This document shows positions 1 to 64,000 of a stretch of DNA of 64,000 nt, piece by piece. The position numbers and the translations under genes are program-made. How positions within the stretch are numbered: the first letter of the stretch is position 1; each line of letters opens with the position of its first letter. The notes beneath the pieces are model-generated. The model did not search any database, had not been told where the DNA came from, and saw nothing but the letters and a program-made list of their open reading frames with translations. The stretch covers positions 2,170,001 through 2,234,000 of the forward strand of contig NC_007948.1 in assembly GCF_000013865.1 (NCBI RefSeq), in the 5' to 3' direction. Source of the DNA: Polaromonas sp. JS666 (lineage in GTDB: Bacteria > Pseudomonadota > Gammaproteobacteria > Burkholderiales > Burkholderiaceae_C).

Positions 1-394
1 TTTGGTGAATGCGATGCGCGGTGTGATTGACGAGGGCACGGGCACGGCCATTCGCCAGCGCTATGGCATCCAGGCCGACGTGGCCGGCAAGACCGGCACC
101 ACGCAAGACAACACCGACGGCTGGTTCATCATGATGAACTCGCAACTGGTGGCCGGCGCCCGGGTCGGCTTTAACGACAACAGCGTGACCATGGGCACCT
201 GGGGGCAGGGTGCCCGCAGCGCGCTGCCCATGGTGGGCGAGGTTTTTCAGCAAGGCTTTCGCAACCGCTGGCTTGACCAGAACGCTGAATTCGACATTCC
301 GCGCCCACGGCCCGCTCCGCCGGAGCAGGCGCCGGTCATGGAGATCATGAATGGCTTGTTTGGCAGGATCTTTCGGCAGTTGCAGGGGAACTGA
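1..394 (+). CDS. mrcA: Penicillin-binding protein 1A, C-terminal fragment
   Basis: This is the 3' end of a class A penicillin-binding protein that polymerises and cross-links peptidoglycan in the periplasm. About 130 residues are visible and the gene continues upstream of the window. The fragment holds the transpeptidase KTG box (VAGKTGTTQDNTDGWF) that lines the active site. It continues through the last strands of the domain and ends in a Pro-rich tail followed by a short hydrophobic stretch. The catalytic SxxK and SxN motifs lie outside the window. The stop is TGA at 392-394. The mrcA assignment rests on the KTGTT context and the tail; another class A PBP cannot be fully excluded. Confidence 0.88.
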   Translation, partial: LVNAMRGVIDEGTGTAIRQRYGIQADVAGKTGTTQDNTDGWFIMMNSQLVAGARVGFNDNSVTMGTWGQGARSALPMVGEVFQQGFRNRWLDQNAEFDIPRPRPAPPEQAPVMEIMNGLFGRIFRQLQGN

Positions 395-575
395 CTGAAG
401 ACGCTACAAAAAGGGTAGTTGCTTGCCGCCCGTGTTTATTGAGCTAGAGGCTTATTTGGCTTATTTGGCTAATAAGTAAGCAACGCCTTCAAACTGCATA
501 CCCAACAACGAACAACGCCGCATGTCTGCGCGGTGAAGCGGTCGTGCCACTCGCTTGACCTGAAATCCAATATGA

Positions 576-590
576 TGGAAAATAATTCCA
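576..590. promoter_or_regulatory. Perfect inverted repeat, likely operator of the XRE-cupin regulator
   Basis: TGGAA-AATAA-TTCCA is a perfect 5-bp-arm inverted repeat ending two bases before the preferred ATG of the XRE-cupin gene. Regulators of this class commonly repress their own promoter from such sites. The role here is inferred from position and symmetry only. Confidence 0.5.
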
Positions 591-592
591 CC

Positions 593-1195
593 ATGAGAGA
601 GCAAAAGTCAGCCAGCTTGAACGACCGCATTGCGCAACGCGTGCGGGATTTGCGGGCGGCTCGCAGCCTCTCGCTTGATGCCCTGGCCACGCACTGTGGG
701 GTTAGCCGCTCCATGATCTCGCTGATTGAGCGGGGCGAAAGCAGTCCAACCGCCGTGCTACTTGAGAAACTGGCCACGGGTCTGAACGTTCCGCTGGCAT
801 CGCTGTTCGAGGCACCCCAGCCCACCAAAGATCCCGTGGCGCGTTTGGCTGATCAACCGTCGTGGCGGGATCCCCATTCCGGCTATGTACGAAGAAACGT
901 ATCTCCCAGCGGCGTTGCCTCGCCCATCCAGATCGTTGAAGTGTCGTTTCCTGCCAAAGCGCGTGTGGCCTACGAAACCGGCGCCCGGGAGGCACAGATT
1001 CACCAGCAGGTGTGGGTGCTCGAGGGCTCCATCGAAGTCACTGTGGGTGACGACCAGCATCGGCTTGGCACCGGTGACTGCCTGGCGCTGGTGCTGGATC
1101 GTCCTGTGAGCTACCACAACCCCACTCGCAAGACCGCGCGCTATGCCGTCGTGATCACGACCTTGCCTTCAACCGCTGCCGCCCTCTGGAGATGA
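593..1195 (+). CDS. XRE-family transcriptional regulator with C-terminal cupin domain
   Basis: This is a predicted DNA-binding repressor or sensor of about 200 residues. An N-terminal lambda-type helix-turn-helix (roughly residues 10-65, with the recognition-helix stretch CGVSRSMISLIERGESSP) is followed by a linker and a cupin barrel (about 110-185). The barrel probably binds a small ligand. The ATG at 593 is preferred over the in-frame ATGs at 572/575 because those would place an inverted repeat inside the gene. The GNAT gene starts one base after the stop, so the two are co-transcribed. The architecture matches SutR/YdcN-like regulators that often control a neighbouring acetyltransferase; the ligand is unknown. 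Confidence 0.85.
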   Translation: MREQKSASLNDRIAQRVRDLRAARSLSLDALATHCGVSRSMISLIERGESSPTAVLLEKLATGLNVPLASLFEAPQPTKDPVARLADQPSWRDPHSGYVRRNVSPSGVASPIQIVEVSFPAKARVAYETGAREAQIHQQVWVLEGSIEVTVGDDQHRLGTGDCLALVLDRPVSYHNPTRKTARYAVVITTLPSTAAALWR

Positions 1196-1196
1196 C

Positions 1197-1736
1197 ATGT
1201 CAATGAACACCCCAGTCCCCACCCCCCGCATTCGCCGGCTGCTGGCCGTCACCGACGCACAGGTGCAGGCGCTGGCCGATCTGCTGATCGACTCTGTCGA
1301 CGGCGGCGCATCGGTGAGCTACATGCACCCCTTGTCCAGACCCAAGGCGCTGGCGTTCTGGCGCCGCGTGGCGGATGGCGTAGCGCAGGGCGAACGTGGC
1401 CTGTTGGTGGCCGAAGATGCCGACGGCATCGTGGGGACTGTGCAACTGGTGCTGGACCAACCCGAAAACCAACCGTATCGCGCTGATGTGTCGAAGATGC
1501 TGGTGTACCGCCGGGCCCGGCGCCAGGGGCTGGGTGCGCTGTTGATGCAAGCGGCCGAGCAGCTTGCGCACGAGTGCGGCAAGTCACTGCTGGTGCTCGA
1601 TACCGCGAGCGGCGATGCCGAGCGGCTGTATGCCCGGCTCGGCTGGCAGCGTTGCGGCGTGATTCCCGGCTATGCGCTGCTGCCGCACGGCGGGCTGTGC
1701 GACACCACCTACTTCTATCGGGTGCTGGGCAGCTGA
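1197..1736 (+). CDS. GNAT-family N-acetyltransferase
   Basis: A 179-residue GCN5-related acetyltransferase expected to move an acetyl group from acetyl-CoA to a small amine or protein substrate. The acetyl-CoA pyrophosphate-binding loop is visible as RRARRQGLGALLMQAAE (about residues 103-119), preceded by the usual beta-strand pair (GTVQLVLDQ, ADVSKMLVY). A strand LLVLDTASGDAERLYARLGW follows, as in the fold. The gene is translationally close to the XRE-cupin regulator upstream and probably belongs to its regulon. The substrate cannot be read from sequence; detoxification of an amine is a common role for such pairs. Confidence 0.85.
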   Translation: MSMNTPVPTPRIRRLLAVTDAQVQALADLLIDSVDGGASVSYMHPLSRPKALAFWRRVADGVAQGERGLLVAEDADGIVGTVQLVLDQPENQPYRADVSKMLVYRRARRQGLGALLMQAAEQLAHECGKSLLVLDTASGDAERLYARLGWQRCGVIPGYALLPHGGLCDTTYFYRVLGS

Positions 1737-1802
1737 GCTTCGGCTGGTGCCAATCACCCACATGCCCGACTTGTGGCCTGCTTGCGTGCACAATTGCAAC
1801 CC

Positions 1803-2633
1803 ATGCTGATCCACCCTCAAATCAATCCCGTCGCCCTGCAACTCGGCCCGCTGGCGATTCACTGGTATGGCCTGACTTACCTCGCAGCCTTCGGGTTGTT
1901 CTTTTTTCTGGCTACCCGGCGTCTCCGACATGAACCCTATGCCTCCATCACCGGCCCGGGCGCCTGGTCGCGCAAGGACATTGAAGACATCCTGTTTCTG
2001 GGCGTCATGGGTGTCGTCATCGGGGGGCGCCTGGGTTACTGCCTGTTCTACAAACCGGGCTACTACCTGGCGCACCCGCTCGAAATTCTGGCGGTCTGGC
2101 AGGGCGGCATGAGTTTTCATGGCGGCATGCTGGGTGTGCTGGCCTCGCAGTTCTGGTTTGCGCGCACGCGCCAGCGGCCGTGGCTGCAGGTCATGGACTT
2201 CGTTGCGCCCTGCGTGCCCACGGGGCTGGCGGCGGGGAGGATGGGCAACTTCATCAATGGCGAGTTGTGGGGGCGATTCAGCTCGCCTGATTTGCCGTGG
2301 GGCATGGTGTTCAGGAACAGCGGCTCCATGCTGCCGCGCCACCCGTCTCAGGTCTACCAGTTCCTGCTGGAAGGGCTGCTGCTGTTTGTGCTGCTGTGGC
2401 TGTACGCGCGCAAGCCGCGCAAGATGGGGCAGGTCTCCGGGGCCTTCCTGGTGGGCTACGGCGTGTTCCGCTTTATCGCCGAGTATTTCCGCGAACCTGA
2501 TGACTTTCTCGGCATCCTGGCCTTGGGGCTGAGCATGGGCCAGTGGCTGTGCGTGCCCATGATTGTGGGTGGAGCAGGGCTGTGGTGGTGGGCTTCCCAG
2601 CGAGCTGCTTCCGCGCCGGCTGCGCGCGCCTGA
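1803..2633 (+). CDS. lgt: Prolipoprotein diacylglyceryl transferase
   Basis: An inner-membrane enzyme that transfers diacylglyceryl from phosphatidylglycerol to the lipobox cysteine of prolipoproteins, the first step of lipoprotein maturation. The 276 residues are mostly transmembrane. The family signature is complete ([13 protein letters not shown], about residues 142-154), preceded by [10 protein letters not shown] and HGGMLG, which belong to the conserved catalytic core. The start is the ATG at 1803 ([10 protein letters not shown]), which gives the usual N-terminus; an upstream in-frame non-ATG start is not needed. It is a single housekeeping gene unrelated to the pair before it. Confidence 0.96.
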
Positions 2634-2665
2634 GCGGGGTGAACTGCGGGGGATGACGGCTAGGA

Positions 2666-2680
2666 GCAATACGGTTCAGT
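2666..2680 (+). repeat. 15-bp inverted repeat flanking the IS630 region, left arm
   Basis: GCAATACGGTTCAGT here is the exact reverse complement of ACTGAACCGTATTGC at 3908-3922, just outside the right end of the IS630 copy. The pair encloses a palindromic repeat unit plus the insertion sequence. Confidence 0.6.
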
Positions 2681-2698
2681 GAAGCCCTTGCCCCTGGC

Positions 2699-2755
2699 TT
2701 GTCATCCGGACTTGATCCGGGATCCATGGATTGCGGGTCAGGCCCGCAATGACAA
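2699..2755. repeat. Intergenic palindromic repeat unit
   Basis: The unit begins TTGTCATCC and ends with its complement-like GCAATGACAA. Inside are two hairpins (CGGACTTGATCCG and TGCGGGTCAGGCCCGCA) joined by GGATCCATGGATT. It resembles the widely dispersed proteobacterial repeat built around ...GACTTGATCCGGGATCC.... It is non-coding and probably a REP-like element. Confidence 0.7.
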
Positions 2756-2803
2756 GTCAAGGTTTTGGTCATTCCGACATTCCGATTCAGGGTGAATAAC
2801 TTA

Positions 2804-3905
2804 CTGAGCCGGCCCATAAATAGTGCGTAACGAATCACGCGGCGTACCGGACATGTTTTTCTTTGAACAGATTGCGAATGATCGTGGGCTGCTTCTGGCG
2901 ACGGTGCAGATGGCTGCGCACGGCCTTGATCATTTCGCTCTTGTTGGCCGGCCGGCTCTTGCCCAGCGCATTGGTCTTGACATCCTGGTTGAGCAACTCG
3001 TCCGGGTTGAGTTCGGGGCAGTAGCCCGGCAGCAAGATCAGGCGCAGCCGCTGCGCGTTGGCTTGCACAAACCTCTTGACGACGCCGGACTTGTGAACCG
3101 GATGACCGTCCACGATCAGACAGATCTTGCCTTCGACTTGCTTGAGCAATCGGCGCAGAAACTCAACGAACAGCGGTGCCCTGAACTTGCCCTCGAAGAC
3201 CATGAAGGCCAAGGCCCCTTTGTTGGTGATGGCCGAGATCATGTTGCAGCCAAAGCGCTGACCGGTGGCCCGAATCAGCGGCGTCTGGCCCGCCGGCGCG
3301 TAGCTCTTGCCGCTGACGTGATCGCTGCGCAGCCCCATCTCGTCGCCCCAGTAAATCTGGGCGCCCTCGCGCTTGGCCTGCTTGGCAATCAGGGGGTATT
3401 GCTCGGCAAGCCAGGCCGCAATGGCCGCGTCGTTGCGCTCATAGGCGCGGCGCACGGGCTTTTGCGCCGTCATGCCCCAGTCCTTGAGATAGCGGCCCAC
3501 GGTCGTGGGCGACAGATCGACTCCACACTCGCGCTTGGCCAGCTGCGCGACGGCTTGGCGAGTCCACAGATAGAAGGGCAGCTTGAGCTGGTCGGGCAGT
3601 TTGCCCAGGATGATGCCGCGCACCTTGGCCTGCTGCGCTTGGCTGAGCAGCGTGTGGCCCGCCGGGCGGCCCCGTGCATCGCCCTTGAGCGCTCGCAGCG
3701 AGCCTTCGCGCGCTCGCGCACAGGCCTTTTGCACCGCTCGCAGGCTCAGTCCATGCACCCGCGCGGCCTCGGCCTGCGTCATGCCACCTCGCACCGCCAG
3801 CACCACTTGTCTGCGCAAGTGCGCTTGCGTCGCCCGGTCAAGTTTGCGTCCATCGATTTTCATCAATCCTTAACGCTTTACCGCACTATTTTGTGCACAG
3901 ATCAG
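2804..3905 (-). mobile_element. IS630-family insertion sequence, intact, 1102 bp
   Basis: The element starts CTGAGCC and ends GATCAG and is flanked on both sides by the dinucleotide TA (2802-2803 and 3906-3907), the target duplication typical of IS630/Tc1 transposition. The terminal inverted repeats of 24 bp match at 17 positions; the inner ten bases AAATAGTGCG are identical. It carries a single transposase gene on the minus strand. Intact ends, TA duplication and an uninterrupted gene suggest a recent, possibly still active copy. Confidence 0.85.
2835..3863 (-). CDS. IS630-family transposase
   Basis: A 342-residue DDE transposase. An N-terminal helix-turn-helix (MTQAEAARVHGLSLRAVQKA) binds the terminal repeats. 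A winged-helix segment follows, including WTRQAVAQLAKRECGV. The catalytic triad is readable as D in YWGDEMG (about 174), D in LIVDGHPVH (about 252) and E in ELNPDE (about 289), giving the DDE spacing usual for IS630. The ATG at 3863 is preferred over the TTG one codon upstream. There is no frameshift or internal stop, so the protein looks functional. Confidence 0.93.
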   Translation of the reverse strand: MKIDGRKLDRATQAHLRRQVVLAVRGGMTQAEAARVHGLSLRAVQKACARAREGSLRALKGDARGRPAGHTLLSQAQQAKVRGIILGKLPDQLKLPFYLWTRQAVAQLAKRECGVDLSPTTVGRYLKDWGMTAQKPVRRAYERNDAAIAAWLAEQYPLIAKQAKREGAQIYWGDEMGLRSDHVSGKSYAPAGQTPLIRATGQRFGCNMISAITNKGALAFMVFEGKFRAPLFVEFLRRLLKQVEGKICLIVDGHPVHKSGVVKRFVQANAQRLRLILLPGYCPELNPDELLNQDVKTNALGKSRPANKSEMIKAVRSHLHRRQKQPTIIRNLFKEKHVRYAA

Positions 3906-3907
3906 TA

Positions 3908-3922
3908 ACTGAACCGTATTGC
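3908..3922 (-). repeat. 15-bp inverted repeat flanking the IS630 region, right arm
   Basis: ACTGAACCGTATTGC, exact reverse complement of 2666-2680. It begins right after the TA duplication of the IS630 copy, so it belongs to the target rather than to the element. Confidence 0.6.
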
Positions 3923-4068
3923 GGCCAGGAGTTTGCGCGGCAGAAGGCCGGTGTGACCGGTCGACGGTTTTTACCGGCTGTTGCTTTTTTGGTCGCAGGG
4001 GGGCAGACTGATACGCGACGTAACGATTTCGCCACCCATTGCCAAGGGGGCTGAAAGCGAGCGCAGCG

Positions 4069-6561
4069 ATGAAAGAAAAAGAACTTCGGTTGGCCGTTGT
4101 TTTCTTCGGCGGCGTATCGCTGGCGATTTACCAGCACGGTATTAATCGCGAAATCCTCAATCTGGTCAGAGCGTCAAAAATCTGCCACAGGGATAAATCC
4201 TATGAGGGCGATGAAAAATCAGCGTCCGCAGCGTCCGCAGCGTCTGGTTTTCATGACTATTACCCTGATGAGCCGGAAAGCTCGACCGGAGACGTTTACC
4301 TCGAATTTCTGGAAACCCTTGGGCGGGACGTTGATCTTCGGGTCATCGTCGACGTCATAGCGGGAGCCTCTGCGGGGGGCATCAACGGCGTGGCCCTGGC
4401 CACGGCGCTGGCCCATGACCTGAGTCTGGCGCCTGTCACGGACATGTGGCTGACCGACGCCGACATGCTCAATCTGCTGGCGCCCGAGGCCAGGGCGCGA
4501 CTCTGGAGCAAGTGGTATTTTTGGCCGCTCATGCGCCCCTTGCTGACCCGGCTCGACCGCGAGGGCTTGCTACATGGGAAGGCCGACGCTGAAATGAAGG
4601 AGCGGGTCTCGGTTTTTCTGCGCTCTCGCTGGTTCAAGCCTCCGCTTGACGGTCGCCGCATGACCGCGCTGATGCTGGATGGCCTGGTGGCGATGGGGAA
4701 AACCGGCTCGGCTTCGGAGTCGCTGTTGCCCACGGGGGCAAGGCTTGACCTTCTGGTCACCGTGACCGATTTCAGAGGGCTGGACCGGCCCATCTTTATT
4801 CATGATCCGCCGGTTGCGCATGAAAGGGAGCATCGCCACGTTCTTCGCTTCAGCCTGGAGCATCGCAGAACCGGCCATCTGCAGAGCGACTTTGATGTTG
4901 ATAATCTCCCGTCTCTTGCCTTTGCAGCCCGGGCATCGGCCTCGTACCCCGGGGCCTTTCCGCCAGCGCAGATCCGTGAGATCGACGACATTCTGGCCGA
5001 ACGCCACAGGCCGTGGCCGGCGCGCACGCACTTCCTGGATCGCAATTTCCGGCGCTACCGTGAGCTGGGAGAAAATCCCGAAGACGCGGTACTGGTCGAT
5101 GGCAGCGTTCTCGACAACAAGCCCATCATGGCCTGTGTGGAGGCCATCCGCACCCATGGCGCTTTCCGTGAAGTGGATCGCCGCCTCGTCTTCATAGACC
5201 CTCACCTCAGGCGCGAGAAAGCGGTGTCCGGCAATGGTGTTCCGGGTTTTTTCGCCACGTTGCGCGCGGCGCTCTCGGATCTGCCTCGCCACGATCCCGT
5301 TTACAACGAACTGGCAGTGATCAGCCGGTACAACCGGCAGGCCCGGCGCCTGAAGGCTGCCATCCTGGACGCGCGCTCCCATGTTGCGAAGATGATCGAG
5401 CAAGCGACCGCGGGGGGGCTCAAGGGCGAATTCACTGTCGATGACTTGCGGCACTGGCGGCTCTCATCCATCAACCTCCTGTCCGGTACAGCGATTGTCT
5501 ATGACGCCTGGGTGCGTTCTCTGGTCCTTGAAGGGCTGGACTTCATCGTGCAGATCATTGTCAGCGCCTGTCAGTACGCTGCCGATTCGCGGGACGCGCG
5601 CCGGATCCAGGAGATTGTCGAGGCGTGGGCCAGAAATCAGGGGATCATCGCCGCTTCTTACTCCATGCCGGAACATGTTCATGAGTATTCCGAGTTGCCG
5701 AGCTTCGGAAAAATCATCGGGAATTTTGGCGTCATCTACAAAAAGAGGCGATTGAATTTTGTTCTGCATGAAATCAATGATCTTTATCAAAATATTTCAG
5801 GGGATGACTCCGGTGCGACCGATCCGCAGTCTCTCGATCTGTTGAAAATAAAAATACAAAAATGCATTGACGAGTTGTCGGTTTATGACGACATGAATTT
5901 TTTGAGTCGCCAGGCCGTCTCCATGTGCCGAAGGCTGTTCGTCGGCCGGTTTGCCCATGAAAAATTGAACATTGTTTCTGGCGCAGTTGATTTTCTTGGC
6001 AAGGAAGACCTTGATGAAATCTCAAAGCTGGTTGAAAGGCTGGGCCAGGAGTGCGACATGGAGCGGACAATGGACAATACGGATGCCGTGCTGGCATCCC
6101 CCTTGCTCCTGCGTATGGCTGAGCGGTGCCGTGTTGCCATACTCACCGGCTATCTCGGCTACCTTTACTGGGACATCATCCTGCGCCCAACGGCCAGTGC
6201 CCTGTCATTGGACGCAGGTCCGATCGACGAAATTCTGATCGACCGCATCAGCCCCGAAGATGCGACCACCCTCGCGCTCCCTGATCAGAAGAGTGTTCTG
6301 CAAGGCGGGTCATTCGCCGGCTTTGGCGGTTTTCTCAGCCGGTCGATCCGTGAAAATGACTATTTGTGGGGCCGGCTCCATGCGGTGGACCGGCTCTTCG
6401 ATATTCTGGAGAGCACGGTTCCGGCGAACAGACGCGGCGATTTCGATATCGCCGCCCTGAAAAAACGTGCGTTCGGAAAGGTGCTTGAGGAGGAGGCCAA
6501 GCGGCTCAGGTTCGTCCCGGAGCTGCTGGCCCAACTCGGGGAGGCCGTCGCACGCCTTTGA
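4069..6561 (+). CDS. Patatin-like phospholipase with DUF3376 region
   Basis: An 830-residue protein of the large patatin/DUF3376 type, expected to hydrolyse acyl esters with a Ser-Asp dyad. The oxyanion-hole loop is FFGGVSLAIYQHG (about residues 10-22). The nucleophile elbow is GASAGG with Ser near residue 101. The catalytic Asp lies in LVDGSVLDNKP (D near 344). The C-terminal half (about 450-830) has no enzyme motif and includes KKRRLNFVLHEINDLY, typical of the DUF3376 part. No signal peptide is seen. The ATG at 4069 is chosen; a TTG at 4039 would add ten residues. The gene stands alone, bordered by the IS630 copy and the malonate operon, and stretches around 5760-5990 look more AT-rich than neighbouring genes, which hints at transfer. 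No nucleotide cyclase is adjacent, so an abortive-infection role is not indicated. Confidence 0.82.
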   Translation: MKEKELRLAVVFFGGVSLAIYQHGINREILNLVRASKICHRDKSYEGDEKSASAASAASGFHDYYPDEPESSTGDVYLEFLETLGRDVDLRVIVDVIAGASAGGINGVALATALAHDLSLAPVTDMWLTDADMLNLLAPEARARLWSKWYFWPLMRPLLTRLDREGLLHGKADAEMKERVSVFLRSRWFKPPLDGRRMTALMLDGLVAMGKTGSASESLLPTGARLDLLVTVTDFRGLDRPIFIHDPPVAHEREHRHVLRFSLEHRRTGHLQSDFDVDNLPSLAFAARASASYPGAFPPAQIREIDDILAERHRPWPARTHFLDRNFRRYRELGENPEDAVLVDGSVLDNKPIMACVEAIRTHGAFREVDRRLVFIDPHLRREKAVSGNGVPGFFATLRAALSDLPRHDPVYNELAVISRYNRQARRLKAAILDARSHVAKMIEQATAGGLKGEFTVDDLRHWRLSSINLLSGTAIVYDAWVRSLVLEGLDFIVQIIVSACQYAADSRDARRIQEIVEAWARNQGIIAASYSMPEHVHEYSELPSFGKIIGNFGVIYKKRRLNFVLHEINDLYQNISGDDSGATDPQSLDLLKIKIQKCIDELSVYDDMNFLSRQAVSMCRRLFVGRFAHEKLNIVSGAVDFLGKEDLDEISKLVERLGQECDMERTMDNTDAVLASPLLLRMAERCRVAILTGYLGYLYWDIILRPTASALSLDAGPIDEILIDRISPEDATTLALPDQKSVLQGGSFAGFGGFLSRSIRENDYLWGRLHAVDRLFDILESTVPANRRGDFDIAALKKRAFGKVLEEEAKRLRFVPELLAQLGEAVARL

Positions 6562-6705
6562 CCCGGTCCCGATCCGTGGGCGCCATCGCCACCGCTTGTC
6601 GACCGTCCCCGTCCCCGTCCCGTCTGCTGGCGCCGGGGTGACGTGAGGCGGGGACAGGGTTTGTCCGGATGAAACAAGACTTGCGGTCACGCATCGACTT
6701 GTTCA

Positions 6706-6721
6706 TAATTACGCGTAATTA
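6706..6721. promoter_or_regulatory. 16-bp perfect palindrome upstream of the malonate operon
   Basis: TAATTACGCGTAATTA is a perfect palindrome in the 287-bp gap before the GntR/FCD gene. GntR/FCD regulators bind short palindromes upstream of their own operon, so this is the best candidate MatR operator. The rest of the gap (6562-6848) contains no gene that I can support. Confidence 0.45.
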
Positions 6722-6848
6722 CTCAAAATTATGGTGCCGGCCTTGAGGCCCCCACAGGTTCGGAGCGGCTTTTTCGCCGTATTTGGGTAGAGGTGCCGCG
6801 GCGGCCCGTCAGGGCTATTTTTCAAGTCAATTTGAGGGAGTTCCTGCC

Positions 6849-7517
6849 ATGCGACTTGTCCAGAATTCACTGCATCATGAAGTTGCCGATACTTTGCGCG
6901 AGCAGATTTTCTCGGGCCAGTTGATGCCGGGCACGTTTCTCGATGAGGTCGCGCTGTGCGAGAGCCTGAAGATTTCCCGCACGCCGCTGCGCGAAGCGCT
7001 CAAGGTCTTGACGGCGGAGGGCTTGCTACGCCATGAGCCCAGAAGGGGCTGCTTCGTCAACGAAGTGACCGAGCAGGATCTGGACGACATTTTCCCGGTG
7101 ATTGCGCTGCTGGAAGGCCGCTGCGCCTACGAGGCGGCGCGCAATGCTACCGATGCGGACCTGGCGGAACTGACGACCCTGCACGCGCGCTTGAGCAGCC
7201 ATGCCAAGGCGGGCCGCATCAACGACTACTACGCCACCAATTACGCCATTCATGAAGCGATTATTTTGCTGGCCAACAACCGCTGGCTGGCGCAGGCGAT
7301 TGCCGACCTGCGCAAGATACTGAAGCTGGCGCGCCTGCAGCAGTTGCGCGCGCCGGGCCGCCTGACCCAAAGCCTGTCGGAACACATGACGGTGTTTGCG
7401 GCCCTGAAAAGCCGCGACAGCGAAGGGGCGGAGGCCGCCATGCGCACCCACCTGACGCGCCAGCGTGAAGCGCTGCGCGGCCTGGCTGCCAACCAGCGTT
7501 CGAGGTTGGCATCATGA
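6849..7517 (+). CDS. matR: GntR-family (FCD) regulator of the malonate operon
   Basis: A 222-residue regulator with an N-terminal winged helix-turn-helix (LREQIFSGQLMPGTFLDEVA, then SRTPLREALKVLTAEGLL, about residues 10-65) and an all-helical FCD ligand-binding domain (about 80-210) that in this family binds carboxylic acids, often with a metal. Start ATG 6849 follows a GAGGGA Shine-Dalgarno. Its TGA overlaps the ATG of the malonyl-CoA decarboxylase gene (ATGA), so the regulator is the first gene of the operon, as MatR is in rhizobial mat loci. The malonate or malonyl-CoA effector is inferred from the neighbours. Confidence 0.85.
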   Translation: MRLVQNSLHHEVADTLREQIFSGQLMPGTFLDEVALCESLKISRTPLREALKVLTAEGLLRHEPRRGCFVNEVTEQDLDDIFPVIALLEGRCAYEAARNATDADLAELTTLHARLSSHAKAGRINDYYATNYAIHEAIILLANNRWLAQAIADLRKILKLARLQQLRAPGRLTQSLSEHMTVFAALKSRDSEGAEAAMRTHLTRQREALRGLAANQRSRLAS

Positions 7518-9091
7518 GCGCCGCCGACTGGCTCACTCGAAGTGTTTCCAAGTTGCGGGTTGTGCCCGACGCCGGAGCGAAAATGTCATCCGAAAAATCA
7601 CCAAACTCCGCTGCCGAGTCCACGGCGCCAGCAACACCAAAAGCATCGACAACACCAACAGCGCCAACGGCGCCGAAGGCCTCTCCGGCGCCTGCTGCGC
7701 GGGCCGGTGTGCCGGCAGCGGGCGATGCCCGAACCCCGCCCCCGGTTGCCGGCCGTTCGACCCGAGAGCGGCTTAATGCCACGCTGCGGCACAAGGAGGA
7801 GGCACTCTCGCCGCGCGTCTTGCGCCGGACGCTGGAGGAGCTGAAGGCGATCGTGGATCCGCAGGTCAGCGAGGTTGAAGGCGGGCGCCGAGCCAAGGGT
7901 GTTGCCGGCTGGTATGCCGGCGCCGCCTTGAATGAGCGGCGCGACATGTGGCTCCTGATGAGCGAGCAGTTTGTTGCCGACGCCCAGAAGGTCAAGCTCG
8001 CACAAGCCCAGTTTGCCGCCGCCGTCGGAACGCCTGACGAGGCCGTTGCCGAGGTGCGCTATCGCCGTGCCACGGTGTCACCGCGCAGACGCCTGCTCCA
8101 GCGCTTCAGCGCGTTCCCGGAAGGCATCCGCTTTCTGGTGGATTTGCGAGCCGACATGCTGCCCTACCTGAAGGCCGACAAGCGCCTGCAGGCGCTGGAT
8201 GTCGAGATGGAGTACATGTTCTCCACCTGGTTCGACGTCGGCTTCCTTGACCTGCGCCGCATCAGCTGGGATTCCCCGGCATCCCTGATTGAAAAACTGA
8301 TCAAGTACGAGGCGGTGCACGACATCAAGAGCTGGGCCGATGTGAAGAACCGGCTTGACTCTGACCGCCGCTGCTATGGCTTCTTCCATCCGCGCCTGCC
8401 CGACGAGCCGCTGATATTTGTGGAAGTCGCGTTGATCGATGCCATGTCCCACAGCATCACGCCGCTGCTGGACGAGTCGGCCGACGCGGTGGACGTGAAC
8501 AAGGCGACCACGGCGATTTTTTATTCCATCAGCAACACACAGGCTGGTTTGCGCGGCGTGAGCTTTGGCGACTCCCTGATCAAGCGGGTTGTGGAGACCC
8601 TGAAGGAAGAGTTTCCGCGGCTCAGGACGTTTGCCACGCTCTCGCCGATTCCGGGCTTCAGGAGCTGGCTTGCCAAGAACGCTGGCGCCATGCTGGAGAG
8701 CCTGGGCGAGAAGGATAGGGTGGCGCTGGGCCGTGCCGTGGGGTTTGAGCCGCCGGGGGTTGGGCATTTTCTCAGCGCTGCAGAGGGTGCCCTGACCTTG
8801 CATGAAAAATCACCGGTGCGACTGATGCTGCTGCGATGCGCTGCGCATTACCTGGGCCGTGCTCTGGATGACGGCAAACCGCTCGATGCGGTAGCGCGCT
8901 TTCACCTCGGCAATGGCGCCCGTATTGAACGGCTCAACTGGGCAGGAGATCCTTCGCCCAAAGGGCTCAAGCAGTCGTATGGCCTGATGGTGAATTACCT
9001 CTACGACCTCAAGCGCCTGGACAAGCACCGCGCCATGCTGGCACAGGGGAAAATCCCCGTATCAGGGGAGGTCGAAGATTTGTACATTTGA
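7514..9091 (+). CDS. matA: Malonyl-CoA decarboxylase
   Basis: Converts malonyl-CoA to acetyl-CoA and CO2. The protein has 525 residues. The first 75 or so form a low-complexity Ala/Thr/Pro linker (such as PATPKASTTPTAPTAPK). The helical N-domain and the GNAT-like catalytic domain follow. Conserved family stretches are clear: YGFFHPRLPDEPLIFVEVAL (about 295-315), FYSISNTQAGLRGVSFG (about 335-352) and the C-terminal LSPIPGFRSWL. The start overlaps the matR stop; an internal ATG at 7583 would trim the linker. With MatB downstream it completes malonate to acetyl-CoA. Confidence 0.95.
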   Translation: MSAADWLTRSVSKLRVVPDAGAKMSSEKSPNSAAESTAPATPKASTTPTAPTAPKASPAPAARAGVPAAGDARTPPPVAGRSTRERLNATLRHKEEALSPRVLRRTLEELKAIVDPQVSEVEGGRRAKGVAGWYAGAALNERRDMWLLMSEQFVADAQKVKLAQAQFAAAVGTPDEAVAEVRYRRATVSPRRRLLQRFSAFPEGIRFLVDLRADMLPYLKADKRLQALDVEMEYMFSTWFDVGFLDLRRISWDSPASLIEKLIKYEAVHDIKSWADVKNRLDSDRRCYGFFHPRLPDEPLIFVEVALIDAMSHSITPLLDESADAVDVNKATTAIFYSISNTQAGLRGVSFGDSLIKRVVETLKEEFPRLRTFATLSPIPGFRSWLAKNAGAMLESLGEKDRVALGRAVGFEPPGVGHFLSAAEGALTLHEKSPVRLMLLRCAAHYLGRALDDGKPLDAVARFHLGNGARIERLNWAGDPSPKGLKQSYGLMVNYLYDLKRLDKHRAMLAQGKIPVSGEVEDLYI

Positions 9092-9182
9092 ATGTGTACT
9101 TAACATCGATTCCGCACGTCGATTCAGCACATCGATTCCGTATTTTCAGATTCAACAACGTTCAACAACGACAGGAGACAAA
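9092..9182 (+). repeat. Short direct repeats in the matA-Bug gap
   Basis: The 91-bp gap contains ACATCGATTCCG twice (plus a variant GTCGATTCAG between them) and a tandem TTCAACAACG pair just before the Shine-Dalgarno ACAGGAG of the next gene. Probably slippage products; no function is evident. Confidence 0.5.
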
Positions 9183-10178
9183 ATGACATTCAGCCTTGGA
9201 AAGGGTTCGCGGCGCGACGTGCTGCGCGCCACCGCCGCCAGTGTTGCCTTATTTGCCATCAACAGCCATGCCCAGTCGGGCTGGCCCACCAAGCCGGTAA
9301 CGGTGGTGGTGCCTTTTCCCGCCGGTGGTGGAACCGATGCATTTGCCCGGCCGCTCTCGGGGCAGTTTGCCAAGCTGACAGGCAAACAGCTGATCGTTGA
9401 CAACCGCGGTGGCGCCGGTGGCACGCTGGGTGCCAGCATTGCGGCGAAGGCCGCGCCTGATGGTTACACCCTGTTCATGGGCGCCGTCCATCACACCATT
9501 GCGCCTTCCATGTACCCGAAGCTGGACTACGACCTTGAGAAGGATTTTGTGCCGCTGGCCCTGATGGCCAATGTGCCGCAGGTGGTGGTGATCAATCCGA
9601 AGCGGGCGGAAACGCAGAACATCAAGGCGTTCATAGAGTACGCACGCAAGAACCCCGGCAAGCTCAACTACGGCTCTGCCGGCGCGGGCACCTCGCATCA
9701 CCTGGCCGGCGAGTTGTTCAAGCAGCAGACCAAGACTTTCATCACGCACATTCCTTACCGTGGTGCAGGCCCGGCCCTGCAAGACCTGATCTCCGGCAAT
9801 GTGGACGTGATGTTTGACGGCCTGGGTTCCTCTGCAGCCCACATCAAGGGAGGCCGCATCAAGGCGTTGATGGTCTCTGGCAGCAAGCGCAACCCGGCCT
9901 TTCCGGATGTGCCCAGCGCCGCCGAGGTCGGCCTGCCGGATTACACCGTGACCACCTGGTACGGTCTGTGGGCGCCGAAAGGCACGCCCGCCGATATTCA
10001 GGCGCGCATCGTTGAAGAATTGCGCAAGGCCGCAGCCAGCGACGAACTCAAGGCCATCTGGGCCAGCAATGGTGCGGAGTTCGGCAACCTGACACCGCAG
10101 CAGTTCGGTGCTTTTGTTCATGCGGAAATCCAGCGCTGGGCGGCCGTGGTCAAGACATCGGGCGCCAAGCTCGAATAG
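9183..10178 (+). CDS. Bug/TctC-family periplasmic solute-binding protein (malonate operon)
   Basis: A 331-residue periplasmic binding protein of the tripartite tricarboxylate transporter type. The N-terminus has a twin-arginine-like start (SRRDVLRA) and a cleavable signal ending near SHAQS. Family hallmarks follow: WPTKPVTVVVPFPAGGGTD, NRGGAGGTLGA, the PYRGAGPALQDLI loop and GLWAPKGTP. No TctA/TctB membrane genes are nearby, as is usual for the many orphan Bug genes of Burkholderiales. Lying between malonyl-CoA decarboxylase and synthetase, it probably binds malonate or a related dicarboxylate; this is context-based. Confidence 0.9.
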   Translation: MTFSLGKGSRRDVLRATAASVALFAINSHAQSGWPTKPVTVVVPFPAGGGTDAFARPLSGQFAKLTGKQLIVDNRGGAGGTLGASIAAKAAPDGYTLFMGAVHHTIAPSMYPKLDYDLEKDFVPLALMANVPQVVVINPKRAETQNIKAFIEYARKNPGKLNYGSAGAGTSHHLAGELFKQQTKTFITHIPYRGAGPALQDLISGNVDVMFDGLGSSAAHIKGGRIKALMVSGSKRNPAFPDVPSAAEVGLPDYTVTTWYGLWAPKGTPADIQARIVEELRKAAASDELKAIWASNGAEFGNLTPQQFGAFVHAEIQRWAAVVKTSGAKLE

Positions 10179-10260
10179 ATATGGCCCCCACGCTTTTCAC
10201 TTCGTGTAATGCGCTGCCCCCCGAGGGGGCTAATTTTCCTAGGGGCTGCCCGTCGGAAAA
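10179..10260. repeat. GGCCCCCACG...CCGAGGGGGC intergenic repeat, copy 1
   Basis: TGGCCCCCACG, CACTTCGTGTAATGC, CCCCCCGAGGGGGC and CTAATTTTCCTAGGGG follow in order. The same ordered blocks recur almost unchanged at 58155-58248. CCCCCGAGGGGG and TTTTCC...GGAAAA form hairpins. Confidence 0.8.
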
Positions 10261-10287
10261 TTGCATACTTCCCACACTTTTCATACG

Positions 10288-11157
10288 ATGAGCGGCGCCA
10301 TTTTGCTGGAAAGGCTGGGCCCGGTTGCGACAGTAACCCTGTCGCACCCTGGCAAGCTCAATGCCATGTCGCGAGCGATGTGGCGTGAGTTGCGGACTGC
10401 GTTCGAGCAGCTCCAGTGCGGTGGCGACGTGACCTGCGTGCTGGTACGCGGCGACCGTGCGCCCGCCAGCGCAGAGGGTGTCGGCCACTTTTGCGCCGGG
10501 GGCGATATCTCCGAATATGCTGATTTCCGCTTCGACGAAGCCAGCTTGCGCAACTTCCATGAAAACGAGGTCTGGGGCGGCCTGCAGGCGATGCTTGACT
10601 GCGACATTCCCATCGTTGCCCAGATCGAGGGCAACTGCATGGGGGCCGGCATGGAGATCGCCAGTTGCTGCGACATCCGCATTGCCAGCGAGACGGCCCG
10701 TTTTGGTGCGCCAATTGCCAAACTGGGCTTTCCCATGGCCCCGCGCGAGGCGGCGTTGGTGATGCGCGCTGCCGGCGAGCTGACGGCACGTGAAATGCTG
10801 CTGTCGGCAGCGGTGCTGGACGCGGCTGAGATGAAGCAGCGCGGTTTTCTCAGCCAGGTCGTGCCGGCGGGTGAGGTCGCCCATGCGGCGCTGGCGTATG
10901 CGGGCCGCATCAGCCAGCTGGCTCCTCAGGCGGCGCGTCTGAACAAGCAGACTTTCAGGGCGTTGACTCCCAGCCTCGCTGCGCAACCCATTGCAGAATT
11001 AATAGCGGGCGCCTATGACTACGCGAACGCAGCCGAACACCGCGAGGGCGTGATGGCCTTTGTTGAAAAACGCCAGCCCCGTTTTTGTCAGCCCCGTTTA
11101 ATGGCTGCACTTTCCGAATTCCCAACCTTCGACAGCCCGATCCATGAAAAACCATAA
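10288..11157 (+). CDS. Enoyl-CoA hydratase/isomerase family protein
   Basis: A 289-residue crotonase-fold protein. The oxyanion-hole segments are HPGKLNAMS (about 18-26) and VGHFCAGGDISEYADF (about 69-84). The second active-site region is QIEGNCMGAGMEIASCCDIRIAS (about 112-135). Start ATG 10288 gives the standard N-terminus; an upstream in-frame TTG lies in the repeat before it. The 3' end overlaps matB by 14 bp, so the two are translationally coupled. The activity could be hydration, isomerisation or acyl-CoA decarboxylation; its place in a malonate operon suggests handling of malonyl-CoA or a substituted malonyl-CoA, which is not proven. Confidence 0.85.
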   Translation: MSGAILLERLGPVATVTLSHPGKLNAMSRAMWRELRTAFEQLQCGGDVTCVLVRGDRAPASAEGVGHFCAGGDISEYADFRFDEASLRNFHENEVWGGLQAMLDCDIPIVAQIEGNCMGAGMEIASCCDIRIASETARFGAPIAKLGFPMAPREAALVMRAAGELTAREMLLSAAVLDAAEMKQRGFLSQVVPAGEVAHAALAYAGRISQLAPQAARLNKQTFRALTPSLAAQPIAELIAGAYDYANAAEHREGVMAFVEKRQPRFCQPRLMAALSEFPTFDSPIHEKP

Positions 11158-12664
11158 CCTGTTTGCGGCACTGCGTGCCGCCTTTCCTGCCTCGCTGGAT
11201 GACGTCGCCGTTGAAACCGACCATGGCCTGTTCTATACATGGCGCGACCTCGACCGCGCCACGGCCATGGTGGCCAATCTTCTGCAGTCGCTGGGCCTGC
11301 CCGAGGGCTCGCGCGTGGCGGTCCAGGTTGAAAAATCGGTCGAAGCGCTGGTGCTGTACCTGGCGACCTTGCGCGCGGGCTATGTGTTTTTGCCGCTGAA
11401 CACCGCCTACCAGAGCGCCGAAATTGAATACTTCATCGGCAATGCAGAGCCGGCTGTGGTGGTGTGCAGCAGCAAGAATTTTGGCTGGGTCAGCAAGATC
11501 GCCTTCAAGGCGGGCACGCAGAATGTCTTCACACTGGACGACGACCGCACGGGCTCCCTGCTGGAGCGTGCAGCGCACTGCAGCGACCGGCATGACATCG
11601 CCATAAAAAAGCCGGACGACCTGGCCGCCATTCTCTACACCAGCGGCACCACCGGCCGTAGCAAGGGCGCCATGCTGTCGCATGGCAACATGCTCAGCAA
11701 TGCGCTGGTCCTGAAGGACTACTGGGGCTGGAAGAAGGGCGATGTGCTGATCCATGCCTTGCCCATTTTTCACGTGCATGGCCTCTTTGTCGCCATCCAC
11801 GGCGCGCTGGTCAACGGCAGCAAGATGATCTGGCTGTCGAAGTTCGACCCGAAGCTGGTCGTGAAAAAGCTGCCCGAGGCCACGGTGTTCATGGGCGTGC
11901 CCACGCTCTATGTGCGCTTGCTCGCCGAGCCCGGGCTGGACCGCGAGGCCTGCCGCAACATGCGCCTCTTCGTTGCGGGCTCGGCGCCGCTGCTCATTGA
12001 AACCTTCAACGCGTGGCAGCAGCGCACCGGGCATACCATTCTCGAGCGCTACGGCATGTCTGAGACGGCCATGCTGACTTCCAACCCCTACGAGGGCGGC
12101 GAGCGGCGAGGCGGCACCGTGGGGCTGGCGCTGCCGGGTGTGAGCCTGCGGGTGCAGGGCGACGATGGCAAGCCACTGCCCGTGGGGGAAATCGGTGACA
12201 TCCAGGTCAAGGGGCCGAATGTCTTTCAGGGCTACTGGCGCATGCCCGAGAAAACGAAGGAAGAGTTCACGCCCGACGGTTACTTCAAGACCGGTGATGT
12301 GGGCAAGATTGACGAGCGCGGCTACATCACCATCGTCGGGCGCAGCAAGGACCTGATCATCAGCGGTGGCTACAACGTCTATCCGGCCGAGATTGAAGGC
12401 TATATCAACGACATGCCGGGTGTGGCCGAAAGCGCGCTGGTCGGTGTGCCGCATCCCGACTTCGGGGAGGTCGGCATCGCCATCGTCGTGCCCAAGCCTG
12501 GTGCCTCGCTGGACGCCGGCGAGATCATTGCCGGGCTGAAGTCGCGGCTGGCCAATTTCAAGATTCCAAAACGCTGTTTCATTGCCAGTGAACTGCCCCG
12601 CAACACCATGGGAAAAGTCCAGAAAAACGTCTTGCGCGACCAGCAAAAAGGCCTGTTTGCCTGA
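11144..12664 (+). CDS. matB: Malonyl-CoA synthetase
   Basis: An adenylate-forming ligase that makes malonyl-CoA from malonate, ATP and CoA. It has 506 residues. The ATP loop YTSGTTGRSKGAMLSH lies at about 164-179. Other blocks are LPIFHVHGLF, the substrate-pocket region MGVPTLYVRLL, GSAPLL, ERYGMSETAM, and the C-terminal hinge and catalytic lysine regions YFKTGDVGKIDERGY and PRNTMGKVQKN. These blocks and the ALVLYLATLRAGYVFLPLNT stretch follow characterised MatB proteins closely. It closes the malonate operon. Confidence 0.95.
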   Translation: MKNHNLFAALRAAFPASLDDVAVETDHGLFYTWRDLDRATAMVANLLQSLGLPEGSRVAVQVEKSVEALVLYLATLRAGYVFLPLNTAYQSAEIEYFIGNAEPAVVVCSSKNFGWVSKIAFKAGTQNVFTLDDDRTGSLLERAAHCSDRHDIAIKKPDDLAAILYTSGTTGRSKGAMLSHGNMLSNALVLKDYWGWKKGDVLIHALPIFHVHGLFVAIHGALVNGSKMIWLSKFDPKLVVKKLPEATVFMGVPTLYVRLLAEPGLDREACRNMRLFVAGSAPLLIETFNAWQQRTGHTILERYGMSETAMLTSNPYEGGERRGGTVGLALPGVSLRVQGDDGKPLPVGEIGDIQVKGPNVFQGYWRMPEKTKEEFTPDGYFKTGDVGKIDERGYITIVGRSKDLIISGGYNVYPAEIEGYINDMPGVAESALVGVPHPDFGEVGIAIVVPKPGASLDAGEIIAGLKSRLANFKIPKRCFIASELPRNTMGKVQKNVLRDQQKGLFA

Positions 12665-13093
12665 AGTCTGCCGGGTTCCGGCTGCCCCCGTGACCTGCGC
12701 ATCCGGATCCTTGCACCGAACATCGATGCCGATGTTGCGCCGATAGCGCGGTAGCAGGGGCGGCCGGTTCTACGTCCGGGCAAGCCCAACTGGCGGATGT
12801 TGACGCGATCCATGCCCGGGGTGGCCTGGCTGTCAATCGGAGGCGGCGCTGCCGTGCGGTGGCTCGTGCAAGGCCGTTGCCGGGCCATGCGCATGGTGCA
12901 GCTGGTACGGGTTTTGCGTCACGCTGGGGAGGAGTTCAGAGCGGGGCGGGCACTGCGGTGAAAGGCCTGGATTTGGTTTACCCGACAAAACCACTCTTAT
13001 ACAATCTGCGGCTGGCTGGCCTTTGCGTCCTGCAGTGCCACCTGCCGCGTGTGTTTGCCCTTTTGTTGTTACCTTTCCTGACGGAGCCCGGAC
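12665..13093 (+). other. 429-bp intergenic region with a possible potF promoter
   Basis: I find no gene here. The only readable signal is a sigma-70-like pair, TTGGTT at 12973-12978 and TATACA at 12998-13003 with a 19-bp spacer, about 90 bp before potF. The reading frames crossing it have no family resemblance and no Shine-Dalgarno. Confidence 0.35.
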
Positions 13094-14251
13094 ATGATAA
13101 GAAAGCATTTGTGGATTTTTGCCTTTTCTGCGGTGGCACTGAGTGCCTGCGGCAAAAAGGAGGAGGCACCTGCGGTTGCAACGCCGGCCGCCCCGGCCAG
13201 CGCGGCTGTGGCGGTGAACACCGAAGAGAAGGTGCTCAACGTCTACAACTGGCCGGACTACGTCGCCAAGGACATGGTGGCTAACTTCGAGAAGGAAACG
13301 GGCATCAAGGTCAATTACCAGACCTTTGAGAACAACGAAGCCCTGCACGCCAAGCTGGTGGCCGGCAATACCGGCTACGACATCGTCGTGCCCGGCGCCG
13401 TGTTTGCCAAGCCGCAAATTGATGGCGGGCTGCTGATGAAGCTGGACAAGTCCAAGATCAGCAACTATGGCAACCTCGACTCGCCCATCATGGAAAAGTT
13501 GGCCACCATTGACCCGGGCAACGCCTACCTGGTGCCCTGGGCCTGGAGTTTCACCACGGTGGGCATCAACAAGGCCAAGGTCGCCAAGGCGTTGGGCTCA
13601 ACACCCATGCCTGAAAACGCCTGGGAGCTGGTGTTCAACCCGGTCTATACGGCCAAACTGAAGTCCTGCGGTATCGCCTTCCTGGATTCGCCGACCGAGG
13701 TGATTCCACCGGCCATGCACTACCTGGGCAAGAACGCCTATTCGAACGATCCGGCCGACCACAAGGCCGCGGCCGCCATGCTGGCCAAGGTACGCCCGCA
13801 CATCCGCATGTTCTCCAGCACCATGATTGATGACCTGGCCGGTGGCAAGGCTTGCGTGGCGCTGGCTTGGGCCGGGGACATCAACATTGCCCGTGGCCGC
13901 GCGATTGAAAACAAGAGTGGCAACGACGTCCAGGCGCTGTTGCCCAGCACCGGTGGCCTGATTTTCTTTGACACCCTGGCTATTCCCAAAGATGCCAAGC
14001 ACCCGAACAACGCTTTGGCGTTCATCAACTACTCCCTGCGCCCCGAAGTGTCTGCCTCGCTGACCAATGAACTGGGCTACGCCACGGCCAACAAGGCCAG
14101 CCTGGCCAGCGTCAAGCCGGAAATCGCCCAGGACAAAGCCGTGTTCCCCGATGCAGCCAACCTGCAGAAAATGGTCTCTCCCGCCAGCTTCAGCAACGAA
14201 GCGCGGGAATCCATGAGCAACGTCTTTACCCTGTTCAAAAAAGGCAGTTGA
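13094..14251 (+). CDS. potF: Polyamine ABC transporter substrate-binding lipoprotein
   Basis: Captures putrescine- or spermidine-like polyamines in the periplasm for PotGHI. The 385-residue precursor has a lipoprotein signal with lipobox LSAC (Cys 19), followed by an Ala/Pro spacer. The mature fold starts LNVYNWPDYVAKDMVANFEKE, the classic PotD/PotF opening. Other family blocks are YDIVVPGAVFAKPQ and AYLVPWAWSFTTVGIN. The Shine-Dalgarno is GACGGAG. A strong terminator hairpin separates it from potG, so it is probably made in excess over the membrane components. Lipid anchoring, unlike soluble PotF of E. coli, is notable for this group. Confidence 0.92.
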   Translation: MIRKHLWIFAFSAVALSACGKKEEAPAVATPAAPASAAVAVNTEEKVLNVYNWPDYVAKDMVANFEKETGIKVNYQTFENNEALHAKLVAGNTGYDIVVPGAVFAKPQIDGGLLMKLDKSKISNYGNLDSPIMEKLATIDPGNAYLVPWAWSFTTVGINKAKVAKALGSTPMPENAWELVFNPVYTAKLKSCGIAFLDSPTEVIPPAMHYLGKNAYSNDPADHKAAAAMLAKVRPHIRMFSSTMIDDLAGGKACVALAWAGDINIARGRAIENKSGNDVQALLPSTGGLIFFDTLAIPKDAKHPNNALAFINYSLRPEVSASLTNELGYATANKASLASVKPEIAQDKAVFPDAANLQKMVSPASFSNEARESMSNVFTLFKKGS

Positions 14252-14284
14252 GTTTTCGGGCCATGCCCCGTGGGCTGGCTGATC

Positions 14285-14320
14285 AGGCTGTGCACGCGAT
14301 CCAGCGTGCACAGCCTTTTT
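14285..14320 (+). terminator. Intrinsic terminator between potF and potG
   Basis: A 13-bp perfect stem (AGGCTGTGCACGC / GCGTGCACAGCCT) with a 6-base loop is followed by TTTT. It lies inside an operon, so it probably acts as a partial terminator or a 3' stabiliser of the potF message. Confidence 0.85.
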
Positions 14321-14352
14321 GATGTGGTTTTGCTACCTGGGAACTACGCCTC

Positions 14353-15468
<1,116 letters not shown>

Positions 15469-15478
15469 AGCCGCCGTG

Positions 15479-16420
15479 ATGAAAATCCCCTCCTGGCTCC
15501 AGTTCAACCCCGGGCGGCGCTTTGTCATCGGCGTGCCCTACGTCTGGCTGCTGCTGTTTTTTGTGCTGCCTTTCCTGATCATGCTGCGCATCAGCGTGAC
15601 GGACATGGGCAATGGCGTGGATCCTTTTGCGCCGCTGGTGGAGGCCGTGTCGGGCTCCTGGCGTGTCATGCTGCGTTATGCAAATTACGTTTCCATCTTT
15701 CACGACGCAGGGCAGGGGGCCGATAGCGGATGGGGTAACACCATCTACATGGAGGGCTACGAGACCTCCCTGAAATACGCCTTGTTCACCACAGTGTCGT
15801 GCCTGGTGATTGGCTATCCGTTTGCCTATTTCATTGCCCGGTCGCGGCCCTCCATTCGCCCGGCCTTGCTGATGCTGGTCATGCTGCCTTTCTGGACCTC
15901 GTTCCTGCTGCGCGTCTATGCGTGGAAGGGGATCCTGGCCGACCAGGGCGTGCTCAACAACCTGCTGCTGGCGCTGGGCATCATCGATGAACCCATGGTG
16001 ATGCTCTACACCAATGTGTCCATGCTGGTCGGCATGACCTATGTGTATTGCCCCTTCATGATCCTGCCGCTCTATGCCAACCTGGTGAAGATGGATTTCC
16101 GCCTGCTGGAAGCGGCCCATGACCTGGGGGCCAGCGCCTGGAAGGCGTTCTGGCTGATCACCGTGCCGTTGAGCAAATCCGGCATCATTGCCGGCTCCAT
16201 GCTGGTCTTCATTCCCAGTGTGGGTGAGTTCGTCATTCCCTCGCTGCTGGGCGGCGCCGAAAACATCATGATCGGCCGCGTGGTCTGGGACGAAATGTTC
16301 AGCAGCAACAACTGGCCGCGCGCGGCGGCCCTGGCCGTCGTGATGATTCTGCTCATCCTGGTGCCTTTGGCCTTTTACTACCGTGCAAGCGCCGCGCGCG
16401 ATGCTCACGGAGAATCGTGA
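15479..16420 (+). CDS. potH: Polyamine ABC transporter permease
   Basis: First inner-membrane subunit of the PotFGHI importer, 313 residues with about six transmembrane helices. It begins with a short cytoplasmic leader and the helix VPYVWLLLFFVLPFLIMLRI. The EAA loop that contacts the ATPase is visible as LLEAAHDLGASAWKAFW (about 218-234). ATG 15479 is preferred over the overlapping GTG at 15476. The following permease starts one base after the stop. Confidence 0.94.
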   Translation: MKIPSWLQFNPGRRFVIGVPYVWLLLFFVLPFLIMLRISVTDMGNGVDPFAPLVEAVSGSWRVMLRYANYVSIFHDAGQGADSGWGNTIYMEGYETSLKYALFTTVSCLVIGYPFAYFIARSRPSIRPALLMLVMLPFWTSFLLRVYAWKGILADQGVLNNLLLALGIIDEPMVMLYTNVSMLVGMTYVYCPFMILPLYANLVKMDFRLLEAAHDLGASAWKAFWLITVPLSKSGIIAGSMLVFIPSVGEFVIPSLLGGAENIMIGRVVWDEMFSSNNWPRAAALAVVMILLILVPLAFYYRASAARDAHGES

Positions 16421-16421
16421 C

Positions 16422-17300
16422 ATGAGAAGCCTGTGGCGCTTTGCAGAAAACCAGGTGGGCCGGCTCTGGCTGGGCGCGGTCTATCTGTTCCTCTACATCC
16501 CGCTGTTCTTCCTCATCGTCTTTTCTTTCAACAGCACCCGTCAGGATGGCGTGTTCACCGGCTTTTCCTTGCGCTGGTATGAGGCCCTGCTGGCAGACTC
16601 CCGTCTGGTCGAGGGATTTTTCCTGTCGCTCAAGGTGGCGCTGATTACCGGCACGCTGTCGGTGGTACTGGGCAGCTTTGCCGCGTTTGTATTGGTGCGC
16701 TACCTCCGCTTCACGGGGCGCACGCTGTTTTACGGCATGGTGAATGCGCCGCTGGTGATGCCCGAAGTCATTATTGGGCTGTCTTTGTTGCTGCTGATGG
16801 TGGCTGTGCAGCGCGCGGTGGGTTGGCCCGACCGGGGCTTCATCACCATCGTGACCGGCCACACGCTGCTCGGCATGGCTTATGCCACGGTCGTGATCCA
16901 GTCGCGCCTGAGCGAGATGGACCGCTCGCTGGAGGAGGCCGCCATGGACCTGGGATGCCGGCCCATGCAGGTTTTTTTCCTGGTGACCCTGCCCAATATT
17001 GCACCGGCCCTGGTCTCGGCCTGGCTGCTGACCTTTACCCTGTCATTTGACGACGTGGTGATCTCGGAGTTTTTGTCAGGCCCGGGCGTGACGACCTTGC
17101 CCCAGGTGATTTTCAGCTACGCGCGCCGTGGCGTGAACCCGTCCATCTATGCGGCTGCGACTATCCTGATTGCCGTGGTTTCGCTGGGCATCATCACGTA
17201 CAGCATCTATGTGATGCGCCGGCAGAAACGGCTGGACCGTGAAATCAGTGCGGCGGCTCGACTTGAACAGAGCTTCCCCGACCCCGCCCGGGCAGGGTAG
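16422..17300 (+). CDS. potI: Polyamine ABC transporter permease
   Basis: Second membrane subunit of the polyamine importer, 292 residues. The first helix is LGAVYLFLYIPLFFLIVFSF and the typical FNSTRQ motif follows. The EAA loop is LEEAAMDLGCRPMQVFF (about 169-185). The start is ATG 16422, eight or nine bases after GGAG within the end of potH; an in-frame GTG at 16383 lies inside potH and is less likely. The 3' end overlaps the convergent DMT gene by 56 bp. Confidence 0.94.
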   Translation: MRSLWRFAENQVGRLWLGAVYLFLYIPLFFLIVFSFNSTRQDGVFTGFSLRWYEALLADSRLVEGFFLSLKVALITGTLSVVLGSFAAFVLVRYLRFTGRTLFYGMVNAPLVMPEVIIGLSLLLLMVAVQRAVGWPDRGFITIVTGHTLLGMAYATVVIQSRLSEMDRSLEEAAMDLGCRPMQVFFLVTLPNIAPALVSAWLLTFTLSFDDVVISEFLSGPGVTTLPQVIFSYARRGVNPSIYAAATILIAVVSLGIITYSIYVMRRQKRLDREISAAARLEQSFPDPARAG

Positions 17301-18192
17301 CCAGCACCACGCCGGCCAATGCAATGGCGAATGCGCCCATCTGGGTGCCGTTCAGTGTTTCGCCCAGCACGATGACACCCACTGCTGCGGCGCTGACGGG
17401 CAGCATCACCGTGAATACACCGGCCTGGTTGGCGGGGATGGTCTTCAGCCCGGTCATCCACAGCCACACCGTCCACACGCTGGCCGCCAGTGAATAAAAC
17501 AGCAGCAGCAGCCAGCTGGAGGTCTCCACACGGGCAAAGTCGAAGCTCCAGGCCATCCACAGCCCCAGCGGCGTGATCAGGGCAAAGCCCCACAGGTTGA
17601 TGAGTGCGGTGATGCGCTTGGGGCTGAGCACGCCGGTGAGTTTTTTTCCGATCACGGCATAGGCCGCCTCGCACAGCACGGCGCCTACCAGCAGCAGGTT
17701 GCCCAGCCACGATGTTTTTGATGCAATATCGCCTGCTGACCCAATATGCCCGGGTGCAGGAAGCTCATTTTTTGATAGCGAAACCAGGCCGATGCCGATC
17801 ACCGCGCAGGCCACCGCGCTCCACACCCGCAGGCCAATGCGCTCGCGCAGGAACAGCCAGCTCATCAGGGCCACGGCCGCGGGGATGGAGGCCATGATGA
17901 CGCCTGCCGCGACCGCGCTGGTCATGCTGACGCCAAACAGCATGCAGATGGAAAACATGAAGTTACCCAGGAAGGACTCCAGAAATAGCAGGCGTCGCGT
18001 CTGGCTGCTCATGGGTGTTTCTTCAATCGGTTTTTTGAGCCAGTGCAGCATGGCGGTGCCGCCGATGCCAAAGCGCAGCCAGGCCAGCAGGAAGACCGGC
18101 AGGACGACCACCAAGGGTTTGGAAAGCGCCACATAGCTGCCCACGAGAGACATGCTGAGCGCGAGGCAGGTGTAGGCCACAAGGCGATTCAT
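17245..18192 (-). CDS. EamA/DMT-superfamily transporter
   Basis: A 315-residue inner-membrane protein with about ten predicted helices arranged as two EamA repeats (residues about 8-145 and 165-300). It belongs to the drug/metabolite transporter superfamily, whose members mostly export amino acids, metabolites or nucleotide sugars. Visible landmarks are the helix pair around FMFSICMLFGVSMTSAVAAGVIMASIPA, the LFLRERIGL loop and the second-half VIVLGETLNGTQMGAFAIALAGV. Its C-terminus overlaps the convergent potI end. The substrate cannot be assigned; the pot genes may be only neighbours by chance. Confidence 0.88.
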   Translation of the reverse strand: MNRLVAYTCLALSMSLVGSYVALSKPLVVVLPVFLLAWLRFGIGGTAMLHWLKKPIEETPMSSQTRRLLFLESFLGNFMFSICMLFGVSMTSAVAAGVIMASIPAAVALMSWLFLRERIGLRVWSAVACAVIGIGLVSLSKNELPAPGHIGSAGDIASKTSWLGNLLLVGAVLCEAAYAVIGKKLTGVLSPKRITALINLWGFALITPLGLWMAWSFDFARVETSSWLLLLFYSLAASVWTVWLWMTGLKTIPANQAGVFTVMLPVSAAAVGVIVLGETLNGTQMGAFAIALAGVVLATLPGRGRGSSVQVEPPH

Positions 18193-18329
18193 TAAACTGG
18201 GGTTTCCTGTTGTACCGGCCTTGCGGCCAGTCGGGTTGAGTTGCTGACCTGACTGTCATGCGGCTGGCATGCGCAGGTTGAAATGATGCCTTACTTTCAG
18301 CCGCTTAAGCCGCCCTGATCCGATCAACC

Positions 18330-18836
18330 ATGTCACCACAGCCTCTGCGTCATGTCTTTGTTTACGGCACCCTGCGCCGGGGTGAAGAGCGCGATATCAA
18401 TTGCCTGAAGCCTGCGCCGCGATGGGTGGGGCACGCGAGTGTGGCGGGCATCTTGCACCATCTGGGCGCCTATCCTGGTCTGGTCCTGGGCGGTCAGGGC
18501 CTGGTTAGGGGGGAGGTGTATGAAATCACGCCTGAGCTGGAACGGCAACTCGATGAAATCGAGGAGGTCTGGCCCCAACAGAGTGGCGAGTACATCCGGC
18601 GCGAGGTGCTGGTGGCGCTTGATCCCCCACCGGACCATCGACCGCCCGATGAATTGGCGGATCAATCGAGCGATCAATTGGCCGATCAATCGGGGCATCA
18701 CCTGTCGCAGCCACGGCAAGACGGCCCGGGCACGGTGGTCTGCCTTCTTTATGAAATTGCCCCCGGGCGCATCCATGGCAAGCCGGTGATTGTGGGCGGC
18801 GACTGGACGCAGGCCCGGGCTGAGCGCAAGCGCTGA
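18330..18836 (+). CDS. Gamma-glutamylcyclotransferase (AIG2-like) family protein
   Basis: A 168-residue protein with the AIG2/GGCT fold, starting with the signature HVFVYGTLRRGEERD. It contains GEVYEITPELERQLDEIEEV with the catalytic-type Glu region and a C-terminal VCLLYEIAPGRIHGKPVIVGGDW. Relatives cleave gamma-glutamyl amines or act in glutathione turnover. Residues about 101-128 form an extra hydrophilic loop with the near-repeat DELADQSSDQLADQSG, encoded by repeated GATCAAT units. This loop is absent from the usual family core and is probably slippage-generated. Confidence 0.82.
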   Translation: MSPQPLRHVFVYGTLRRGEERDINCLKPAPRWVGHASVAGILHHLGAYPGLVLGGQGLVRGEVYEITPELERQLDEIEEVWPQQSGEYIRREVLVALDPPPDHRPPDELADQSSDQLADQSGHHLSQPRQDGPGTVVCLLYEIAPGRIHGKPVIVGGDWTQARAERKR

Positions 18837-18931
18837 ATCACCGCGGCAGGGCGTGTTGCGGCCAATCGGCCCGTGCCTTGCCGATCAATTCCCGGCGGAA
18901 GCTGCTGCCAGGTGCCCTTTGAGCGCTCGAA

Positions 18932-19033
18932 TTTCATAATCCGGCAAATGTATTTCTCAATATGAAATTCAGCATTGCTGCACTGCAAAAAAATTTCTCA
19001 ATACAAGAAATTAAATTTCACAATGCGGGAAAT
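18932..19033. promoter_or_regulatory. Four phased TTTC-N-AAT-N-GAAAT sites upstream of aceA
   Basis: Four related imperfect inverted repeats lie at 18932 (TTTCATAATCCGGCAAAT), 18953 (TTTCTCAATATGAAATT), 18994 (TTTCTCAATACAAGAAAT) and 19016 (TTTCACAATGCGGGAAAT). Start-to-start spacings are 21, 41 and 22 bp, close to two, four and two helical turns, so a regulator could line up on one DNA face. The half-site symmetry resembles IclR-family operators, which fits a glyoxylate-shunt gene, but the regulator is not in this window. Confidence 0.6.
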
Positions 19034-19070
19034 ATACAAAATAGCATTGATTTTATTTAAGTTAATTTTT

Positions 19071-19084
19071 GTCTTATATAAGAC
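19071..19084. promoter_or_regulatory. GTCTTATATAAGAC palindrome upstream of aceA
   Basis: A 14-bp perfect palindrome about 80 bp before the aceA ATG, in an AT-rich stretch likely to hold the promoter. A second copy of the GTCTT-N4-AAGAC frame follows at 19101. Probably an operator for a second regulator, distinct from the four upstream sites. Confidence 0.55.
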
Positions 19085-19100
19085 ATAAGAGCTTCACAAG

Positions 19101-19114
19101 GTCTTGTAGAAGAC
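19101..19114. promoter_or_regulatory. Second GTCTT-N4-AAGAC site upstream of aceA
   Basis: GTCTTGTAGAAGAC keeps the 5-bp arms of the site at 19071 and starts exactly 30 bp further on, about three helical turns. It lies between the presumed promoter and the Shine-Dalgarno. Confidence 0.5.
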
Positions 19115-19166
19115 TTAAAGTAGACCTACGTTGTCAGTCACTTTTCTTCAACCTACGGAGCCCACC

Positions 19167-20486
19167 ATGCCACAGACCCTCACTGAACAATTGAGCCGCG
19201 ACCAGCAGATTTCCGCCCTCGAAAAAGACTGGGCCACCAACCCGCGCTGGAAAGGCATCAAGCGCGGCTACAGCGCCGCCGACGTGGTTCGCCTGCGTGG
19301 CTCGTTCCCGATCGAACACACGCTGGCCCGCCGTGGTGCCGAAAAGCTGTGGAACATCCTGCACAGCGAGCCTTATGTCAACTGCCTGGGCGCGCTCACC
19401 GGCGGTCAGGCCATGCAGCAGGTCAAGGCCGGCGTGAAGGCCATCTACCTGTCGGGCTGGCAGGTTGCCGCTGACAACAACACCTACTCGGCCATGTACC
19501 CGGACCAGTCGCTGTACCCGGTGGACTCGGTGCCCAAGGTGGTGGAAACCATCAACAACACTTTCCGCCGTGCCGACGAAATTCAGCACTCCAAAGGCAT
19601 TGATGCCGGCGACAAAGGCTACATCGACTATTTCGCCCCCATCGTTGCAGACGCTGAAGCCGGGTTTGGCGGCGTGCTCAATGCTTTTGAGCTGATGAAG
19701 GCCATGATCAAGGCCGGGGCCGGCGGCGTGCATTGGGAAGACCAGCTGGCGTCCGTCAAGAAGTGCGGCCACATGGGCGGCAAGGTGCTGCTGCCGACGC
19801 GCGAGTCCTGCCAGAAACTGATCGCCGCGCGCATGGCGGCCGACGTGTGCGGCGTGCCTACCCTGGTGATTGCACGTACCGACGCCGAGGCAGCCGACCT
19901 GCTGACCTCCGACTATGACGAGATCGACAAGCCTTTCCTGACGGGTGAGCGCACCGCCGAAGGTTTCTACAAGACCCGCAAGGGCCTGGAGCAGGCTGTT
20001 GCCCGCGCCAACGCCTATGCGCATTACGCCGATCTGGTGTGGTGTGAAACCGGCACGCCTGACCTTGACTTCGCCAGGAAGTTTGCCGATGCCGTGCACA
20101 AGGTCCACCCCGGCAAGATGCTGGCCTACAACTGCTCGCCTTCGTTCAACTGGAAGAAGAACCTGGACGATGCCACCATCGCCAAGTTCCAGCGCGAACT
20201 CGGCGCGATGGGCTACAAGTACCAGTTCATCACGCTGGCTGGCATTCACTCCATGTGGTACAACATGTACGACCTGTCGCAAGACTACGTCAAGCGCGGC
20301 ATGACGGCCTACATCGAGAAGGTGCAGGAACCCGAGTTCGCAGCGCGTGACCGCGGCTACACCTTTGTGTCGCACCAGCAGGAAGTGGGCACCGGTTATT
20401 TCGATGAAGTGACCACGGCGATCCAGGGCGGCAAGTCCAGCGTGACCGCATTGACCGGCTCTACCGAAGAAGAGCAGTTCCATTGA
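19167..20486 (+). CDS. aceA: Isocitrate lyase
   Basis: Splits isocitrate to glyoxylate and succinate, the first step of the glyoxylate shunt, needed for growth on acetate, fatty acids and stored polyhydroxybutyrate. It has 439 residues. The catalytic [11 protein letters not shown] motif places the active-site Cys near residue 200. Other blocks are [12 protein letters not shown] (metal/substrate binding), [10 protein letters not shown] and [13 protein letters not shown]. Start ATG 19167 is preceded by ACGGAG and gives the usual N-terminus MPQTLTEQL. It has its own promoter and a downstream terminator, so it is a single-gene unit. Confidence 0.97.
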
Positions 20487-20584
20487 GCATTCACCGAGCC
20501 TTTACTGAGTTTGCGCTGGGGTATTCCCGGCTCCGACCCTGAGCGCATGGTCCGTATGTCTGGTTCCTGCCGGATGCGGATTTC

Positions 20585-20622
20585 AGCCCGGACAAGCCTT
20601 CAGGGGTTTGTCCGGGCTTTTT
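20585..20622 (+). terminator. Intrinsic terminator of aceA
   Basis: The 11-bp perfect stem AGCCCGGACAA / TTGTCCGGGCT with a 12-base loop is followed by TTTTT, about 100 bp after the aceA stop. Confidence 0.88.
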
Positions 20623-20642
20623 CGTCTGGCGCCTGGCGCCCT

Positions 20643-20682
20643 GAGGCTTGAGGCTTGAGGCTTGAGGCTTGAGGCTTGAGGC
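20643..20682 (+). repeat. 7-bp tandem repeat (GAGGCTT, 5.7 copies)
   Basis: GAGGCTT repeats five times perfectly and then ends in GAGGC. It lies between the aceA terminator and the thrS leader. A simple-sequence tract of this kind is prone to copy-number change; no function is evident. Confidence 0.9.
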
Positions 20683-20724
20683 GGGTGCCATCCGGTATCG
20701 ACAGACAGGTGGGTCGACCTGCCG

Positions 20725-20932
20725 TAAAATAGCGCCATGCAATCAATCAAACTGGAAACAGGAAGGATCGCCCGGGTTATGACACCGCGAACTAGCCCTG
20801 CGTCCGCTTCATGGAGTCATCCGGGGCGCTAGTCCGCATCCCCTGGTGATTGATAGCTACAAATTTAATAGCTTAAATTCATAGCAAAAATCCATTTCCC
20901 TTATCAAAAGCGCGGCCGGTTCCGCGCTTTTT
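20725..20932 (+). ncRNA. thrS leader region with short ORF and terminator hairpin
   Basis: A TAAAAT box (20725-20730) is followed by a 31-codon ORF from ATG 20737 to TAG 20832. It has three Thr codons, two of them close together (MTPRTS), and it is followed by a terminator hairpin ending 30 bp before thrS. This layout could be an attenuator, but no antiterminator pairing is proven and the ORF lacks a strong Shine-Dalgarno. A short hairpin repeat with AGCTA/TAGCT arms lies at 20855-20873. No other gene is seen between aceA and thrS. Confidence 0.4.
20906..20932 (+). terminator. Terminator hairpin just upstream of thrS
   Basis: AAAAGCGCGG pairs perfectly with CCGCGCTTTT around a 6-base loop and runs into TTTTT. 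It ends 30 bp before the thrS ATG, so full termination here would silence the operon. It is either an attenuator or the end of a separate short leader RNA. Confidence 0.8.
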
Positions 20933-20961
20933 GTTTGACAGTCCACTTTCAAAGCCTTCCC

Positions 20962-22869
20962 ATGATTCAAATAACGCTTCCCGATGCATCCAAACGCGAA
21001 TATCCCCAAGCCGTCACCGTGGCCGAAGTGGCCGCGTCCATCGGTGCTGGCCTGGCCAAGGCTGCCCTGGGTGGCAAGGTCGATGGCAAGGTGGTCGACA
21101 CGAGCTACCTGATCGAGAAAGACAGCGCGCTGTCCATCATCACGGCCAAGGATGCCGATGGGCTGGAGCTGATCCGCCACTCGACGGCGCACTTGCTGGC
21201 GTATGCGGTCAAGGAGCTGTTTTCCGAGGCGCAGGTCACCATCGGGCCGGTGATTGAAAACGGGTTTTATTACGACTTTGCCTACAAGCGTCCTTTCACG
21301 CCGGAAGACCTGGCGGCCATTGAAAAACGCATGACCGAGTTGGCGGCCAAAGACGAACCGGTGACGCGCCGTGTGCTGCCGCGCGATGAAGCCGTGGCGC
21401 ACTTCAAGAGCATTGGAGAGCATTACAAGGCCGAAATCATTGCCAGCATCCCTGCCAATGAAGATGTGTCGCTGTACCGGGAGGGGACGTTTGAAGACCT
21501 GTGCCGCGGCCCCCACGTACCCAGCACCGGCAAGCTGAAATTCTTCAAGCTCATGAAAGTGGCTGGCGCCTACTGGCGCGGCGACCATCGCAACGAGATG
21601 CTGCAGCGTGTCTACGGAACGGCGTGGGCCACCAAGGACGAACTGCAGCAGTACCTGACGATGCTGGAGGAAGCCGAAAAGCGCGACCACCGCAAGCTGG
21701 GCAAGGAGCTGGACCTGTTCCATATCGATGACCATGCGCCTGGCCTCGTGTTCTGGCACCCCAAGGGCTGGACGATCTGGCAGGGCGTGGAGCAGTACAT
21801 GCGCAAGGTCTACCAGGACAACGGCTACCAGGAGGTCAAGGGCCCGCAGGTCATCGACAAGACCCTGTGGGAAAAGACCGGCCACTGGGACAAGTACCGC
21901 GACAACATGTTCACGACCGAGAGCGAGAAGCGCGAGTACGCGCTCAAGCCGATGAACTGCCCCGGCCACATCCTGATTTTCAAGCAGGGTATCAAGAGCT
22001 ACCGCGACCTGCCGCTGCGCTACGGTGAATTCGGCCAGTGCCACCGCAATGAACCCTCGGGCGGGTTGCACGGCATCATGCGGGTGCGCGGCTTCACGCA
22101 GGATGACGGCCATATTTTTTGCACGGAAGAGCAGATCCTCAAGGAATGCGTGGACTACACGACCTTGCTGCAAAAGGTCTACACCGACTTCGGCTTTAAA
22201 AACATCATCTACAAGGTCGCTACCCGGCCCGACGCCCGCATTGGCTCTGACGAGAGCTGGGACAAGGCCGAGCAGGCCCTGATCGAAAGCCTGCGCGCTT
22301 CAGGCTGTGAATTTGAAATCTCCCCGGGCGAGGGCGCGTTTTACGGCCCCAAGATCGAGTACACGCTGAAAGATGCGATTGGCCGGCAGTGGCAGTGCGG
22401 CACCATGCAGGTCGATTTCTCCATGCCGGAGCGTCTGGATGCCGAGTATGTGGGCGAGGATGGCGCCCGCCATCGCCCGGTGATGCTGCACCGCGCGATT
22501 GTGGGCAGCCTGGAGCGATTCATCGGGATTTTGATCGAGGAACACGCTGGTGCGCTGCCAACCTGGCTGGCGCCGATTCAGGTTTCGGTGCTCAATATCA
22601 CCGATTCCCAGGCTGAATATGCCCGGGAAGTTGCCAAAACGCTGCAAAATCAAGGGCTTAGGGTCAACCTTGACCTGCGCAATGAGAAAATTACGTATAA
22701 AATACGGGAGCACTCCTTGCAAAAGCTGCCTTACATCCTTGTCGTTGGCGACAAAGAGAAGGCGGCTGGAGCCGTAGCAGTGCGCGCCCGGGGTAACAAA
22801 GACCTTGGAGTAATGTCCATCGAAGCGTTTGCCCAGCAAATTGCCTCCGACATTGCACAAAAAGCCTGA
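20962..22869 (+). CDS. thrS: Threonyl-tRNA synthetase
   Basis: Charges tRNA-Thr with threonine in the cytoplasm. It has 635 residues, close to the usual 640. It has an N-terminal TGS domain (about 1-62), an editing domain with the HSTAHLL motif (about 70-76), and a class II catalytic core with NCPGH (zinc-binding Cys near 333), [19 protein letters not shown] (motif 2), DDGHIF (zinc His) and the zinc His in [15 protein letters not shown]-terminal anticodon-binding domain (about 535-635) completes it. The start is ATG 20962 ([10 protein letters not shown]). It heads the conserved thrS-infC-rpmI-rplT-pheST-ihfA block. Confidence 0.98.
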
Positions 22870-22936
22870 ACCGCTGACAAGCTGGATAAGTCTGTCGGCA
22901 TTAAAGCTTCTCGTCCTTGTGGGACGGGCGCAAGCC

Positions 22937-22953
22937 GCTATAGCTTTTATAGC
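22937..22953. repeat. GCTATA-type hairpin repeat before infC
   Basis: GCTATA and TATAGC around a 5-base loop, one of several short hairpin repeats in this window. It sits 8 bp upstream of the infC Shine-Dalgarno. Confidence 0.6.
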
Positions 22954-22974
22954 AAGCATTGAAGGATTAGAACC

Positions 22975-23574
22975 ATCGCTACTGAATTTCGTGACCGCCG
23001 TCACCGCGAAGAACGCAAGCATCGCTTGAACCGTGAAATCATGGCCCCTGAGGTGCGCCTCACAGGGCCCGACAATGAGCCGCTGGGCATTGTCAGCATC
23101 ATGGAGGCCTTGCGCCTGGCCGGTGAGGCCGACGTAGACCTGGTCGAGATATCGCCTACGGCGGTGCCGCCGGTGTGCCGGTTGATGGACTATGGCAAGT
23201 TCAAGTACGCCGAGCAGAAGAAGGCGGCTGAAGCGAAGTCCAAGCAAAAAGTGATCGAGATCAAGGAAATCAAATTCCGGCCCGGCACTGACGATGGGGA
23301 CTACAACATCAAATTGCGCAACATCAAGCGCTTTTTGGAAGAGGGCGACAAGTGCAAGATTACCCTGCGCTTTCGCGGTCGCGAGATCACGCACCAAGAG
23401 CTGGGCCTGGCCCTGTTGGCGCGTATTCGCGATGAGCTGGCAGATTTGATTGTGGTGGAGCAGTTCCCCAAGCTTGAAGGCAGGCAGATGGTCATGATGA
23501 TCGCGCCAGGCCGCAAGAAGCCCGGTGCGGGCAAACCGGCAGCTGAAACGGCTTCGACGCCGTCCGTAGCCTGA
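22975..23574 (+). CDS. infC: Translation initiation factor IF-3, ATC start codon
   Basis: Binds the 30S subunit, prevents premature 50S joining and checks the start codon. The protein has 199 residues with an N-domain ([21 protein letters not shown]), a lysine-rich linker and a C-domain ([20 protein letters not shown]). The conserved beginning ([18 protein letters not shown]) precedes the first ATG (23041) and is only reached from ATC at 22975, which has GAAGGA eight bases upstream. A non-AUG start is the known basis of IF-3 autoregulation (AUU in E. coli). The first in-frame conventional codon, TTG at 23026, would cut off conserved residues. Confidence 0.93.
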
Positions 23575-23781
23575 GGCTGGCGGGCAGAAGATATGGATAA
23601 GGGGCGCTTTGCGGCGTTCCGGTGAAAGCTGGCGCAAGCCGGCTTTCCGAAAGTAAAAGGGTCAAACCTTTTGCGACCAGTGAAAAGTCGAAAGATTTTT
23701 CACTTAACAAGTGGCTCGGGGCCATCAAGTCTGCGGAAGGTTCGCAGCGCCTCACGAGCACAAATGAAAAGGAGCATTAAT

Positions 23782-23985
23782 ATGCCCAAAATGAAGACCA
23801 AGAGCGGCGCTAAAAAGCGTTTCCGCGTTCGTCCTGGTGGCACCGTCAAGCGCGGCCAAGCCTTCAAGCGTCACATCCTGACCAAGAAGACCACCAAAAA
23901 CAAACGCCATCTGCGTGGTGCGGTGACTGTTCATGAGACCAATATGGGTCACATGGCACAGATGCTGCCAGGCCAGGGCATTTAA
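23782..23985 (+). CDS. rpmI: Ribosomal protein bL35
   Basis: A 67-residue, highly basic protein of the large ribosomal subunit, in the standard infC-rpmI-rplT order. It opens [17 protein letters not shown] and ends [11 protein letters not shown], as in other betaproteobacteria. Start ATG 23782 follows a strong AAGGAG. The 207-bp gap from infC is long for this operon but holds no recognisable gene. Confidence 0.98.
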
Positions 23986-24009
23986 TTAACGACGAACAAG
24001 GAGTAACAC

Positions 24010-24369
24010 ATGCCTCGCGTCAAACGTGGTGTAACGGCTCGCGCCCGCCACAAAAAAGTTTTAGCCCTTGCAAAAGGTTTCCGCGGCCGCCGCGGTAATG
24101 TCTTCCGCATCGCTAAAGAAGCGGTGATGAAGGCCGGGCAATATGCCTACCGTGACCGCCGTACCAAAAAGCGCGTGTTCCGCCAGTTGTGGATCGCCCG
24201 TATCAATGCTGCCAGCCGTTCATTCGGCATGACGTACAGCCAGTTCGCCAATGGCCTGAAAAAAGCCGGCATCGAGATTGACCGCAAGGTTCTGTCCGAT
24301 ATGGCCATTCACGACAGCGCCGCTTTCGGCGCCATCGTCGAGCAGGTGAAAGCCAAGCTGGCTGCCTGA
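24010..24369 (+). CDS. rplT: Ribosomal protein bL20
   Basis: A 119-residue basic protein essential for early assembly of the 50S subunit; in E. coli it also represses its own operon. It starts [32 protein letters not shown], the standard bL20 N-terminal extension, and the globular part begins near residue 60. The Shine-Dalgarno AAGGAG precedes ATG 24010, 25 bp after rpmI. Confidence 0.98.
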
Positions 24370-24384
24370 TTTTCAGGGCAGTAT

Positions 24385-24401
24385 GCTATTGAATAAATAG
24401 C
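24385..24401. repeat. GCTATT-type hairpin repeat after rplT
   Basis: GCTATT-GAATA-AATAGC followed by TGCTTGCGCA, the typical form of a dispersed Comamonadaceae hairpin repeat. Confidence 0.65.
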
Positions 24402-24420
24402 TGCTTGCGCACGAAAATAA

Positions 24421-24456
24421 AGGGCTGGAGCTTGAAAAGGCTCTGGCCCTTTTTTT
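24421..24456 (+). terminator. Intrinsic terminator after rplT
   Basis: An 11-bp stem (AGGGCTGGAGC / GCTCTGGCCCT, two G-U pairs) with a short loop is followed by seven T. It separates the ribosomal-protein part from pheST, which may therefore be partly uncoupled. Confidence 0.85.
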
Positions 24457-24579
24457 CATGGTCTTTTCTACAGCGCTCACGGGTTCAGGGATTGGCCGGT
24501 CTGCTTGACCGGTTGCCCGCCTGGTGAGAGTGTTGTTGAAAACGCCTGAGCTGTTTCCTTAAGTCGAACAAGAGAATGT

Positions 24580-25644
24580 ATGAATCATCCTGATGCCCTC
24601 CACGAACTGGTCAGCAGCGCCCAAGCCAGTTTTGCGCAGGCCACCACGCCCGCCGACCTGGAAAACGCCAAGGCGCAGTTTCTCGGTAAATCGGGCCGCG
24701 TCACCGAGTTGATGAAAGGCATGGCCGCCCTCAGCGTGGAAGAAAAGAAATCCCGCGGTGCCGCCATCAACCTGGCCAAGCAGGCCATTGAAGCGGCTCT
24801 CAATGATCGCCGGCAAGCGCTCGCCAACGCCGAACTCGAAAAGCAGCTCAAGGCTGAAGCCTTGGACGTGAGCCTGCCGGGCCGCCAGCGCGCACAGGGC
24901 GGGCTGCATCCGGTGTCGCTCACGCTCGAGCGCATCGAGGCCATTTTTGGCTCCATGGGGTTTGACGTGGCGCAGGGCCCGGAGATTGAGACCGACTGGT
25001 TCAATTTCACCGCACTCAACACGCCGGAAGATCATCCGGCGCGCTCCATGCACGACACGTTTTATGTCGAAGGCGGCACCGAAGCCGCGCCCAATTTGTT
25101 GCGTACCCACACCAGCCCCATGCAGATCCGCTATGCGGTCCAGCATGTCAAGAAGCACCGCGCGCTCATTGACGCGGGCGGCCGGATGCCGGAGATTCGT
25201 GTCATTGCGCCGGGCCGCACCTACCGCGTGGACAGCGACGCCACGCATTCGCCGATGTTCCACCAGTGCGAAGGCCTGTGGATCGGCGAAAACGTGAGCT
25301 TCAAGGACCTGAAGTTCGTGTTCACCGATTTTTGCCGCACCTTCTTTGAGAGCAACGACCTGGTGCTGCGCTTTCGCCCCAGCTTTTTCCCGTTCACCGA
25401 ACCCAGCGCTGAAATCGACATCCAGTTCCAGACAGGCCCGCTGGCCGGCCGCTGGCTGGAAGTGGCCGGCTCCGGCCAGGTGCACCCGAACGTGGTGCGC
25501 AACATGGGGCTGGATCCCGAGAAATACATCGGCTTTGCCTTTGGCATGGGCCCGGACCGCCTGACCATGCTGCGCTACGGTGTGAATGACCTGCGCCTGT
25601 TCTTTGACGGCGACATCCGCTTCCTGTCCCAGTTCCAGTCATAA
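24580..25644 (+). CDS. pheS: Phenylalanyl-tRNA synthetase alpha subunit
   Basis: The catalytic subunit of the alpha2-beta2 enzyme that charges tRNA-Phe. It has 354 residues. The N-terminal coiled-coil (about 1-90) contacts tRNA. The class II core carries [36 protein letters not shown] (motif 2), [12 protein letters not shown] and the motif 3 stretch [14 protein letters not shown]. The family-typical Ala near the para position of the phenylalanine pocket lies in this last region. The start is ATG 24580. Confidence 0.97.
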
Positions 25645-25671
25645 CAACAAGAAAAAGAACAAGGTAAGACC

Positions 25672-28098
25672 ATGCAATTCCCAGAATCCTGGTTGCGCGA
25701 ATTCTGCAATCCGCCGCTCAATACCCAGCAGCTCGCTGAAACCCTGACCATGGCCGGTCTTGAAGTTGAAGAGCTCAAGCCGGTGGCGCCGCCTTTCACC
25801 AAAATCGTCGTGGGTGAAATCAGGGAAGCCGCCCAGCATCCCAACGCGGACCGCCTTCGCATCTGCCAGGTGGATGTGGGCCAGGGCAGCCTGCTCACTA
25901 TCGTCTGCGGTGCGCCCAATGCCCGTGTGGGCATCAAGGTGCCATGCGCGCTGGTCGGTGCTGAATTGCCGCCCGGCGAAGACGGCAAGCCTTTCCTGAT
26001 CAAAGTCGGCACACTGCGTGGCGTGGAAAGCCAGGGCATGCTGTGCTCGGCGCGCGAACTCAAGCTTTCGGAAGACCATGGCGGTTTGCTCGAGCTGGCC
26101 GCAGATGCGCCCCTGGGTCAGGACATCCGCGAGCACCTGCAACTCGATGACACGTTGTTCACCCTCAAGCTCACGCCCAATCTGGCACATTGCCTGAGCG
26201 TCTACGGCGTCGCGCGTGAAGTCGCTGCCTTGACGGGTGCGCCCCTCAAGGCGCCGGCTTTTCCCGCTGTGCCGGTAGCCGATGCGACCCAATTACCCGT
26301 CAAAATCAGTGCGCCGGATTTGTGTGGCCGCTTCTCGGGCCGCGTGGTGCGTAACGTCAATACCCAGGCTGCCACTCCGTCATGGATGGTGGACCGCCTG
26401 GCGCGTTGCGGCCAGCGCAGCGTGACGGCATTGGTGGATATTTCCAACTATGTGATGTTCGAGCTGGGCCGTCCCTCGCATATTTTTGACCTCGACAAGA
26501 TCCATGGCGGGCTTGACGTCCGCTGGGGCAAAGCCGGCGAGACGCTGAAGCTGCTCAATGGCAACACGGTGACGGTGGACGAGAAGGTCGGCGTGATTGC
26601 CGATGACGTACAGGTCGAATCCCTGGCCGGCATCATGGGCGGCGATGCGACCGCCGTGTCGGACGACACGAAGCATGTGTATGTCGAGGCCGCCTTCTGG
26701 TGGCCCAAGGCCATCGCCGGCCGTTCACGCCGCTACAACTTTTCCACCGATGCCGGCCACCGCTTTGAACGCGGTGTGGACCCGGGCTGCACCGTGGAGC
26801 ACATCGAACGCATCAGCCAGCTGATCATCGACATTTGCGGCACGCCCGAGACGGTGTGCGGCCCCATGAACGATGCGCAGGTCAACCTGCCCCAGCCCAC
26901 GCCCGTGACCATGCGCGTGGCGCGCGCGGCCAAGGTGATTGGTATGCCGCTCACGCAGGCGCAATGCCTGGATGTGCTTCAACGCCTGGGCCTGCCGGTG
27001 GCGCAAGGCGAGGGTACGCTGACGGTGACACCGCCCAGCTATCGCTTCGATCTGCAGATCGAGGAAGACCTCATTGAAGAGGTGGTGCGCATGGTGGGCT
27101 ACAACGAGTTGCCCGAGACGCCGCCGCTGGCGCCCATCACGGCCCGGATCCGGCCGGAAGCCGAACGCAGCCCGTTTGCCGTGCGCCGCGCGCTGGCTTC
27201 GCTGGGCTATCAGGAGACGATCAATTTCAGCTTTGTGGAAGAGCGCTGGGAGCATGAGCTGGCCGGCAACCCCAACCCCATCAAGCTGCTCAATCCCATT
27301 GCCAGCCAGATGAGCGTGATGCGCTCCTCGCTGCTGGGCTCCCTGCTGCAGGTCCTCAAGTTCAACCTGGACCGCAAGGCTCCCCGGGTGAATGTTTTTG
27401 AGCTGGGTCGGGTGTTTCTGCGCGATGCGCAAAGCCTGAACACCGACACGACGGTGGCCGGCTTCCACCAGCCCATGCGTGTGGCAGGCCTGGCTTATGG
27501 CCCGCGCGCCGCGCTGCATTGGGGCCAGCCGGACAAGGCGGCGGACTTCTTCGACGTCAAGGGTGATGTCGAGGCCTTGCTGGCGCCATTGCAGGCTGTT
27601 TTTGTACCCGCAACCCACCCCGCCATGCACCCTGGCCGTTGTGCCAGCGTGTCGGTGGCGGGCCGGCATATCGGCTTCGTCGGAGAACTTCATCCGCAGT
27701 GGCGGCAAGGTTATGAAGTGGCCCAGGCGCCCCTGTTGTTTGAGCTGGAGCTCGACACCGTACTGCTGCGCCAGGTGCCTTCGTTCACACCGGTCAGCAA
27801 GCTGCAGCCCGTCGAGCGCGACATCGCCGTGATCGTTCAGGAAAGCGTCACGCATGCGGCGCTCATGGCGGCCGTTCATGGTGCCGACACGCGAGGCTTG
27901 CTCAAGGGTGCTACGCTGTTTGATGTCTATCGGCCGCAGCAGGCCAGTGCCGGCATGCTGCTGGGCGAGAAGAGCCTTGCTGTGCGCTTGGTGCTTTCCA
28001 GCGATGCCGCTACACTGACCGATGACGATATTGAAGCAGCCGTCCAGGCAGTGCTTGCCAATCTGCAGCAACAACTGCAGGCCCGTCTTCGTGCTTGA
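25672..28098 (+). CDS. pheT: Phenylalanyl-tRNA synthetase beta subunit
   Basis: Partner of PheS that binds tRNA and edits mischarged Tyr-tRNA. It has 808 residues. It has an EMAP-type tRNA-binding domain (about 40-150, [23 protein letters not shown]), B3/4 editing domain (about 210-385), B5 domain (about 410-480), a catalytic-like core ([12 protein letters not shown] onwards) and a C-terminal ferredoxin-like anticodon-binding domain (about 715-808). It starts 27 bp after pheS with AAGGTAAG as a weak Shine-Dalgarno. Confidence 0.97.
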
Positions 28099-28148
28099 AG
28101 CGCGCATGCAGCCGCCACAAAAACAATAGCCGACTGGAGGATCGCCTC

Positions 28149-28484
28149 ATGGAATTTTCTGTTGAAAGTCTGGAAACCCCAGCGCTGACCAAAGCGCATC
28201 TGGCTGAGTTGCTGTTTGAGCAGATAGGGCTTAACAAGCGTGAATCGAAAGACATGATTGACGCGTTTTTTGACCTGATTTCCGACAGCCTGGTCGACGG
28301 CAATGACGTGAAGATTTCCGGGTTCGGCAATTTCCAGATCCGTACCAAGGCGCCGCGTCCCGGCCGCAACCCGCGAACGGGTGAGGCCATTCCCATCCAG
28401 GCCCGCCGGGTGGTGACTTTTCACGCCAGCCACAAGCTTAAAGACCAAATCCAGGGCGACAGCGCTGCTGATATTGCAGAATAA
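28149..28484 (+). CDS. ihfA: Integration host factor alpha subunit
   Basis: A DNA-bending histone-like protein that pairs with IHF-beta and acts in transcription, replication and recombination. It has 111 residues, starting at ATG 28149 after GGAGG. The core shows [20 protein letters not shown], the GFGNFQIR strand and the DNA-inserting arm with [14 protein letters not shown], whose Pro is the intercalating residue in the family. Its place directly after pheT is the standard arrangement. Confidence 0.97.
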
Positions 28485-28552
28485 ATCATGCTTGCGTGGC
28501 TTTTAACGGCCTGTCAACTGGGTTTTTTCAGGGAAGCATGGGTTGTAACTAA

Positions 28553-28570
28553 ATGTCATATTTGTGACAT
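28553..28570. promoter_or_regulatory. Inverted repeat upstream of merR-like gene
   Basis: ATGTCA-TATTTG-TGACAT has perfect 6-bp arms and lies 93 bp before the merR-like start in an AT-rich stretch. Likely a regulator binding site; the regulator is unknown. Confidence 0.4.
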
Positions 28571-28632
28571 AACAACACATTTCAAAAAACTGCTATAACC
28601 CTTTGCGCTTACTTTCTACTTAGAGTAGATTT

Positions 28633-28645
28633 GGAGGTTTCCTCC
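28633..28645 (+). promoter_or_regulatory. GGAGG/CCTCC hairpin before merR-like gene
   Basis: GGAGG-TTT-CCTCC can fold on itself. It contains the only Shine-Dalgarno-like sequence upstream, but 25 bp separate it from the TTG start, too far for normal use. Confidence 0.4.
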
Positions 28646-28662
28646 TTAGCGCATTGATTTAA

Positions 28663-29142
28663 TTGGAGAAAACCCTTCCCCCCATCCCCGCAAAACGCTA
28701 CTTCACCATTGGTGAGGTCAGTGATTTGTGCGGCGTCAAGCCTCATGTTCTCCGTTACTGGGAGCAGGAGTTCACGCAACTGCGTCCGATGAAAAGACGC
28801 GGTAACCGCCGCTATTACCAGCACCATGAAGTGCTGATGATCCGCAGAATTCGCGATCTGCTGTATGACCAGGGTTTCACCATCAGCGGTGCCCGCAACA
28901 AGCTGCAGGAAATTGTTCAGGCTGAACGAGACAAACGACGCAACGGCGAAGTCATGCTGGAGGGCCTGGAAGTTCTCGAAGTGAGCGACTCCGTACTGGA
29001 GGATTTTGGCGACTCTATTGACTTTCAGGACAGCGAAGCCGAGAACACTGACCTGTCCACCGCCAGCGCTGCGCTGCAAAGACTTCAACTGGTGCGACGC
29101 GAACTCTTCGAAATACGCGATCTACTTAGCTCGACCAGCTAG
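28663..29142 (+). CDS. MerR-family transcriptional regulator
   Basis: A 159-residue regulator with a winged helix-turn-helix at residues about 13-80 (YFTIGEVSDLCGVKPHVLRYWEQEF, split here by helix boundaries). A coiled-coil dimerisation helix and an acidic tail with no metal-binding cysteines follow. The same regulator follows ihfA in many Burkholderiales. The start is TTG 28663: a stop codon TAA lies directly before it and no ATG precedes the conserved domain. Its ligand and targets are unknown. Confidence 0.88.
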   Translation: MEKTLPPIPAKRYFTIGEVSDLCGVKPHVLRYWEQEFTQLRPMKRRGNRRYYQHHEVLMIRRIRDLLYDQGFTISGARNKLQEIVQAERDKRRNGEVMLEGLEVLEVSDSVLEDFGDSIDFQDSEAENTDLSTASAALQRLQLVRRELFEIRDLLSSTS

Positions 29143-29160
29143 AAGCTGTCTGGGCCGCGT

Positions 29161-29166
29161 TATAAT
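29161..29166 (+). promoter_or_regulatory. -10 box of the tRNA-Pro gene
   Basis: TATAAT matches the sigma-70 -10 consensus and lies 11 bp before the mature tRNA 5' end. The matching -35 is weak and would overlap the end of the merR-like gene. Confidence 0.6.
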
Positions 29167-29177
29167 CTAAAGCTTGT

Positions 29178-29254
29178 CGGTGTGTGGCGCAGCCTGGTAG
29201 CGCACTTGCATGGGGTGCAAGGGGTCGAAGGTTCGAATCCTTTCACACCGACCA
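29178..29254 (+). tRNA. tRNA-Pro (anticodon GGG)
   Basis: A 77-nt cloverleaf: acceptor CGGTGTG pairs with CACACCG, the anticodon stem CTTGC/GCAAG encloses the loop ATGGGGT (anticodon GGG), the T arm contains GGTTCGAATCC, and CCA is encoded (ACCA end). It reads CCC/CCU proline codons. It closely follows the E. coli proL pattern. Confidence 0.97.
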
Positions 29255-29265
29255 ATGACAGCAAT

Positions 29266-29299
29266 AAAAGCCGGTTAGCGAAAGCTAACCGGCTTTTTT
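29266..29299 (+). terminator. Intrinsic terminator of tRNA-Pro
   Basis: AAAAGCCGGTTAGC pairs perfectly with GCTAACCGGCTTTT around a GAAA tetraloop and continues into T. It starts 12 bp after the tRNA. Confidence 0.95.
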
Positions 29300-29417
29300 C
29301 TAGCCTGCAATCGCCACACTGCTGACGCGAACTGCGCTGGGGTTTGCTGGTCTTCGTTGGTGTCAAGCCCGCGACTCTTCACGCAAGCCAGGGCCATGGT
29401 GGCCGCCCCCTAAAACA

Positions 29418-30515
29418 TCAAGAACTCAGGCCATCCACCGCCTGGAACAGCGACTGGCGTGCCTGGCTGACGATCTGGCCCTTCCACTCGTCGGTGTCCA
29501 CGTAAAACGCATCCAGCATCTGCTGCTTGATCTGCTTGGCCAGTGCCGGCGGCGCGTCGCGGTGTAGGTTGAGCCAATGCTCGGCGCGCAGCGCCTGCAT
29601 TATCTCGAACGGCGGCAGCGTGCCGTATTCCATCGCAATGCCGGTGTATTCGGCGTCGGGGCATTCCTCGTAGATCGAAGTCCACATCAGGCCGGTCAGA
29701 AACGCCGAGCTGGACGAGCCGTCGTAAATGGAAGTAACGGGTGTCGCGCCGCCGCCGTCCCACCAGGCCCGTGCCCGCGCCAATGTCGCCTGGTCGTCCC
29801 GGCAGGCACAAATGCGTTCGCCGACACCGCTGGGCCCCAGGCCGGTGTGGATGTCAATCCAGGCCACGCGTTGGGTGCGGCCGGCGTAGGTCCGCAGCAC
29901 CTTGCGCAGGGTCTGGTTGCTCCAGGTCGGCGCGGTGCCGCCGTAAAACAGGCCCTCCGCAAATTCATGCTGGCCCCGCGTGATCGCGGTCTGGTAAGCG
30001 TCCATGCCTTTGTCGCCGATGTATTGGCCGGTTGCCGCAGCGTTGGCTTCGGTGGGCGGCCACTCATCGGGCAGCAGCAGGGGCTGCAATTCCCGGTAGG
30101 CCTCGTTGACCGGCAGCGCCTGGGAGAAGTCCTGGAAGTTGCGGTTCAGGTCCACGTTTTCATGCGTGGTGCGCCGGATATGCGAAAAGCCGTAGGGGTT
30201 GAGCGCATGCACGTAGAGCACCGCCACGCCCTGCGCTTTGGCCTTGGCGCGCCACTCGTCATCATGCAATGCAAACACCTGCACCCCGGAGCCGCAGTAG
30301 CCCTCGACGCCGTGGCAGGCGCTGGTCACGATCAGCAGCGACTTCGCATCTAGCGAGCCATCGAGCACCACATCCATCGCCAGAACCTCGCCATCGCGTC
30401 CCGGCTCGGGATGCAGGTGTGAGTCCACCTTCAGGCCGGCAGCAGCAGCGGCCTCCAGGAACTTGACACGGGCTTGCGCGTAACTGCTTGAAAAAGCCTC
30501 TGTAACGCCCATCAT
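29418..30515 (-). CDS. M14-family (DUF2817) zinc carboxypeptidase-like protein
   Basis: A 365-residue predicted zinc peptidase or amidase without a signal peptide. Zinc ligands fit HGVEG (H68, E71) and the later His in IDIHTGLG. The substrate-binding NRNF segment (VDLNRNFQDF) and the catalytic-type Glu in GIAMEYGTLP are present. Its ATG overlaps the stop of the upstream M20 gene (ATGA), so the two are co-translated and may act in sequence on one substrate class. They diverge from a dipeptide-type ABC operon, which suggests imported peptides or N-acyl amino acids as substrates. Confidence 0.85.
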   Translation of the reverse strand: MMGVTEAFSSSYAQARVKFLEAAAAAGLKVDSHLHPEPGRDGEVLAMDVVLDGSLDAKSLLIVTSACHGVEGYCGSGVQVFALHDDEWRAKAKAQGVAVLYVHALNPYGFSHIRRTTHENVDLNRNFQDFSQALPVNEAYRELQPLLLPDEWPPTEANAAATGQYIGDKGMDAYQTAITRGQHEFAEGLFYGGTAPTWSNQTLRKVLRTYAGRTQRVAWIDIHTGLGPSGVGERICACRDDQATLARARAWWDGGGATPVTSIYDGSSSSAFLTGLMWTSIYEECPDAEYTGIAMEYGTLPPFEIMQALRAEHWLNLHRDAPPALAKQIKQQMLDAFYVDTDEWKGQIVSQARQSLFQAVDGLSS

Positions 30516-31708
30516 GCAGCGTCCTTGGCCAGCCAGCTTTCAGCCAGCCGCACCCAGAAGGTGGCGCCCAGCGGGATCAGGTCGTCATTGAAGTCGTAAC
30601 TCGGGTTGTGCAGCATGCATGGCCCCCCGCCGTGACCCATCTCGCGGTGGGTGCCGTCGCCGTTGGCAATAAAGGCATAGCAGCCTGGTTTGGCCTGCAG
30701 CATGTAGGAGAAGTCTTCCGCTCCCATGGTCGGCTCCTGCTCAATCACGTTGTCCGCACCAACGATCTCGGCCATGACCTTGCGCGCAAACTCGGTTTCT
30801 TTGGCGTGGTTGATGGTGGGCGGGTAGTTGCGCACAAACCTGAACTCGCACTCGGCGTCATGCGCGGCGCAAATATGCTCGGCGATCTGTTTCATGCGTT
30901 TTTCGATCATGTCGAGCACTTCGATCGTGAAGGTGCGCACTGTGCCCTGCAGCTCGCAGCTGTCGGGAATCACGTTGGTGGCCTCACCGGCATGGATCAT
31001 GGTGACCGAGATCACGCCGGCATCCACCGGCTTCTTGTTGCGGCTGATGATGGTCTGGAAGGCCTGCACCATCTGGCAGGCGATGGGCACCGGGTCAATG
31101 CCGTTGTGCGGCAAGGCGGCATGGCCACCCTTGCCGCGAACCGTGATCTTGAACTCATTGCTCGACGCCATCACCGGGCCGGTGCTGGCGGCAAACTTGC
31201 CGACCTGCGTGCCCGGCCAGTTGTGCATGCCGAACACGGCGTCCATGGGGAACTTGTCAAACAGGCCGTCCTTGATCATCTCGCGCGCACCGCCGCCGCC
31301 TTCTTCTGCCGGCTGGAAAATCAGGTAAACGGTGCCGTCAAAATTGCGGTTTTTGGCAAAGTGCTGCGCGGCTGCCAGCAGCATGGCCGTGTGGCCATCG
31401 TGGCCGCAGGCGTGCATCTTGCCCGGGTGCTGGCTGGCATGCTCGAAGGTGTTGAACTCCTGCATCGGCAAGGCGTCCATGTCGGCGCGCAGGCCGATGG
31501 CGCGATTCGAGCTGCCGTTTTTGATGATGCCCACCACGCCGGTGGTGCCCATGCCGCGATGCATGGGAATGCCCCATTCGGTGAGTTTTTGCGCCACCAC
31601 ATCGGCCGTGCGCACTTCTTCAAAGCACAGTTCCGGGTGGGCGTGAATATCGCGGCGCACAGCGGCAATGCCGGCGGCCTGCGTGACGATGGAGTCAATG
31701 ACTTTCAT
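30512..31708 (-). CDS. M20-family amidohydrolase (hippurate hydrolase-like)
   Basis: A 398-residue cytoplasmic metallo-amidohydrolase that splits N-acyl amino acids or aminoacyl amides. Metal-binding motifs are MHACGHDGHTAML (C101, H103, H106 region), the catalytic QPAEEGGGGA and HNWPGTQVG. The dimerisation domain carries GKGGHAALPHNGIDP, and the C-terminal metal ligand region is MGAEDFSYML. It has the subfamily form of hippurate hydrolases and IAA-amino acid hydrolases. The Shine-Dalgarno is AGAGG. It is first in a two-gene unit with the M14 protein. Confidence 0.92.
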   Translation of the reverse strand: MKVIDSIVTQAAGIAAVRRDIHAHPELCFEEVRTADVVAQKLTEWGIPMHRGMGTTGVVGIIKNGSSNRAIGLRADMDALPMQEFNTFEHASQHPGKMHACGHDGHTAMLLAAAQHFAKNRNFDGTVYLIFQPAEEGGGGAREMIKDGLFDKFPMDAVFGMHNWPGTQVGKFAASTGPVMASSNEFKITVRGKGGHAALPHNGIDPVPIACQMVQAFQTIISRNKKPVDAGVISVTMIHAGEATNVIPDSCELQGTVRTFTIEVLDMIEKRMKQIAEHICAAHDAECEFRFVRNYPPTINHAKETEFARKVMAEIVGADNVIEQEPTMGAEDFSYMLQAKPGCYAFIANGDGTHREMGHGGGPCMLHNPSYDFNDDLIPLGATFWVRLAESWLAKDAA

Positions 31709-32010
31709 GAAAACCTCTTGGTGGTCAGGCCTGCCGCTCTGCTAGTTCGCAGATGCTTTGCAAGCCCGGGGTTGGCTTTTGTACCACGCGTAGTCTGCCA
31801 GATTTAACCGCGGAACGTCGTCGAGGGAATCACCCTGAGCATGCCGGGTTGTCTGCGCACGCAGGCTGCGCGTCATTAATCTCAGAGCCTTGAATTGGTG
31901 CCCGCAAGCGCGCTTGGGTGAGGTGCTTTTTTTCTTTAACCCTAAAGTAAACCCTTGTGTCGGCACGGCACTTGCTCTGCTAGTATCCACCGGAACTTTT
32001 CTATTGACTG
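31709..32010. other. Divergent intergenic region between M20 and dppB-like genes
   Basis: The 302 bp must hold promoters for both directions. The right half turns AT-rich near 31925-31955 (CTTTTTTTCTTTAACCCTAA); a TAGTAT at 31981 may be a -10 for the ABC operon. I see no gene and no convincing operator. Confidence 0.4.
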
Positions 32011-32991
32011 ATGCTTGCTTTTATTTTGCGCCGCCTGATTCAGGCCGTGATCGTGATGATCGTGGTTGCCTTTATTGCCTTCATGCTGTTTCAGTATGTG
32101 GGCGATCCCGTGGTGTTCCTGCTGGGGCAGGATGCAACGCCCGCGCAAATCAAGCAGCTGCGCACCGATCTGGGACTCGACCAGTCGTTCTTCGTGCAGT
32201 TCTGGCATTTCCTGCTCAATGCCGCACGAGGCGAATTTGGCCTGAGCCTGCGCCAGGGTGCGAAGGTGTCGCGACTGATTTCCGAACGCTTTCCCGCCAC
32301 GCTGGAACTTGCGCTGGTCGCAGCCCTCATGGCGCTGCTGATCGGCATCCCCATGGGTGTTTATTCGGCGCTGCGCCGCGGCTCGTTCCTGAGCCAGATG
32401 TTCATGACGATCTCGCTGCTCGGCGTCTCGCTGCCGACCTTCCTGATCGGCATCCTGCTGATCCTGGTGTTTTCCGTGGGCCTGGGCTGGTTCCCGAGCT
32501 TCGGCCGCGGCGAGACGGTGCAACTCGGCTGGTGGAGCACCGGCCTGGCCAAGGCCGATGGCTGGCATCACGTCGTGTTGCCGGCCGTGACGCTGGCGAT
32601 CTTCCAGCTCACGCTGATCATGCGGCTGGTGCGCGCCGAGATGCTCGAAGTGCTGCGCACCGATTACATCAAGTTTGCCCGCGCTCGGGGTCTTTCCAAT
32701 CGGGCCATTCACTTTGGCCATGCACTCAAAAACACGCTGGTGCCGGTGATGACCATTACCGGCTTGCAACTGGGCGGCCTGATCGCTTTCGCCATCATCA
32801 CCGAGACCGTGTTCCAGTGGCCCGGCATGGGCCTGCTGTTCATCCAGGCCGTGACCTTTGCCGACATTCCGGTGATGGCGGCCTATCTGTGTCTGATTGC
32901 GCTGATTTTTGTGCTCATCAACCTGGTCGTTGATCTCTTGTATTTTGTGGTGGACCCCAGGCTGCGCGTTGGCCATGCTGGGGGCCACTGA
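32011..32991 (+). CDS. dppB: ABC transporter permease, DppB type
   Basis: A 326-residue inner-membrane subunit of a peptide/nickel-family importer with about six helices. The family N-terminus MLAFILRRLIQAVIVMIVV and a periplasmic stretch with FLLGQDATPAQIKQLRTDLGLD are present. The EAA-type loop is in YIKFARARGLSNRAIHFGHA (about 219-238). It is first in the order permease-SBP-permease-ATPase-ATPase. The substrate is not determined by sequence. Confidence 0.92.
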   Translation: MLAFILRRLIQAVIVMIVVAFIAFMLFQYVGDPVVFLLGQDATPAQIKQLRTDLGLDQSFFVQFWHFLLNAARGEFGLSLRQGAKVSRLISERFPATLELALVAALMALLIGIPMGVYSALRRGSFLSQMFMTISLLGVSLPTFLIGILLILVFSVGLGWFPSFGRGETVQLGWWSTGLAKADGWHHVVLPAVTLAIFQLTLIMRLVRAEMLEVLRTDYIKFARARGLSNRAIHFGHALKNTLVPVMTITGLQLGGLIAFAIITETVFQWPGMGLLFIQAVTFADIPVMAAYLCLIALIFVLINLVVDLLYFVVDPRLRVGHAGGH

Positions 32992-33069
32992 TGCTGGCCT
33001 GCCACTGAATCATTGAGCCGACAATTTTTACCCACCCCAAGCCCTCATCTCTTCCATAAGGAGTTCCCG

Positions 33070-34653
33070 ATGAAATTCAAGCCAAACCTGCTCTCGGTCG
33101 CCGTGTTTTGTGCGGTAGCTGCTACAAGTTTTGCAGCGTCAGCGCAGACCCTGCGCGTCGCCAACCAGGGTGACGCGCTGTCCATGGACCCGCATTCGCT
33201 CAACGAATCGATGCAGCTCAGTGTGACGGGCAATGTTTACGAAGGCCTGGTGATTCGCAACAAGGACCTGAGCCTGGCCCCGGGCCTGGCGACCGCCTGG
33301 AAGCAGACCTCGCCGACCGTGTGGCGTTTTGAGCTGCGCAAGGGCGTGCAGTTTCATGACGGCACGCCTTTCACGGCCGATGACGTGGTGTTCAGCTTCC
33401 AGCGCACGCAGGTCGAAGGCTCCGACATGAAGAGCTACACCAACGACTTCAAGGAAGTGCGTAAGGTCAACGACCACGTGGTCGAAATCGAAACCAAGAC
33501 GCCTTTTCCCATCCTTCCTGATGTGATCTCGCTGGTCTACATGATGAGCAAGAAGTGGTGCGAGACCAATCAGGCAGCCAAGCCGGTGGACCGTCGCAAG
33601 GGTGTCGAGAACGCCGCCTCGTTCCGCGCCAACGGCACGGGCCCGTTCCGTGTGCGCGAGCGCCAGCCCAATGTGCGAACCACCTTTGTCCGCAACGGCA
33701 ACTACTGGGGCAAGATCGAGGGCAACGTTCAGGAGGTGGTCTTCACCCCGATCGGCAATGACGCGACCCGCGTGGCTGCCCTGCTGTCGGGCGAGATCGA
33801 CGTCATGGAGCCGGTGCCGGTTCAGGATATCGACCGCGTCAACAGTGCCCCTGCCACCCGCGTGCTGGCCGGCCCCGAGTTGCGCACCATCTTTTTGGGC
33901 ATGGACCAGAAGCGCGACGAGCTGCTGTATTCCAGCGTCAAGGGCAAGAATCCGTTCAAGGACAAGCGCGTGCGCCAGGCCTTCTACCAGGCCATCGATA
34001 TCGAGGGCATCAAGAAGACTGTGATGCGTGGCGGCTCGAACACGACCGCGCTGCTGGTGGGCCCCGGCATCAATGGCTTCCAGGCCGATCAGAACAAGCG
34101 ACTGCCGTATGACCCGGAAGCAGCCAAGAAGCTGATGGCGGAGGCCGGTTACCCGAACGGCTTCGAGGTCTCCATGAACTGCCCGAACGACCGCTATGTG
34201 AATGACAGCCGGATTTGCCAGACCGTGGCCGCCAACCTGTCGCGCATCAACGTTAAGATCAACCTGCAGGCTGAGACCAAGGGCAGCTACTTCCCTAAGG
34301 TGCTGCGCCGCGACACCAGCTTCTACATGCTGGGCTGGACGCCCAGCACCTACGACGCGCACAACGCGCTCAACGCGCTGCTCGCCTGCGTCGACGACAA
34401 AGGTGCCGGCCAATTCAACCTGGGGGCTTATTGCAATCCCAAGGTCGACGAGCTCACCAAGAAGGTGCAGGCCGAGACCGACAAGGCCAAGCGCAACGCC
34501 ATGATCAAGGAAGCGTTCGAGATCCATTCGGCCGACATCGGCCACCTGCCGCTGCACCAGCAGGCGCTGGCCTGGGGCATGAGCAAGAAGGTCGAGTTGG
34601 TCCAGCTGGCCGACAACTTCATGTTCTACAAGTGGGTGAGCGTCAAAAAATAA
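33070..34653 (+). CDS. ABC transporter substrate-binding protein, peptide/nickel family
   Basis: A 527-residue periplasmic protein of the DppA/OppA type. The signal peptide runs to about residue 25 (AATSFAASAQT). The mature start TLRVANQGDALSMDPHS and the family block WRFELRKGVQFHDGTPFTADDVVFSFQRT follow. Later ANGTGPFRV and the KDKRVRQAFYQAIDI region are typical. Start ATG 33070 has AAGGAG upstream. Nearby peptidases make peptides or acylated amino acids plausible ligands. Confidence 0.92.
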   Translation: MKFKPNLLSVAVFCAVAATSFAASAQTLRVANQGDALSMDPHSLNESMQLSVTGNVYEGLVIRNKDLSLAPGLATAWKQTSPTVWRFELRKGVQFHDGTPFTADDVVFSFQRTQVEGSDMKSYTNDFKEVRKVNDHVVEIETKTPFPILPDVISLVYMMSKKWCETNQAAKPVDRRKGVENAASFRANGTGPFRVRERQPNVRTTFVRNGNYWGKIEGNVQEVVFTPIGNDATRVAALLSGEIDVMEPVPVQDIDRVNSAPATRVLAGPELRTIFLGMDQKRDELLYSSVKGKNPFKDKRVRQAFYQAIDIEGIKKTVMRGGSNTTALLVGPGINGFQADQNKRLPYDPEAAKKLMAEAGYPNGFEVSMNCPNDRYVNDSRICQTVAANLSRINVKINLQAETKGSYFPKVLRRDTSFYMLGWTPSTYDAHNALNALLACVDDKGAGQFNLGAYCNPKVDELTKKVQAETDKAKRNAMIKEAFEIHSADIGHLPLHQQALAWGMSKKVELVQLADNFMFYKWVSVKK

Positions 34654-34734
34654 GGGCGTAATGTCTTGGGCGCCGGCGGATCACACCCGCCAGCGCCCTC
34701 TTGGCTTTCGTACCTCTCTATCTCGCACCTCACG

Positions 34735-35646
34735 ATGAAAAAAATCTTTGCCCGCTGGCTCGACAGCGATGTTGGTCACAGCTTTCGCACTTCGCCCGTA
34801 GCGATCACTGCCACTGTGGTCGCCTTCATCTGTATTTTTTGCTCGGTATTTGCCGGCTGGGTGGCGCCCCACAACCCGTTTGACTTGAGCACGCTGGAGT
34901 TGAGCGACGCCCGTTTGCCGCCGGCCTGGAGTGCGCAAGGTAGCTCAAAATTCCTGCTCGGCACCGATGACCAGGGGCGCGACATTTTGTCTGCTCTGAT
35001 CTACGGCGCGCGCATCTCGCTGGTGGTTGGCGTGGCCTCGGTCATCCTGTCCATGATCGTCGGCGTGGCGCTGGGCCTGCTCGCGGGCTTTCGCGGCGGC
35101 TGGATTGACACCGTGCTGATGCGTCTGTGCGATGTGATGCTCAGCTTTCCCGCCATCCTGGTGGCGCTGCTGATCGCTGGCGTCGGGCGCGCGCTCTTTC
35201 CCAATGCCCACGACTCCGTGGCTTTCGGCGTGTTGATTCTCTCGATCACTCTGACTGGCTGGGTGCAATACGCACGCACCGTGCGCGGCTCCACGATGGT
35301 GGAACGCAGCAAGGAATACGTGCAGGCGGCCCGCGTCACCGGTGTGGCGCCGCTGCGTATCATGCGCCGCCATGTGCTGCCCAATGTGCTGGGCCCGGTG
35401 CTGGTGCTGGCGACCATTCAGGTGGCCACCGCCATCATCACCGAAGCCACGCTGTCGTTTTTGGGCGTCGGCGCACCGCCCACCTCGCCCTCGCTGGGCA
35501 CCCTGATTCGCGTGGGCAACGACTACCTGTTCTCGGGCGAGTGGTGGATCACGGTGTTTCCGGGCTTGATGCTGGTGCTGATTGCACTGAGCGTCAATCT
35601 GCTGGGTGACTGGCTGCGCGATGCTTTGAATCCGCGGTTGAGATGA
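34735..35646 (+). CDS. dppC: ABC transporter permease, DppC type
   Basis: The second membrane subunit, 303 residues. After an N-terminal helix (VAFICIFCSVFAGWVAPHNPFD) comes the family motif FLLGTDDQGRDILSALIYGARISL. The EAA loop is in KEYVQAARVTGVAPLRIMRRHVLP (split by family boundaries, about 205-228). It ends LGDWLRDALNPRLR, a typical DppC C-terminus. ATG 34735 is chosen over an upstream GTG-type start. The gap after it is filled by a repeat unit. Confidence 0.93.
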   Translation: MKKIFARWLDSDVGHSFRTSPVAITATVVAFICIFCSVFAGWVAPHNPFDLSTLELSDARLPPAWSAQGSSKFLLGTDDQGRDILSALIYGARISLVVGVASVILSMIVGVALGLLAGFRGGWIDTVLMRLCDVMLSFPAILVALLIAGVGRALFPNAHDSVAFGVLILSITLTGWVQYARTVRGSTMVERSKEYVQAARVTGVAPLRIMRRHVLPNVLGPVLVLATIQVATAIITEATLSFLGVGAPPTSPSLGTLIRVGNDYLFSGEWWITVFPGLMLVLIALSVNLLGDWLRDALNPRLR

Positions 35647-35830
35647 TGGCCCCCACGTTTGTCACTTCGTGTACTGCACGAGGCCTTGCAGGCCGCGGCT
35701 CGCAGGACGCTTCACCTCTGTCGCCTGTCCAAACCTGCTCAAGCAGGTTTGGAGCCGCAGGCTCCAGCCCCTCGGGGGCGCAAGTCGCCTTGGGGCGGCC
35801 CGGCGGCGACCTGGTCGCCGGAGAAAGCAT
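35647..35830. repeat. GGCCCCCACG intergenic repeat, copy 2 with extra module
   Basis: The unit opens GATGGCCCCCACG, CACTTCGTGTACTGC and has an internal module GAGGCCTTGCAGGCCGCGG...GCGACCTG found inverted near 48480-48535. It fills the whole dppC-dppD gap and reaches the dppD Shine-Dalgarno. Several internal hairpins are possible, such as AACCTGCTCAAGCAGGTT. Confidence 0.8.
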
Positions 35831-35833
35831 CGT

Positions 35834-36808
35834 ATGAGTCTTTTGCAAGTCAAAAATCTGGTCGTTGAATTCCCTAACCGGCGTGGCACGCTGCGTGCGC
35901 TGGACGATATTTCGTTTGACATCGCGCCCGGCGAAATTCTCGGCGTGGTTGGCGAATCGGGCGCGGGCAAGTCGCTCACAGGCGCTGCCATCATCGGCCT
36001 GCTGGAGCCGCCGGGGCGCGTGGCCAGCGGGCAAATCCTGCTGGAAGGCCAGCGTATCGACAATCTGGGCTATGAGCAGATGCGCCATATTCGCGGCCGC
36101 AAGATCGGCGCCATCTTCCAGGACCCGTTGACCTCGCTGAATCCGCTGTACACCATTGGCCGCCAGCTCATCGAAACCATCCAGACCCATCTGCCGGTGA
36201 ATGCCGGGGAGGCCCGCAAGCGCGCCATCGGCCTGCTGGAGGACACCGGCATCCCGGCGGCGGCCCAGCGCATCGACCATTACCCGCACCAGTTCTCGGG
36301 CGGCATGCGCCAGCGCGTGGTGATTGCCCTGGCCCTGGCGGCAGAGCCCAAGCTGATCGTCGCCGACGAGCCGACCACCGCGCTCGACGTGTCGATTCAG
36401 GCGCAGATCATCACGCTGCTCAAAAACATCTGCAAGGACCGCGGCGCCGCCGTGATGCTGATCACCCACGACATGGGCGTGATTGCCGAAACCTGCGACC
36501 GCGTGGCCGTGATGTATGCCGGGCGCATTGCCGAAATCGGCCCGGTGCACCAGGTGATCAACCAGCCGGCCCATCCCTACACCGACGGCCTGATGGCTGC
36601 GATTCCCGACATGTCAATTGACCGCGAACGCCTGAACCAGATTGACGGTGCCATGCCGCGCCTGAATGCCATACCGACCGGCTGCGCCTACAACCCGCGC
36701 TGCCCCAGGGCCTTTGACCGCTGCAAGGTCGCGCGCCCCGAGCTGCTGGAGGCAGGCGCCACGCGCGCGGCCTGCTGGCTGCATGATGCGGCAGGAGGTG
36801 CAGCATGA
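35834..36808 (+). CDS. dppD: ABC transporter ATPase, DppD type
   Basis: A 324-residue ATPase of the peptide importer. Walker A is [11 protein letters not shown] (about 36-46), the Q-loop is in [12 protein letters not shown], the signature is [15 protein letters not shown], Walker B is [12 protein letters not shown] and the switch is LITHDMGV. The C-terminal oligopeptide-transporter domain includes the Cys-rich [16 protein letters not shown], which in relatives binds an iron-sulfur cluster. The start is ATG 35834; the longer upstream frame is only repeat DNA. It overlaps dppF by ATGA. Confidence 0.94.
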
Positions 36809-37908
36809 GCGTCGCCTGGCCGTCCCAAGGCGCGAAGGTCCCCGAGGGGCTGAGCCCCGCCGACTCTGGCGGCGGCCTGTCCAGCGCAGCACACGAAGTG
36901 GCAAGCGTGGGGGCACGTTCTGCACTTGTTCAGGCGCACGACCTCGCCAAGACCTTCGACGTCTCCGCTCCCTGGCTCAACCGCGTGCTCGAGCGCAAGC
37001 CGCGCACCCTGCTGCACGCCGTCGATGGCGTGAGTTTCGAAATTGAAAAAGGCACAACCCTGGCCCTGGTTGGCGAGTCAGGCTGCGGCAAGAGCACCGT
37101 GGCCCGCTTGCTGGTGGGGCTGTACGAGCCGACGCTGGGCGGCTTGACCTTTGATGGTCAGGATGCGCACGCTGCGTTCAAGACGCCAGCGGGCGGGCAG
37201 TTGCGCCGGCGCATCCAGATGATCTTTCAGGACCCGTATGCCAGCCTCAATCCGCGTTGGATTGTCGAAGACATCGTGGGCGAGCCCCTCAAGGAACATG
37301 GCCTGATCACCGACAAGGCCGAGCTGAAAGAACGGGTGGGGACGCTGCTGGAGTCGGTGGGCTTGTCGCCGCTGGACATGGTGAAGTACCCGCACCAGTT
37401 CTCGGGCGGGCAGCGTCAGCGCATCTCGATTGCCCGCGCGTTGGCCACCGAGCCCGAATTTCTGGTCTGTGACGAACCCACTTCGGCGTTGGATGTGAGC
37501 GTGCAGGCGCAGGTGCTCAACATCATGAAAGACCTGCAGCGAAAGCAGGGCCTGACTTACTTGTTCATCTCGCACAACCTCGCAGTGGTGCGCCATGTGA
37601 GCGACCAGGTCGGTGTCATGTACCTAGGCCGGCTGGTGGAACTGGCGGACAAGCAAACGCTGTTTGCCACCCCGCGGCACCCGTACACCCGGATGTTGCT
37701 CGATGCGATTCCGAAGATGCACGACACGGGCCGGGCCCGCACCCCTGTGCAGGGCGAAGTGCCGAATCCTTTGAACCCGCCCACGGGCTGCACCTTCCAC
37801 CCGCGCTGTCCGCTGGTGAATGAGCGCTGCCGGGCGGAGCGGCCCCGGCTGCTGGACATCAAGGGCGTGAAGATCGCCTGCCACGCCGTGGAAGAAAATC
37901 GCATTTGA
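36805..37908 (+). CDS. dppF: ABC transporter ATPase, DppF type, with repeat-derived N-terminus
   Basis: A 367-residue second ATPase of the importer. The standard domain starts near residue 39 ([15 protein letters not shown]). Walker A is GESGCGKST (about 90-98), the signature is [15 protein letters not shown], Walker B is [12 protein letters not shown], the switch is FISHNLAVV, and the Cys motif [15 protein letters not shown] is present. Residues about 3-37 are encoded by an inverted copy of the GGCCCCCACG repeat and match nothing in the family. The ATG still overlaps the dppD stop, so translation probably starts there and the extension is made; an internal start is the alternative. Confidence 0.92.
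36839..36918 (-). repeat. GGCCCCCACG repeat, copy 3, inside dppF
   Basis: The reverse complement reads GCCCCCACGCTTGCC, ACTTCGTGTGCTGCGC and ends in GCCCCTCGGGG. It is in frame with dppF and adds about 35 residues without a stop. Confidence 0.75.
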
Positions 37909-38133
37909 AATGCGGTTGACCTGGCGCAGGACCGCCAGGCGGGTATAGAAAACGATGCTCAGATCAGTGTGATCAAGCCGGGCAAGAAAAGGCGAGGACC
38001 CCCGGCCTGGGGACGGCAATCCTGTGCCGTCATTCCATTTCTAATTCAATGCGAGAGTAGGCGCTCCGCCGCAGACAGTGCTGTAGCACGGCAAGGTGGG
38101 GCAACGACCTATCGCTTTGAAGTAGCAATGGAA

Positions 38134-38688
38134 TCAGGCGATGTCGACGGTGTGAATGCCGAATTTCCCCGTCCGCCGGTCTGCAAAGTAATGCTCCAGC
38201 GTTGCTTTGACTGTCTTGAAGGCAATCTCGTCCCAGGGAATTTCCGACTCGGTGAACAGCCTGGCTTCCAGGGTTTCATGGCCGGGCTTGAACTCGGTGC
38301 TTAGCAGGCGGGCGCGGTAAAACAGGTGGACTTGGCCAACGCGCACCACGTTCAGGACGGTGAAGAGGCCCTGCATTTCAAACTGCGCGCCGGCTTCCTC
38401 GTCGGTCTCGCGTGCGGCGCCCTCTGAAGTGGTTTCGCCCAGTTCCATGAAGCCCGCAGGCAGCGTCCATTTGCCCCAGCGGGGTTCGATATTGCGCTTG
38501 CACAGCAGCACCTGCCCGCCGTCTTCGCCCCAGATGGGCACGGTGCCCACCACATTGAGCGGGTTTTCATAATGCACGGTGTGGCAGGCCGGGCAGACAG
38601 CCCGCTCCTTGGTATCACCATCATCGGGGAGGCGGTAAGCGACAGCGGTACCGCAAACGCGGCAGTGTTTCAGGGGAGGGCGGTGCAT
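38134..38688 (-). CDS. NUDIX hydrolase with N-terminal zinc ribbon
   Basis: A 184-residue predicted pyrophosphohydrolase of a nucleoside diphosphate derivative. A zinc ribbon with CRVCG (about 9-13) and CPAC (about 32-35) precedes the Nudix domain. The Nudix box is complete: GFMELGETTSEGAARETDEEAG, starting near residue 80. The architecture matches small NudC-like ADP-ribose/NADH pyrophosphatases. Start ATG 38688 is preferred over the longer frame, which has no ribbon-type N-terminus. It stands alone between the ABC operon and a Bug gene. Confidence 0.9.
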   Translation of the reverse strand: MHRPPLKHCRVCGTAVAYRLPDDGDTKERAVCPACHTVHYENPLNVVGTVPIWGEDGGQVLLCKRNIEPRWGKWTLPAGFMELGETTSEGAARETDEEAGAQFEMQGLFTVLNVVRVGQVHLFYRARLLSTEFKPGHETLEARLFTESEIPWDEIAFKTVKATLEHYFADRRTGKFGIHTVDIA

Positions 38689-38753
38689 ACAAATAAGTGT
38701 AGCGGCTTTGCCTCTGACGGGCACCGCCCGCAACCCTGTCGGCCGAAGTGTTT

Positions 38754-38770
38754 GCTATTAAAAAAATAGC
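38754..38770. repeat. GCTATT-type hairpin repeat
   Basis: GCTATT-AAAAA-AATAGC lies between the NUDIX and Bug genes; the same hairpin family occurs after rplT and in several other gaps. Confidence 0.6.
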
Positions 38771-38832
38771 GTACGGCGACCAGCCAGTTAGGTTAAGGAG
38801 CTTAAAACAAAACGCCTGAGAAGCCGCCGCGG

Positions 38833-39828
38833 TCACTCCGGCTTGATGCCTGCGGTCTGGATGGTTTTGGCCCAAAAGTCGGTGTCCTTTTTGACCAGGG
38901 CTTCCAGCGCCGCCGGCGGGAGGTAGCGCAGTTCAACGCCGGCGCCATCGGCGCGGGTCTTGGTTTCCGGCAGCTCAAGCGCAGTCTTGATCTGGCCACT
39001 GAGTTTGCCCACAACATCGGCGGGTGTACCGGCCGGCGCGAAGATGCCGACCCAGGCCTCCAGCTCAAAGCCCTTGAGGCCTGCCTCCGCCGTGGTTGGC
39101 ACGGCAGGAAGGCCGGAATGGCGGCTCTTGCCGGCCACGGCCAGTCCCTTGAGCTTGCCGACCTGCACCTGGCCCATCACCGAGGGCGGCGTGGTGATGA
39201 ACACCTGCACCTGGCCTGAGAGCACGTCCTGAAGGGCGGGGCCGGAGCCGCGGTAGGGAATGTGCACCATGCTGGTCTGGGTTTGCAGCTTGAACATTTC
39301 GGTGCCGATGTGCGACAGCGAGCCGTTGCCCTGGCTGGCATAGCTGAGCTTTCCGGGGTTGGCCTTGAGGTACGTGATGAATTCACCAAGATTGTTCGCC
39401 GGTACCGACGGGTGAACCGTGATGACATTGGTGGCGACCGTGATCAGCGCCACGGGCACAAAATCCTTTTGCGCCCAGGGAAGCTTGGGTGTGAGGTTGG
39501 GGTTGCCAACGTGATAGGCCGAATAAGAGTTGAGCAGCGTGTAGCCATCGGGATTGGCGCGTGCCACGAACTGGTAGGCCACATTGCCGCTGCCGCCGCC
39601 GCGGTTGTCAACCACCACAGCCTGCCCCGTGACCTTGGCCAGCGAATCCGACAGGATGCGGGCCGAAGCGTCGACGAAGCCGCCGGGCGGGTTGGGCACC
39701 ACCAGGGTCACCGGCTTCGAAGGGTAGCCCTGGGCGAGGGCAGCGCCCGCGAGCATGGTTCCGAGCACGGTGGTGGCTGCACCTGCCAGCATCCGGCGTA
39801 GCGGCACGTGTTGGGTAAGAGTGATCAT
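38833..39828 (-). CDS. Bug/TctC-family periplasmic solute-binding protein
   Basis: A 331-residue protein with a cleavable signal (MITLTQHVPLRRMLAGAATT onwards, cleavage near ALAQG). The family blocks are YPSKPVTLVVPNPPGGFVD, NRGGGSGNVAYQ, PYRGSGPALQDVLSGQV and GIFAPAGTPADVV. Start ATG 39828 has AGGAG. It follows the maleate isomerase gene by 66 bp on the same strand, so the ligand may be maleate or a related dicarboxylate. No TctAB genes are near. Confidence 0.9.
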   Translation of the reverse strand: MITLTQHVPLRRMLAGAATTVLGTMLAGAALAQGYPSKPVTLVVPNPPGGFVDASARILSDSLAKVTGQAVVVDNRGGGSGNVAYQFVARANPDGYTLLNSYSAYHVGNPNLTPKLPWAQKDFVPVALITVATNVITVHPSVPANNLGEFITYLKANPGKLSYASQGNGSLSHIGTEMFKLQTQTSMVHIPYRGSGPALQDVLSGQVQVFITTPPSVMGQVQVGKLKGLAVAGKSRHSGLPAVPTTAEAGLKGFELEAWVGIFAPAGTPADVVGKLSGQIKTALELPETKTRADGAGVELRYLPPAALEALVKKDTDFWAKTIQTAGIKPE

Positions 39829-39894
39829 GGGGAAAGTCTCCTGTATTAGTTGTGTGCTTGTATTGTTACTCGAGGGGTTGTGCGGGGGCGTCGG

Positions 39895-40680
39895 CTAGTA
39901 GCGGCCCGACAGCAAGGCGCCGGCGCCGGGCACGCGGCGCTCCAGCCCGAGGCTCTTGAGAATGGCATAAGTCGTGCAGACGGCGCTGGACACCACGGGC
40001 AGGCCGCTCGCAGCCTCGATGAGTGGCACAGAAGCGAGCGAAGGCATCTGCACGCAGGCCGAAGCGACGATGGCATCGGCGCCCTTGATGTTGAGCTGCT
40101 TCCACAACTCGGCCGGTGCCTTCGGGTCGCGCGCACCGACCGCGAGGTTGTCGTGGATTTCCAGCGAAATGCTGTCAATCACTTCAATCCCTTCGTTTTC
40201 GATGTAGTCAATGACGAGGCGGGTCAGCGGTTTCATGTACGGCGCGATGATGGCCACGCGCTTGGCGCCCATGGCCTGCAGGCCCTCGACCAGCGCGCCT
40301 GCGCTGGTGATCACCGGTGTGGGTGCGCCGTTGGCCACGGTGGCTTCGTGCAGACGACGCTGGGATTCACGGTGGTAGCCCTTGCCCATGCTCATGATGG
40401 CCACCAGGCAGGCGTAGCCCATGGCATCCATGCGGGCGTCTGACAGCTCGAGCGCACAGCGGTCCGAGTCGCGGTCCATGGCTTCCAGCTCTTCCTTGGT
40501 GACCGATTTCATGCGCATGCGGCTGGAGTGAAACGTGAAACGTTCGGGCAGCACCTGCTCGCGGGCGCGCAGCATGGCCGGGATTTCCGTCTCCATGGTG
40601 GTGTTGGAGCTCGGCACGATCAGGCCGACACGGTAATTGCTGGCGGCGGGCAGGGGGGCGGCTTGCGCTGCGGATGGCAT
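39895..40680 (-). CDS. Maleate cis-trans isomerase (Asp/Glu racemase superfamily)
   Basis: A 261-residue enzyme that converts maleate to fumarate with two active-site cysteines. The family start YRVGLIVPSSNTTMETEIPA is nearly that of characterised maleate isomerases, and Cys 91 (GYACLVAIMSMG) and Cys 209 (ASACVQMPSL) sit at the expected catalytic positions. Start ATG 40680 has AGGAGA upstream. It is divergent from a LysR regulator and followed by a Bug protein, a typical uptake-plus-enzyme unit. The arylmalonate decarboxylase branch is an alternative, but the NTTMETEIP motif favours maleate isomerase. Confidence 0.9.
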   Translation of the reverse strand: MPSAAQAAPLPAASNYRVGLIVPSSNTTMETEIPAMLRAREQVLPERFTFHSSRMRMKSVTKEELEAMDRDSDRCALELSDARMDAMGYACLVAIMSMGKGYHRESQRRLHEATVANGAPTPVITSAGALVEGLQAMGAKRVAIIAPYMKPLTRLVIDYIENEGIEVIDSISLEIHDNLAVGARDPKAPAELWKQLNIKGADAIVASACVQMPSLASVPLIEAASGLPVVSSAVCTTYAILKSLGLERRVPGAGALLSGRY

Positions 40681-40783
40681 GGACTTGTCTCCTGGGTGGC
40701 TGGGGATTTGCCTATTCTTGGTGGTTTGATCCATACTGGCAAATACATAATCAAGATAAATCCATACCTGAAACAGATCGATC
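40681..40783. promoter_or_regulatory. Divergent control region with repeated TCCATAC
   Basis: ATCCATAC occurs twice (near 40729 and 40760, about 31 bp apart) between the maleate isomerase and LysR genes in an AT-rich stretch. It is a plausible binding region for the LysR protein, with promoters for both directions. Confidence 0.4.
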
Positions 40784-41743
40784 ATGGAACTGCGCCAGAT
40801 TCGCTACTTCACCGTTCTCGCCGATGAGCTGAGCTTCACGCGGGCGGCGCGCCGGCTGCATGTGTCGCAACCGCCCCTGAGCTTTCAGATTGCCAGCCTG
40901 GAGGCCGAACTCGGTGCGCGCCTGTTTAACCGTACCAGCCGCAGTGTCGCGCTGAGCGAGGCGGGCAAGGCCTTTTTGCCGCATGCGCAAGCCGTGCTTG
41001 CGCGCCTGGAGGAGGCCCGCGGCCACGTGCAGCGTGTGGCCAGCGGCCTGCAGGGACGGGTGCAGGTGGGCCTGGCGGGTTCGCACTTTCTGGGGCCATT
41101 TCCGCAATTTATCCAGCAATTTCGCTTGCAGCGTCCCGCCGTCGAGATTGCGCTGCACGAGATGAAACCGTCCGACCATCTGCAAGCCCTGCGCGACGGC
41201 CGGCTGGACCTGTGCGTCTCGCGCAATCCGCTGGAGGACGCGCAGATCAGCGCCGCGCTGTTATGGCGTGATCCGGTCGTGGTGGCCCTGCCGCCGGGTC
41301 ATCGGCTGGCGGCGCGCAGCCGCCTGCGGCTGGCCGAGCTGAAAGATGAAGAATTTGTCTTTCTGCGTCTGGACTCCTCGCCCTTCGCCGCACGCTTGTT
41401 CGAGGCTTGTGTGCAGGCGGGATTTGCTCCGCACATCGCACAACAGGTGGTCGAGGTGCCGGCCGCGCTCAACCTGGTGGCGGCGGGCCTGGGCGTGGCC
41501 CTGGTGCCGGCTTCATTGGCGCAGCTGCGTGCCGATGCGGTGGGCATATGCAGCCTCAGCCCATCCATGCCCAAGCGCGCACAGGCGGAAGGCAAGGCGA
41601 AAATGACGGGCGGCCTGAACGGGAACGCTCCGGGCGCCATCAATGGTGATGTGTACGTGCTGTGGCGTCGCGAGGACGCAGCGCCTGCGGTGGCGACGTT
41701 CAGGACGCAGCTGCTGGACTGGGCACGCGCTTTACCGCCGTAG
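40784..41743 (+). CDS. LysR-family transcriptional regulator
   Basis: A 319-residue regulator. The N-terminal helix-turn-helix is MELRQIRYFTVLADELSFTR onwards (about 1-60, with RLHVSQPPLSFQIASLEAELG). The effector-binding domain follows (about 90-310; LDLCVSRNPLED, VPAALNLVAAGLGVALVPASL). An unusual hydrophilic insertion near 265-285 (AQAEGKAKMTGGLNGNAPGA) lengthens the C-terminal part. It is divergent from the maleate isomerase gene, which it probably activates in response to maleate or a pathway intermediate. Confidence 0.9.
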   Translation: MELRQIRYFTVLADELSFTRAARRLHVSQPPLSFQIASLEAELGARLFNRTSRSVALSEAGKAFLPHAQAVLARLEEARGHVQRVASGLQGRVQVGLAGSHFLGPFPQFIQQFRLQRPAVEIALHEMKPSDHLQALRDGRLDLCVSRNPLEDAQISAALLWRDPVVVALPPGHRLAARSRLRLAELKDEEFVFLRLDSSPFAARLFEACVQAGFAPHIAQQVVEVPAALNLVAAGLGVALVPASLAQLRADAVGICSLSPSMPKRAQAEGKAKMTGGLNGNAPGAINGDVYVLWRREDAAPAVATFRTQLLDWARALPP

Positions 41744-41771
41744 ACGGGGCGTTGATGGCCTGCGCTGATTT

Positions 41772-41788
41772 GCTATCAAGTTAATAGC
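41772..41788. repeat. GCTAT-type hairpin repeat after lysR
   Basis: GCTAT-CAAGTTA-ATAGC in the gap between convergent genes; a further member of the dispersed short hairpin family. Confidence 0.55.
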
Positions 41789-41828
41789 TAATTGCCCCGT
41801 TTTTTTGGAAGCTGGGCGGCAAAAACCA

Positions 41829-41855
41829 TAAAAAAAACCGGGCCACAGCCCGGTT
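41829..41855 (-). terminator. Intrinsic terminator of the TRAP operon
   Basis: AACCGGGC pairs with GCCCGGTT around a 4-base loop; read on the minus strand it is followed by seven T. It may also serve the convergent lysR gene, whose side ends in TTCTTCT. Confidence 0.85.
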
Positions 41856-41885
41856 CTTCTCATGTCCCCTTCACCGGGCGGGGGG

Positions 41886-42938
41886 TCAGGCCTTGGTGGC
41901 CTTGGTGTGCTTTTCAATGAGGCTGCGTGCCGTGTCCAGCAGTTTCTTGCCGTCAAAGCCTTTCTTGTTCATGTCTTCCACCCACTCGACTTCCACCGCA
42001 CGCGACTTGCGGCGGAATTCCTGCGCCTCGGCCGCACTCACAGTGTAGATGGTGTTGCCGCGGTCGCTGGCGCTCTTGCGGCCGGCAGCGTCGTTGCCCT
42101 GCTGCACCTTGCCGAGCCAGGCCGAGGTGGCCATGCCCGAATTGTTGTCGATGACTTTCTTGAGGTCGGGCGGCAGTGAGTTGTACTTGGCCTTGTTCAT
42201 CGCCATCACAAACGTCAGGGTGTACAGGGCACCACCGGCCGGGTCAAATTCCGCATGGAATTTGGTGAGCTCATGGACCTTGACCGAAGGCACCACTTCC
42301 CAGGGAATCACGCAGCCTTCGATGGTGCCTTTGCTCAGCCCGTCCGGAATTTGCGGCAAAGGCATGCCGACGGGGATGGCGCCCAGCACGCCCATCAATT
42401 TGGTGACCTGGCGGGTCGGTGCGCGCAGTTTGAGGCCGCGCATGTCATTGATGGACTTGACCGGCTTGTTGACGGTATGAATCACGCCGGGGCCGTGCAC
42501 ATGAAGCGCGAGGACCTGGGTGTCCTTGAACTCGTCAACGGCCACGGTCTGCACATATTCCCAGTAGGCTTTGGATGTGGCCTCGGCGTTGCTCATCATG
42601 AAAGGCAGGTCGAAGACATCGACGCGCGGGAAGCGGCCGGCGGTATTGCCGGGCAGGGTCCACACCACGTCAACCACGCCGTCCTTGACCTGGTCATAGA
42701 GCTGCACCGGCGTGCCGCCGAGTTGCATGGCGGGGTAGGCTTCAAACTTGATGCGCCCACCGGACTCTTTCTCGACTTTTTCCATCCAGGGCTTGTGCAT
42801 GGACTGCCAGACGTTGGACTGCGGGGACATGAAGGTATGGAATTTGAGGGTGACGACCTGCTGGGCCAGGCCGCTCAGGGCAGGTGCGCCCAGGGCCACG
42901 GCGGCACCGGATTTCAAAAGGGTGCGGCGTTGAATCAT
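41886..42938 (-). CDS. dctP: TRAP transporter substrate-binding protein
   Basis: A 350-residue periplasmic receptor of a sodium- or proton-driven TRAP system. The signal region MIQRRTLLKSGAAVALGAPA has a twin-arginine-like RR motif. The mature part starts VTLKFHTFMSPQSNVW. The ligand-binding landmarks are RIKFEAYPAMQLGG, GVVDVVWTLPGNTAGRFPRV and GLKLRAPTRQVTKLMGVLGA, whose Arg would contact a carboxylate. Start ATG 42938 has GGAGA. It is the last gene of the dctQ-dctM-dctP unit. An organic acid ligand, possibly aromatic, is inferred. Confidence 0.93.
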   Translation of the reverse strand: MIQRRTLLKSGAAVALGAPALSGLAQQVVTLKFHTFMSPQSNVWQSMHKPWMEKVEKESGGRIKFEAYPAMQLGGTPVQLYDQVKDGVVDVVWTLPGNTAGRFPRVDVFDLPFMMSNAEATSKAYWEYVQTVAVDEFKDTQVLALHVHGPGVIHTVNKPVKSINDMRGLKLRAPTRQVTKLMGVLGAIPVGMPLPQIPDGLSKGTIEGCVIPWEVVPSVKVHELTKFHAEFDPAGGALYTLTFVMAMNKAKYNSLPPDLKKVIDNNSGMATSAWLGKVQQGNDAAGRKSASDRGNTIYTVSAAEAQEFRRKSRAVEVEWVEDMNKKGFDGKKLLDTARSLIEKHTKATKA

Positions 42939-43019
42939 GATGAAGTCTCCTTGTATCGGGATAGTTATTGAAATTAACGGTAAAAGCGGCCGGTGGTTTT
43001 CAGGACTTACCCGCGGATT

Positions 43020-44339
43020 TCACTTGATAAAGCCCACCAGCCACAGCGGAATGATGGGGAAGAACAGGAACAGCATGGTGCGCAGCACGTCGCTGAACAG
43101 GAAAGGCATCACCCCCCGGTAGGTTTCGCTCATGGGCACATTTTTGGCCAGGCCATTGACGATGTAGACATTCAGCCCGACGGGCGGTGCAATCAGGCCG
43201 AACCCCACGGTCATCAGCACCATGATGCCAAACCAGATGGCTACTAAATCTTTTGCCATGCCAAAGTCGAGCGCCATGACCATGGGGAAAAAGATGGGAA
43301 TGGTCAAGAGCAGCATGGAGAGCTCGTCCATGACGGCGCCGAGCAACACATAGAAAAGCAGGATCGCGACCACCACCACCAGCGGCGAGAGTCCCCAGCC
43401 GCCGACCAGCGCGGCCAACTGGTTGGGAACCTGCGTGAGCGCCAGCGCCGAGTTCATCAGGTCGGCGCCGATGAAAATCAGGAAAATCATGGCGGCACTT
43501 ACCGCCGTGCCGTAAAAGCATTCCTTGAATTTGTCCAGGGTCATCTCGCCCTTGAGCAGGGCGGTCAGAAACGTCGAAGCCGCCCCCACGGCAGCACCTT
43601 CGGTAGGGGTGAAAAACCCGCCGTAGATGCCACCAAAGACCAGCAGAAAAATCACGACAATGGGGGTCACGCCGATCAGGGAGTGCATCGTCACGCCCTG
43701 ACGGTCTGCCTGAACCTCAGGTGCGTGGCCTGGCACAACGCGCACATAAATCGCCACTGCGATCATGTAGCCGCACATGGCAATAATGCCGGGAATTACC
43801 GCAGCAGCGAACAGCTTGCTGATGTTCTGCTCGGTAAGAATCGCGTAGATCACCAGCACGATGGAAGGTGGCAACTGGATGCCCAGCGTGCCGCCTGCAG
43901 CCAGCGTTCCGGTGGCCAGCCGGCCCGAATAGCCGTGGCGCTGCATTTCAGGCAAGGCAACCCCGGTGATGGTGGCCGCGGTCGCCACCGAGGAACCGCT
44001 GATTGCGCCGAACGCTGCGCAGGCCAGCAGGGAGGCCATGGCCAGCCCGCCCTTGAAGCGCCCCATGACACCTGCGGCAAATTCAAACAGCGACTTGCTG
44101 ATACCGCCCTTGGTGGCAAAGTGCCCCATCAGGATGAACAGCGGAATCACCGAGAGGTCGTAGCCGGCAAAGCGTGCAAAAGCCTGGGTGTTCAGGAAAC
44201 TTGCAAAAGGCGCCCAACCCGTTTGCGTGACATAGCCGATGGCACCCGCCCCGAACATGCTGACAGCGATGGGCACGCGCACGGCCATCAGGGCCAGCAT
44301 GCTGCCAAAGATCAGCAGCGTCAAACTCAGTGAACTCAT
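43020..44339 (-). CDS. dctM: TRAP transporter large permease
   Basis: A 439-residue inner-membrane protein with about 12 helices that forms the TRAP channel. Visible family segments are VSMFGAGAIGYVTQTGW, VIPLFILMGHFATKGGIS, GAISGSSVATAATITGVALPEM, and GTLGIQLPPSIVLVIYAI. The second half repeats the fold with VFGGIYGGFFTPTEGAAVGA and MDELSMLLLTIPIFFP. ATG 44339 overlaps the dctQ stop (ATGA), and the longer upstream frame lies inside dctQ. Confidence 0.94.
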   Translation of the reverse strand: MSSLSLTLLIFGSMLALMAVRVPIAVSMFGAGAIGYVTQTGWAPFASFLNTQAFARFAGYDLSVIPLFILMGHFATKGGISKSLFEFAAGVMGRFKGGLAMASLLACAAFGAISGSSVATAATITGVALPEMQRHGYSGRLATGTLAAGGTLGIQLPPSIVLVIYAILTEQNISKLFAAAVIPGIIAMCGYMIAVAIYVRVVPGHAPEVQADRQGVTMHSLIGVTPIVVIFLLVFGGIYGGFFTPTEGAAVGAASTFLTALLKGEMTLDKFKECFYGTAVSAAMIFLIFIGADLMNSALALTQVPNQLAALVGGWGLSPLVVVVAILLFYVLLGAVMDELSMLLLTIPIFFPMVMALDFGMAKDLVAIWFGIMVLMTVGFGLIAPPVGLNVYIVNGLAKNVPMSETYRGVMPFLFSDVLRTMLFLFFPIIPLWLVGFIK

Positions 44340-44824
44340 ATCGTGGTCTCTCCAGCTTCTTCGGAGCCAAAACCAAACAGTGTCTGGCGCAGGGCAATCA
44401 GCCCTGTCAGGATAAAAGGCGGCACCATCATGGCGTAGACGATCCACTCGGGAAACCCCATGATCTGGGTTTCGGAATGCGCCGAATAGACATTGAGCCC
44501 GCCCAGCGTGGTGCGCCAGGCCAGCAGGCTAAAAATCAGCGCCAGCAGCAGGGTGCCGAAGCGGTCTAGTTTGTCGTTGACGGCGTCGCTCATCTTCGAC
44601 GTGAAAAAATCAACAATGATGTTTCCGCGGCGCAGTTGGCACAGCGGCATGAAGAGCGCAATAGCCGCGCCAGCGGCGACACCTGTCAACTCGAATGCTC
44701 CGACGATGGAGTCGCCGGTGGTGTTGCGGCCTATCAGGCTGGCGCAGGTCATCAGGGTGATGCCGGTCAACAGCACGCCCGCGATGATGGCGCACAGTTT
44801 TGCGAGGTTTTCAAGAATCTTCAA
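44336..44824 (-). CDS. dctQ: TRAP transporter small permease
   Basis: A 162-residue membrane subunit with four predicted helices (about 7-30, 43-62, 87-107 and 127-148). The family motif RRGNIIVDFFTSKMS lies after helix 2. The start is TTG 44824: GGAG lies seven bases upstream and no ATG precedes the first helix. It is the first gene of the TRAP operon, 253 bp downstream of the gentisate operon end on the same strand, so the two may be separately transcribed. Confidence 0.92.
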   Translation of the reverse strand: MKILENLAKLCAIIAGVLLTGITLMTCASLIGRNTTGDSIVGAFELTGVAAGAAIALFMPLCQLRRGNIIVDFFTSKMSDAVNDKLDRFGTLLLALIFSLLAWRTTLGGLNVYSAHSETQIMGFPEWIVYAMMVPPFILTGLIALRQTLFGFGSEEAGETTI

Positions 44825-44920
44825 ACTTGTCTCCAGCCGGTGGATTCATGGGTTGAACAGAGGCGTTGCAAAGGCGTTGAGGTGAAGGTCGCAGCCCCCG
44901 GTGCCTTGCATTTGGCGGAT

Positions 44921-44955
44921 TATGAAGAAACCCGCCGCGGCGGGGCAGGCGGGTT
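44921..44955 (-). terminator. Possible terminator after the gentisate operon
   Basis: AACCCGCC pairs with GGCGGGTT; on the minus strand the hairpin is followed by TTCTTC. It lies between the fumarylpyruvate hydrolase stop and dctQ. The T-run is imperfect. Confidence 0.5.
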
Positions 44956-45077
44956 ACCCCGAGCGGGCCGGGTATTTGCGCGATGATCGAAGCGGCTGCG
45001 CGTATACCGCACAAACTGCCCGCGAACGCCGCCCTGCACAACGCAGGTGCAAGGCGCTTGCCCGCAGGCAGTCGGGC

Positions 45078-45773
45078 TTACGCGACCTTGACGGTCAGCG
45101 TACCCAGGCCGGCCACGCCGCCGACCATGGTGTCGCCAGACACCACCGCCGCCACACCCTCGGGGGTGCCGGTGTAAATCAGGTCGCCGGGCTGCAGTTC
45201 CCAGGCCACGGACAGGTGTTCTATGGTTTCGGCAATGTTCCAGATCAGCTTGGAGACATTGCTGCGCTGGCGGTCTTTTCCGCCGACCTGCAGGTAGATC
45301 TCGGCGTTGCTCACATCGCCGGCCTGGGCGACGGGCGTGATGGGGCCGATGGGCGCGGAGTGGTCATAGGCCTTGCCGATGCACCAGGGACGGCCCTGTT
45401 TTTTCATCTCGCCTTGCAAGTCGCGGCGTGTCATGTCCAGGCCCACAGCGTAGCCGTAGATGTGCTTGTGGGCATCGGCGGCCTTGATGTTTTTGCCGCC
45501 CGTGCCAATCGCCGCGACCAGCTCGATTTCATGATGCAGGTTGTTGGTGAGACTCGGGTAGGGAATGGTGCCCGTGCTACCGGCGTCAATCACCACGAGG
45601 GCGTCTGCCGGTTTCAGGAAGAAGAAGGGTGGTTCGCGGCCAGTGAAGCCCATCTCCTTGGCATGCTCTTCGTAGTTGCGGCCCACGCAGTAAATGCGGT
45701 GGACGGGAAAGCGTTCTTTGACTCCCACAACGGGTACGGAAACCGTGGCGGGCGGGGTAAATACAAAACTCAT
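45078..45773 (-). CDS. nagK: Fumarylacetoacetate hydrolase family protein, probable fumarylpyruvate hydrolase
   Basis: A 231-residue metal-dependent hydrolase. The FAH fold is shown by IYCVGRNYEEHAKEMG, FFFLKPADALV, the metal-binding HHEIELVAAIG and the C-terminal GDLIYTGTPEGVAAV. Its ATG overlaps the stop of gentisate 1,2-dioxygenase, which makes fumarylpyruvate (to fumarate plus pyruvate) the likely substrate after isomerisation. Hydrolysis of maleylpyruvate directly, to maleate plus pyruvate, is the alternative. The Shine-Dalgarno is AGGAAAGG. Confidence 0.9.
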   Translation of the reverse strand: MSFVFTPPATVSVPVVGVKERFPVHRIYCVGRNYEEHAKEMGFTGREPPFFFLKPADALVVIDAGSTGTIPYPSLTNNLHHEIELVAAIGTGGKNIKAADAHKHIYGYAVGLDMTRRDLQGEMKKQGRPWCIGKAYDHSAPIGPITPVAQAGDVSNAEIYLQVGGKDRQRSNVSKLIWNIAETIEHLSVAWELQPGDLIYTGTPEGVAAVVSGDTMVGGVAGLGTLTVKVA

Positions 45774-46864
45774 GACAACCTTTCCTCTTTGTGTATGCCC
45801 AAGGCCTGATGCACCGGGCGGTCTGAAAAACTGAACAGCACACAACCTTGCTGCGAGTGCAGTTGGGCAGTGTGCCACGACGGAATCACAAAATGGTCGC
45901 GCGGGCCAAAGTCGAATGTCCAGGATTGGCCATTGCGCTCGATGGTGACGCTGCCGTGGCCTTCCACCACGCTGAATACGGCCCCATCGGTCTGGCGCCA
46001 GGGCTTGCCTTCAAAGCCCGCCGGCAGGCGCTGCATGAAGGTGGCCATGGTCGGCATGGGCGAGCCGCCCGTGGCCGGATTGACATAGCGCAGCTTGGTG
46101 CCGTCCCAGGCATCGATCTCGGCATGGGCTTCCAGCTGGTGCAGGGCCTCGCGTGTGCGCTCATAGGGGTAGCTGAAGATCGGAGAGGTCTGGCCAAAGG
46201 GCGCGTCGTAGCGCACCGGCAGCATGTTGGCGCCGTAGCGCTGGTAGCTGATGCCTTCAGCCTTGGTCACGGCTTGCTGTTTGGCGCTGCCGTTTTCCGC
46301 AAAGCCGGCGTCAAAGAAGCGCAGCATGGGGATGTCCAGGCCATCCAGCCAGACCACGGGTGCATCCGATTCCACATGGCCGGGGTGGCCATGGTCGTGC
46401 CATGTCCAGCTCGGGGTGATGATGAAATCGCCTGGCTTCATCTGTGTGCGCTCGCCGTCTACCGCGGTGTAGGCGCCCTGGCCTTCGACGACAAAGCGCA
46501 GTGCGCTTTGCGTGTGCCGGTGGCTGGGCGCGACTTCGCCCGGCATGATGACCTGCAGGCCGGCATAAAGCGACTGGGTCACGCAAGACTGCCCGCGCAG
46601 GCCGGGGTTTTCCAGGATCAGCACCCGGCGCACCGCCTCTTCGGCGGTGATAAGCTGGCCCGCCTGCATCAGGAACGGGTGTACCTCGGCGTATTTCCAG
46701 AGCGCGGGCTGGCATGGCGTCGTGGGGGACGGTGGCACCAGCGCGTGCAGCACCTCCCACAGCGGCGTCATGCTGTGGGACGAGATGGCGTCATAGAAGG
46801 CCTTGCGCGCCGCGTTGTCGGCGCGGGCCGGCTGGCCTGGTTTGGGGGGAGGTGTCATGTCCAT
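45770..46864 (-). CDS. nagI: Gentisate 1,2-dioxygenase
   Basis: Opens the ring of gentisate with O2 to give maleylpyruvate. It has 364 residues and two cupin domains. The iron-binding first cupin shows PGEVAPSHRHTQSALRFVVEG (about 110-130) and SWTWHDHGHPG. The second cupin includes the C-terminal IPSWHTAQLHSQQGCVLFSFSD. PFLMQAGQLI and LYAGLQVIMPGEV are also family blocks. Start ATG 46864 (MDMT) is taken; ATG 46858 is possible. It is coupled to the hydrolase downstream. Confidence 0.95.
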   Translation of the reverse strand: MDMTPPPKPGQPARADNAARKAFYDAISSHSMTPLWEVLHALVPPSPTTPCQPALWKYAEVHPFLMQAGQLITAEEAVRRVLILENPGLRGQSCVTQSLYAGLQVIMPGEVAPSHRHTQSALRFVVEGQGAYTAVDGERTQMKPGDFIITPSWTWHDHGHPGHVESDAPVVWLDGLDIPMLRFFDAGFAENGSAKQQAVTKAEGISYQRYGANMLPVRYDAPFGQTSPIFSYPYERTREALHQLEAHAEIDAWDGTKLRYVNPATGGSPMPTMATFMQRLPAGFEGKPWRQTDGAVFSVVEGHGSVTIERNGQSWTFDFGPRDHFVIPSWHTAQLHSQQGCVLFSFSDRPVHQALGIHKEERLS

Positions 46865-46916
46865 GAGGGGGTTCCGCCGCTGATTTAATCCTGTTGACTC
46901 TCTGGCCGATGGCCGC

Positions 46917-48296
46917 TCAGTCGGCGCTTTCGTCGAGGTAAACGCCGTCCTGCCTGAGCAGTTGCTGAAGTTGCCGGATGTCGACGTCGGCAAAAGTCTG
47001 GTCTTTAGTCTGGTCTTTATTCAGCCGCGCCGCCGCCGTGCCCGCCGCCTGGCCCATCACAAAGCAGCCACCGCTGGCGCGGGCCGCAGACTGGCCTTCG
47101 TGGGTCATGGAGGCGCAGCGTCCGGCCACCAGCAGGTTGCTCACGGTGGTGGGCACCAGCATACGCCAGGGCAGGTCGTTGTAGGCGCGTCCTTCGGCCG
47201 CATCCACGTTGCGCGGGAACTGCCAGTCGATGCGGCCATCGGCATGCAGTTCCATCGGCCAGGCATTGATACCGATGGTGTCGTCAAAGCGGGCCGACGA
47301 AAGGATGTCTTCGCCACTCAGCGCGTACTGGCCCTGAATCCGCCGTGTTTCGCGTATGCCCACCTGCGGCGCAATGTCGACGATGGCTGATTGCTCAAAG
47401 CCCGGCACTTCGTTGCGCAGGAAGCGGAAATATTCCGTGATCTGGCGCCGGCCCTCCATCTCGCCGTCGCTGAGCTGGCGCGCGTCAGTGGCGTCCATGG
47501 CCGTGCCCTGGGCATTGCGGATTTGCGTGACGTTGGCACGCCATTCGGCCGGGTTTTTCTGGGGGCGAAGAATGGCGCCTTCGCGCGGGAATTTGTAGCG
47601 GCCTGGTTCGCGCACCTGGCTTTGCGCCATCAGCGCGTTGATGGCCTTGAAGTCACCCACTGCTGCCAGTGCGCGTGGTGCATCTACATGGCCAACGCGA
47701 AACATGGTCGAGGGAAACAGCGCACTGCCATGCCCGTCGCCCAGCTCAAACGGCACACCGGCAAAGTGCGCCACGTCGGCGTCGCCCGAGCAGTCGATAA
47801 AGCACCGCGCGCGAATCGCCTGGCGGCCGGATTTGGTTTCCACTACCAGCGCGCAGATCTGCCGGTCTTGCATGACCACAGCCGCAGCCCAGGCGTGAAA
47901 CAGCAGCTGCACACCCGAGGCCAGCAGCAACTGATCGGCTGCGCATTTGTAGGCCGATACATCATAGGAGCGAACCCGGATGCGGCCCTGCATGCCGTCC
48001 TGCGGCGCGTTGAGGCCGCCCAGCGCGTCGATGCGCGCCAGCAGGTCATCGACCACGCCATGCACCACCTGCTGCATGGCGCCATTTTTGCGACCATACA
48101 GGCCCGCAAAATTGGTGACGCCGCCCGCCGTGCCCATGCCGCCCAGGAAGCCGTAGCGCTCCACCAGCAGGGTGCGTGCGCCATGCTTTGCGGCACTCAC
48201 GCTGGCCGCCAGGCCGGCAGGGCCGCCGCCCACCACGACCACGTCAAATTCGCCATAGACGGGCAGGGTGCGAGCGGGTTCGGTGATGAAGTTCAA
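46917..48296 (-). CDS. FAD-dependent oxidoreductase of unknown substrate
   Basis: A 459-residue flavoprotein of the FAD_oxidored type. The N-terminal dinucleotide fold reads FDVVVVGGGPAGLAASVSA (about 18-36) with VERYGFLGG after it; IDCSGDADVAHFAG and VAGRCASMTHEGQSAAR are the other FAD-binding blocks, and GCFVMGQAAGTAA closes the fold. The start is TTG 48296, because the first Met (residue 53) lies inside the FAD fold. Its upstream side is the 580-bp repeat array. It is in the gentisate operon just before the dioxygenase, but no step of the known pathway needs it, so it may feed an unusual substrate into the route. Confidence 0.85.
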   Translation of the reverse strand: MNFITEPARTLPVYGEFDVVVVGGGPAGLAASVSAAKHGARTLLVERYGFLGGMGTAGGVTNFAGLYGRKNGAMQQVVHGVVDDLLARIDALGGLNAPQDGMQGRIRVRSYDVSAYKCAADQLLLASGVQLLFHAWAAAVVMQDRQICALVVETKSGRQAIRARCFIDCSGDADVAHFAGVPFELGDGHGSALFPSTMFRVGHVDAPRALAAVGDFKAINALMAQSQVREPGRYKFPREGAILRPQKNPAEWRANVTQIRNAQGTAMDATDARQLSDGEMEGRRQITEYFRFLRNEVPGFEQSAIVDIAPQVGIRETRRIQGQYALSGEDILSSARFDDTIGINAWPMELHADGRIDWQFPRNVDAAEGRAYNDLPWRMLVPTTVSNLLVAGRCASMTHEGQSAARASGGCFVMGQAAGTAAARLNKDQTKDQTFADVDIRQLQQLLRQDGVYLDESAD

Positions 48297-48302
48297 GTTG
48301 GA

Positions 48303-48480
48303 CCCCCGTCCAGGCTCACTGCGTGTAGCCTGTTCCCCCCTCGAGGGGGCGGTGAATTAGCCCACCCCTGTCCAAGCTCACTGCGTGTAGCTTGTTCCCC
48401 CCTCAAGGGGGCGGTGCCTGCGGTCTGGCAAAGCCAGTCCCGCGGCACCCTGGTTGTGCTCCCTGAAGTCTTTAACCCAG
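48303..48480 (+). repeat. GGCCCCCACG-family repeat, forward part of the array
   Basis: Two copies of a 62-bp unit containing GCTCACTGCGTGTAGC and TTCCCCCCTC(G/A)AGGGGGCGGTG, followed by TGCGGTCTGGCAAAGCCAGTCCCGCGG. This part is inverted with respect to the tandem array that follows, so the region can form a large cruciform. Confidence 0.8.
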
Positions 48481-48534
48481 CATGGACAGGCGACAGAGGC
48501 GGAGCGTCTCGCGAGCCGCGGCCTGCAAGGCCTC

Positions 48535-48870
48535 GAGAGCTACACGCAGTGAGCGAACGTGGGGGCTCTCCAACCCAGCAGGGGCCGCGGAACCGGCTTT
48601 GCCGGGCCGCAGGCGCAGCGGCCCCCTCGGGGGGCAGAGAGCTACACGCAGTGAGCGAACGTGGGGACTCTCCACCCCAGCAGGGGCCGCGGGACTGGCT
48701 TTGCCAGACCGCAGGCGCAGCGGCCCCCTCGGGGGGCAGAGAGCTACACGCAGTGAGCGAACGTGGGGGCTCTCCAACCCAGCAGGGGCCGCGGAACCGG
48801 CTTTGCCGGGCCGCAGGCGCAGCGGCCCCCTCGGGGGGCAGAGAGCTACACGCAGTGAGCGAACGTGGGG
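48535..48870 (-). repeat. 102-bp tandem repeat, three full copies plus a partial
   Basis: GAGAGCTACACGCAGTGAGC starts at 48535, 48637, 48739 and 48841, an exact 102-bp period. Copies 1 and 3 are near-identical and copy 2 differs at several sites (an A-B-A order). Since 102 is divisible by three, open frames run through it on both strands; these are not genes. Each unit contains a GGGGCCGC...GCGGCCCC arm pair and the CCCCCTCGGGGGG core of the dispersed repeat family. It separates the Bug gene from the FAD oxidoreductase gene in one operon. Confidence 0.92.
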
Positions 48871-48877
48871 GCCTCAT

Positions 48878-49888
48878 TTACTCGATCCTGATGCCGCGCG
48901 TCTGGATGATGTTGCCCAAAATGGCGGCCTCATCCCTGACGCGGCTCTTCAAGCCGTCGGGCGAGGTGCCAACGGCCTGCCAGCCCTGGTTGAAGAGTTT
49001 TTGCCGCGTGTCCGTGTCGCGGATGATGCGAGGCACTTCCTGCGCCAGCCGCGCCTGGGCGGCTTTGGAAAGGCGGGCCGGGCCGATCAATGCTGTCCAG
49101 ACTTCCAGGTTGACGTTCTGCAAGCCTGCCTCCGAGAGCGGTGGCACGTCGGGCACCAGCGAGGAGCGCCCACCCGCCAGACCAATGGCCCTGAGCTTGC
49201 CGGAACGCACATGCGGCATGGCCACACCCGGCGGGATCAGCGCCATCTGGATCTGCCCGCCCAGCATGGCGGTCACCACCTGCGGGTTGCCCGGAAACGG
49301 CACATGCACCGGCAGCACGCCCGGCGCGCGGCTTTTGAGCAGTTCCATGCCCAGATGGGCGACCGAGCCGTTACCCACCGAGCCGTAGTTCCACTGCCCG
49401 CCACCCTCGCGGGCGGCTGTGAAGAACGCGGCCCCACCAGGCTGGCCGGCCGGCGCCACCAACACCAGCGGCGCGGTGGTCAGCAGCGAGATGGGGGCAA
49501 AGTCTTTGGCCGGGTCGTAGGGCAGCTTGGGGTACAGCAGCTTGGCCGAGGTCAGGTTGCCGTTGATGACGACTCCCAGCGTATGGTCGTCGGTGGCCTT
49601 GGCCACCTGGTCGGCGGCAATGTTGCCGGAAGCGCCGGGCTTGTTTTCAACAACGACTGGCTGGCCCAATGCTTTGGCCAAGGGCTCGGCAAGGGTGCGC
49701 GCGGCCATGTCGGGCGTCGAACCACCGGGAAAACCGACCAGAATACGGACCGGCCGGGTTGGCCAGGGGTTGGCAATCTCTGCTTTTTTTGAGCTATTTT
49801 GTGCTCCAACCCAGGCGGGAATGGTGCAGGCGGCTATCAAAAGTGTAGCGCGGATGGCGGCGTTGGAGAGCGCGGCAAGCGTTTTCAT
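48878..49888 (-). CDS. Bug/TctC-family periplasmic solute-binding protein (gentisate operon)
   Basis: A 336-residue periplasmic protein. The signal peptide is about residues 1-29 (ATLLIAACTIPAWVGAQ). Family blocks are WPTRPVRILVGFPGGSTPD, NKPGASGNIAADQVAKA, LLYPKLPYDPAKDFAPIS and the ligand loop near HVPFPGNPQVVTAML. Start ATG 49888 has GGAG. It follows 3-hydroxybenzoate 6-hydroxylase by 26 bp, so an aromatic acid such as 3-hydroxybenzoate is a likely ligand; this is inferred from position. Confidence 0.9.
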   Translation of the reverse strand: MKTLAALSNAAIRATLLIAACTIPAWVGAQNSSKKAEIANPWPTRPVRILVGFPGGSTPDMAARTLAEPLAKALGQPVVVENKPGASGNIAADQVAKATDDHTLGVVINGNLTSAKLLYPKLPYDPAKDFAPISLLTTAPLVLVAPAGQPGGAAFFTAAREGGGQWNYGSVGNGSVAHLGMELLKSRAPGVLPVHVPFPGNPQVVTAMLGGQIQMALIPPGVAMPHVRSGKLRAIGLAGGRSSLVPDVPPLSEAGLQNVNLEVWTALIGPARLSKAAQARLAQEVPRIIRDTDTRQKLFNQGWQAVGTSPDGLKSRVRDEAAILGNIIQTRGIRIE

Positions 49889-49914
49889 GGGATTCTCCGG
49901 AAGCTGTAAAACTT

Positions 49915-51108
49915 TCATTGGAACAGTTTTGACGGCTCGATTCCGTCGTACATCCACTTCAACCCGGCAAAACCGGCGCTCTCCGTTCCGCTCTGGAACA
50001 ACTGGTTGCGCAGCTCGCGCTGTACCCCCGCCGCATGGTAAATGTCACCATAAAAGCGGGCTGTGAGCTGCACCCGGCCGGTGCGCAGGTAGCGGGCCTG
50101 CTGGTACTTCAAAAAGGCCTTCTGGATGTCGCCGCGGGTAAAGCGCAATGCTTCGCGCAGCACCACGGCATCTTCGATCGCCTGGCCGGCGCCCTGGGCC
50201 AGGTATTGCAGCATGGGGTGGGCCGCATCGCCGAGCAGCGTCACGCGCCGGTCGGTCCAGTTCTTCACGGGTTCACGGTCGCACAACACCCACATCTTCC
50301 AGGTTTCGATCTTGCCCAGCAGTTCCCTGACCTGCGGGCAGGCCTCGGCAAAACGCTCGTTCAGCTCGGCCGTGTCGCCAAAGGTGTTCCAGCCTTCGTC
50401 GTACTTGTTGCTGTGGAACACCGCCACCAGGTTGAACAGCTCGCCCCGGCGAAGCGGGTAATGCACCAGGTGGGTTTTTTCGCCGCCCCACAGCAGCACG
50501 TCGTCACTCCACAAATGGGCAGGCACGTCTTCGCGCTTGAGCACCGCGCGGTAGGCGATGTGGCCCGACACGCGCGGCTTGCCGTCACCCACAACGACTT
50601 CCCGTATCCTGCTCCAGAGGCCGTCGGCGCCAATCAATGCGCTGCCGTGCACGGTTTCGCCATCGGCCAGGCGCACGCTGACACCCCCTTCGGACTGGTC
50701 GAAGGACTCGACCTTGGCATGGGTGCGCAGGGTCACATGGGGCTGCGCCCGGCAGGCATCCAGAAACACCTGGTGCAGGTCAGCGCGGTAAATCACGCCA
50801 TACGGAAAGCCATAGGCGGCCCGGGCCATGTCGCCCAGCGCCACGCGAATGACCTTCTCGCCGGTGCGCACATCGTTCATGCCCAGGCCCGCCGGGAAAA
50901 ATGCCACGCGGTTGACGACTTCGGTCAAACCCAGGTAGTCAAACATCCGGAAGATGTTGGGACCGAGCTGGATGCCGGCACCGATTTCGCCGAACGCGGC
51001 GGCTTGCTCCAGCACGGTGACGGGGTGGCCATCCTGCGCCAGCACCAGCGCCGCCGCCAGGCCGCCGATGCCGCCGCCCGAGATGATGAGGGGAGATGTT
51101 TGTGCCAT
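49915..51108 (-). CDS. nagX: 3-Hydroxybenzoate 6-monooxygenase
   Basis: A 397-residue flavin monooxygenase that converts 3-hydroxybenzoate to gentisate with NAD(P)H and O2. The FAD motif is ISGGGIGGLAAALVLAQDG (about 9-27), the DG motif is ALIGADGLWSRIR (about 160-172) and the second FAD motif is LLGDAAHPMLQYLAQGAGQA (about 290-309). The GIQLGPNIFRMFDYLGL and MWVLCDREPVKNW stretches are typical of the 3-hydroxybenzoate/salicylate hydroxylase branch. The gentisate dioxygenase downstream supports the 6-hydroxylase reading. Salicylate hydroxylase is the main alternative. Confidence 0.88.
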   Translation of the reverse strand: MAQTSPLIISGGGIGGLAAALVLAQDGHPVTVLEQAAAFGEIGAGIQLGPNIFRMFDYLGLTEVVNRVAFFPAGLGMNDVRTGEKVIRVALGDMARAAYGFPYGVIYRADLHQVFLDACRAQPHVTLRTHAKVESFDQSEGGVSVRLADGETVHGSALIGADGLWSRIREVVVGDGKPRVSGHIAYRAVLKREDVPAHLWSDDVLLWGGEKTHLVHYPLRRGELFNLVAVFHSNKYDEGWNTFGDTAELNERFAEACPQVRELLGKIETWKMWVLCDREPVKNWTDRRVTLLGDAAHPMLQYLAQGAGQAIEDAVVLREALRFTRGDIQKAFLKYQQARYLRTGRVQLTARFYGDIYHAAGVQRELRNQLFQSGTESAGFAGLKWMYDGIEPSKLFQ

Positions 51109-51182
51109 GATTTTTACAGGATGAAAATCGGGAAGGGTTCGGGAGAGGTTCGGGAATAGCCCGGGAAATACCAGGGCGCCCC

Positions 51183-51208
51183 TAAATGATAAGTATACAT
51201 ATCATTTA
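51183..51208. promoter_or_regulatory. Perfect 9-bp-arm inverted repeat, MarR operator
   Basis: TAAATGATA and TATCATTTA flank AGTATACA between the divergent 3-hydroxybenzoate hydroxylase and marR genes. Length and symmetry fit a MarR dimer site, which could control both directions. Confidence 0.75.
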
Positions 51209-51246
51209 TCGACTTGGTATTTACCCTGAACGTTTAAACTCCGCAC

Positions 51247-51693
51247 ATGGCAAAAAGCTTTGATTTCAGCGACGCCCCGGGGCACCTCATTCGCCGGGCA
51301 CAACAACTTGCAGTGGCGATCTTCATGGAGGAGACGGCGGGTTTTGACGCGACGCCGGTGCAGTTTGCCATCCTGAACGCGCTGATGGATGACCCTGGCG
51401 AAGATCAGATCACGCTGTCAGGGCGGGTGGCGTTCGACCCGGCCACTTTTGGCTCGGTGATCGGGCGGCTTGAAGCCAAAGGCTGGGTCAAGCGCGAGGC
51501 GGATCCGGGCGACAGGCGCCGCAAACTGCTGTGGATCACGCCCGAAGGGGAGAAGGTTGCGCTGCAGATGAAACGCGCGGTGAACCGGGCCCAGCAGCGC
51601 ATTGTGGGCCCACTGGATCCTGACGAGCGGGCACAACTGGGCGCGCTGCTCGGCAAGATGATCGCCGGGCACGAAAAAGCTGCCAGGCAATGA
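51247..51693 (+). CDS. MarR-family transcriptional regulator of the gentisate operon
   Basis: A 148-residue winged-helix dimer. The DNA-binding part includes QFAILNALMDDPGEDQITLS, the recognition helix FDPATFGSVIGRLEAKGWV and the wing DPGDRRRKLLWITPEG. Divergent from the hydroxybenzoate hydroxylase and separated from it by a perfect inverted repeat, it most likely represses the catabolic operon until 3-hydroxybenzoate or gentisate binds. MarR-type regulators of gentisate clusters are known in related bacteria. Confidence 0.9.
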   Translation: MAKSFDFSDAPGHLIRRAQQLAVAIFMEETAGFDATPVQFAILNALMDDPGEDQITLSGRVAFDPATFGSVIGRLEAKGWVKREADPGDRRRKLLWITPEGEKVALQMKRAVNRAQQRIVGPLDPDERAQLGALLGKMIAGHEKAARQ

Positions 51694-51742
51694 TGGCATC
51701 TCAATGATGGCATTCTGAAGGCAGTAAATAAGAAAGACAAAG

Positions 51743-51773
51743 AAAAGCGGGGCAGAACAACCCCGCTTTTTTT
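51743..51773. terminator. Bidirectional terminator between marR and ABM genes
   Basis: AAAAGCGGGG pairs with CCCCGCTTTT around an 8-base loop, with T-runs on both strands. It ends the convergent marR and Rieske operons. Confidence 0.92.
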
Positions 51774-51788
51774 GGTCGAACGGTTGGC

Positions 51789-52091
51789 TCAGGCCGATTT
51801 GGCCAGCAGGTCGAAATGCTCCACGGTGGGCGGGCCGGCAAAAAACGGCCCGACAATGGCACGCCAGTCGGCAAAGGCCGGGGACTGGCGGAAGTCGACG
51901 GTGTGATTTTCCAGCGTCTCCCAGAAGATTTGGAGGATGTAGCGCTCTGGGCTCTCAATGCCTTTGTTGACTTTGAAACCCTGAAAACCTTTGGCGTTCT
52001 GGATGACGGTGGTCAGGCCGCGCTGGATGGCTTCGTCAAAAGCGGCTTGCTGGCCGGGATGGATACGGATGTCGGCGAGTTCGAGAATCAT
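51789..52091 (-). CDS. ABM-domain (antibiotic biosynthesis monooxygenase-like) protein
   Basis: A 100-residue ferredoxin-like alpha/beta barrel half, normally a dimer, spanning the whole chain (MILELADIRIHPGQQAAFDEA; FKVNKGIESPERYILQIFWE; HTVDFRQSPAFADWR). Relatives act as cofactor-free quinol monooxygenases or as small structural binding proteins. It is the last gene of the four-gene Rieske operon, 28 bp after the ferredoxin, with AGGA upstream. A role in oxidising a hydroquinone product or in protecting the cell from quinones is possible but not shown. Confidence 0.85.
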   Translation of the reverse strand: MILELADIRIHPGQQAAFDEAIQRGLTTVIQNAKGFQGFKVNKGIESPERYILQIFWETLENHTVDFRQSPAFADWRAIVGPFFAGPPTVEHFDLLAKSA

Positions 52092-52119
52092 GAAAAGTCC
52101 TGTTTTTGTGGCACTTGAA

Positions 52120-52443
52120 TTAATACTGGGTGATCGGTAACTCTACCGTCAAACCGTTGAGCGCGTCGGTGAGTTTGATCTGGCAGCTCAGGCGGCTGTT
52201 GGGCCGGCTGGGTGTGGCGGTAAAAGCCAGCATGGCCAGTTCTTCGTCATCGGGTGGTGGCAACCGGGTGGCAAAGGGCTCGTGCACGTGGACATGGCAG
52301 GTAGCGCAGGTCATCAGCCCGCCACAGTCGGCGGCAATTCCCTCGATACCCGCGGCCAGGGCGGCCTGCATCAGGCTCTTGCCCGTTTGGGCTGTAGCCC
52401 CTGTCAGTTGTCCGTCGGAAGCTATGAAGTTAATGGTAATCAT
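52120..52443 (-). CDS. [2Fe-2S] ferredoxin, adrenodoxin type
   Basis: A 107-residue electron carrier. The cluster ligands are C40, C46, C49 (ADCGGLMTCATCH) and C87 (RLSCQIKL), in the C-x5-C-x2-C spacing of adrenodoxin/putidaredoxin proteins. The end VELPITQY is typical. It starts 19 bp after the GS-like gene and most probably supplies electrons to the Rieske oxygenase two genes upstream. No ferredoxin reductase gene lies in the window, so that component must come from elsewhere. Confidence 0.94.
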   Translation of the reverse strand: MITINFIASDGQLTGATAQTGKSLMQAALAAGIEGIAADCGGLMTCATCHVHVHEPFATRLPPPDDEELAMLAFTATPSRPNSRLSCQIKLTDALNGLTVELPITQY

Positions 52444-52462
52444 GAAGTGTTGAAGAAGGCGT

Positions 52463-53950
52463 TCAAATCCGGCTGAAATATTCACGGCGCTGCCAGTCGT
52501 CCTTGTCTTCAGCTTGCGCATAGCGGTCCAGCTCGGACCGCTTGACGCGCACGAGGTAGTCGACAAAGGCGCTGCCAAAGGCCTTGACCAGAATCGGGTC
52601 CGTTTGCAGGGCCTCCAGCGCTTCGCCCAGGCTGGTGGGCAGCAGGGTGCCGCTAGCCCCATAGGGTGCATCGGTGGCGGGCGGCGCCTTCAGCCGGCGC
52701 GTGATGCCGTCGAGCCCGGCATGAATCTGCGAGGCCAGGTACAGGTAGGGGTTGGCGGCGGGCTCGCCGATGCGGTTTTCAATGCGCGTGGCGCCGTCAC
52801 CGCACTGGCCCACCACACGCAGCATGGCGCCGCGGTTGTCGCGGCCCCAGAGCACAGCCTGCGGCGCCAGCGCATTCGGGCGGTAGCGGCCAAAGCCGTT
52901 GATGGTGGGCGTGCAGAACACGGCCATGCCACGCGCATGCGCCAGCAGGCCGGCCAGGTAGTGCTCGCCCGTCTCCGACAGCGTGTGCCGGGCATCGGCT
53001 GCCGTGCTGCCCGGGGCCGGCGCTTCGCGCTGAAACACATTGCGGCCGGTTTCACTGTCGACCAGCGACTGGTGCAGGTGCCAGCCGCTGGACATGATGT
53101 TGGCAAACGGCGGGCGGCACATGAAGCTGGCGTGGTAGCCCGCCCGGCGCAGCGCCTGCTTGACCGCATTGCGAAACAGCACCATGTTGTCGGCAGCTGT
53201 CAGCGCGTCGGTGGCTTCGAACACTGCTTCCACCTGGCTGGGGCCCAACTCGATCTCGAGCGACAGCAAGGGCAGGCCCAGCGCCTGCGCCGTGTGCTGC
53301 ACGATGCGCAAGGGCTCTTCGGCCAGGTCGTACCAGCCCTCGGTCAGCATGTTGTAGCCCGGGTGAACCAGGCTGACCTGCGGCGGCAAACCGGGCCAGC
53401 CGGCCTGGTTGGGGTCCAGCTGGTCCCGGGTGCCTTCCTCGGTGATCTTGTAAATGTGGAATTCGACTTCGAGCCCGCACTTCATGCCGTAGCCGGCCCG
53501 CGCCAGGCCGGCGAGCGCCTGCTGCAGCACGCGGCGCGTGTCCAGCTCCACCGGCTGGCCGTTTTGAAACCAGAGCTGGCCCTGAACCCAGCCGGTGGCG
53601 GGCGTCCAGGGCAGTTGCCGAAAGCTTGACGGGTCGGCCAGCAGCAGCAGGTTGCTGGCGAACTCGAAGCCCGGCAACCCGGCGGGGCCGCCACGCTCGA
53701 ATACTTTGAATGCCGTGCTGCGGTCCGAGGTGTCCTTGAGGACCAGGGTGCTGACCAGGCCCACGCCTTCCTGCATGGCCTTTGCGGCGGCGCCGGCCAC
53801 CAGGGTTTTACCGCGTGTGACACCGTGCAGGTCGCACCACGCAAAACGCACCAGCTCCAGGTCGCTGGCAGTGATCAGCCCGGAGGTGTGTTCCAGCGCT
53901 TGCTGGCGTGCGGCATCGCGGATTCCGCAGAGCTGCGCGAAGGTGGGCAC
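52463..53950 (-). CDS. Glutamine synthetase-like ligase (gamma-glutamylation type)
   Basis: A 495-residue ATP-dependent ligase of the GS fold, expected to join glutamate to an amine. The N-terminal beta-grasp contains LVRFAWCDLHGVTRGKTL. The catalytic domain has CGLEVEFHIY, LSLEIELGPSQVEAVF, SGWHLHQSL, NGFGRYRPNALAP, WGRDNRGAMLRV and ENRIGEPAANPYLYLASQ, so the metal and ATP sites look intact. GTG 53950 is chosen; the longer frame is only palindromic repeat DNA. The gene lies between a Rieske oxygenase and a ferredoxin. In aniline degradation a GS-like protein (TdnQ/AtdA1) makes gamma-glutamylanilide before dioxygenation, and PuuA/IpuC act on aliphatic amines. Here an aromatic amine is a reasonable guess; true glutamine synthesis is unlikely from the context. 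Confidence 0.85.
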   Translation of the reverse strand: MPTFAQLCGIRDAARQQALEHTSGLITASDLELVRFAWCDLHGVTRGKTLVAGAAAKAMQEGVGLVSTLVLKDTSDRSTAFKVFERGGPAGLPGFEFASNLLLLADPSSFRQLPWTPATGWVQGQLWFQNGQPVELDTRRVLQQALAGLARAGYGMKCGLEVEFHIYKITEEGTRDQLDPNQAGWPGLPPQVSLVHPGYNMLTEGWYDLAEEPLRIVQHTAQALGLPLLSLEIELGPSQVEAVFEATDALTAADNMVLFRNAVKQALRRAGYHASFMCRPPFANIMSSGWHLHQSLVDSETGRNVFQREAPAPGSTAADARHTLSETGEHYLAGLLAHARGMAVFCTPTINGFGRYRPNALAPQAVLWGRDNRGAMLRVVGQCGDGATRIENRIGEPAANPYLYLASQIHAGLDGITRRLKAPPATDAPYGASGTLLPTSLGEALEALQTDPILVKAFGSAFVDYLVRVKRSELDRYAQAEDKDDWQRREYFSRI

Positions 53951-54046
53951 GGCCCTCACCCCAGCCTGCTCCCAGAGGGAGAGGGAATGAAAGCAGGAAT
54001 CTTGGCTCCCTCTCCCTCTGGGAGAGGGTTGGGGTGAGGGCTGCCC
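53951..54046. repeat. Long palindromic repeat at the Rieske-GS junction
   Basis: CCCTCACCCCAGCC...GAGGGAGAGGGA and TCCCTCTCCCTCTGGGAG...GGGGTGAGGG form imperfect inverted arms of over 30 bp around a central AATGAAAGCAGGAATCTTGG. It is the common bacterial repeat built on CTCTCCCTCTGGGAGAGGG. It runs into the 3' end of the Rieske gene and abuts the GS-like start codon. Confidence 0.88.
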
Positions 54047-55410
54047 GTCCAAGGCGCACCGTCACGCTTGGTCCGCACCTGCTCGCGCCACCAGTCGGGC
54101 CACGCACCGGCTGGTGCAATGCCGTCCACCGTGTCCGGCCCGGTCATGGCTGCGGCCTGTGCTGCGTCGGCGATACCCGGCGCAACACCGCCGGCCTGCA
54201 CCGTGGCGATGGCCTTGATCAGCACCCGCCGGTTGACCATGATGACCTTGTCGGTGGTGCCCAGGTGCTCGCGCGTGCGGTCGGCAATCGGGCCCATGCT
54301 TTCCACGGCCCACTGGTCATGCACGTTGATATCGTCCTCGCCCATGCCCAGATAGGTCTGGCTCAACTGTTCCTCGGCATCAAAGCCCCACCGGTTATGG
54401 CTGCCGGCCTTGGGGATGTAGTCGGGTAGCGAGATGAACTGCTGGCGCTGCGCGCGCATGCTCTCCTTGTCCAGCGGCCCGGCAAAGCTGGTGAAGAAGG
54501 AATACCAGTAGGTATGCGTGTCGTCCACGGGCAGGTGCATCTGCGTGATCGTCATGGTTTCCGACAGCGGAATCACAAAGGTGGCCGGGAAGATGGCCTG
54601 GGTCACGCGCACATGGGTCAGCTTGTCGGTCATGGGCCGCAACGCGGTGAGCTGCATGCCCCACGGTCTGGTTTCAAAGCTGATGTCGGGCTGCGCAAAT
54701 TCGCGCATGATGCGCGTCATCGGCCATTGCTCGCCATCCATGGCGCCGGCGCTCGCACTGCGGAACTGTTTGCCCGCTGCGTTCTGGCCGATCTCGTCCA
54801 GCGGCTCGTCCTGCAGAAAACGGTGCAGGAAGGAGGGATGCGCCGGGTCAATGCCTACTTCAAAGGCCTGCAGCCAGTTGGCGTTCCACAGGCCCTTGAA
54901 GGCAAAGCTGTGGGTGGCCGGTGCGGCAAAGCAGTCAAACGCCGGGAAGGGCGGGGGTGTGCTGCCCTCGTCACCCAGCCAGGCAAACAGCACGCCGCTT
55001 TTTTCGATCACCGGGTAGCTGCGCTGTCTGATGCGTTCGCACAGCTTGCTGCCCGTGGGCTCGGCCGGCGTCTCCAGGCAGCGGCCATCAGCTGCAAACT
55101 TCCAGCCGTGAAACGGGCAGCGCAGGCCACCACCCTGTTCAAGGCTCTCGCGCCGGCCAAATGACAGGTCGGCCCCGCGGTGCGGACAGTCGCGGTCCAG
55201 CAGGCCCCAGGTGTTGCTGGCGTCACTGAACAGCACCAGGTCCTGGCCCAGCACGCGCACCGCCTTGACCGGGCGCTTGTCCATGCGCGGGTCCTGGCTG
55301 GGGTTGAATTCGTCGACCAGCGCCACCGGTTGCCAATACTGGCGCATCAGCTGCCCGCAGGGAGTGCCCGGGCCGATCCGGGTGATCAGTTCGTTTTGTT
55401 CTGCATTCAT
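53956..55410 (-). CDS. Rieske aromatic oxygenase, large subunit, with repeat-derived C-terminus
   Basis: A 484-residue ring-hydroxylating or O-demethylating oxygenase of the single-subunit-type (phthalate/phenoxybenzoate dioxygenase-like) group. The start is MNAEQNELITRIGPGTPCGQ and the family tag MRQYWQPVAL follows. The Rieske cluster is bound by C75-P-H77 and C98-P-F-H101. The mononuclear iron site is IDPAHPSFLHRF (D188, H191, H196). The last 30 or so residues (from about 453, GSPHPNPLPEGEG...) are translated from a palindromic repeat and are not part of the fold. There is no small subunit. ATG 55410 has AGGACATCC upstream. It heads a four-gene operon under a divergent GntR; the substrate is unknown. 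Confidence 0.9.
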   Translation of the reverse strand: MNAEQNELITRIGPGTPCGQLMRQYWQPVALVDEFNPSQDPRMDKRPVKAVRVLGQDLVLFSDASNTWGLLDRDCPHRGADLSFGRRESLEQGGGLRCPFHGWKFAADGRCLETPAEPTGSKLCERIRQRSYPVIEKSGVLFAWLGDEGSTPPPFPAFDCFAAPATHSFAFKGLWNANWLQAFEVGIDPAHPSFLHRFLQDEPLDEIGQNAAGKQFRSASAGAMDGEQWPMTRIMREFAQPDISFETRPWGMQLTALRPMTDKLTHVRVTQAIFPATFVIPLSETMTITQMHLPVDDTHTYWYSFFTSFAGPLDKESMRAQRQQFISLPDYIPKAGSHNRWGFDAEEQLSQTYLGMGEDDINVHDQWAVESMGPIADRTREHLGTTDKVIMVNRRVLIKAIATVQAGGVAPGIADAAQAAAMTGPDTVDGIAPAGAWPDWWREQVRTKRDGAPWTGSPHPNPLPEGEGAKIPAFIPSPSGSRLG

Positions 55411-55454
55411 GGATGTCCTGCGGGATGGGGGTGATCAGGTGGGGGGTGTGAAAA

Positions 55455-55464
55455 CGGTATACCG
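55455..55464. promoter_or_regulatory. CGGTATACCG palindrome, probable GntR operator
   Basis: A 10-bp perfect palindrome centred on GTATAC in the 83-bp divergent gap; a further GTGTAC lies at 55478. FCD-type GntR proteins often bind sites with a GTATAC core. Confidence 0.55.
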
Positions 55465-55493
55465 AAATTTGAATTCAGTGTACAGTCATCATC

Positions 55494-56216
55494 ATGAGCT
55501 TGCAAGAAACGGTTTTGATGCAGTTACGGGACCTGATCCTGCGCGGGGAATTCGCGCCCGGCCAGCGTCTGGCCGAGCAGCAACTGGCTGAGCGCCTGGG
55601 TGCCTCACGCACGCCGGTGCGGGCCGCGCTGGTCACGCTGGAGCAGGAAGGGCTGGTGGAGGCCAACGACACGGGCAAATACCTGGTGCGCCAGTTCACA
55701 CCGCGCGAAGTGGCCGATGCGATTGCCGTGCGCGGCCATCTTGAAGGCATGGCCGCGCGCCTGGTGGCTGAGCATGGGGTTTCTCGCCAGCTGCAGCTCG
55801 ACCTGCAGTCCTGCCTCGACGAAGGCGACCGCGCGCTGGCGCCCAATCCGCTGGCTTATGAAAACTACGCGGCCTATGCCGTCATGAACGACCGCTTCCA
55901 TGCGCTGATCCTGGAGGCCAGCGGCAACCGCGCCCTGCAGCGTGCCATCGAACTCAATGACAAGCTGCCTTTTGCTTCAGCGTCGGCCATGCTGCCGATG
56001 CAATCCACATTGGAGCAGGACCGCGACTGGATGCATTACGCGCACCGCCAGCACCATATGCTGTTTGCCGCCCTCAAGGCCGGCGAAGGCGCGCGTGCCC
56101 AGGCCCTGGCCGTGGAGCATACGGAAGTGGCCCAGATGAACATGCGCATGGCGCTGGAGCGGCGGGCCGAAACCGAACACCTGATGCCGGGCCTGCGTCT
56201 GGTGGTGGGGCGGTAA
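55494..56216 (+). CDS. GntR-family (FCD) regulator of the Rieske/GS operon
   Basis: A 240-residue regulator. The winged helix-turn-helix covers about residues 5-68 (LRDLILRGEFAPGQRLAEQQ, RLGASRTPVRAALVTLEQEG) and the helical FCD domain about 78-215, with His residues (HLEG, FHALILEASGN, HHMLFAAL) placed to bind a metal and carboxylate ligand. It is divergent from the Rieske oxygenase, so it probably represses that operon until a substrate or intermediate binds. Confidence 0.9.
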   Translation: MSLQETVLMQLRDLILRGEFAPGQRLAEQQLAERLGASRTPVRAALVTLEQEGLVEANDTGKYLVRQFTPREVADAIAVRGHLEGMAARLVAEHGVSRQLQLDLQSCLDEGDRALAPNPLAYENYAAYAVMNDRFHALILEASGNRALQRAIELNDKLPFASASAMLPMQSTLEQDRDWMHYAHRQHHMLFAALKAGEGARAQALAVEHTEVAQMNMRMALERRAETEHLMPGLRLVVGR

Positions 56217-56303
56217 GCTAGGTCAGAGGCTGCTCCCAAGGCGGTGCGCCTGGTCCGCGCAGGCAAGTAGCCGGCAGGCAGGACGCGCAGCGCGTTTACC
56301 TGC

Positions 56304-57338
56304 TTACTCTTTGGCGACCTGCAGCACCAGCTTGCCAAAATTTTCCCCATTGAAAAGCTTGAGCAGCGTCTCGGGAAAGGTGTCCAGGCCGACCACCACG
56401 TCTTCCTTGCTTTTCATGGTGCCGGCTTTCAGGTAACCCGCCAGTTCAGCCACGGCCAGGTGGTAGCGGTCGGCGTAGTCAAACACGACAATACCTTCCA
56501 TGCGCGCACGGTTCACCAGCAGCGACAGGTAGTTGGCGGGACCCTTGACGGGCGTGGTGTTGTTGTACTGGCTGATCGCGCCGCAGATGATGATGCGTGC
56601 GCCGCGTGCGAGTTTGGCCAGCACCAGGTCGAGAATTTCGCCGCCCACGTTGTCAAAATAAATATCGACGCCTTTGGGGCAATGTTCTTTGAGGCCGGCC
56701 CGCACGTCGCTGTTTTTGTAGTCGATGCAGGCGTCGAAGCCCAGTTCGTTGACCACCCAGTCGCACTTGGCCTTGCCGCCGGCAATGCCGACCACGCGGC
56801 AGCCCTTGAGCCTGGCGATCTGGCCCACGGTCTGGCCCACGGCGCCGGCTGCGCCGGACACCACCACGGTTTCGCCCGCCTTGGGCAGGCCGACTTCGAG
56901 CAGGCCGAAGTAACCGGTCATGCCCGGCAGGCCCAGCACATTGAGCCATGAGGTGAGCCCCAGGCGCGGATCGATCTTGAACATGCCGCTGCGCTTGATC
57001 TGGTCCGCCGGAATCAGGCAGTACTCCTGCACATCCAGCCCGGCATTGACATAGTCGCCCACGGCAAACGCCGGGTTTTGGGAGGCGATGACCTTGCCCA
57101 CGCCGCCGGCGCGCATGACCGCGCCCAGCTCGACCGGCGGGATATAGCTTTTGGCGTCGTTCATCCAGCCACGCATGGCTGGGTCCAGCGAGAGGTAAAG
57201 GGTTTTGACCAGCACGCCGCCGGGGCCGGGTTCAGCCACCGGCTCGGTGGTGAAGTTCCAGTTGGCGCGGGTGGGTAGGCCCGCCGGGCGGCTGGCCAGG
57301 CGGACCTGGTGATTGACTAATTCGGTGATGGCGCTCAT
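56304..57338 (-). CDS. NADP-dependent oxidoreductase, leukotriene B4 dehydrogenase/YncB (CurA) type
   Basis: A 344-residue zinc-independent medium-chain reductase that reduces enone double bonds with NADPH. It has the family N-terminus (NHQVRLASRPAGLPTRANWNF), TLYLSLDPAMRGWM, the nucleotide-binding VVVSGAAGAVGQTVGQIARL (about 153-172) and FDNVGGEILDLVL. C-terminal DYADRYHLAVAELAGYL is typical. No catalytic zinc cysteines are present. Start ATG 57338 has GGAGA. It lies alone between the Rieske regulator and the isomerase gene; a link to the aromatic pathways is possible but not required. Confidence 0.9.
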   Translation of the reverse strand: MSAITELVNHQVRLASRPAGLPTRANWNFTTEPVAEPGPGGVLVKTLYLSLDPAMRGWMNDAKSYIPPVELGAVMRAGGVGKVIASQNPAFAVGDYVNAGLDVQEYCLIPADQIKRSGMFKIDPRLGLTSWLNVLGLPGMTGYFGLLEVGLPKAGETVVVSGAAGAVGQTVGQIARLKGCRVVGIAGGKAKCDWVVNELGFDACIDYKNSDVRAGLKEHCPKGVDIYFDNVGGEILDLVLAKLARGARIIICGAISQYNNTTPVKGPANYLSLLVNRARMEGIVVFDYADRYHLAVAELAGYLKAGTMKSKEDVVVGLDTFPETLLKLFNGENFGKLVLQVAKE

Positions 57339-57513
57339 GAGGTGTCTCCATGGAAGGCAGGTTGCAGGTGACCGCTTTTTGCGGCAGCTGGGCATGGTAG
57401 CCGCGCCGGGCCGGGCGGAGAGTCGCGCAGGCGATTCGGCGGAACAGGTCGGCAACACTTTTGCAGCCTGTGCGGATGGCCGGCGCACGGCGTTTCAGTT
57501 TATGCTTTCGGTC

Positions 57514-58152
57514 ATGAAGCTTCACAACTATTTCCGTTCTTCCGCCTCCTTCCGCGTCCGGATTGCGCTTGAACTCAAGGCCCTGGACTATGAGTACATT
57601 GCGGTGCACATTGCCCGGGGTGACCATAAAAAAGAGCCTTATGCAGCCCTTTCTGCCGACACTTTGGTGCCGCTGCTGGAAGTGGACGGTGAAAAGCTGT
57701 CGCAGTCGATGGCCATCATCGAATACCTGGACGAAAAGCATCCGTCGCCGCCGCTCCTGCCCGCCGATGCGGCAGGCCGCGCCAAGGTGCGTGCGCTGGC
57801 CCAGTCGATTGCCTGCGAGATTCACCCGCTCAACAACCTGCGCGTACTCAAGTACCTCGTGCGGGAACTCAAGGTGGAAGAAGAGGCCAAAAACACCTGG
57901 TACCGCCACTGGTGCCGCGAAGGGCTGGAGGCCTTCGAGCGGCAGCTGGCCCAGTTGCCGGCCTCCACCTATTGCTATGGCAATACCCCCACCCTGGCAG
58001 ACTGCTGCCTGGTGCCGCAAATCTTCAACGCCAAACGCTTCAATGTGAACTTCGACGGCTTGCCCCGTACGATGGCGGCGTATGACGCCTGCATGGCGCT
58101 GCCGGCGTTCCAAAAGGCCCAGCCTTCGGCCTGCCCCGATAACGAAGCCTGA
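57514..58152 (+). CDS. maiA: Maleylacetoacetate/maleylpyruvate isomerase (zeta-class GST)
   Basis: A 212-residue glutathione-dependent cis-trans isomerase. The active-site SSASFRVRIALELKALDYE (about 9-27) holds the catalytic Ser-Ser pair of zeta-class GSTs. The glutathione-binding VPLLEVDG and QSMAIIEYLDE (Gln-Ser) and the C-terminal NLRVLKYL and TPTLADCCLVPQIFNA complete the fold. Start ATG 57514 (MKLHNYF) is chosen; a Met four codons upstream is possible. No homogentisate genes are seen, whereas gentisate genes lie 11 kb away, so maleylpyruvate to fumarylpyruvate (NagL role) is the likelier reaction. Confidence 0.92.
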   Translation: MKLHNYFRSSASFRVRIALELKALDYEYIAVHIARGDHKKEPYAALSADTLVPLLEVDGEKLSQSMAIIEYLDEKHPSPPLLPADAAGRAKVRALAQSIACEIHPLNNLRVLKYLVRELKVEEEAKNTWYRHWCREGLEAFERQLAQLPASTYCYGNTPTLADCCLVPQIFNAKRFNVNFDGLPRTMAAYDACMALPAFQKAQPSACPDNEA

Positions 58153-58154
58153 AA

Positions 58155-58248
58155 ATGTGGCCCCCACGCTCCCCACTCCGTGTGGTTCGCTGCCCCCCGA
58201 GGGGGCTAATTTTCCTAGGGGCGGCCCGTCGGAAAATTGCTCTGCAGA
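58155..58248. repeat. GGCCCCCACG...CCGAGGGGGC intergenic repeat, copy 5
   Basis: Same block order as at 10179-10260, including CTAATTTTCCTAGGGGC and CCGTCGGAAAATTGC, with a few substitutions. It fills the gap between maiA and pgeF. Confidence 0.85.
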
Positions 58249-58258
58249 CCAGGTCGCT

Positions 58259-59071
58259 ATGGATGCACGCTGGCTGATTCCTGACTGGCCCGCGCCACCG
58301 GGCGTGCGGGCGGTCTTCACCACCCGGCAGGGCGGGGTGTCAGACGTGCCTTATGACAGCATGAACCTGGGCGACCATGTGGGCGACCTGCCTGAGCGCG
58401 TGGCCGCCAACCGCTCGCTTTTGCAGCGTGCCACCGGCGCCCGCTCCATATTCCTCAAGCAGGTTCATGGCAGCGAGGTGCTGGAGCTTGGCCCGGACAC
58501 CGCCGATGGCCAGCTGGCCGATGCCTGCGTCACGGTGCAGTCCGGGCTGGCCTGTACCATCATGGTCGCTGATTGCCTGCCTGTGCTGCTGGCCACGGAA
58601 GACGGGGCCGTGGTGGCCGCGGCGCATGCCGGCTGGCGGGGGCTGGCGGGGATCGACGGGCCGGGCGGGCAGGGGGTGCTGGAGTCGGTTTATCAGCATG
58701 TCAAGGCTATAACTCCCGAAAATACAGAAGATGACGCTACTAAAATGGTAGCGTGGCTGGGCCCCTGCATAGGGCCCTCCGCCTTTGAAGTTGGCCCCGA
58801 GGTGAAAGCGGCATTTGAAGCGGGACAGCCCGGTGCGGACCGCTTCTTTGTGCCGTGCGGGGCGGGCAAGTACCTGGCCAATCTGCCTGCACTGGCCCGC
58901 CTTCGGCTGCAGGCGCTGGGCGTCACGCAAATTTATGGCAACGACGGCAGCCTTCCCTGGTGCACGGTGAGCAACCCTTCAAGGTTCTTTTCTCATCGGC
59001 GCGATGCGGGCGTCGGCGGCAACGGCTTCGGTACCACGGGCCGCATGGCCGCCTGCATCTGGATGGAGTGA
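58259..59071 (+). CDS. pgeF: Peptidoglycan editing factor / multicopper polyphenol oxidase-like (YfiH/LACC1 family)
   Basis: A 270-residue protein of the YfiH/LACC1 family, members of which act as purine nucleoside phosphorylases or remove wrongly placed residues from peptidoglycan precursors. The metal/active-site motifs are FLKQVHGSEVLEL (His), VADCLPVLLA (Cys) and AAAHAGWRGLAG (His), with WLGPCIGPSAFEVG and the C-terminal GGNGFGTTGRMAACIW. Residues about 150-162 (ITPENTEDDATKM) are encoded by an in-frame hairpin repeat and interrupt the usual short loop before WLGPCIGP. Start ATG 58259; its 3' end overlaps the opposite-strand membrane-protein gene by 93 bp. Confidence 0.92.
   Translation: MDARWLIPDWPAPPGVRAVFTTRQGGVSDVPYDSMNLGDHVGDLPERVAANRSLLQRATGARSIFLKQVHGSEVLELGPDTADGQLADACVTVQSGLACTIMVADCLPVLLATEDGAVVAAAHAGWRGLAGIDGPGGQGVLESVYQHVKAITPENTEDDATKMVAWLGPCIGPSAFEVGPEVKAAFEAGQPGADRFFVPCGAGKYLANLPALARLRLQALGVTQIYGNDGSLPWCTVSNPSRFFSHRRDAGVGGNGFGTTGRMAACIWME
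58735..58753. repeat. CGCTAC-type hairpin repeat inside pgeF
   Basis: CGCTAC-TAAAATG-GTAGCG lies in frame within pgeF, part of a longer repeat-like stretch from GGCTATAACTCC (about 58704). Confidence 0.65.
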
Positions 59072-59341
59072 TGGGGCAGCCGGGTCCGCGATCGCACCAG
59101 TGGCGGCAACATCATCACCTGCATCGGTGCGCGTTCGCTGCGCGAACTCTTCGGCATCGCGTTTTTTGATCGCCCTGCTGCGTGCCGGCGCACCCATTAG
59201 GTAAACCACCAATGCCGCAGGCCCCATTCCATAGAGTACAAAGGTAATAAGCGCCCCCAGCACCGTTCCGTTGCTGTTGGTGGCTTCAGCAACACTCATC
59301 ATGAGCACGACGTAGATCCAGGCGATGACAATCAAATACAT
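58979..59341 (-). CDS. Small hypothetical inner-membrane protein
   Basis: A 120-residue protein of unknown function. Two hydrophobic segments are clear: residues 1-17 (MYLIVIAWIYVVLMMSV) and about 27-48 (LGALITFVLYGMGPAALVVY). A basic stretch RSRAIKKRD follows, then a polar Ala-rich tail. The tail is encoded opposite the end of pgeF (93-bp convergent overlap) and may be poorly conserved. Its place between pgeF and phaC and the coherent membrane segments support a real gene. Confidence 0.65.
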   Translation of the reverse strand: MYLIVIAWIYVVLMMSVAEATNSNGTVLGALITFVLYGMGPAALVVYLMGAPARSRAIKKRDAEEFAQRTRTDAGDDVAATGAIADPAAPSLHPDAGGHAARGTEAVAADARIAPMRKEP

Positions 59342-59452
59342 ATAAAACTCTGAGTTCGGTCAGCAATTTAGAAGAAAACCCTACGATACTGAAAGCCTGT
59401 TTAAAAAGGCGAAAAAAGGGTCTTCAGGACTCCATACCGAGAAGGAGGCAAG

Positions 59453-61195
59453 ATGAATTCTGACGCACAGTGGTCCCAGGCGGCCCAACAGATGCAGGAA
59501 ACCTTTGGCGCGGGCTTCCAGCAGATGCTGGGCGCATTCGGAACAGGCAGCCCTCCGGCCGGTTTGCCGCAAATCGATCTGTCCACGTTCCAGCAGGCCC
59601 TGCCGTCCCTCCGCTTCGATCCCGTCAAGCTGCAAGAACTGCAGCAGCAATACATTCAAAACGCCTCAGTGCTCTGGAACCAGGGGGTTCAGGCTGGTGT
59701 CGACGCAGCCACCGCATCCGACCGGCGTTTTGCCGCCGAAGCCTGGAATGCCAATCCTGTCTCCAGGTTCTCGGCCTCCACCTACCTGCTCAATGCCCGT
59801 ACCCTGATGGGGCTGGCCGAAGCGGTGGAGGGCGATGCGAAAACCAAGGCACGTCTGCGATTTGCGGTTGAGCAGTGGATGGCGGCAACGGCGCCCAGCA
59901 ATTTTCTGGCGCTGAATGCCGAAGCCCAGCAAAAGGCCATCGCCAGCAAGGGCGAGAGCATTGCGCGTGGCATCCAGAACCTGCTGCACGACATGAGACA
60001 GGGCCATCTGTCGATGACCGACGAAAGTGTGTTCGAGGTGGGCAAGAATGTTGCCACCACGGAAGGCGCGGTGGTCTTTGAAAACGAATTCTTCCAGCTG
60101 CTGGAATACAAGCCGCTGACGGCGAGGGTCTATGAAAAACCCTTCCTGCTCGTTCCGCCCTGCATCAACAAGTTTTATATTCTGGATCTGCAACCCGACA
60201 ATTCGCTGATCCGCTACGCGGTCAGCCAGGGCCAACGTACCTTCGTGGTGAGCTGGCGCAACCCTGACGAGTCCATGACCGGCAACACATGGGATGACTA
60301 TATCGAGCACGGTGCCATCAAGGCCATCGAGGTGGTGCAGGAAATCACCGGTGCCAAAACCATCAATGCGCTGGGTTTTTGCGTTGGCGGCACTATTTTG
60401 GGAACGGCGCTTGCCGTGCTGGCTGCACGCGGCGAGAAGCCGGTGACCAGCCTCACGCTGCTGACTTCACTGCTTGACTTCACCGACACCGGCATCCTGG
60501 ATATTTTCATTGACGAGAATTCCGTCAAATACCGTGAGGCGGAGATGGGGAAAGGGGGCTTGCTCAAGGGGCAGGACCTGGCGGCTACCTTCAGCTTTCT
60601 GCGACCCAACGATCTGGTCTGGAATTACGTCGTGGGCAATTACCTGAAAGGCGAAACACCGCCGCCGTTCGACCTGCTCTACTGGAACAGCGACTCCACC
60701 AACCTGCCGGGCCCGTTTTACGCCTGGTACCTGCGCAACACCTATTTTGAAAACAACCTGGTCAAACCTGGCAAAACCGTGGTGTGCGGCCAAAAGGTTG
60801 ATCTGGGCAAGCTCGACATGCCCGTTTATATCTACGGCTCGCGCGAGGACCATATCGTGCCCATTGGCGGAGCCTATGCGTCAACGCAGCAGCTGCCGGG
60901 CAAAAAGCGTTTTGTGATGGGCGCTTCCGGCCATATTGCCGGCGTGATCAATCCGCCGGCCAAGAAAAAACGCAGCTACTGGACCAACGATAAGCTGCCG
61001 CAGGGCAAGTTTCCCGCGGAGCAGGCTGAGTGGCAGAAAAATGCCACAGAACACCCCGGCAGCTGGTGGACGGACTGGTCCGACTGGCTCGAGGGCCATG
61101 CCGGCAAGCAAATTGCCGCGCCCAAGGGCTACGGCGGTCGCCAGCACAAGAAGATCGAGCCCGCGCCGGGCCGGTACGTCAAGGTGAAGGCCTGA
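59453..61195 (+). CDS. phaC: Class I polyhydroxyalkanoate synthase
   Basis: Polymerises (R)-3-hydroxybutyryl-CoA into PHB on granule surfaces. It has 580 residues, the class I length. The lipase-like box GFCVGGT places the catalytic Cys near 310; Asp near 466 (YIYGSREDHIVP) and His near 494 (GASGHIAGVINPP) complete the triad. The N-terminal third is the variable granule-associated domain. The C-terminal WWTDWSDWLEGHAGKQIAA is typical. A strong Shine-Dalgarno AAGGAGG precedes ATG 59453. It leads the phaC-phaA-phaB cluster. Confidence 0.97.
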   Translation: MNSDAQWSQAAQQMQETFGAGFQQMLGAFGTGSPPAGLPQIDLSTFQQALPSLRFDPVKLQELQQQYIQNASVLWNQGVQAGVDAATASDRRFAAEAWNANPVSRFSASTYLLNARTLMGLAEAVEGDAKTKARLRFAVEQWMAATAPSNFLALNAEAQQKAIASKGESIARGIQNLLHDMRQGHLSMTDESVFEVGKNVATTEGAVVFENEFFQLLEYKPLTARVYEKPFLLVPPCINKFYILDLQPDNSLIRYAVSQGQRTFVVSWRNPDESMTGNTWDDYIEHGAIKAIEVVQEITGAKTINALGFCVGGTILGTALAVLAARGEKPVTSLTLLTSLLDFTDTGILDIFIDENSVKYREAEMGKGGLLKGQDLAATFSFLRPNDLVWNYVVGNYLKGETPPPFDLLYWNSDSTNLPGPFYAWYLRNTYFENNLVKPGKTVVCGQKVDLGKLDMPVYIYGSREDHIVPIGGAYASTQQLPGKKRFVMGASGHIAGVINPPAKKKRSYWTNDKLPQGKFPAEQAEWQKNATEHPGSWWTDWSDWLEGHAGKQIAAPKGYGGRQHKKIEPAPGRYVKVKA

Positions 61196-61367
61196 AGATG
61201 AGCGTCTCAATCTTCACCTCAAGCCTCCATAAAAGCGTGAAAAGCATCCAATAATTTACAGGGCTCAGGTATCGAAAAGCCCATGGCAGACGCTCAACCG
61301 ACGGGTACCTCCGGGAGAGCGTCACAACAAGATTTCGCAACAAGACTTCACCACAAGGATAGACATC

Positions 61368-62546
61368 ATGGAAGACATTGTTATCGTTTCAGCAGGCCGC
61401 ACGGCCGTTGGAAAATTTGGCGGTTCCCTGGCGAAAATGCCTGCAACCGAACTTGGCGCGGCCGTGATCAAGGCGGTGCTCGAGCGTTCCGGCCTGAGCG
61501 CCGAACAGGTGGGCGAAGTCATCCTCGGCCAGGTTTTGGCCGCCGGGGTGGGACAGAATCCGGCGCGCCAGGCCGTGATCAAGGCGGGCTTCCCGCATGG
61601 CATTCCGGGACTGACGATCAATGCCGTTTGCGGCTCCGGCCTCAAGGCGGTCATGTTGGCGGCGCAGTCTGTGGCGACTGGTGACAGCGAAATCGTCATT
61701 GCCGGTGGTCAGGAGAACATGAGTGCGGCGCCGCACGTGTTGAACGGCTCGCGGGACGGCCAGCGCATGGGCGACTGGAAGATGATCGATTCGATGATTG
61801 TGGATGGCCTGTGGGACGTCTACAACCAGTACCACATGGGCATCACCGCCGAGAATGTCGCCAAGAAATACGGCATTGACCGTGAGTCGCAGGACGCGCT
61901 GGCGCTGGCCAGTCAGACCAAGGCCGCCGCTGCTCAGGACGCCGGTAAATTCAAGGACGAGATTATTCCGATTTCCATTCCGCAGAAAAAAGGCGACCCG
62001 CTGGTGTTTGCGGCCGACGAGTTCATCAACCGAAAAACCAATGCAGAGGGCCTGGCCGGCCTGCGCCCCGCCTTTGACAAGGCCGGTGGCGTCACGGCAG
62101 GCAATGCCTCGGGCCTGAACGACGGTGCGGCGGCGGTGATGGTCATGACAGCCAAAAAGGCTGCCGCGCTCGGCCTGAAGCCGCTGGCGCGTATTGCAAG
62201 CTACGCCACGACCGGCCTGGACCCGGCCTACATGGGCATGGGCCCGGTTCCGGCATCGACCAAGGCGCTGAAGCGCGCCGGCTGGAAGGCGCAGGATCTG
62301 GACTTGCTGGAGATCAATGAAGCCTTTGCCGCACAGGCCTGCGCAGTGAACAAGGAAATGGGCTGGGACACCAGCAAGGTCAACGTCAATGGCGGTGCTA
62401 TTGCCATCGGCCACCCGATTGGTGCCTCCGGTTGCCGCATCCTGGTGACGCTGCTGCACGAGATGGCGCGACGCGATGCCAAAAAAGGTATTGCCAGCCT
62501 GTGTATTGGCGGTGGCATGGGGGTGGCACTCACACTGGAGCGCTGA
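61368..62546 (+). CDS. phaA: Acetyl-CoA acetyltransferase (beta-ketothiolase)
   Basis: Condenses two acetyl-CoA to acetoacetyl-CoA, the first PHB step. It has 392 residues. The nucleophilic Cys lies at about 88 (NAVCGSGLKAV), the active-site His at about 349 (GGAIAIGHPIGASG) and the second Cys at about 379 (SLCIGGGMGVAL). The loop INEAFAAQA is also conserved. It follows phaC after 172 bp. In E. coli terms it is close to AtoB. Confidence 0.97.
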   Translation: MEDIVIVSAGRTAVGKFGGSLAKMPATELGAAVIKAVLERSGLSAEQVGEVILGQVLAAGVGQNPARQAVIKAGFPHGIPGLTINAVCGSGLKAVMLAAQSVATGDSEIVIAGGQENMSAAPHVLNGSRDGQRMGDWKMIDSMIVDGLWDVYNQYHMGITAENVAKKYGIDRESQDALALASQTKAAAAQDAGKFKDEIIPISIPQKKGDPLVFAADEFINRKTNAEGLAGLRPAFDKAGGVTAGNASGLNDGAAAVMVMTAKKAAALGLKPLARIASYATTGLDPAYMGMGPVPASTKALKRAGWKAQDLDLLEINEAFAAQACAVNKEMGWDTSKVNVNGGAIAIGHPIGASGCRILVTLLHEMARRDAKKGIASLCIGGGMGVALTLER

Positions 62547-62591
62547 GTCCCAGCTAAAACAGTCTGATGCCGGCGCAATTACCCCGCTGAA

Positions 62592-62610
62592 GGCTATTGA
62601 ATAGATAGCC
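62592..62610. repeat. GGCTAT hairpin repeat between phaA and phaB
   Basis: GGCTAT-TGAATAG-ATAGCC in the 158-bp gap; a member of the short hairpin family seen after rplT. Confidence 0.6.
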
Positions 62611-62704
62611 GATCGGAATGGAGCAAAGTAGATTAGGGTAAACAAGAGCAACTCAGAGCAAAGCAGAACAATTTCGCAAAATTGCATATCAAGGAGAGAA
62701 CGAC

Positions 62705-63442
62705 ATGAGCAAAAAAGTAGCGTATGTGACCGGCGGCATGGGCGGTATTGGAACTGCCATTTGCCAGCGGCTGTCCAAGGATGGCTATACCGTGATTGCC
62801 GGATGCGGACCCACGCGTGATTTCACCAAATGGCTCGACGAACAGAAGGCGTTGGGCTACACCTTCTATGCGTCGGTCGGCAACGTGGGCGACTGGGACT
62901 CGACGGTGGCGGCTTTCGATAAAGTCAAGGCTGAGCATGGGCCGGTGAGTGTGCTGGTGAACAATGCCGGCATCACGCGCGACGGCCAGTTCCGCAAGAT
63001 GAGCAAAGCCGACTGGGATGCGGTGATTTCGACCAACCTGGACAGCATGTTCAATGTGACCAAACAGGTCATCGAAGGCATGATTGAGGCGGGCTTCGGC
63101 CGCATCATCAACATTTCATCGGTCAATGGCCAGAAAGGCCAGTTCGGCCAGGTGAACTACTCCACCGCCAAGGCCGGCCTGCACGGCTTTACCATGGCGC
63201 TGGCGCAAGAGGTGGCGAGCAAAGGCGTGACGGTGAACACCGTCAGTCCGGGCTATATCGGGACGGACATGGTCAAGGCCATACGCCCTGATGTGCTGGA
63301 GAAAATTGTGGCCGGTGTCCCCGCCAAGCGCCTGGGCCAGCCAGAAGAGATTGCCTCCATCATTGCCTGGATTGCGTCTGAAGAAGGTGGTTATGCTACC
63401 GGTGCGGACTTCTCGCTCAATGGCGGTTTGCACATGGGCTGA
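62705..63442 (+). CDS. phaB: Acetoacetyl-CoA reductase
   Basis: An NADPH-dependent short-chain dehydrogenase that makes (R)-3-hydroxybutyryl-CoA for PHB synthesis. It has 245 residues. The cofactor motif is VTGGMGGIGTAICQRL (about 8-23), NNAGITRDGQF supports the active site, and the catalytic Ser-Tyr-Lys are in NISSVNGQKGQFGQVNYSTAKAG (Tyr about 153, Lys about 157; stretch shown from 138). The C-terminal GADFSLNGGLHMG is typical of PhaB. AAGGAGAG precedes ATG 62705. Confidence 0.97.
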   Translation: MSKKVAYVTGGMGGIGTAICQRLSKDGYTVIAGCGPTRDFTKWLDEQKALGYTFYASVGNVGDWDSTVAAFDKVKAEHGPVSVLVNNAGITRDGQFRKMSKADWDAVISTNLDSMFNVTKQVIEGMIEAGFGRIINISSVNGQKGQFGQVNYSTAKAGLHGFTMALAQEVASKGVTVNTVSPGYIGTDMVKAIRPDVLEKIVAGVPAKRLGQPEEIASIIAWIASEEGGYATGADFSLNGGLHMG

Positions 63443-63460
63443 GTGCCCGCATGCCTCATG

Positions 63461-63487
63461 AAAAAACCCGCTCCGGCGGGTTTTTTT
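63461..63487. terminator. Bidirectional terminator after phaB
   Basis: AAAAAACCCGC pairs with GCGGGTTTTTT around TCCG, with T-runs on both strands. It ends phaB and probably also the convergent Bug gene. Confidence 0.95.
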
Positions 63488-63557
63488 ATTGGGCACTTGA
63501 CTTGATGGCTTGATGACTTGAGATCGGATCGGTCACGGTCAAATTTTTAGCGGAGGT

Positions 63558-64000
63558 TCAATCAGGCTTGATGCGCGCCTGCCGCACGATGTCCTTCCAG
63601 ATGGCCTGTTCACCGCGAATGAAGGCCGCAAATTCTGCCGGCGGCTGCCCGCCGATGGTCGCGTTGTCGCCCGCAAAGCGCTCAGCCGTTGCGGGTGAAT
63701 GCAGCGCCTTGGCCGACTCCAGCTGCAGACGCTGGACAATCTCGACGGGTGTGCCGGCCGGGGCCAGAATGCCGTACCACTGCACCGACTCGAAGTTGCG
63801 GTAGCCCATCTCGGCCACGGTGGGGACGTCCGGCAGGGCAGGCAGTCTGGCCGGCGTTCCCACGGCAATCGCGCGCAGGCGGCCACTGCGGATATGCGGC
63901 AGAAGCGCCGGTGTTCCGGCTGAAAAAACCTGCGTCCGCCCTGCCAGCAGGTCGGTCAGCGCCGGTCCGGTGCCGCGGTAGGGGATATGTGTCATGAAGG
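63558..64000 (-). CDS. Bug/TctC-family periplasmic solute-binding protein, C-terminal part
   Basis: The last 147 or so residues of a fourth Bug-type protein; the N-terminal half lies beyond the window. The visible blocks THIPYRGTGPALTDLLAGRT, GRLRAIAVGTPARLPALPDV and WYGILAPAGTPVEIVQRLQ match the second lobe of the family. The ligand cannot be judged without the upstream neighbours. Confidence 0.88.
   Translation of the reverse strand, partial: FMTHIPYRGTGPALTDLLAGRTQVFSAGTPALLPHIRSGRLRAIAVGTPARLPALPDVPTVAEMGYRNFESVQWYGILAPAGTPVEIVQRLQLESAKALHSPATAERFAGDNATIGGQPPAEFAAFIRGEQAIWKDIVRQARIKPD

Follow-up and report, generated by a model that had tools for sequence, protein, structure and literature searches.

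In Polaromonas sp. JS666, genes for a Rieske oxygenase, a glutamine synthetase (GS)-like ligase, a [2Fe-2S] ferredoxin and an ABM-domain protein lie on the minus strand of the window, as we call the whole 64,000-nucleotide stretch of DNA that was analysed (Table 1). All four reading frames are open, and the gene of an FCD-type GntR protein, the likely regulator of the operon, diverges from them. Positions, strands and frames are all as described in an earlier note on this DNA, whose 5-28 bp spacing matches the 5 nt between the Rieske and ligase genes, 19 nt between the ligase and ferredoxin genes and 28 nt between the ferredoxin and ABM genes. The 5-nt spacing applies to a ligase start at GTG 53950; if the upstream GTG 53959 is used, the two genes overlap by 4 nt (GTGA). 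A longer, 529-aa ligase ORF from TTG 54052 was rejected, as its added N-terminus falls inside a palindromic repeat. The absence of a small (β) oxygenase subunit, an amidotransferase-like partner and a ferredoxin reductase, also claimed earlier, holds for the window ORFs of the operon run; reductase candidates sit outside the run, on C2 and C3 of the same genome. No gene for diol cleavage turned up within the run, and the ABM protein scored 22 bits with the HmuQ model against a cut-off of 130. A terminator-like hairpin and a convergent MarR gene part the operon from the neighbouring one. Because the scanned region as a whole holds no excess of terminator-like sites (6 found against a shuffle mean of 7.9), the terminator call rests on position and stem.

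Table 1. Genes and sequence features at the locus, in window coordinates
Feature	Position	Strand	Domains and details
FCD-type GntR regulator	55494..56216	+	PF00392 + PF07729; divergent from operon
Rieske oxygenase α subunit, SadA-like	53956..55410	-	PF00355, PF19301 (LigXa_C)
GS-like putative arylamine γ-glutamyl ligase, SadB-like	52463..53959 (GTG 53959 or GTG 53950 start)	-	PF00120, 238 bits
[2Fe-2S] ferredoxin, adrenodoxin/ISC-like	52120..52443	-	CX5CX2C motif; PF00111; TIGR02007 42.7 bits, below cut-off
ABM-domain protein, accessory	51789..52091	-	PF03992
Palindromic repeat at Rieske/GS junction	53952..54041	.	35-nt arms, 91% complementary
Intrinsic terminator-like hairpin directly 3' of ABM	51743..51770	-	11-pair stem, 6 GC pairs, T-rich tail

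The palindromic repeat at the Rieske/GS junction, about 90 bp long, is absent from the earlier note. Its 21-nt core has 80 matches genome-wide at no more than 2 mismatches (control, 0), and it occurs at this junction in only 2 of 80 relatives. One arm contains the stop codon of the Rieske gene and a GTG at which the ligase may start, and the last ~20-30 residues of the Rieske protein are encoded by the inserted palindrome.

Conservation of the run was followed in 80 loci chosen by Rieske similarity, with counts of the other genes limited to loci with room. The ligase gene lies directly downstream of the Rieske gene in all 80, with a 4-nt overlap of Rieske stop and GS start in 70, and this pairing is not due to chance. 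The ferredoxin gene comes next in 57 of 71 loci, the ABM gene is kept in 22 of 69 and a GntR homolog diverges from the Rieske gene in 35 of 76; ABM, MarR and GntR are not general to the operon type. A failure of the genes to stay together in any relative, which would have refuted the earlier note, is therefore not seen: the Rieske/ligase pair is retained throughout, though the fourth gene, ABM, mostly is not. None of the 80 loci matched any of three amidotransferase queries. In the family sample of 150 genomes, the own one counted, 25 had a Rieske match of at least 62% identity. Of 60 genomes of the probable Hydrogenophaga genus, 46 (35 of the 38 good ones) carried an orthologue 67-74% identical, as a single copy in 45 of these 46. 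Proteins named H. taeniospiralis, H. crassostreae and H. pseudoflava also include orthologues.

In 13 of the 80 loci (two sequence types) the Rieske gene has a γ-glutamylamine cyclotransferase (GGACT) gene as its neighbour, but this was not counted as evidence for a partner enzyme, as it looks like core neighbourhood. In the six of these gene orders that were inspected, MiaB always adjoins GGACT, and Ffh stands on the other side of the operon in five, the sixth contig ending first. Within the 150-genome sample, GGACT and a strong Rieske match share a contig in 9 genomes, own genome included, at distances of ~21-38 kb (by eye); the Polaromonas GGACT is at ~18.35 kb of the window.

The Hydrogenophaga sad operon, encoding 4-aminobenzenesulfonate 3,4-dioxygenase, has the same Rieske/GS-like/ferredoxin run (PMC5632844), so the plausible call of a "candidate new pathway" in the earlier note is not borne out and is corrected to a known system. 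The identification with this sulfanilate-degrading operon is indirect: by gene content and the genus-wide presence of orthologues, the window operon closely resembles it.

The best PDB match of the ligase is 8wwu (343 bits; next chain, 163), which we take to be NpaA1. In a tree whose rows include NpaA1, ligases of the Dca type and E. coli GlnA and PuuA, AtdA1 and TdnQ themselves being left out, the ligase falls in a 30-row clade with NpaA1 and the Dca-type ligases (support 100/99), apart from GlnA and PuuA; the grouping with housekeeping GlnA that would have refuted the earlier note is thus not seen. It is 38-41% identical to three aniline-type ligases versus 21% to E. coli PuuA. None of the four matching NCBIfam GS-family models reaches its cut-off, with scores of 195.9 of 429.15 bits for GlnA and 219 of 469.6 bits for type III. 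E. coli GlnA D51 and E328, which we ourselves matched to the catalytic Asp and the flap Glu, are replaced by K and L, and the equivalents of the amine-binding E232 and E234 of NpaA1 are retained. NpaA1 has a hydrophobic ring-contact loop with Phe75; the sad-type members examined all have Lys at this position instead: 80 of 80 loci and 120 of 120 homologs among the matches listed, two sets that may overlap, as well as 9 of 9 sister-clade ligases. Position 75 is F or V in 5 of 5 aniline-type ligases. Judged from these sequences, the sad-type ligases form a distinct subclass of arylamine γ-glutamyl ligases. Given the pocket lysine in place of Phe or Val, its role being read off the alignment, we infer that they act on an anionic substrate, e.g. 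4-aminobenzoate.

In the Rieske protein, C75, H77, C98, H101, D188, H191, H196 and D365, to which we assign the metal roles, are among the residues conserved in no fewer than 97% of 201 window-type and 90% of 10 sister-type sequences. The nearest solved chains include the phthalate 4,5-dioxygenase type, and in a Rieske tree the α subunits of the aniline and 1-naphthylamine systems form a different lineage.

Taken together, we consider it quite probable that the operon is of the sad type and serves to deaminate an acidic aromatic amine oxidatively; with 8wwu as its best relative and NpaA1 and Dca-type ligases as its clade, the γ-glutamylation-dependent aromatic amine oxidation proposed in the earlier note is probably right as a class of chemistry. 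By family, the ligase would use ATP to couple L-glutamate to the arylamine nitrogen, forming a γ-glutamyl arylamide. The α-only Rieske enzyme would then dioxygenate the ring at the nitrogen-bearing carbon and its neighbour, with electrons from the operon ferredoxin and a reductase encoded elsewhere, and the adduct would collapse to a vicinal diol, the nitrogen departing with glutamate. Such a diol is the product expected from likeness to aniline dioxygenase. The substrate is likely a 4-aminobenzoate-like anion, with about an even chance that it is 4-aminobenzoate itself, which would give protocatechuate; the genome has a protocatechuate 3,4-dioxygenase, with PcaHG above cut-offs. A LigA (PF07746) search of the genome gave no match, as was also the case for control genomes.

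Queries with PcaH, PcaG, PcaK and PnbB found no match in the flanks of any of the 80 loci, and the protocatechuate link therefore comes only from the sister clade and the genome at large. Two sister pairs (L119 and L156) adjoin genes for PnbB (4-hydroxylaminobenzoate lyase), a PcaK-like transporter and a PuuD-like hydrolase, and another lies on a plasmid of N. resinovorum SA1, which degrades sulfanilate. The original substrate of sad has been suggested to be a natural analogue, without a name being given (PMC5632844); the pocket lysine, which is invariant, and the two sister clusters with their 4-nitrobenzoate-type surroundings bear on this question. Tentatively, and at somewhat less than an even chance, we propose that Burkholderiales widely use such operons as a natural route for 4-aminobenzoate or a closely related anionic arylamine; sulfanilate breakdown would then be a by-use, and the ligase subclass would read the acid group via this lysine.

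The neighbouring operon offers an alternative, close to the earlier suggestion that the pathway feeds the adjacent gentisate genes: the product of the same chemistry could be handled by a gentisate-like route, with the operon forming one functional unit together with the FAA hydrolase and TRAP transporter, e.g. for a meta-substituted amine such as 3-aminobenzoate. Gentisate dioxygenase and 3-hydroxybenzoate 6-hydroxylase (3HB6H) are encoded next door in the window, and among 61 loci with enough downstream DNA, 32 have a downstream FAA-hydrolase gene and 30 a downstream TRAP gene (DctP) resembling those of the neighbouring operon. All 11 Hydrogenophaga-labelled loci with room carry, straight after the ferredoxin, an FAA hydrolase that is 74-84% identical to that of the window and then a DctP 75-78% identical, which adjoins it in 10 and lies ~4 kb on in L060. 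This synteny counts against our main reading, as the protocatechuate route leaves both genes unaccounted for. However, 3HB6H occurs in only 11 and gentisate dioxygenase in 16 of the 61 loci, and neither in 13 Hydrogenophaga-labelled loci; the hairpin and the MarR gene stand between the two operons; and the known 3-aminobenzoate route uses a 3-aminobenzoate 6-monooxygenase, the main text of PMC9584955 containing no "glutamine synthetase". Moreover, dioxygenation at the C-N position would yield a vicinal, not a para, diol, so that a feed into gentisate dioxygenase is not supported. Gentisate as the product fate is thus judged unsupported, the FAA-hydrolase/TRAP co-occurrence partly favours some link, and the alternative as a whole appears unlikely.

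Less likely still, the ligase may act on a non-aromatic amine, as the PuuA and IpuC types do, with the Rieske enzyme dealkylating or hydroxylating the amide. GS-like ligases for isopropylamine and putrescine are known (PMC11335346), and ABM and TRAP genes are unspecific for aromatics, but the ligase identities favour the aniline type over PuuA, the solved Rieske relatives include the phthalate type, and some sister clusters have aromatic-acid transport and nitrobenzoate-type genes. That the ligase is an ordinary glutamine synthetase in the operon by happenstance is highly improbable: although it has a full Gln-synt_C domain and is called "glutamine synthetase" or the like in public sources, it misses every NCBIfam GS cut-off, clades separately and has lost GlnA D51 and E328, and another ligase of the genome (L004) already groups with E. 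coli GlnA.

Among known systems, the LigXa and phthalate 4,5-dioxygenase-type oxygenases share PF19301 and the nearest solved chains with the window Rieske protein, but work directly on aromatic acids and are not known to have a ligase partner. The aniline and 1-naphthylamine systems (AtdA, TdnQ/DcaQ, NpaA1-A5) have in common with the window the ligase family, the γ-glutamylation logic and a Rieske oxygenase that follows. Different from the window run, which lacks a β subunit and an amidotransferase, they comprise a GS, an amidotransferase and Rieske α and β subunits, with a reductase in 3 of 4 records, and their ligases have F or V at the ring contact instead of K. The sister clade, found on C2 of the same genome and in Cupriavidus, Caballeronia, N. 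resinovorum SA1 and others, keeps the Rieske and GS-like pair and K75; among 15 sister-type loci, 10 match a ferredoxin reductase, unlike the window run, and some clusters carry an amidotransferase, PnbB with a PcaK-like transporter, or a Liv-type ABC transporter. Closest is sad, from the same bacterial family, whose oxygenase turns 4-aminobenzenesulfonate into 4-sulfocatechol and in which Rieske α, GS-like ligase and ferredoxin genes are adjacent as in the window. Its reductase gene, sadC, is encoded outside the run, a pattern that the window matches, and in the Hydrogenophaga loci fetched the run is likewise free of amidotransferase and reductase matches. The window differs in its additional ABM gene and junction palindrome, and its FAA-hydrolase and TRAP homologs lie in the neighbouring operon instead of straight after the ferredoxin. 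Judged by its presence across the family sample and the inferred Hydrogenophaga genus, the sad-type system is widespread, also outside the sulfanilate degraders from which it was first reported.

The four genes of the operon lie on the minus strand with an FCD-GntR gene divergent from them, as the earlier note had described, and every one of them remains open. The window spans C1:2170001-2234000 of a genome of 5.9 Mb in three contigs, and the named organisms closest to it at this locus belong to Polaromonas. Beyond the MarR gene, the minus strand is occupied again, by a gentisate operon.

Features of the Rieske operon and its surroundings (window numbering)
Feature	Position	Strand	Remark
FCD-GntR gene	55494-56216		divergent from Rieske operon
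Rieske oxygenase	55410-53956	minus	
Junction palindrome	53952-54041		35-nt arms
GS-like ligase	start 53959 or 53950, end 52463	minus	
[2Fe-2S] ferredoxin	52443-52120	minus	
ABM protein	52091-51789	minus	
Terminator-like hairpin	51770-51743		after ABM gene
MarR gene	51247-51693		convergent, beyond hairpin
3-Hydroxybenzoate 6-monooxygenase (3HB6H)		minus	gentisate operon; NF006021 above cut-off
TctC		minus	gentisate operon
102-bp unit, 3.3 tandem copies	48535-48872		between FAD oxidoreductase and TctC genes
FAD oxidoreductase		minus	gentisate operon; PF12831
Gentisate 1,2-dioxygenase		minus	gentisate operon; TIGR02272 above cut-off
FAA hydrolase and TRAP genes		minus	gentisate operon; DctQ, DctM by homology to scanned relatives
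FAA hydrolase and TRAP solute-binding genes of the gentisate operon	41886-45878		

For the sad (4-aminobenzenesulfonate, or sulfanilate, dioxygenase) operon of Hydrogenophaga, work by Gan in 2012 is said to have found sadB essential in E. coli, with sadD as the ferredoxin gene and the reductase gene, sadC, encoded elsewhere. According to a later paper, the operon of Hydrogenophaga intermedia PBC encodes a 4-aminobenzenesulfonate 3,4-dioxygenase (sadA), a glutamine synthetase (sadB) and a ferredoxin, whose gene the 2017 figure legend names sadC; the operon is fairly conserved in all Hydrogenophaga genomes reported by then, and its original substrate was suggested to be a natural compound of similar structure (PMC5632844). 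Here, an orthologue of the window Rieske protein, at 67-74% identity, was found in 46 of 60 genomes, and in 35 of the 38 of good quality, of the genus around relative genome G114, which we take to be Hydrogenophaga because the G114 locus is 89-90% identical to loci L051, titled Burkholderiales, and L049, titled Hydrogenophaga. One genome of this genus carries an additional copy of a related, sister type, and proteins named H. taeniospiralis, H. crassostreae and H. pseudoflava fall in the same orthologue group. Since the Hydrogenophaga sad operon has the same genes, and the orthologue occurs across the inferred genus and in these named species, the window operon is very probably of the sadABD type, judged by gene content and genus-wide presence rather than by PBC sequences; the earlier proposal of a new pathway is therefore unsupported. 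No report of a Polaromonas copy was found in the literature searched, which included few subscription journals.

Scanning the Rieske protein against one-genome-per-species contigs gave at least 593 pattern matches and at least 591 confirmed relatives, of which the best 80 loci were retained; being chosen by Rieske similarity, they bear on how the partners are linked and not on the frequency of such operons. Among these best 80, a ligase homologue lay directly downstream of the Rieske gene on the same strand in all 80, a ferredoxin gene followed in 57 of the 71 loci with room, an ABM gene was present in 22 of 69 with room, and a GntR gene was divergent in 35 of 76. ABM follows the ligase without a ferredoxin match in L022, L027, L028 and L029 (Caenimonas, Ramlibacter), so the ferredoxin may be replaceable in such operons. 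Three amidotransferase queries matched none of the best 80 loci and two reductase queries matched one (L074); a Dca-type reductase query matched in one further locus, L019. Candidate reductases of the own genome lie beside a paralogous operon on contig C2 and on C3, the latter 44% identical to the former. The Rieske protein has a patchy distribution within the window's own genus, occurring at E up to 1e-80 in 18 of 61 genomes, this one counted. A gene for a GGACT gamma-glutamylcyclotransferase is divergent from the Rieske gene in 13 of the 80 loci (L035-L039, L041, L042, L045, L047, L063, L065, L066 and L069), adjoining MiaB in the six whose gene orders were inspected.

The Rieske stop codon overlaps a ligase-frame start codon by 4 nt in 70 of the best 80 loci. 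In the window, a palindrome separates the two genes, extending the Rieske C-terminus and restoring the GTGA stop/start overlap. It is a member of a repeat family spread over the genome, in which the core has 80 matches against 0 in the control, and such an element occurs at the same junction in 2 of the best 80 relatives. Its insertion falls exactly at a junction that is usually translationally coupled.

The suggestion that the operon feeds the gentisate genes found no support: by analogy, the Rieske product would be expected to be a vicinal diol, not gentisate, and the hairpin and MarR gene stand between the two operons. Among 13 Hydrogenophaga-titled loci, 11 extend beyond the ligase. Each of these 11 has an FAA hydrolase gene (74-84% identical to the window's) immediately after the ferredoxin gene, followed by the TRAP solute-binding gene dctP (75-78%), which adjoins the FAA hydrolase gene in ten and lies some 4 kb further along in L060; gentisate dioxygenase and 3HB6H had no match in any of the 13 within the DNA examined. 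Of the best 80 loci, 61 extend more than 6 kb downstream, and in these FAA hydrolase was matched in 32, DctP in 30, MarR in 17, gentisate dioxygenase in 16 and 3HB6H in 11. On these two sets of counts, linkage to the operon is wider for FAA hydrolase and DctP than for the gentisate genes proper. Examples of the Hydrogenophaga-type FAA hydrolase and TRAP arrangement are L048, L057 and L060.

The sister clade has the same two genes paired on contig C2 and on plasmids of Cupriavidus, Caballeronia, Paraburkholderia, Methylobacterium, N. resinovorum SA1 and others. The C2 operon (L115, G000:C2:254000-273900, 1516-12320; Rieske 59%, ligase about 50% identical), with its own ferredoxin gene, is linked to a reductase, a Liv-type ABC transporter, a glutamine-amidotransferase-like gene and a divergent FCD-GntR-like gene. 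At L119, the sister pair is accompanied by a nitroreductase annotated as two pieces, the 4-hydroxylaminobenzoate lyase PnbB (PF16155, 201 bits), an aromatic-acid transporter resembling PcaK and a hydrolase resembling PuuD, the last two below NCBIfam cut-offs; all four are matched in L156, and all except PnbB in L118. These neighbours point to 4-nitrobenzoate/4-aminobenzoate and protocatechuate. In the sulfanilate degrader SA1, the pair lies near maleylacetate reductase and folP. PcaHG is encoded in the own genome, above NCBIfam cut-offs and far from the window operon; PcaH, PcaG, PcaK and PnbB queries matched none of the flanks of the 80 window-type loci, which counts against a protocatechuate link.

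In a 34-row ligase tree, where PuuA and L003 sit on long branches and are placed with some uncertainty, 30 rows, among them the window ligase, NpaA1 and Dca-type ligases, formed one clade (100/99) that excludes E. coli GlnA and PuuA, and window-type ligases formed a 16-row clade (100/100). The chemistry class proposed in the earlier note, gamma-glutamylation-dependent aromatic amine oxidation, is thus probably right. The window ligase is 66.9% identical to that of Hydrogenophaga aromaticivorans, 48.0% to the C2 paralogue, 41.2% to the pLME1 ligase, 37.8% to NpaA1, 26.9% to E. coli GlnA and 21.1% to PuuA. D51 and E328 of E. coli GlnA, which we take to be the catalytic Asp and flap Glu, align with K and L. 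The best solved relative, at 343 bits against 163 bits for the next chain, was 8wwu, named only "Glutamine synthetase" and taken to be NpaA1, because its 510-residue chain and three entries resemble the apo form and two complexes in PMC11335346. The amine-binding residues of NpaA1 given there, E232 and E234, are kept in the window ligase; F75, which the neighbouring subunit contributes on its loop 68-81, takes part in holding the aromatic ring (PMC11335346). At the F75 position, just ahead of an invariant Asp, sad-type ligases align a Lys: in all of the best 80 loci and all 120 listed homologues, two sets that may overlap, and in 9/9 sister-clade ligases. Five aniline-type ligases have Phe (four) or Val (one), and six others Lys (four) or Phe (two). 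A Rieske gene of the window's kind lies near each of the four Lys cases (L107, L108, L109 and Nitratireductor); for the two Phe cases (Streptomyces, Rhizobium), no full-length match to such a Rieske protein was obtained. From the alignment, we infer that this Lys would contact an acid group on the substrate ring.

Among the most conserved Rieske positions, with thresholds of at least 97% across 201 window-type proteins and at least 90% across 10 of the sister type, are C75, H77, C98 and H101, the predicted Rieske ligands, and D188, H191, H196 and D365, the predicted catalytic-iron set, going by the usual roles of such residues in the family. The nearest solved chains were 7fhr, by its title a putative phthalate 4,5-dioxygenase, and two others that bear just the title Rieske domain protein. 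In a tree, the window protein belongs to another lineage than alpha subunits from three aniline-type systems, with a very long branch between them; the arylamine ligase is therefore paired here with a different oxygenase.
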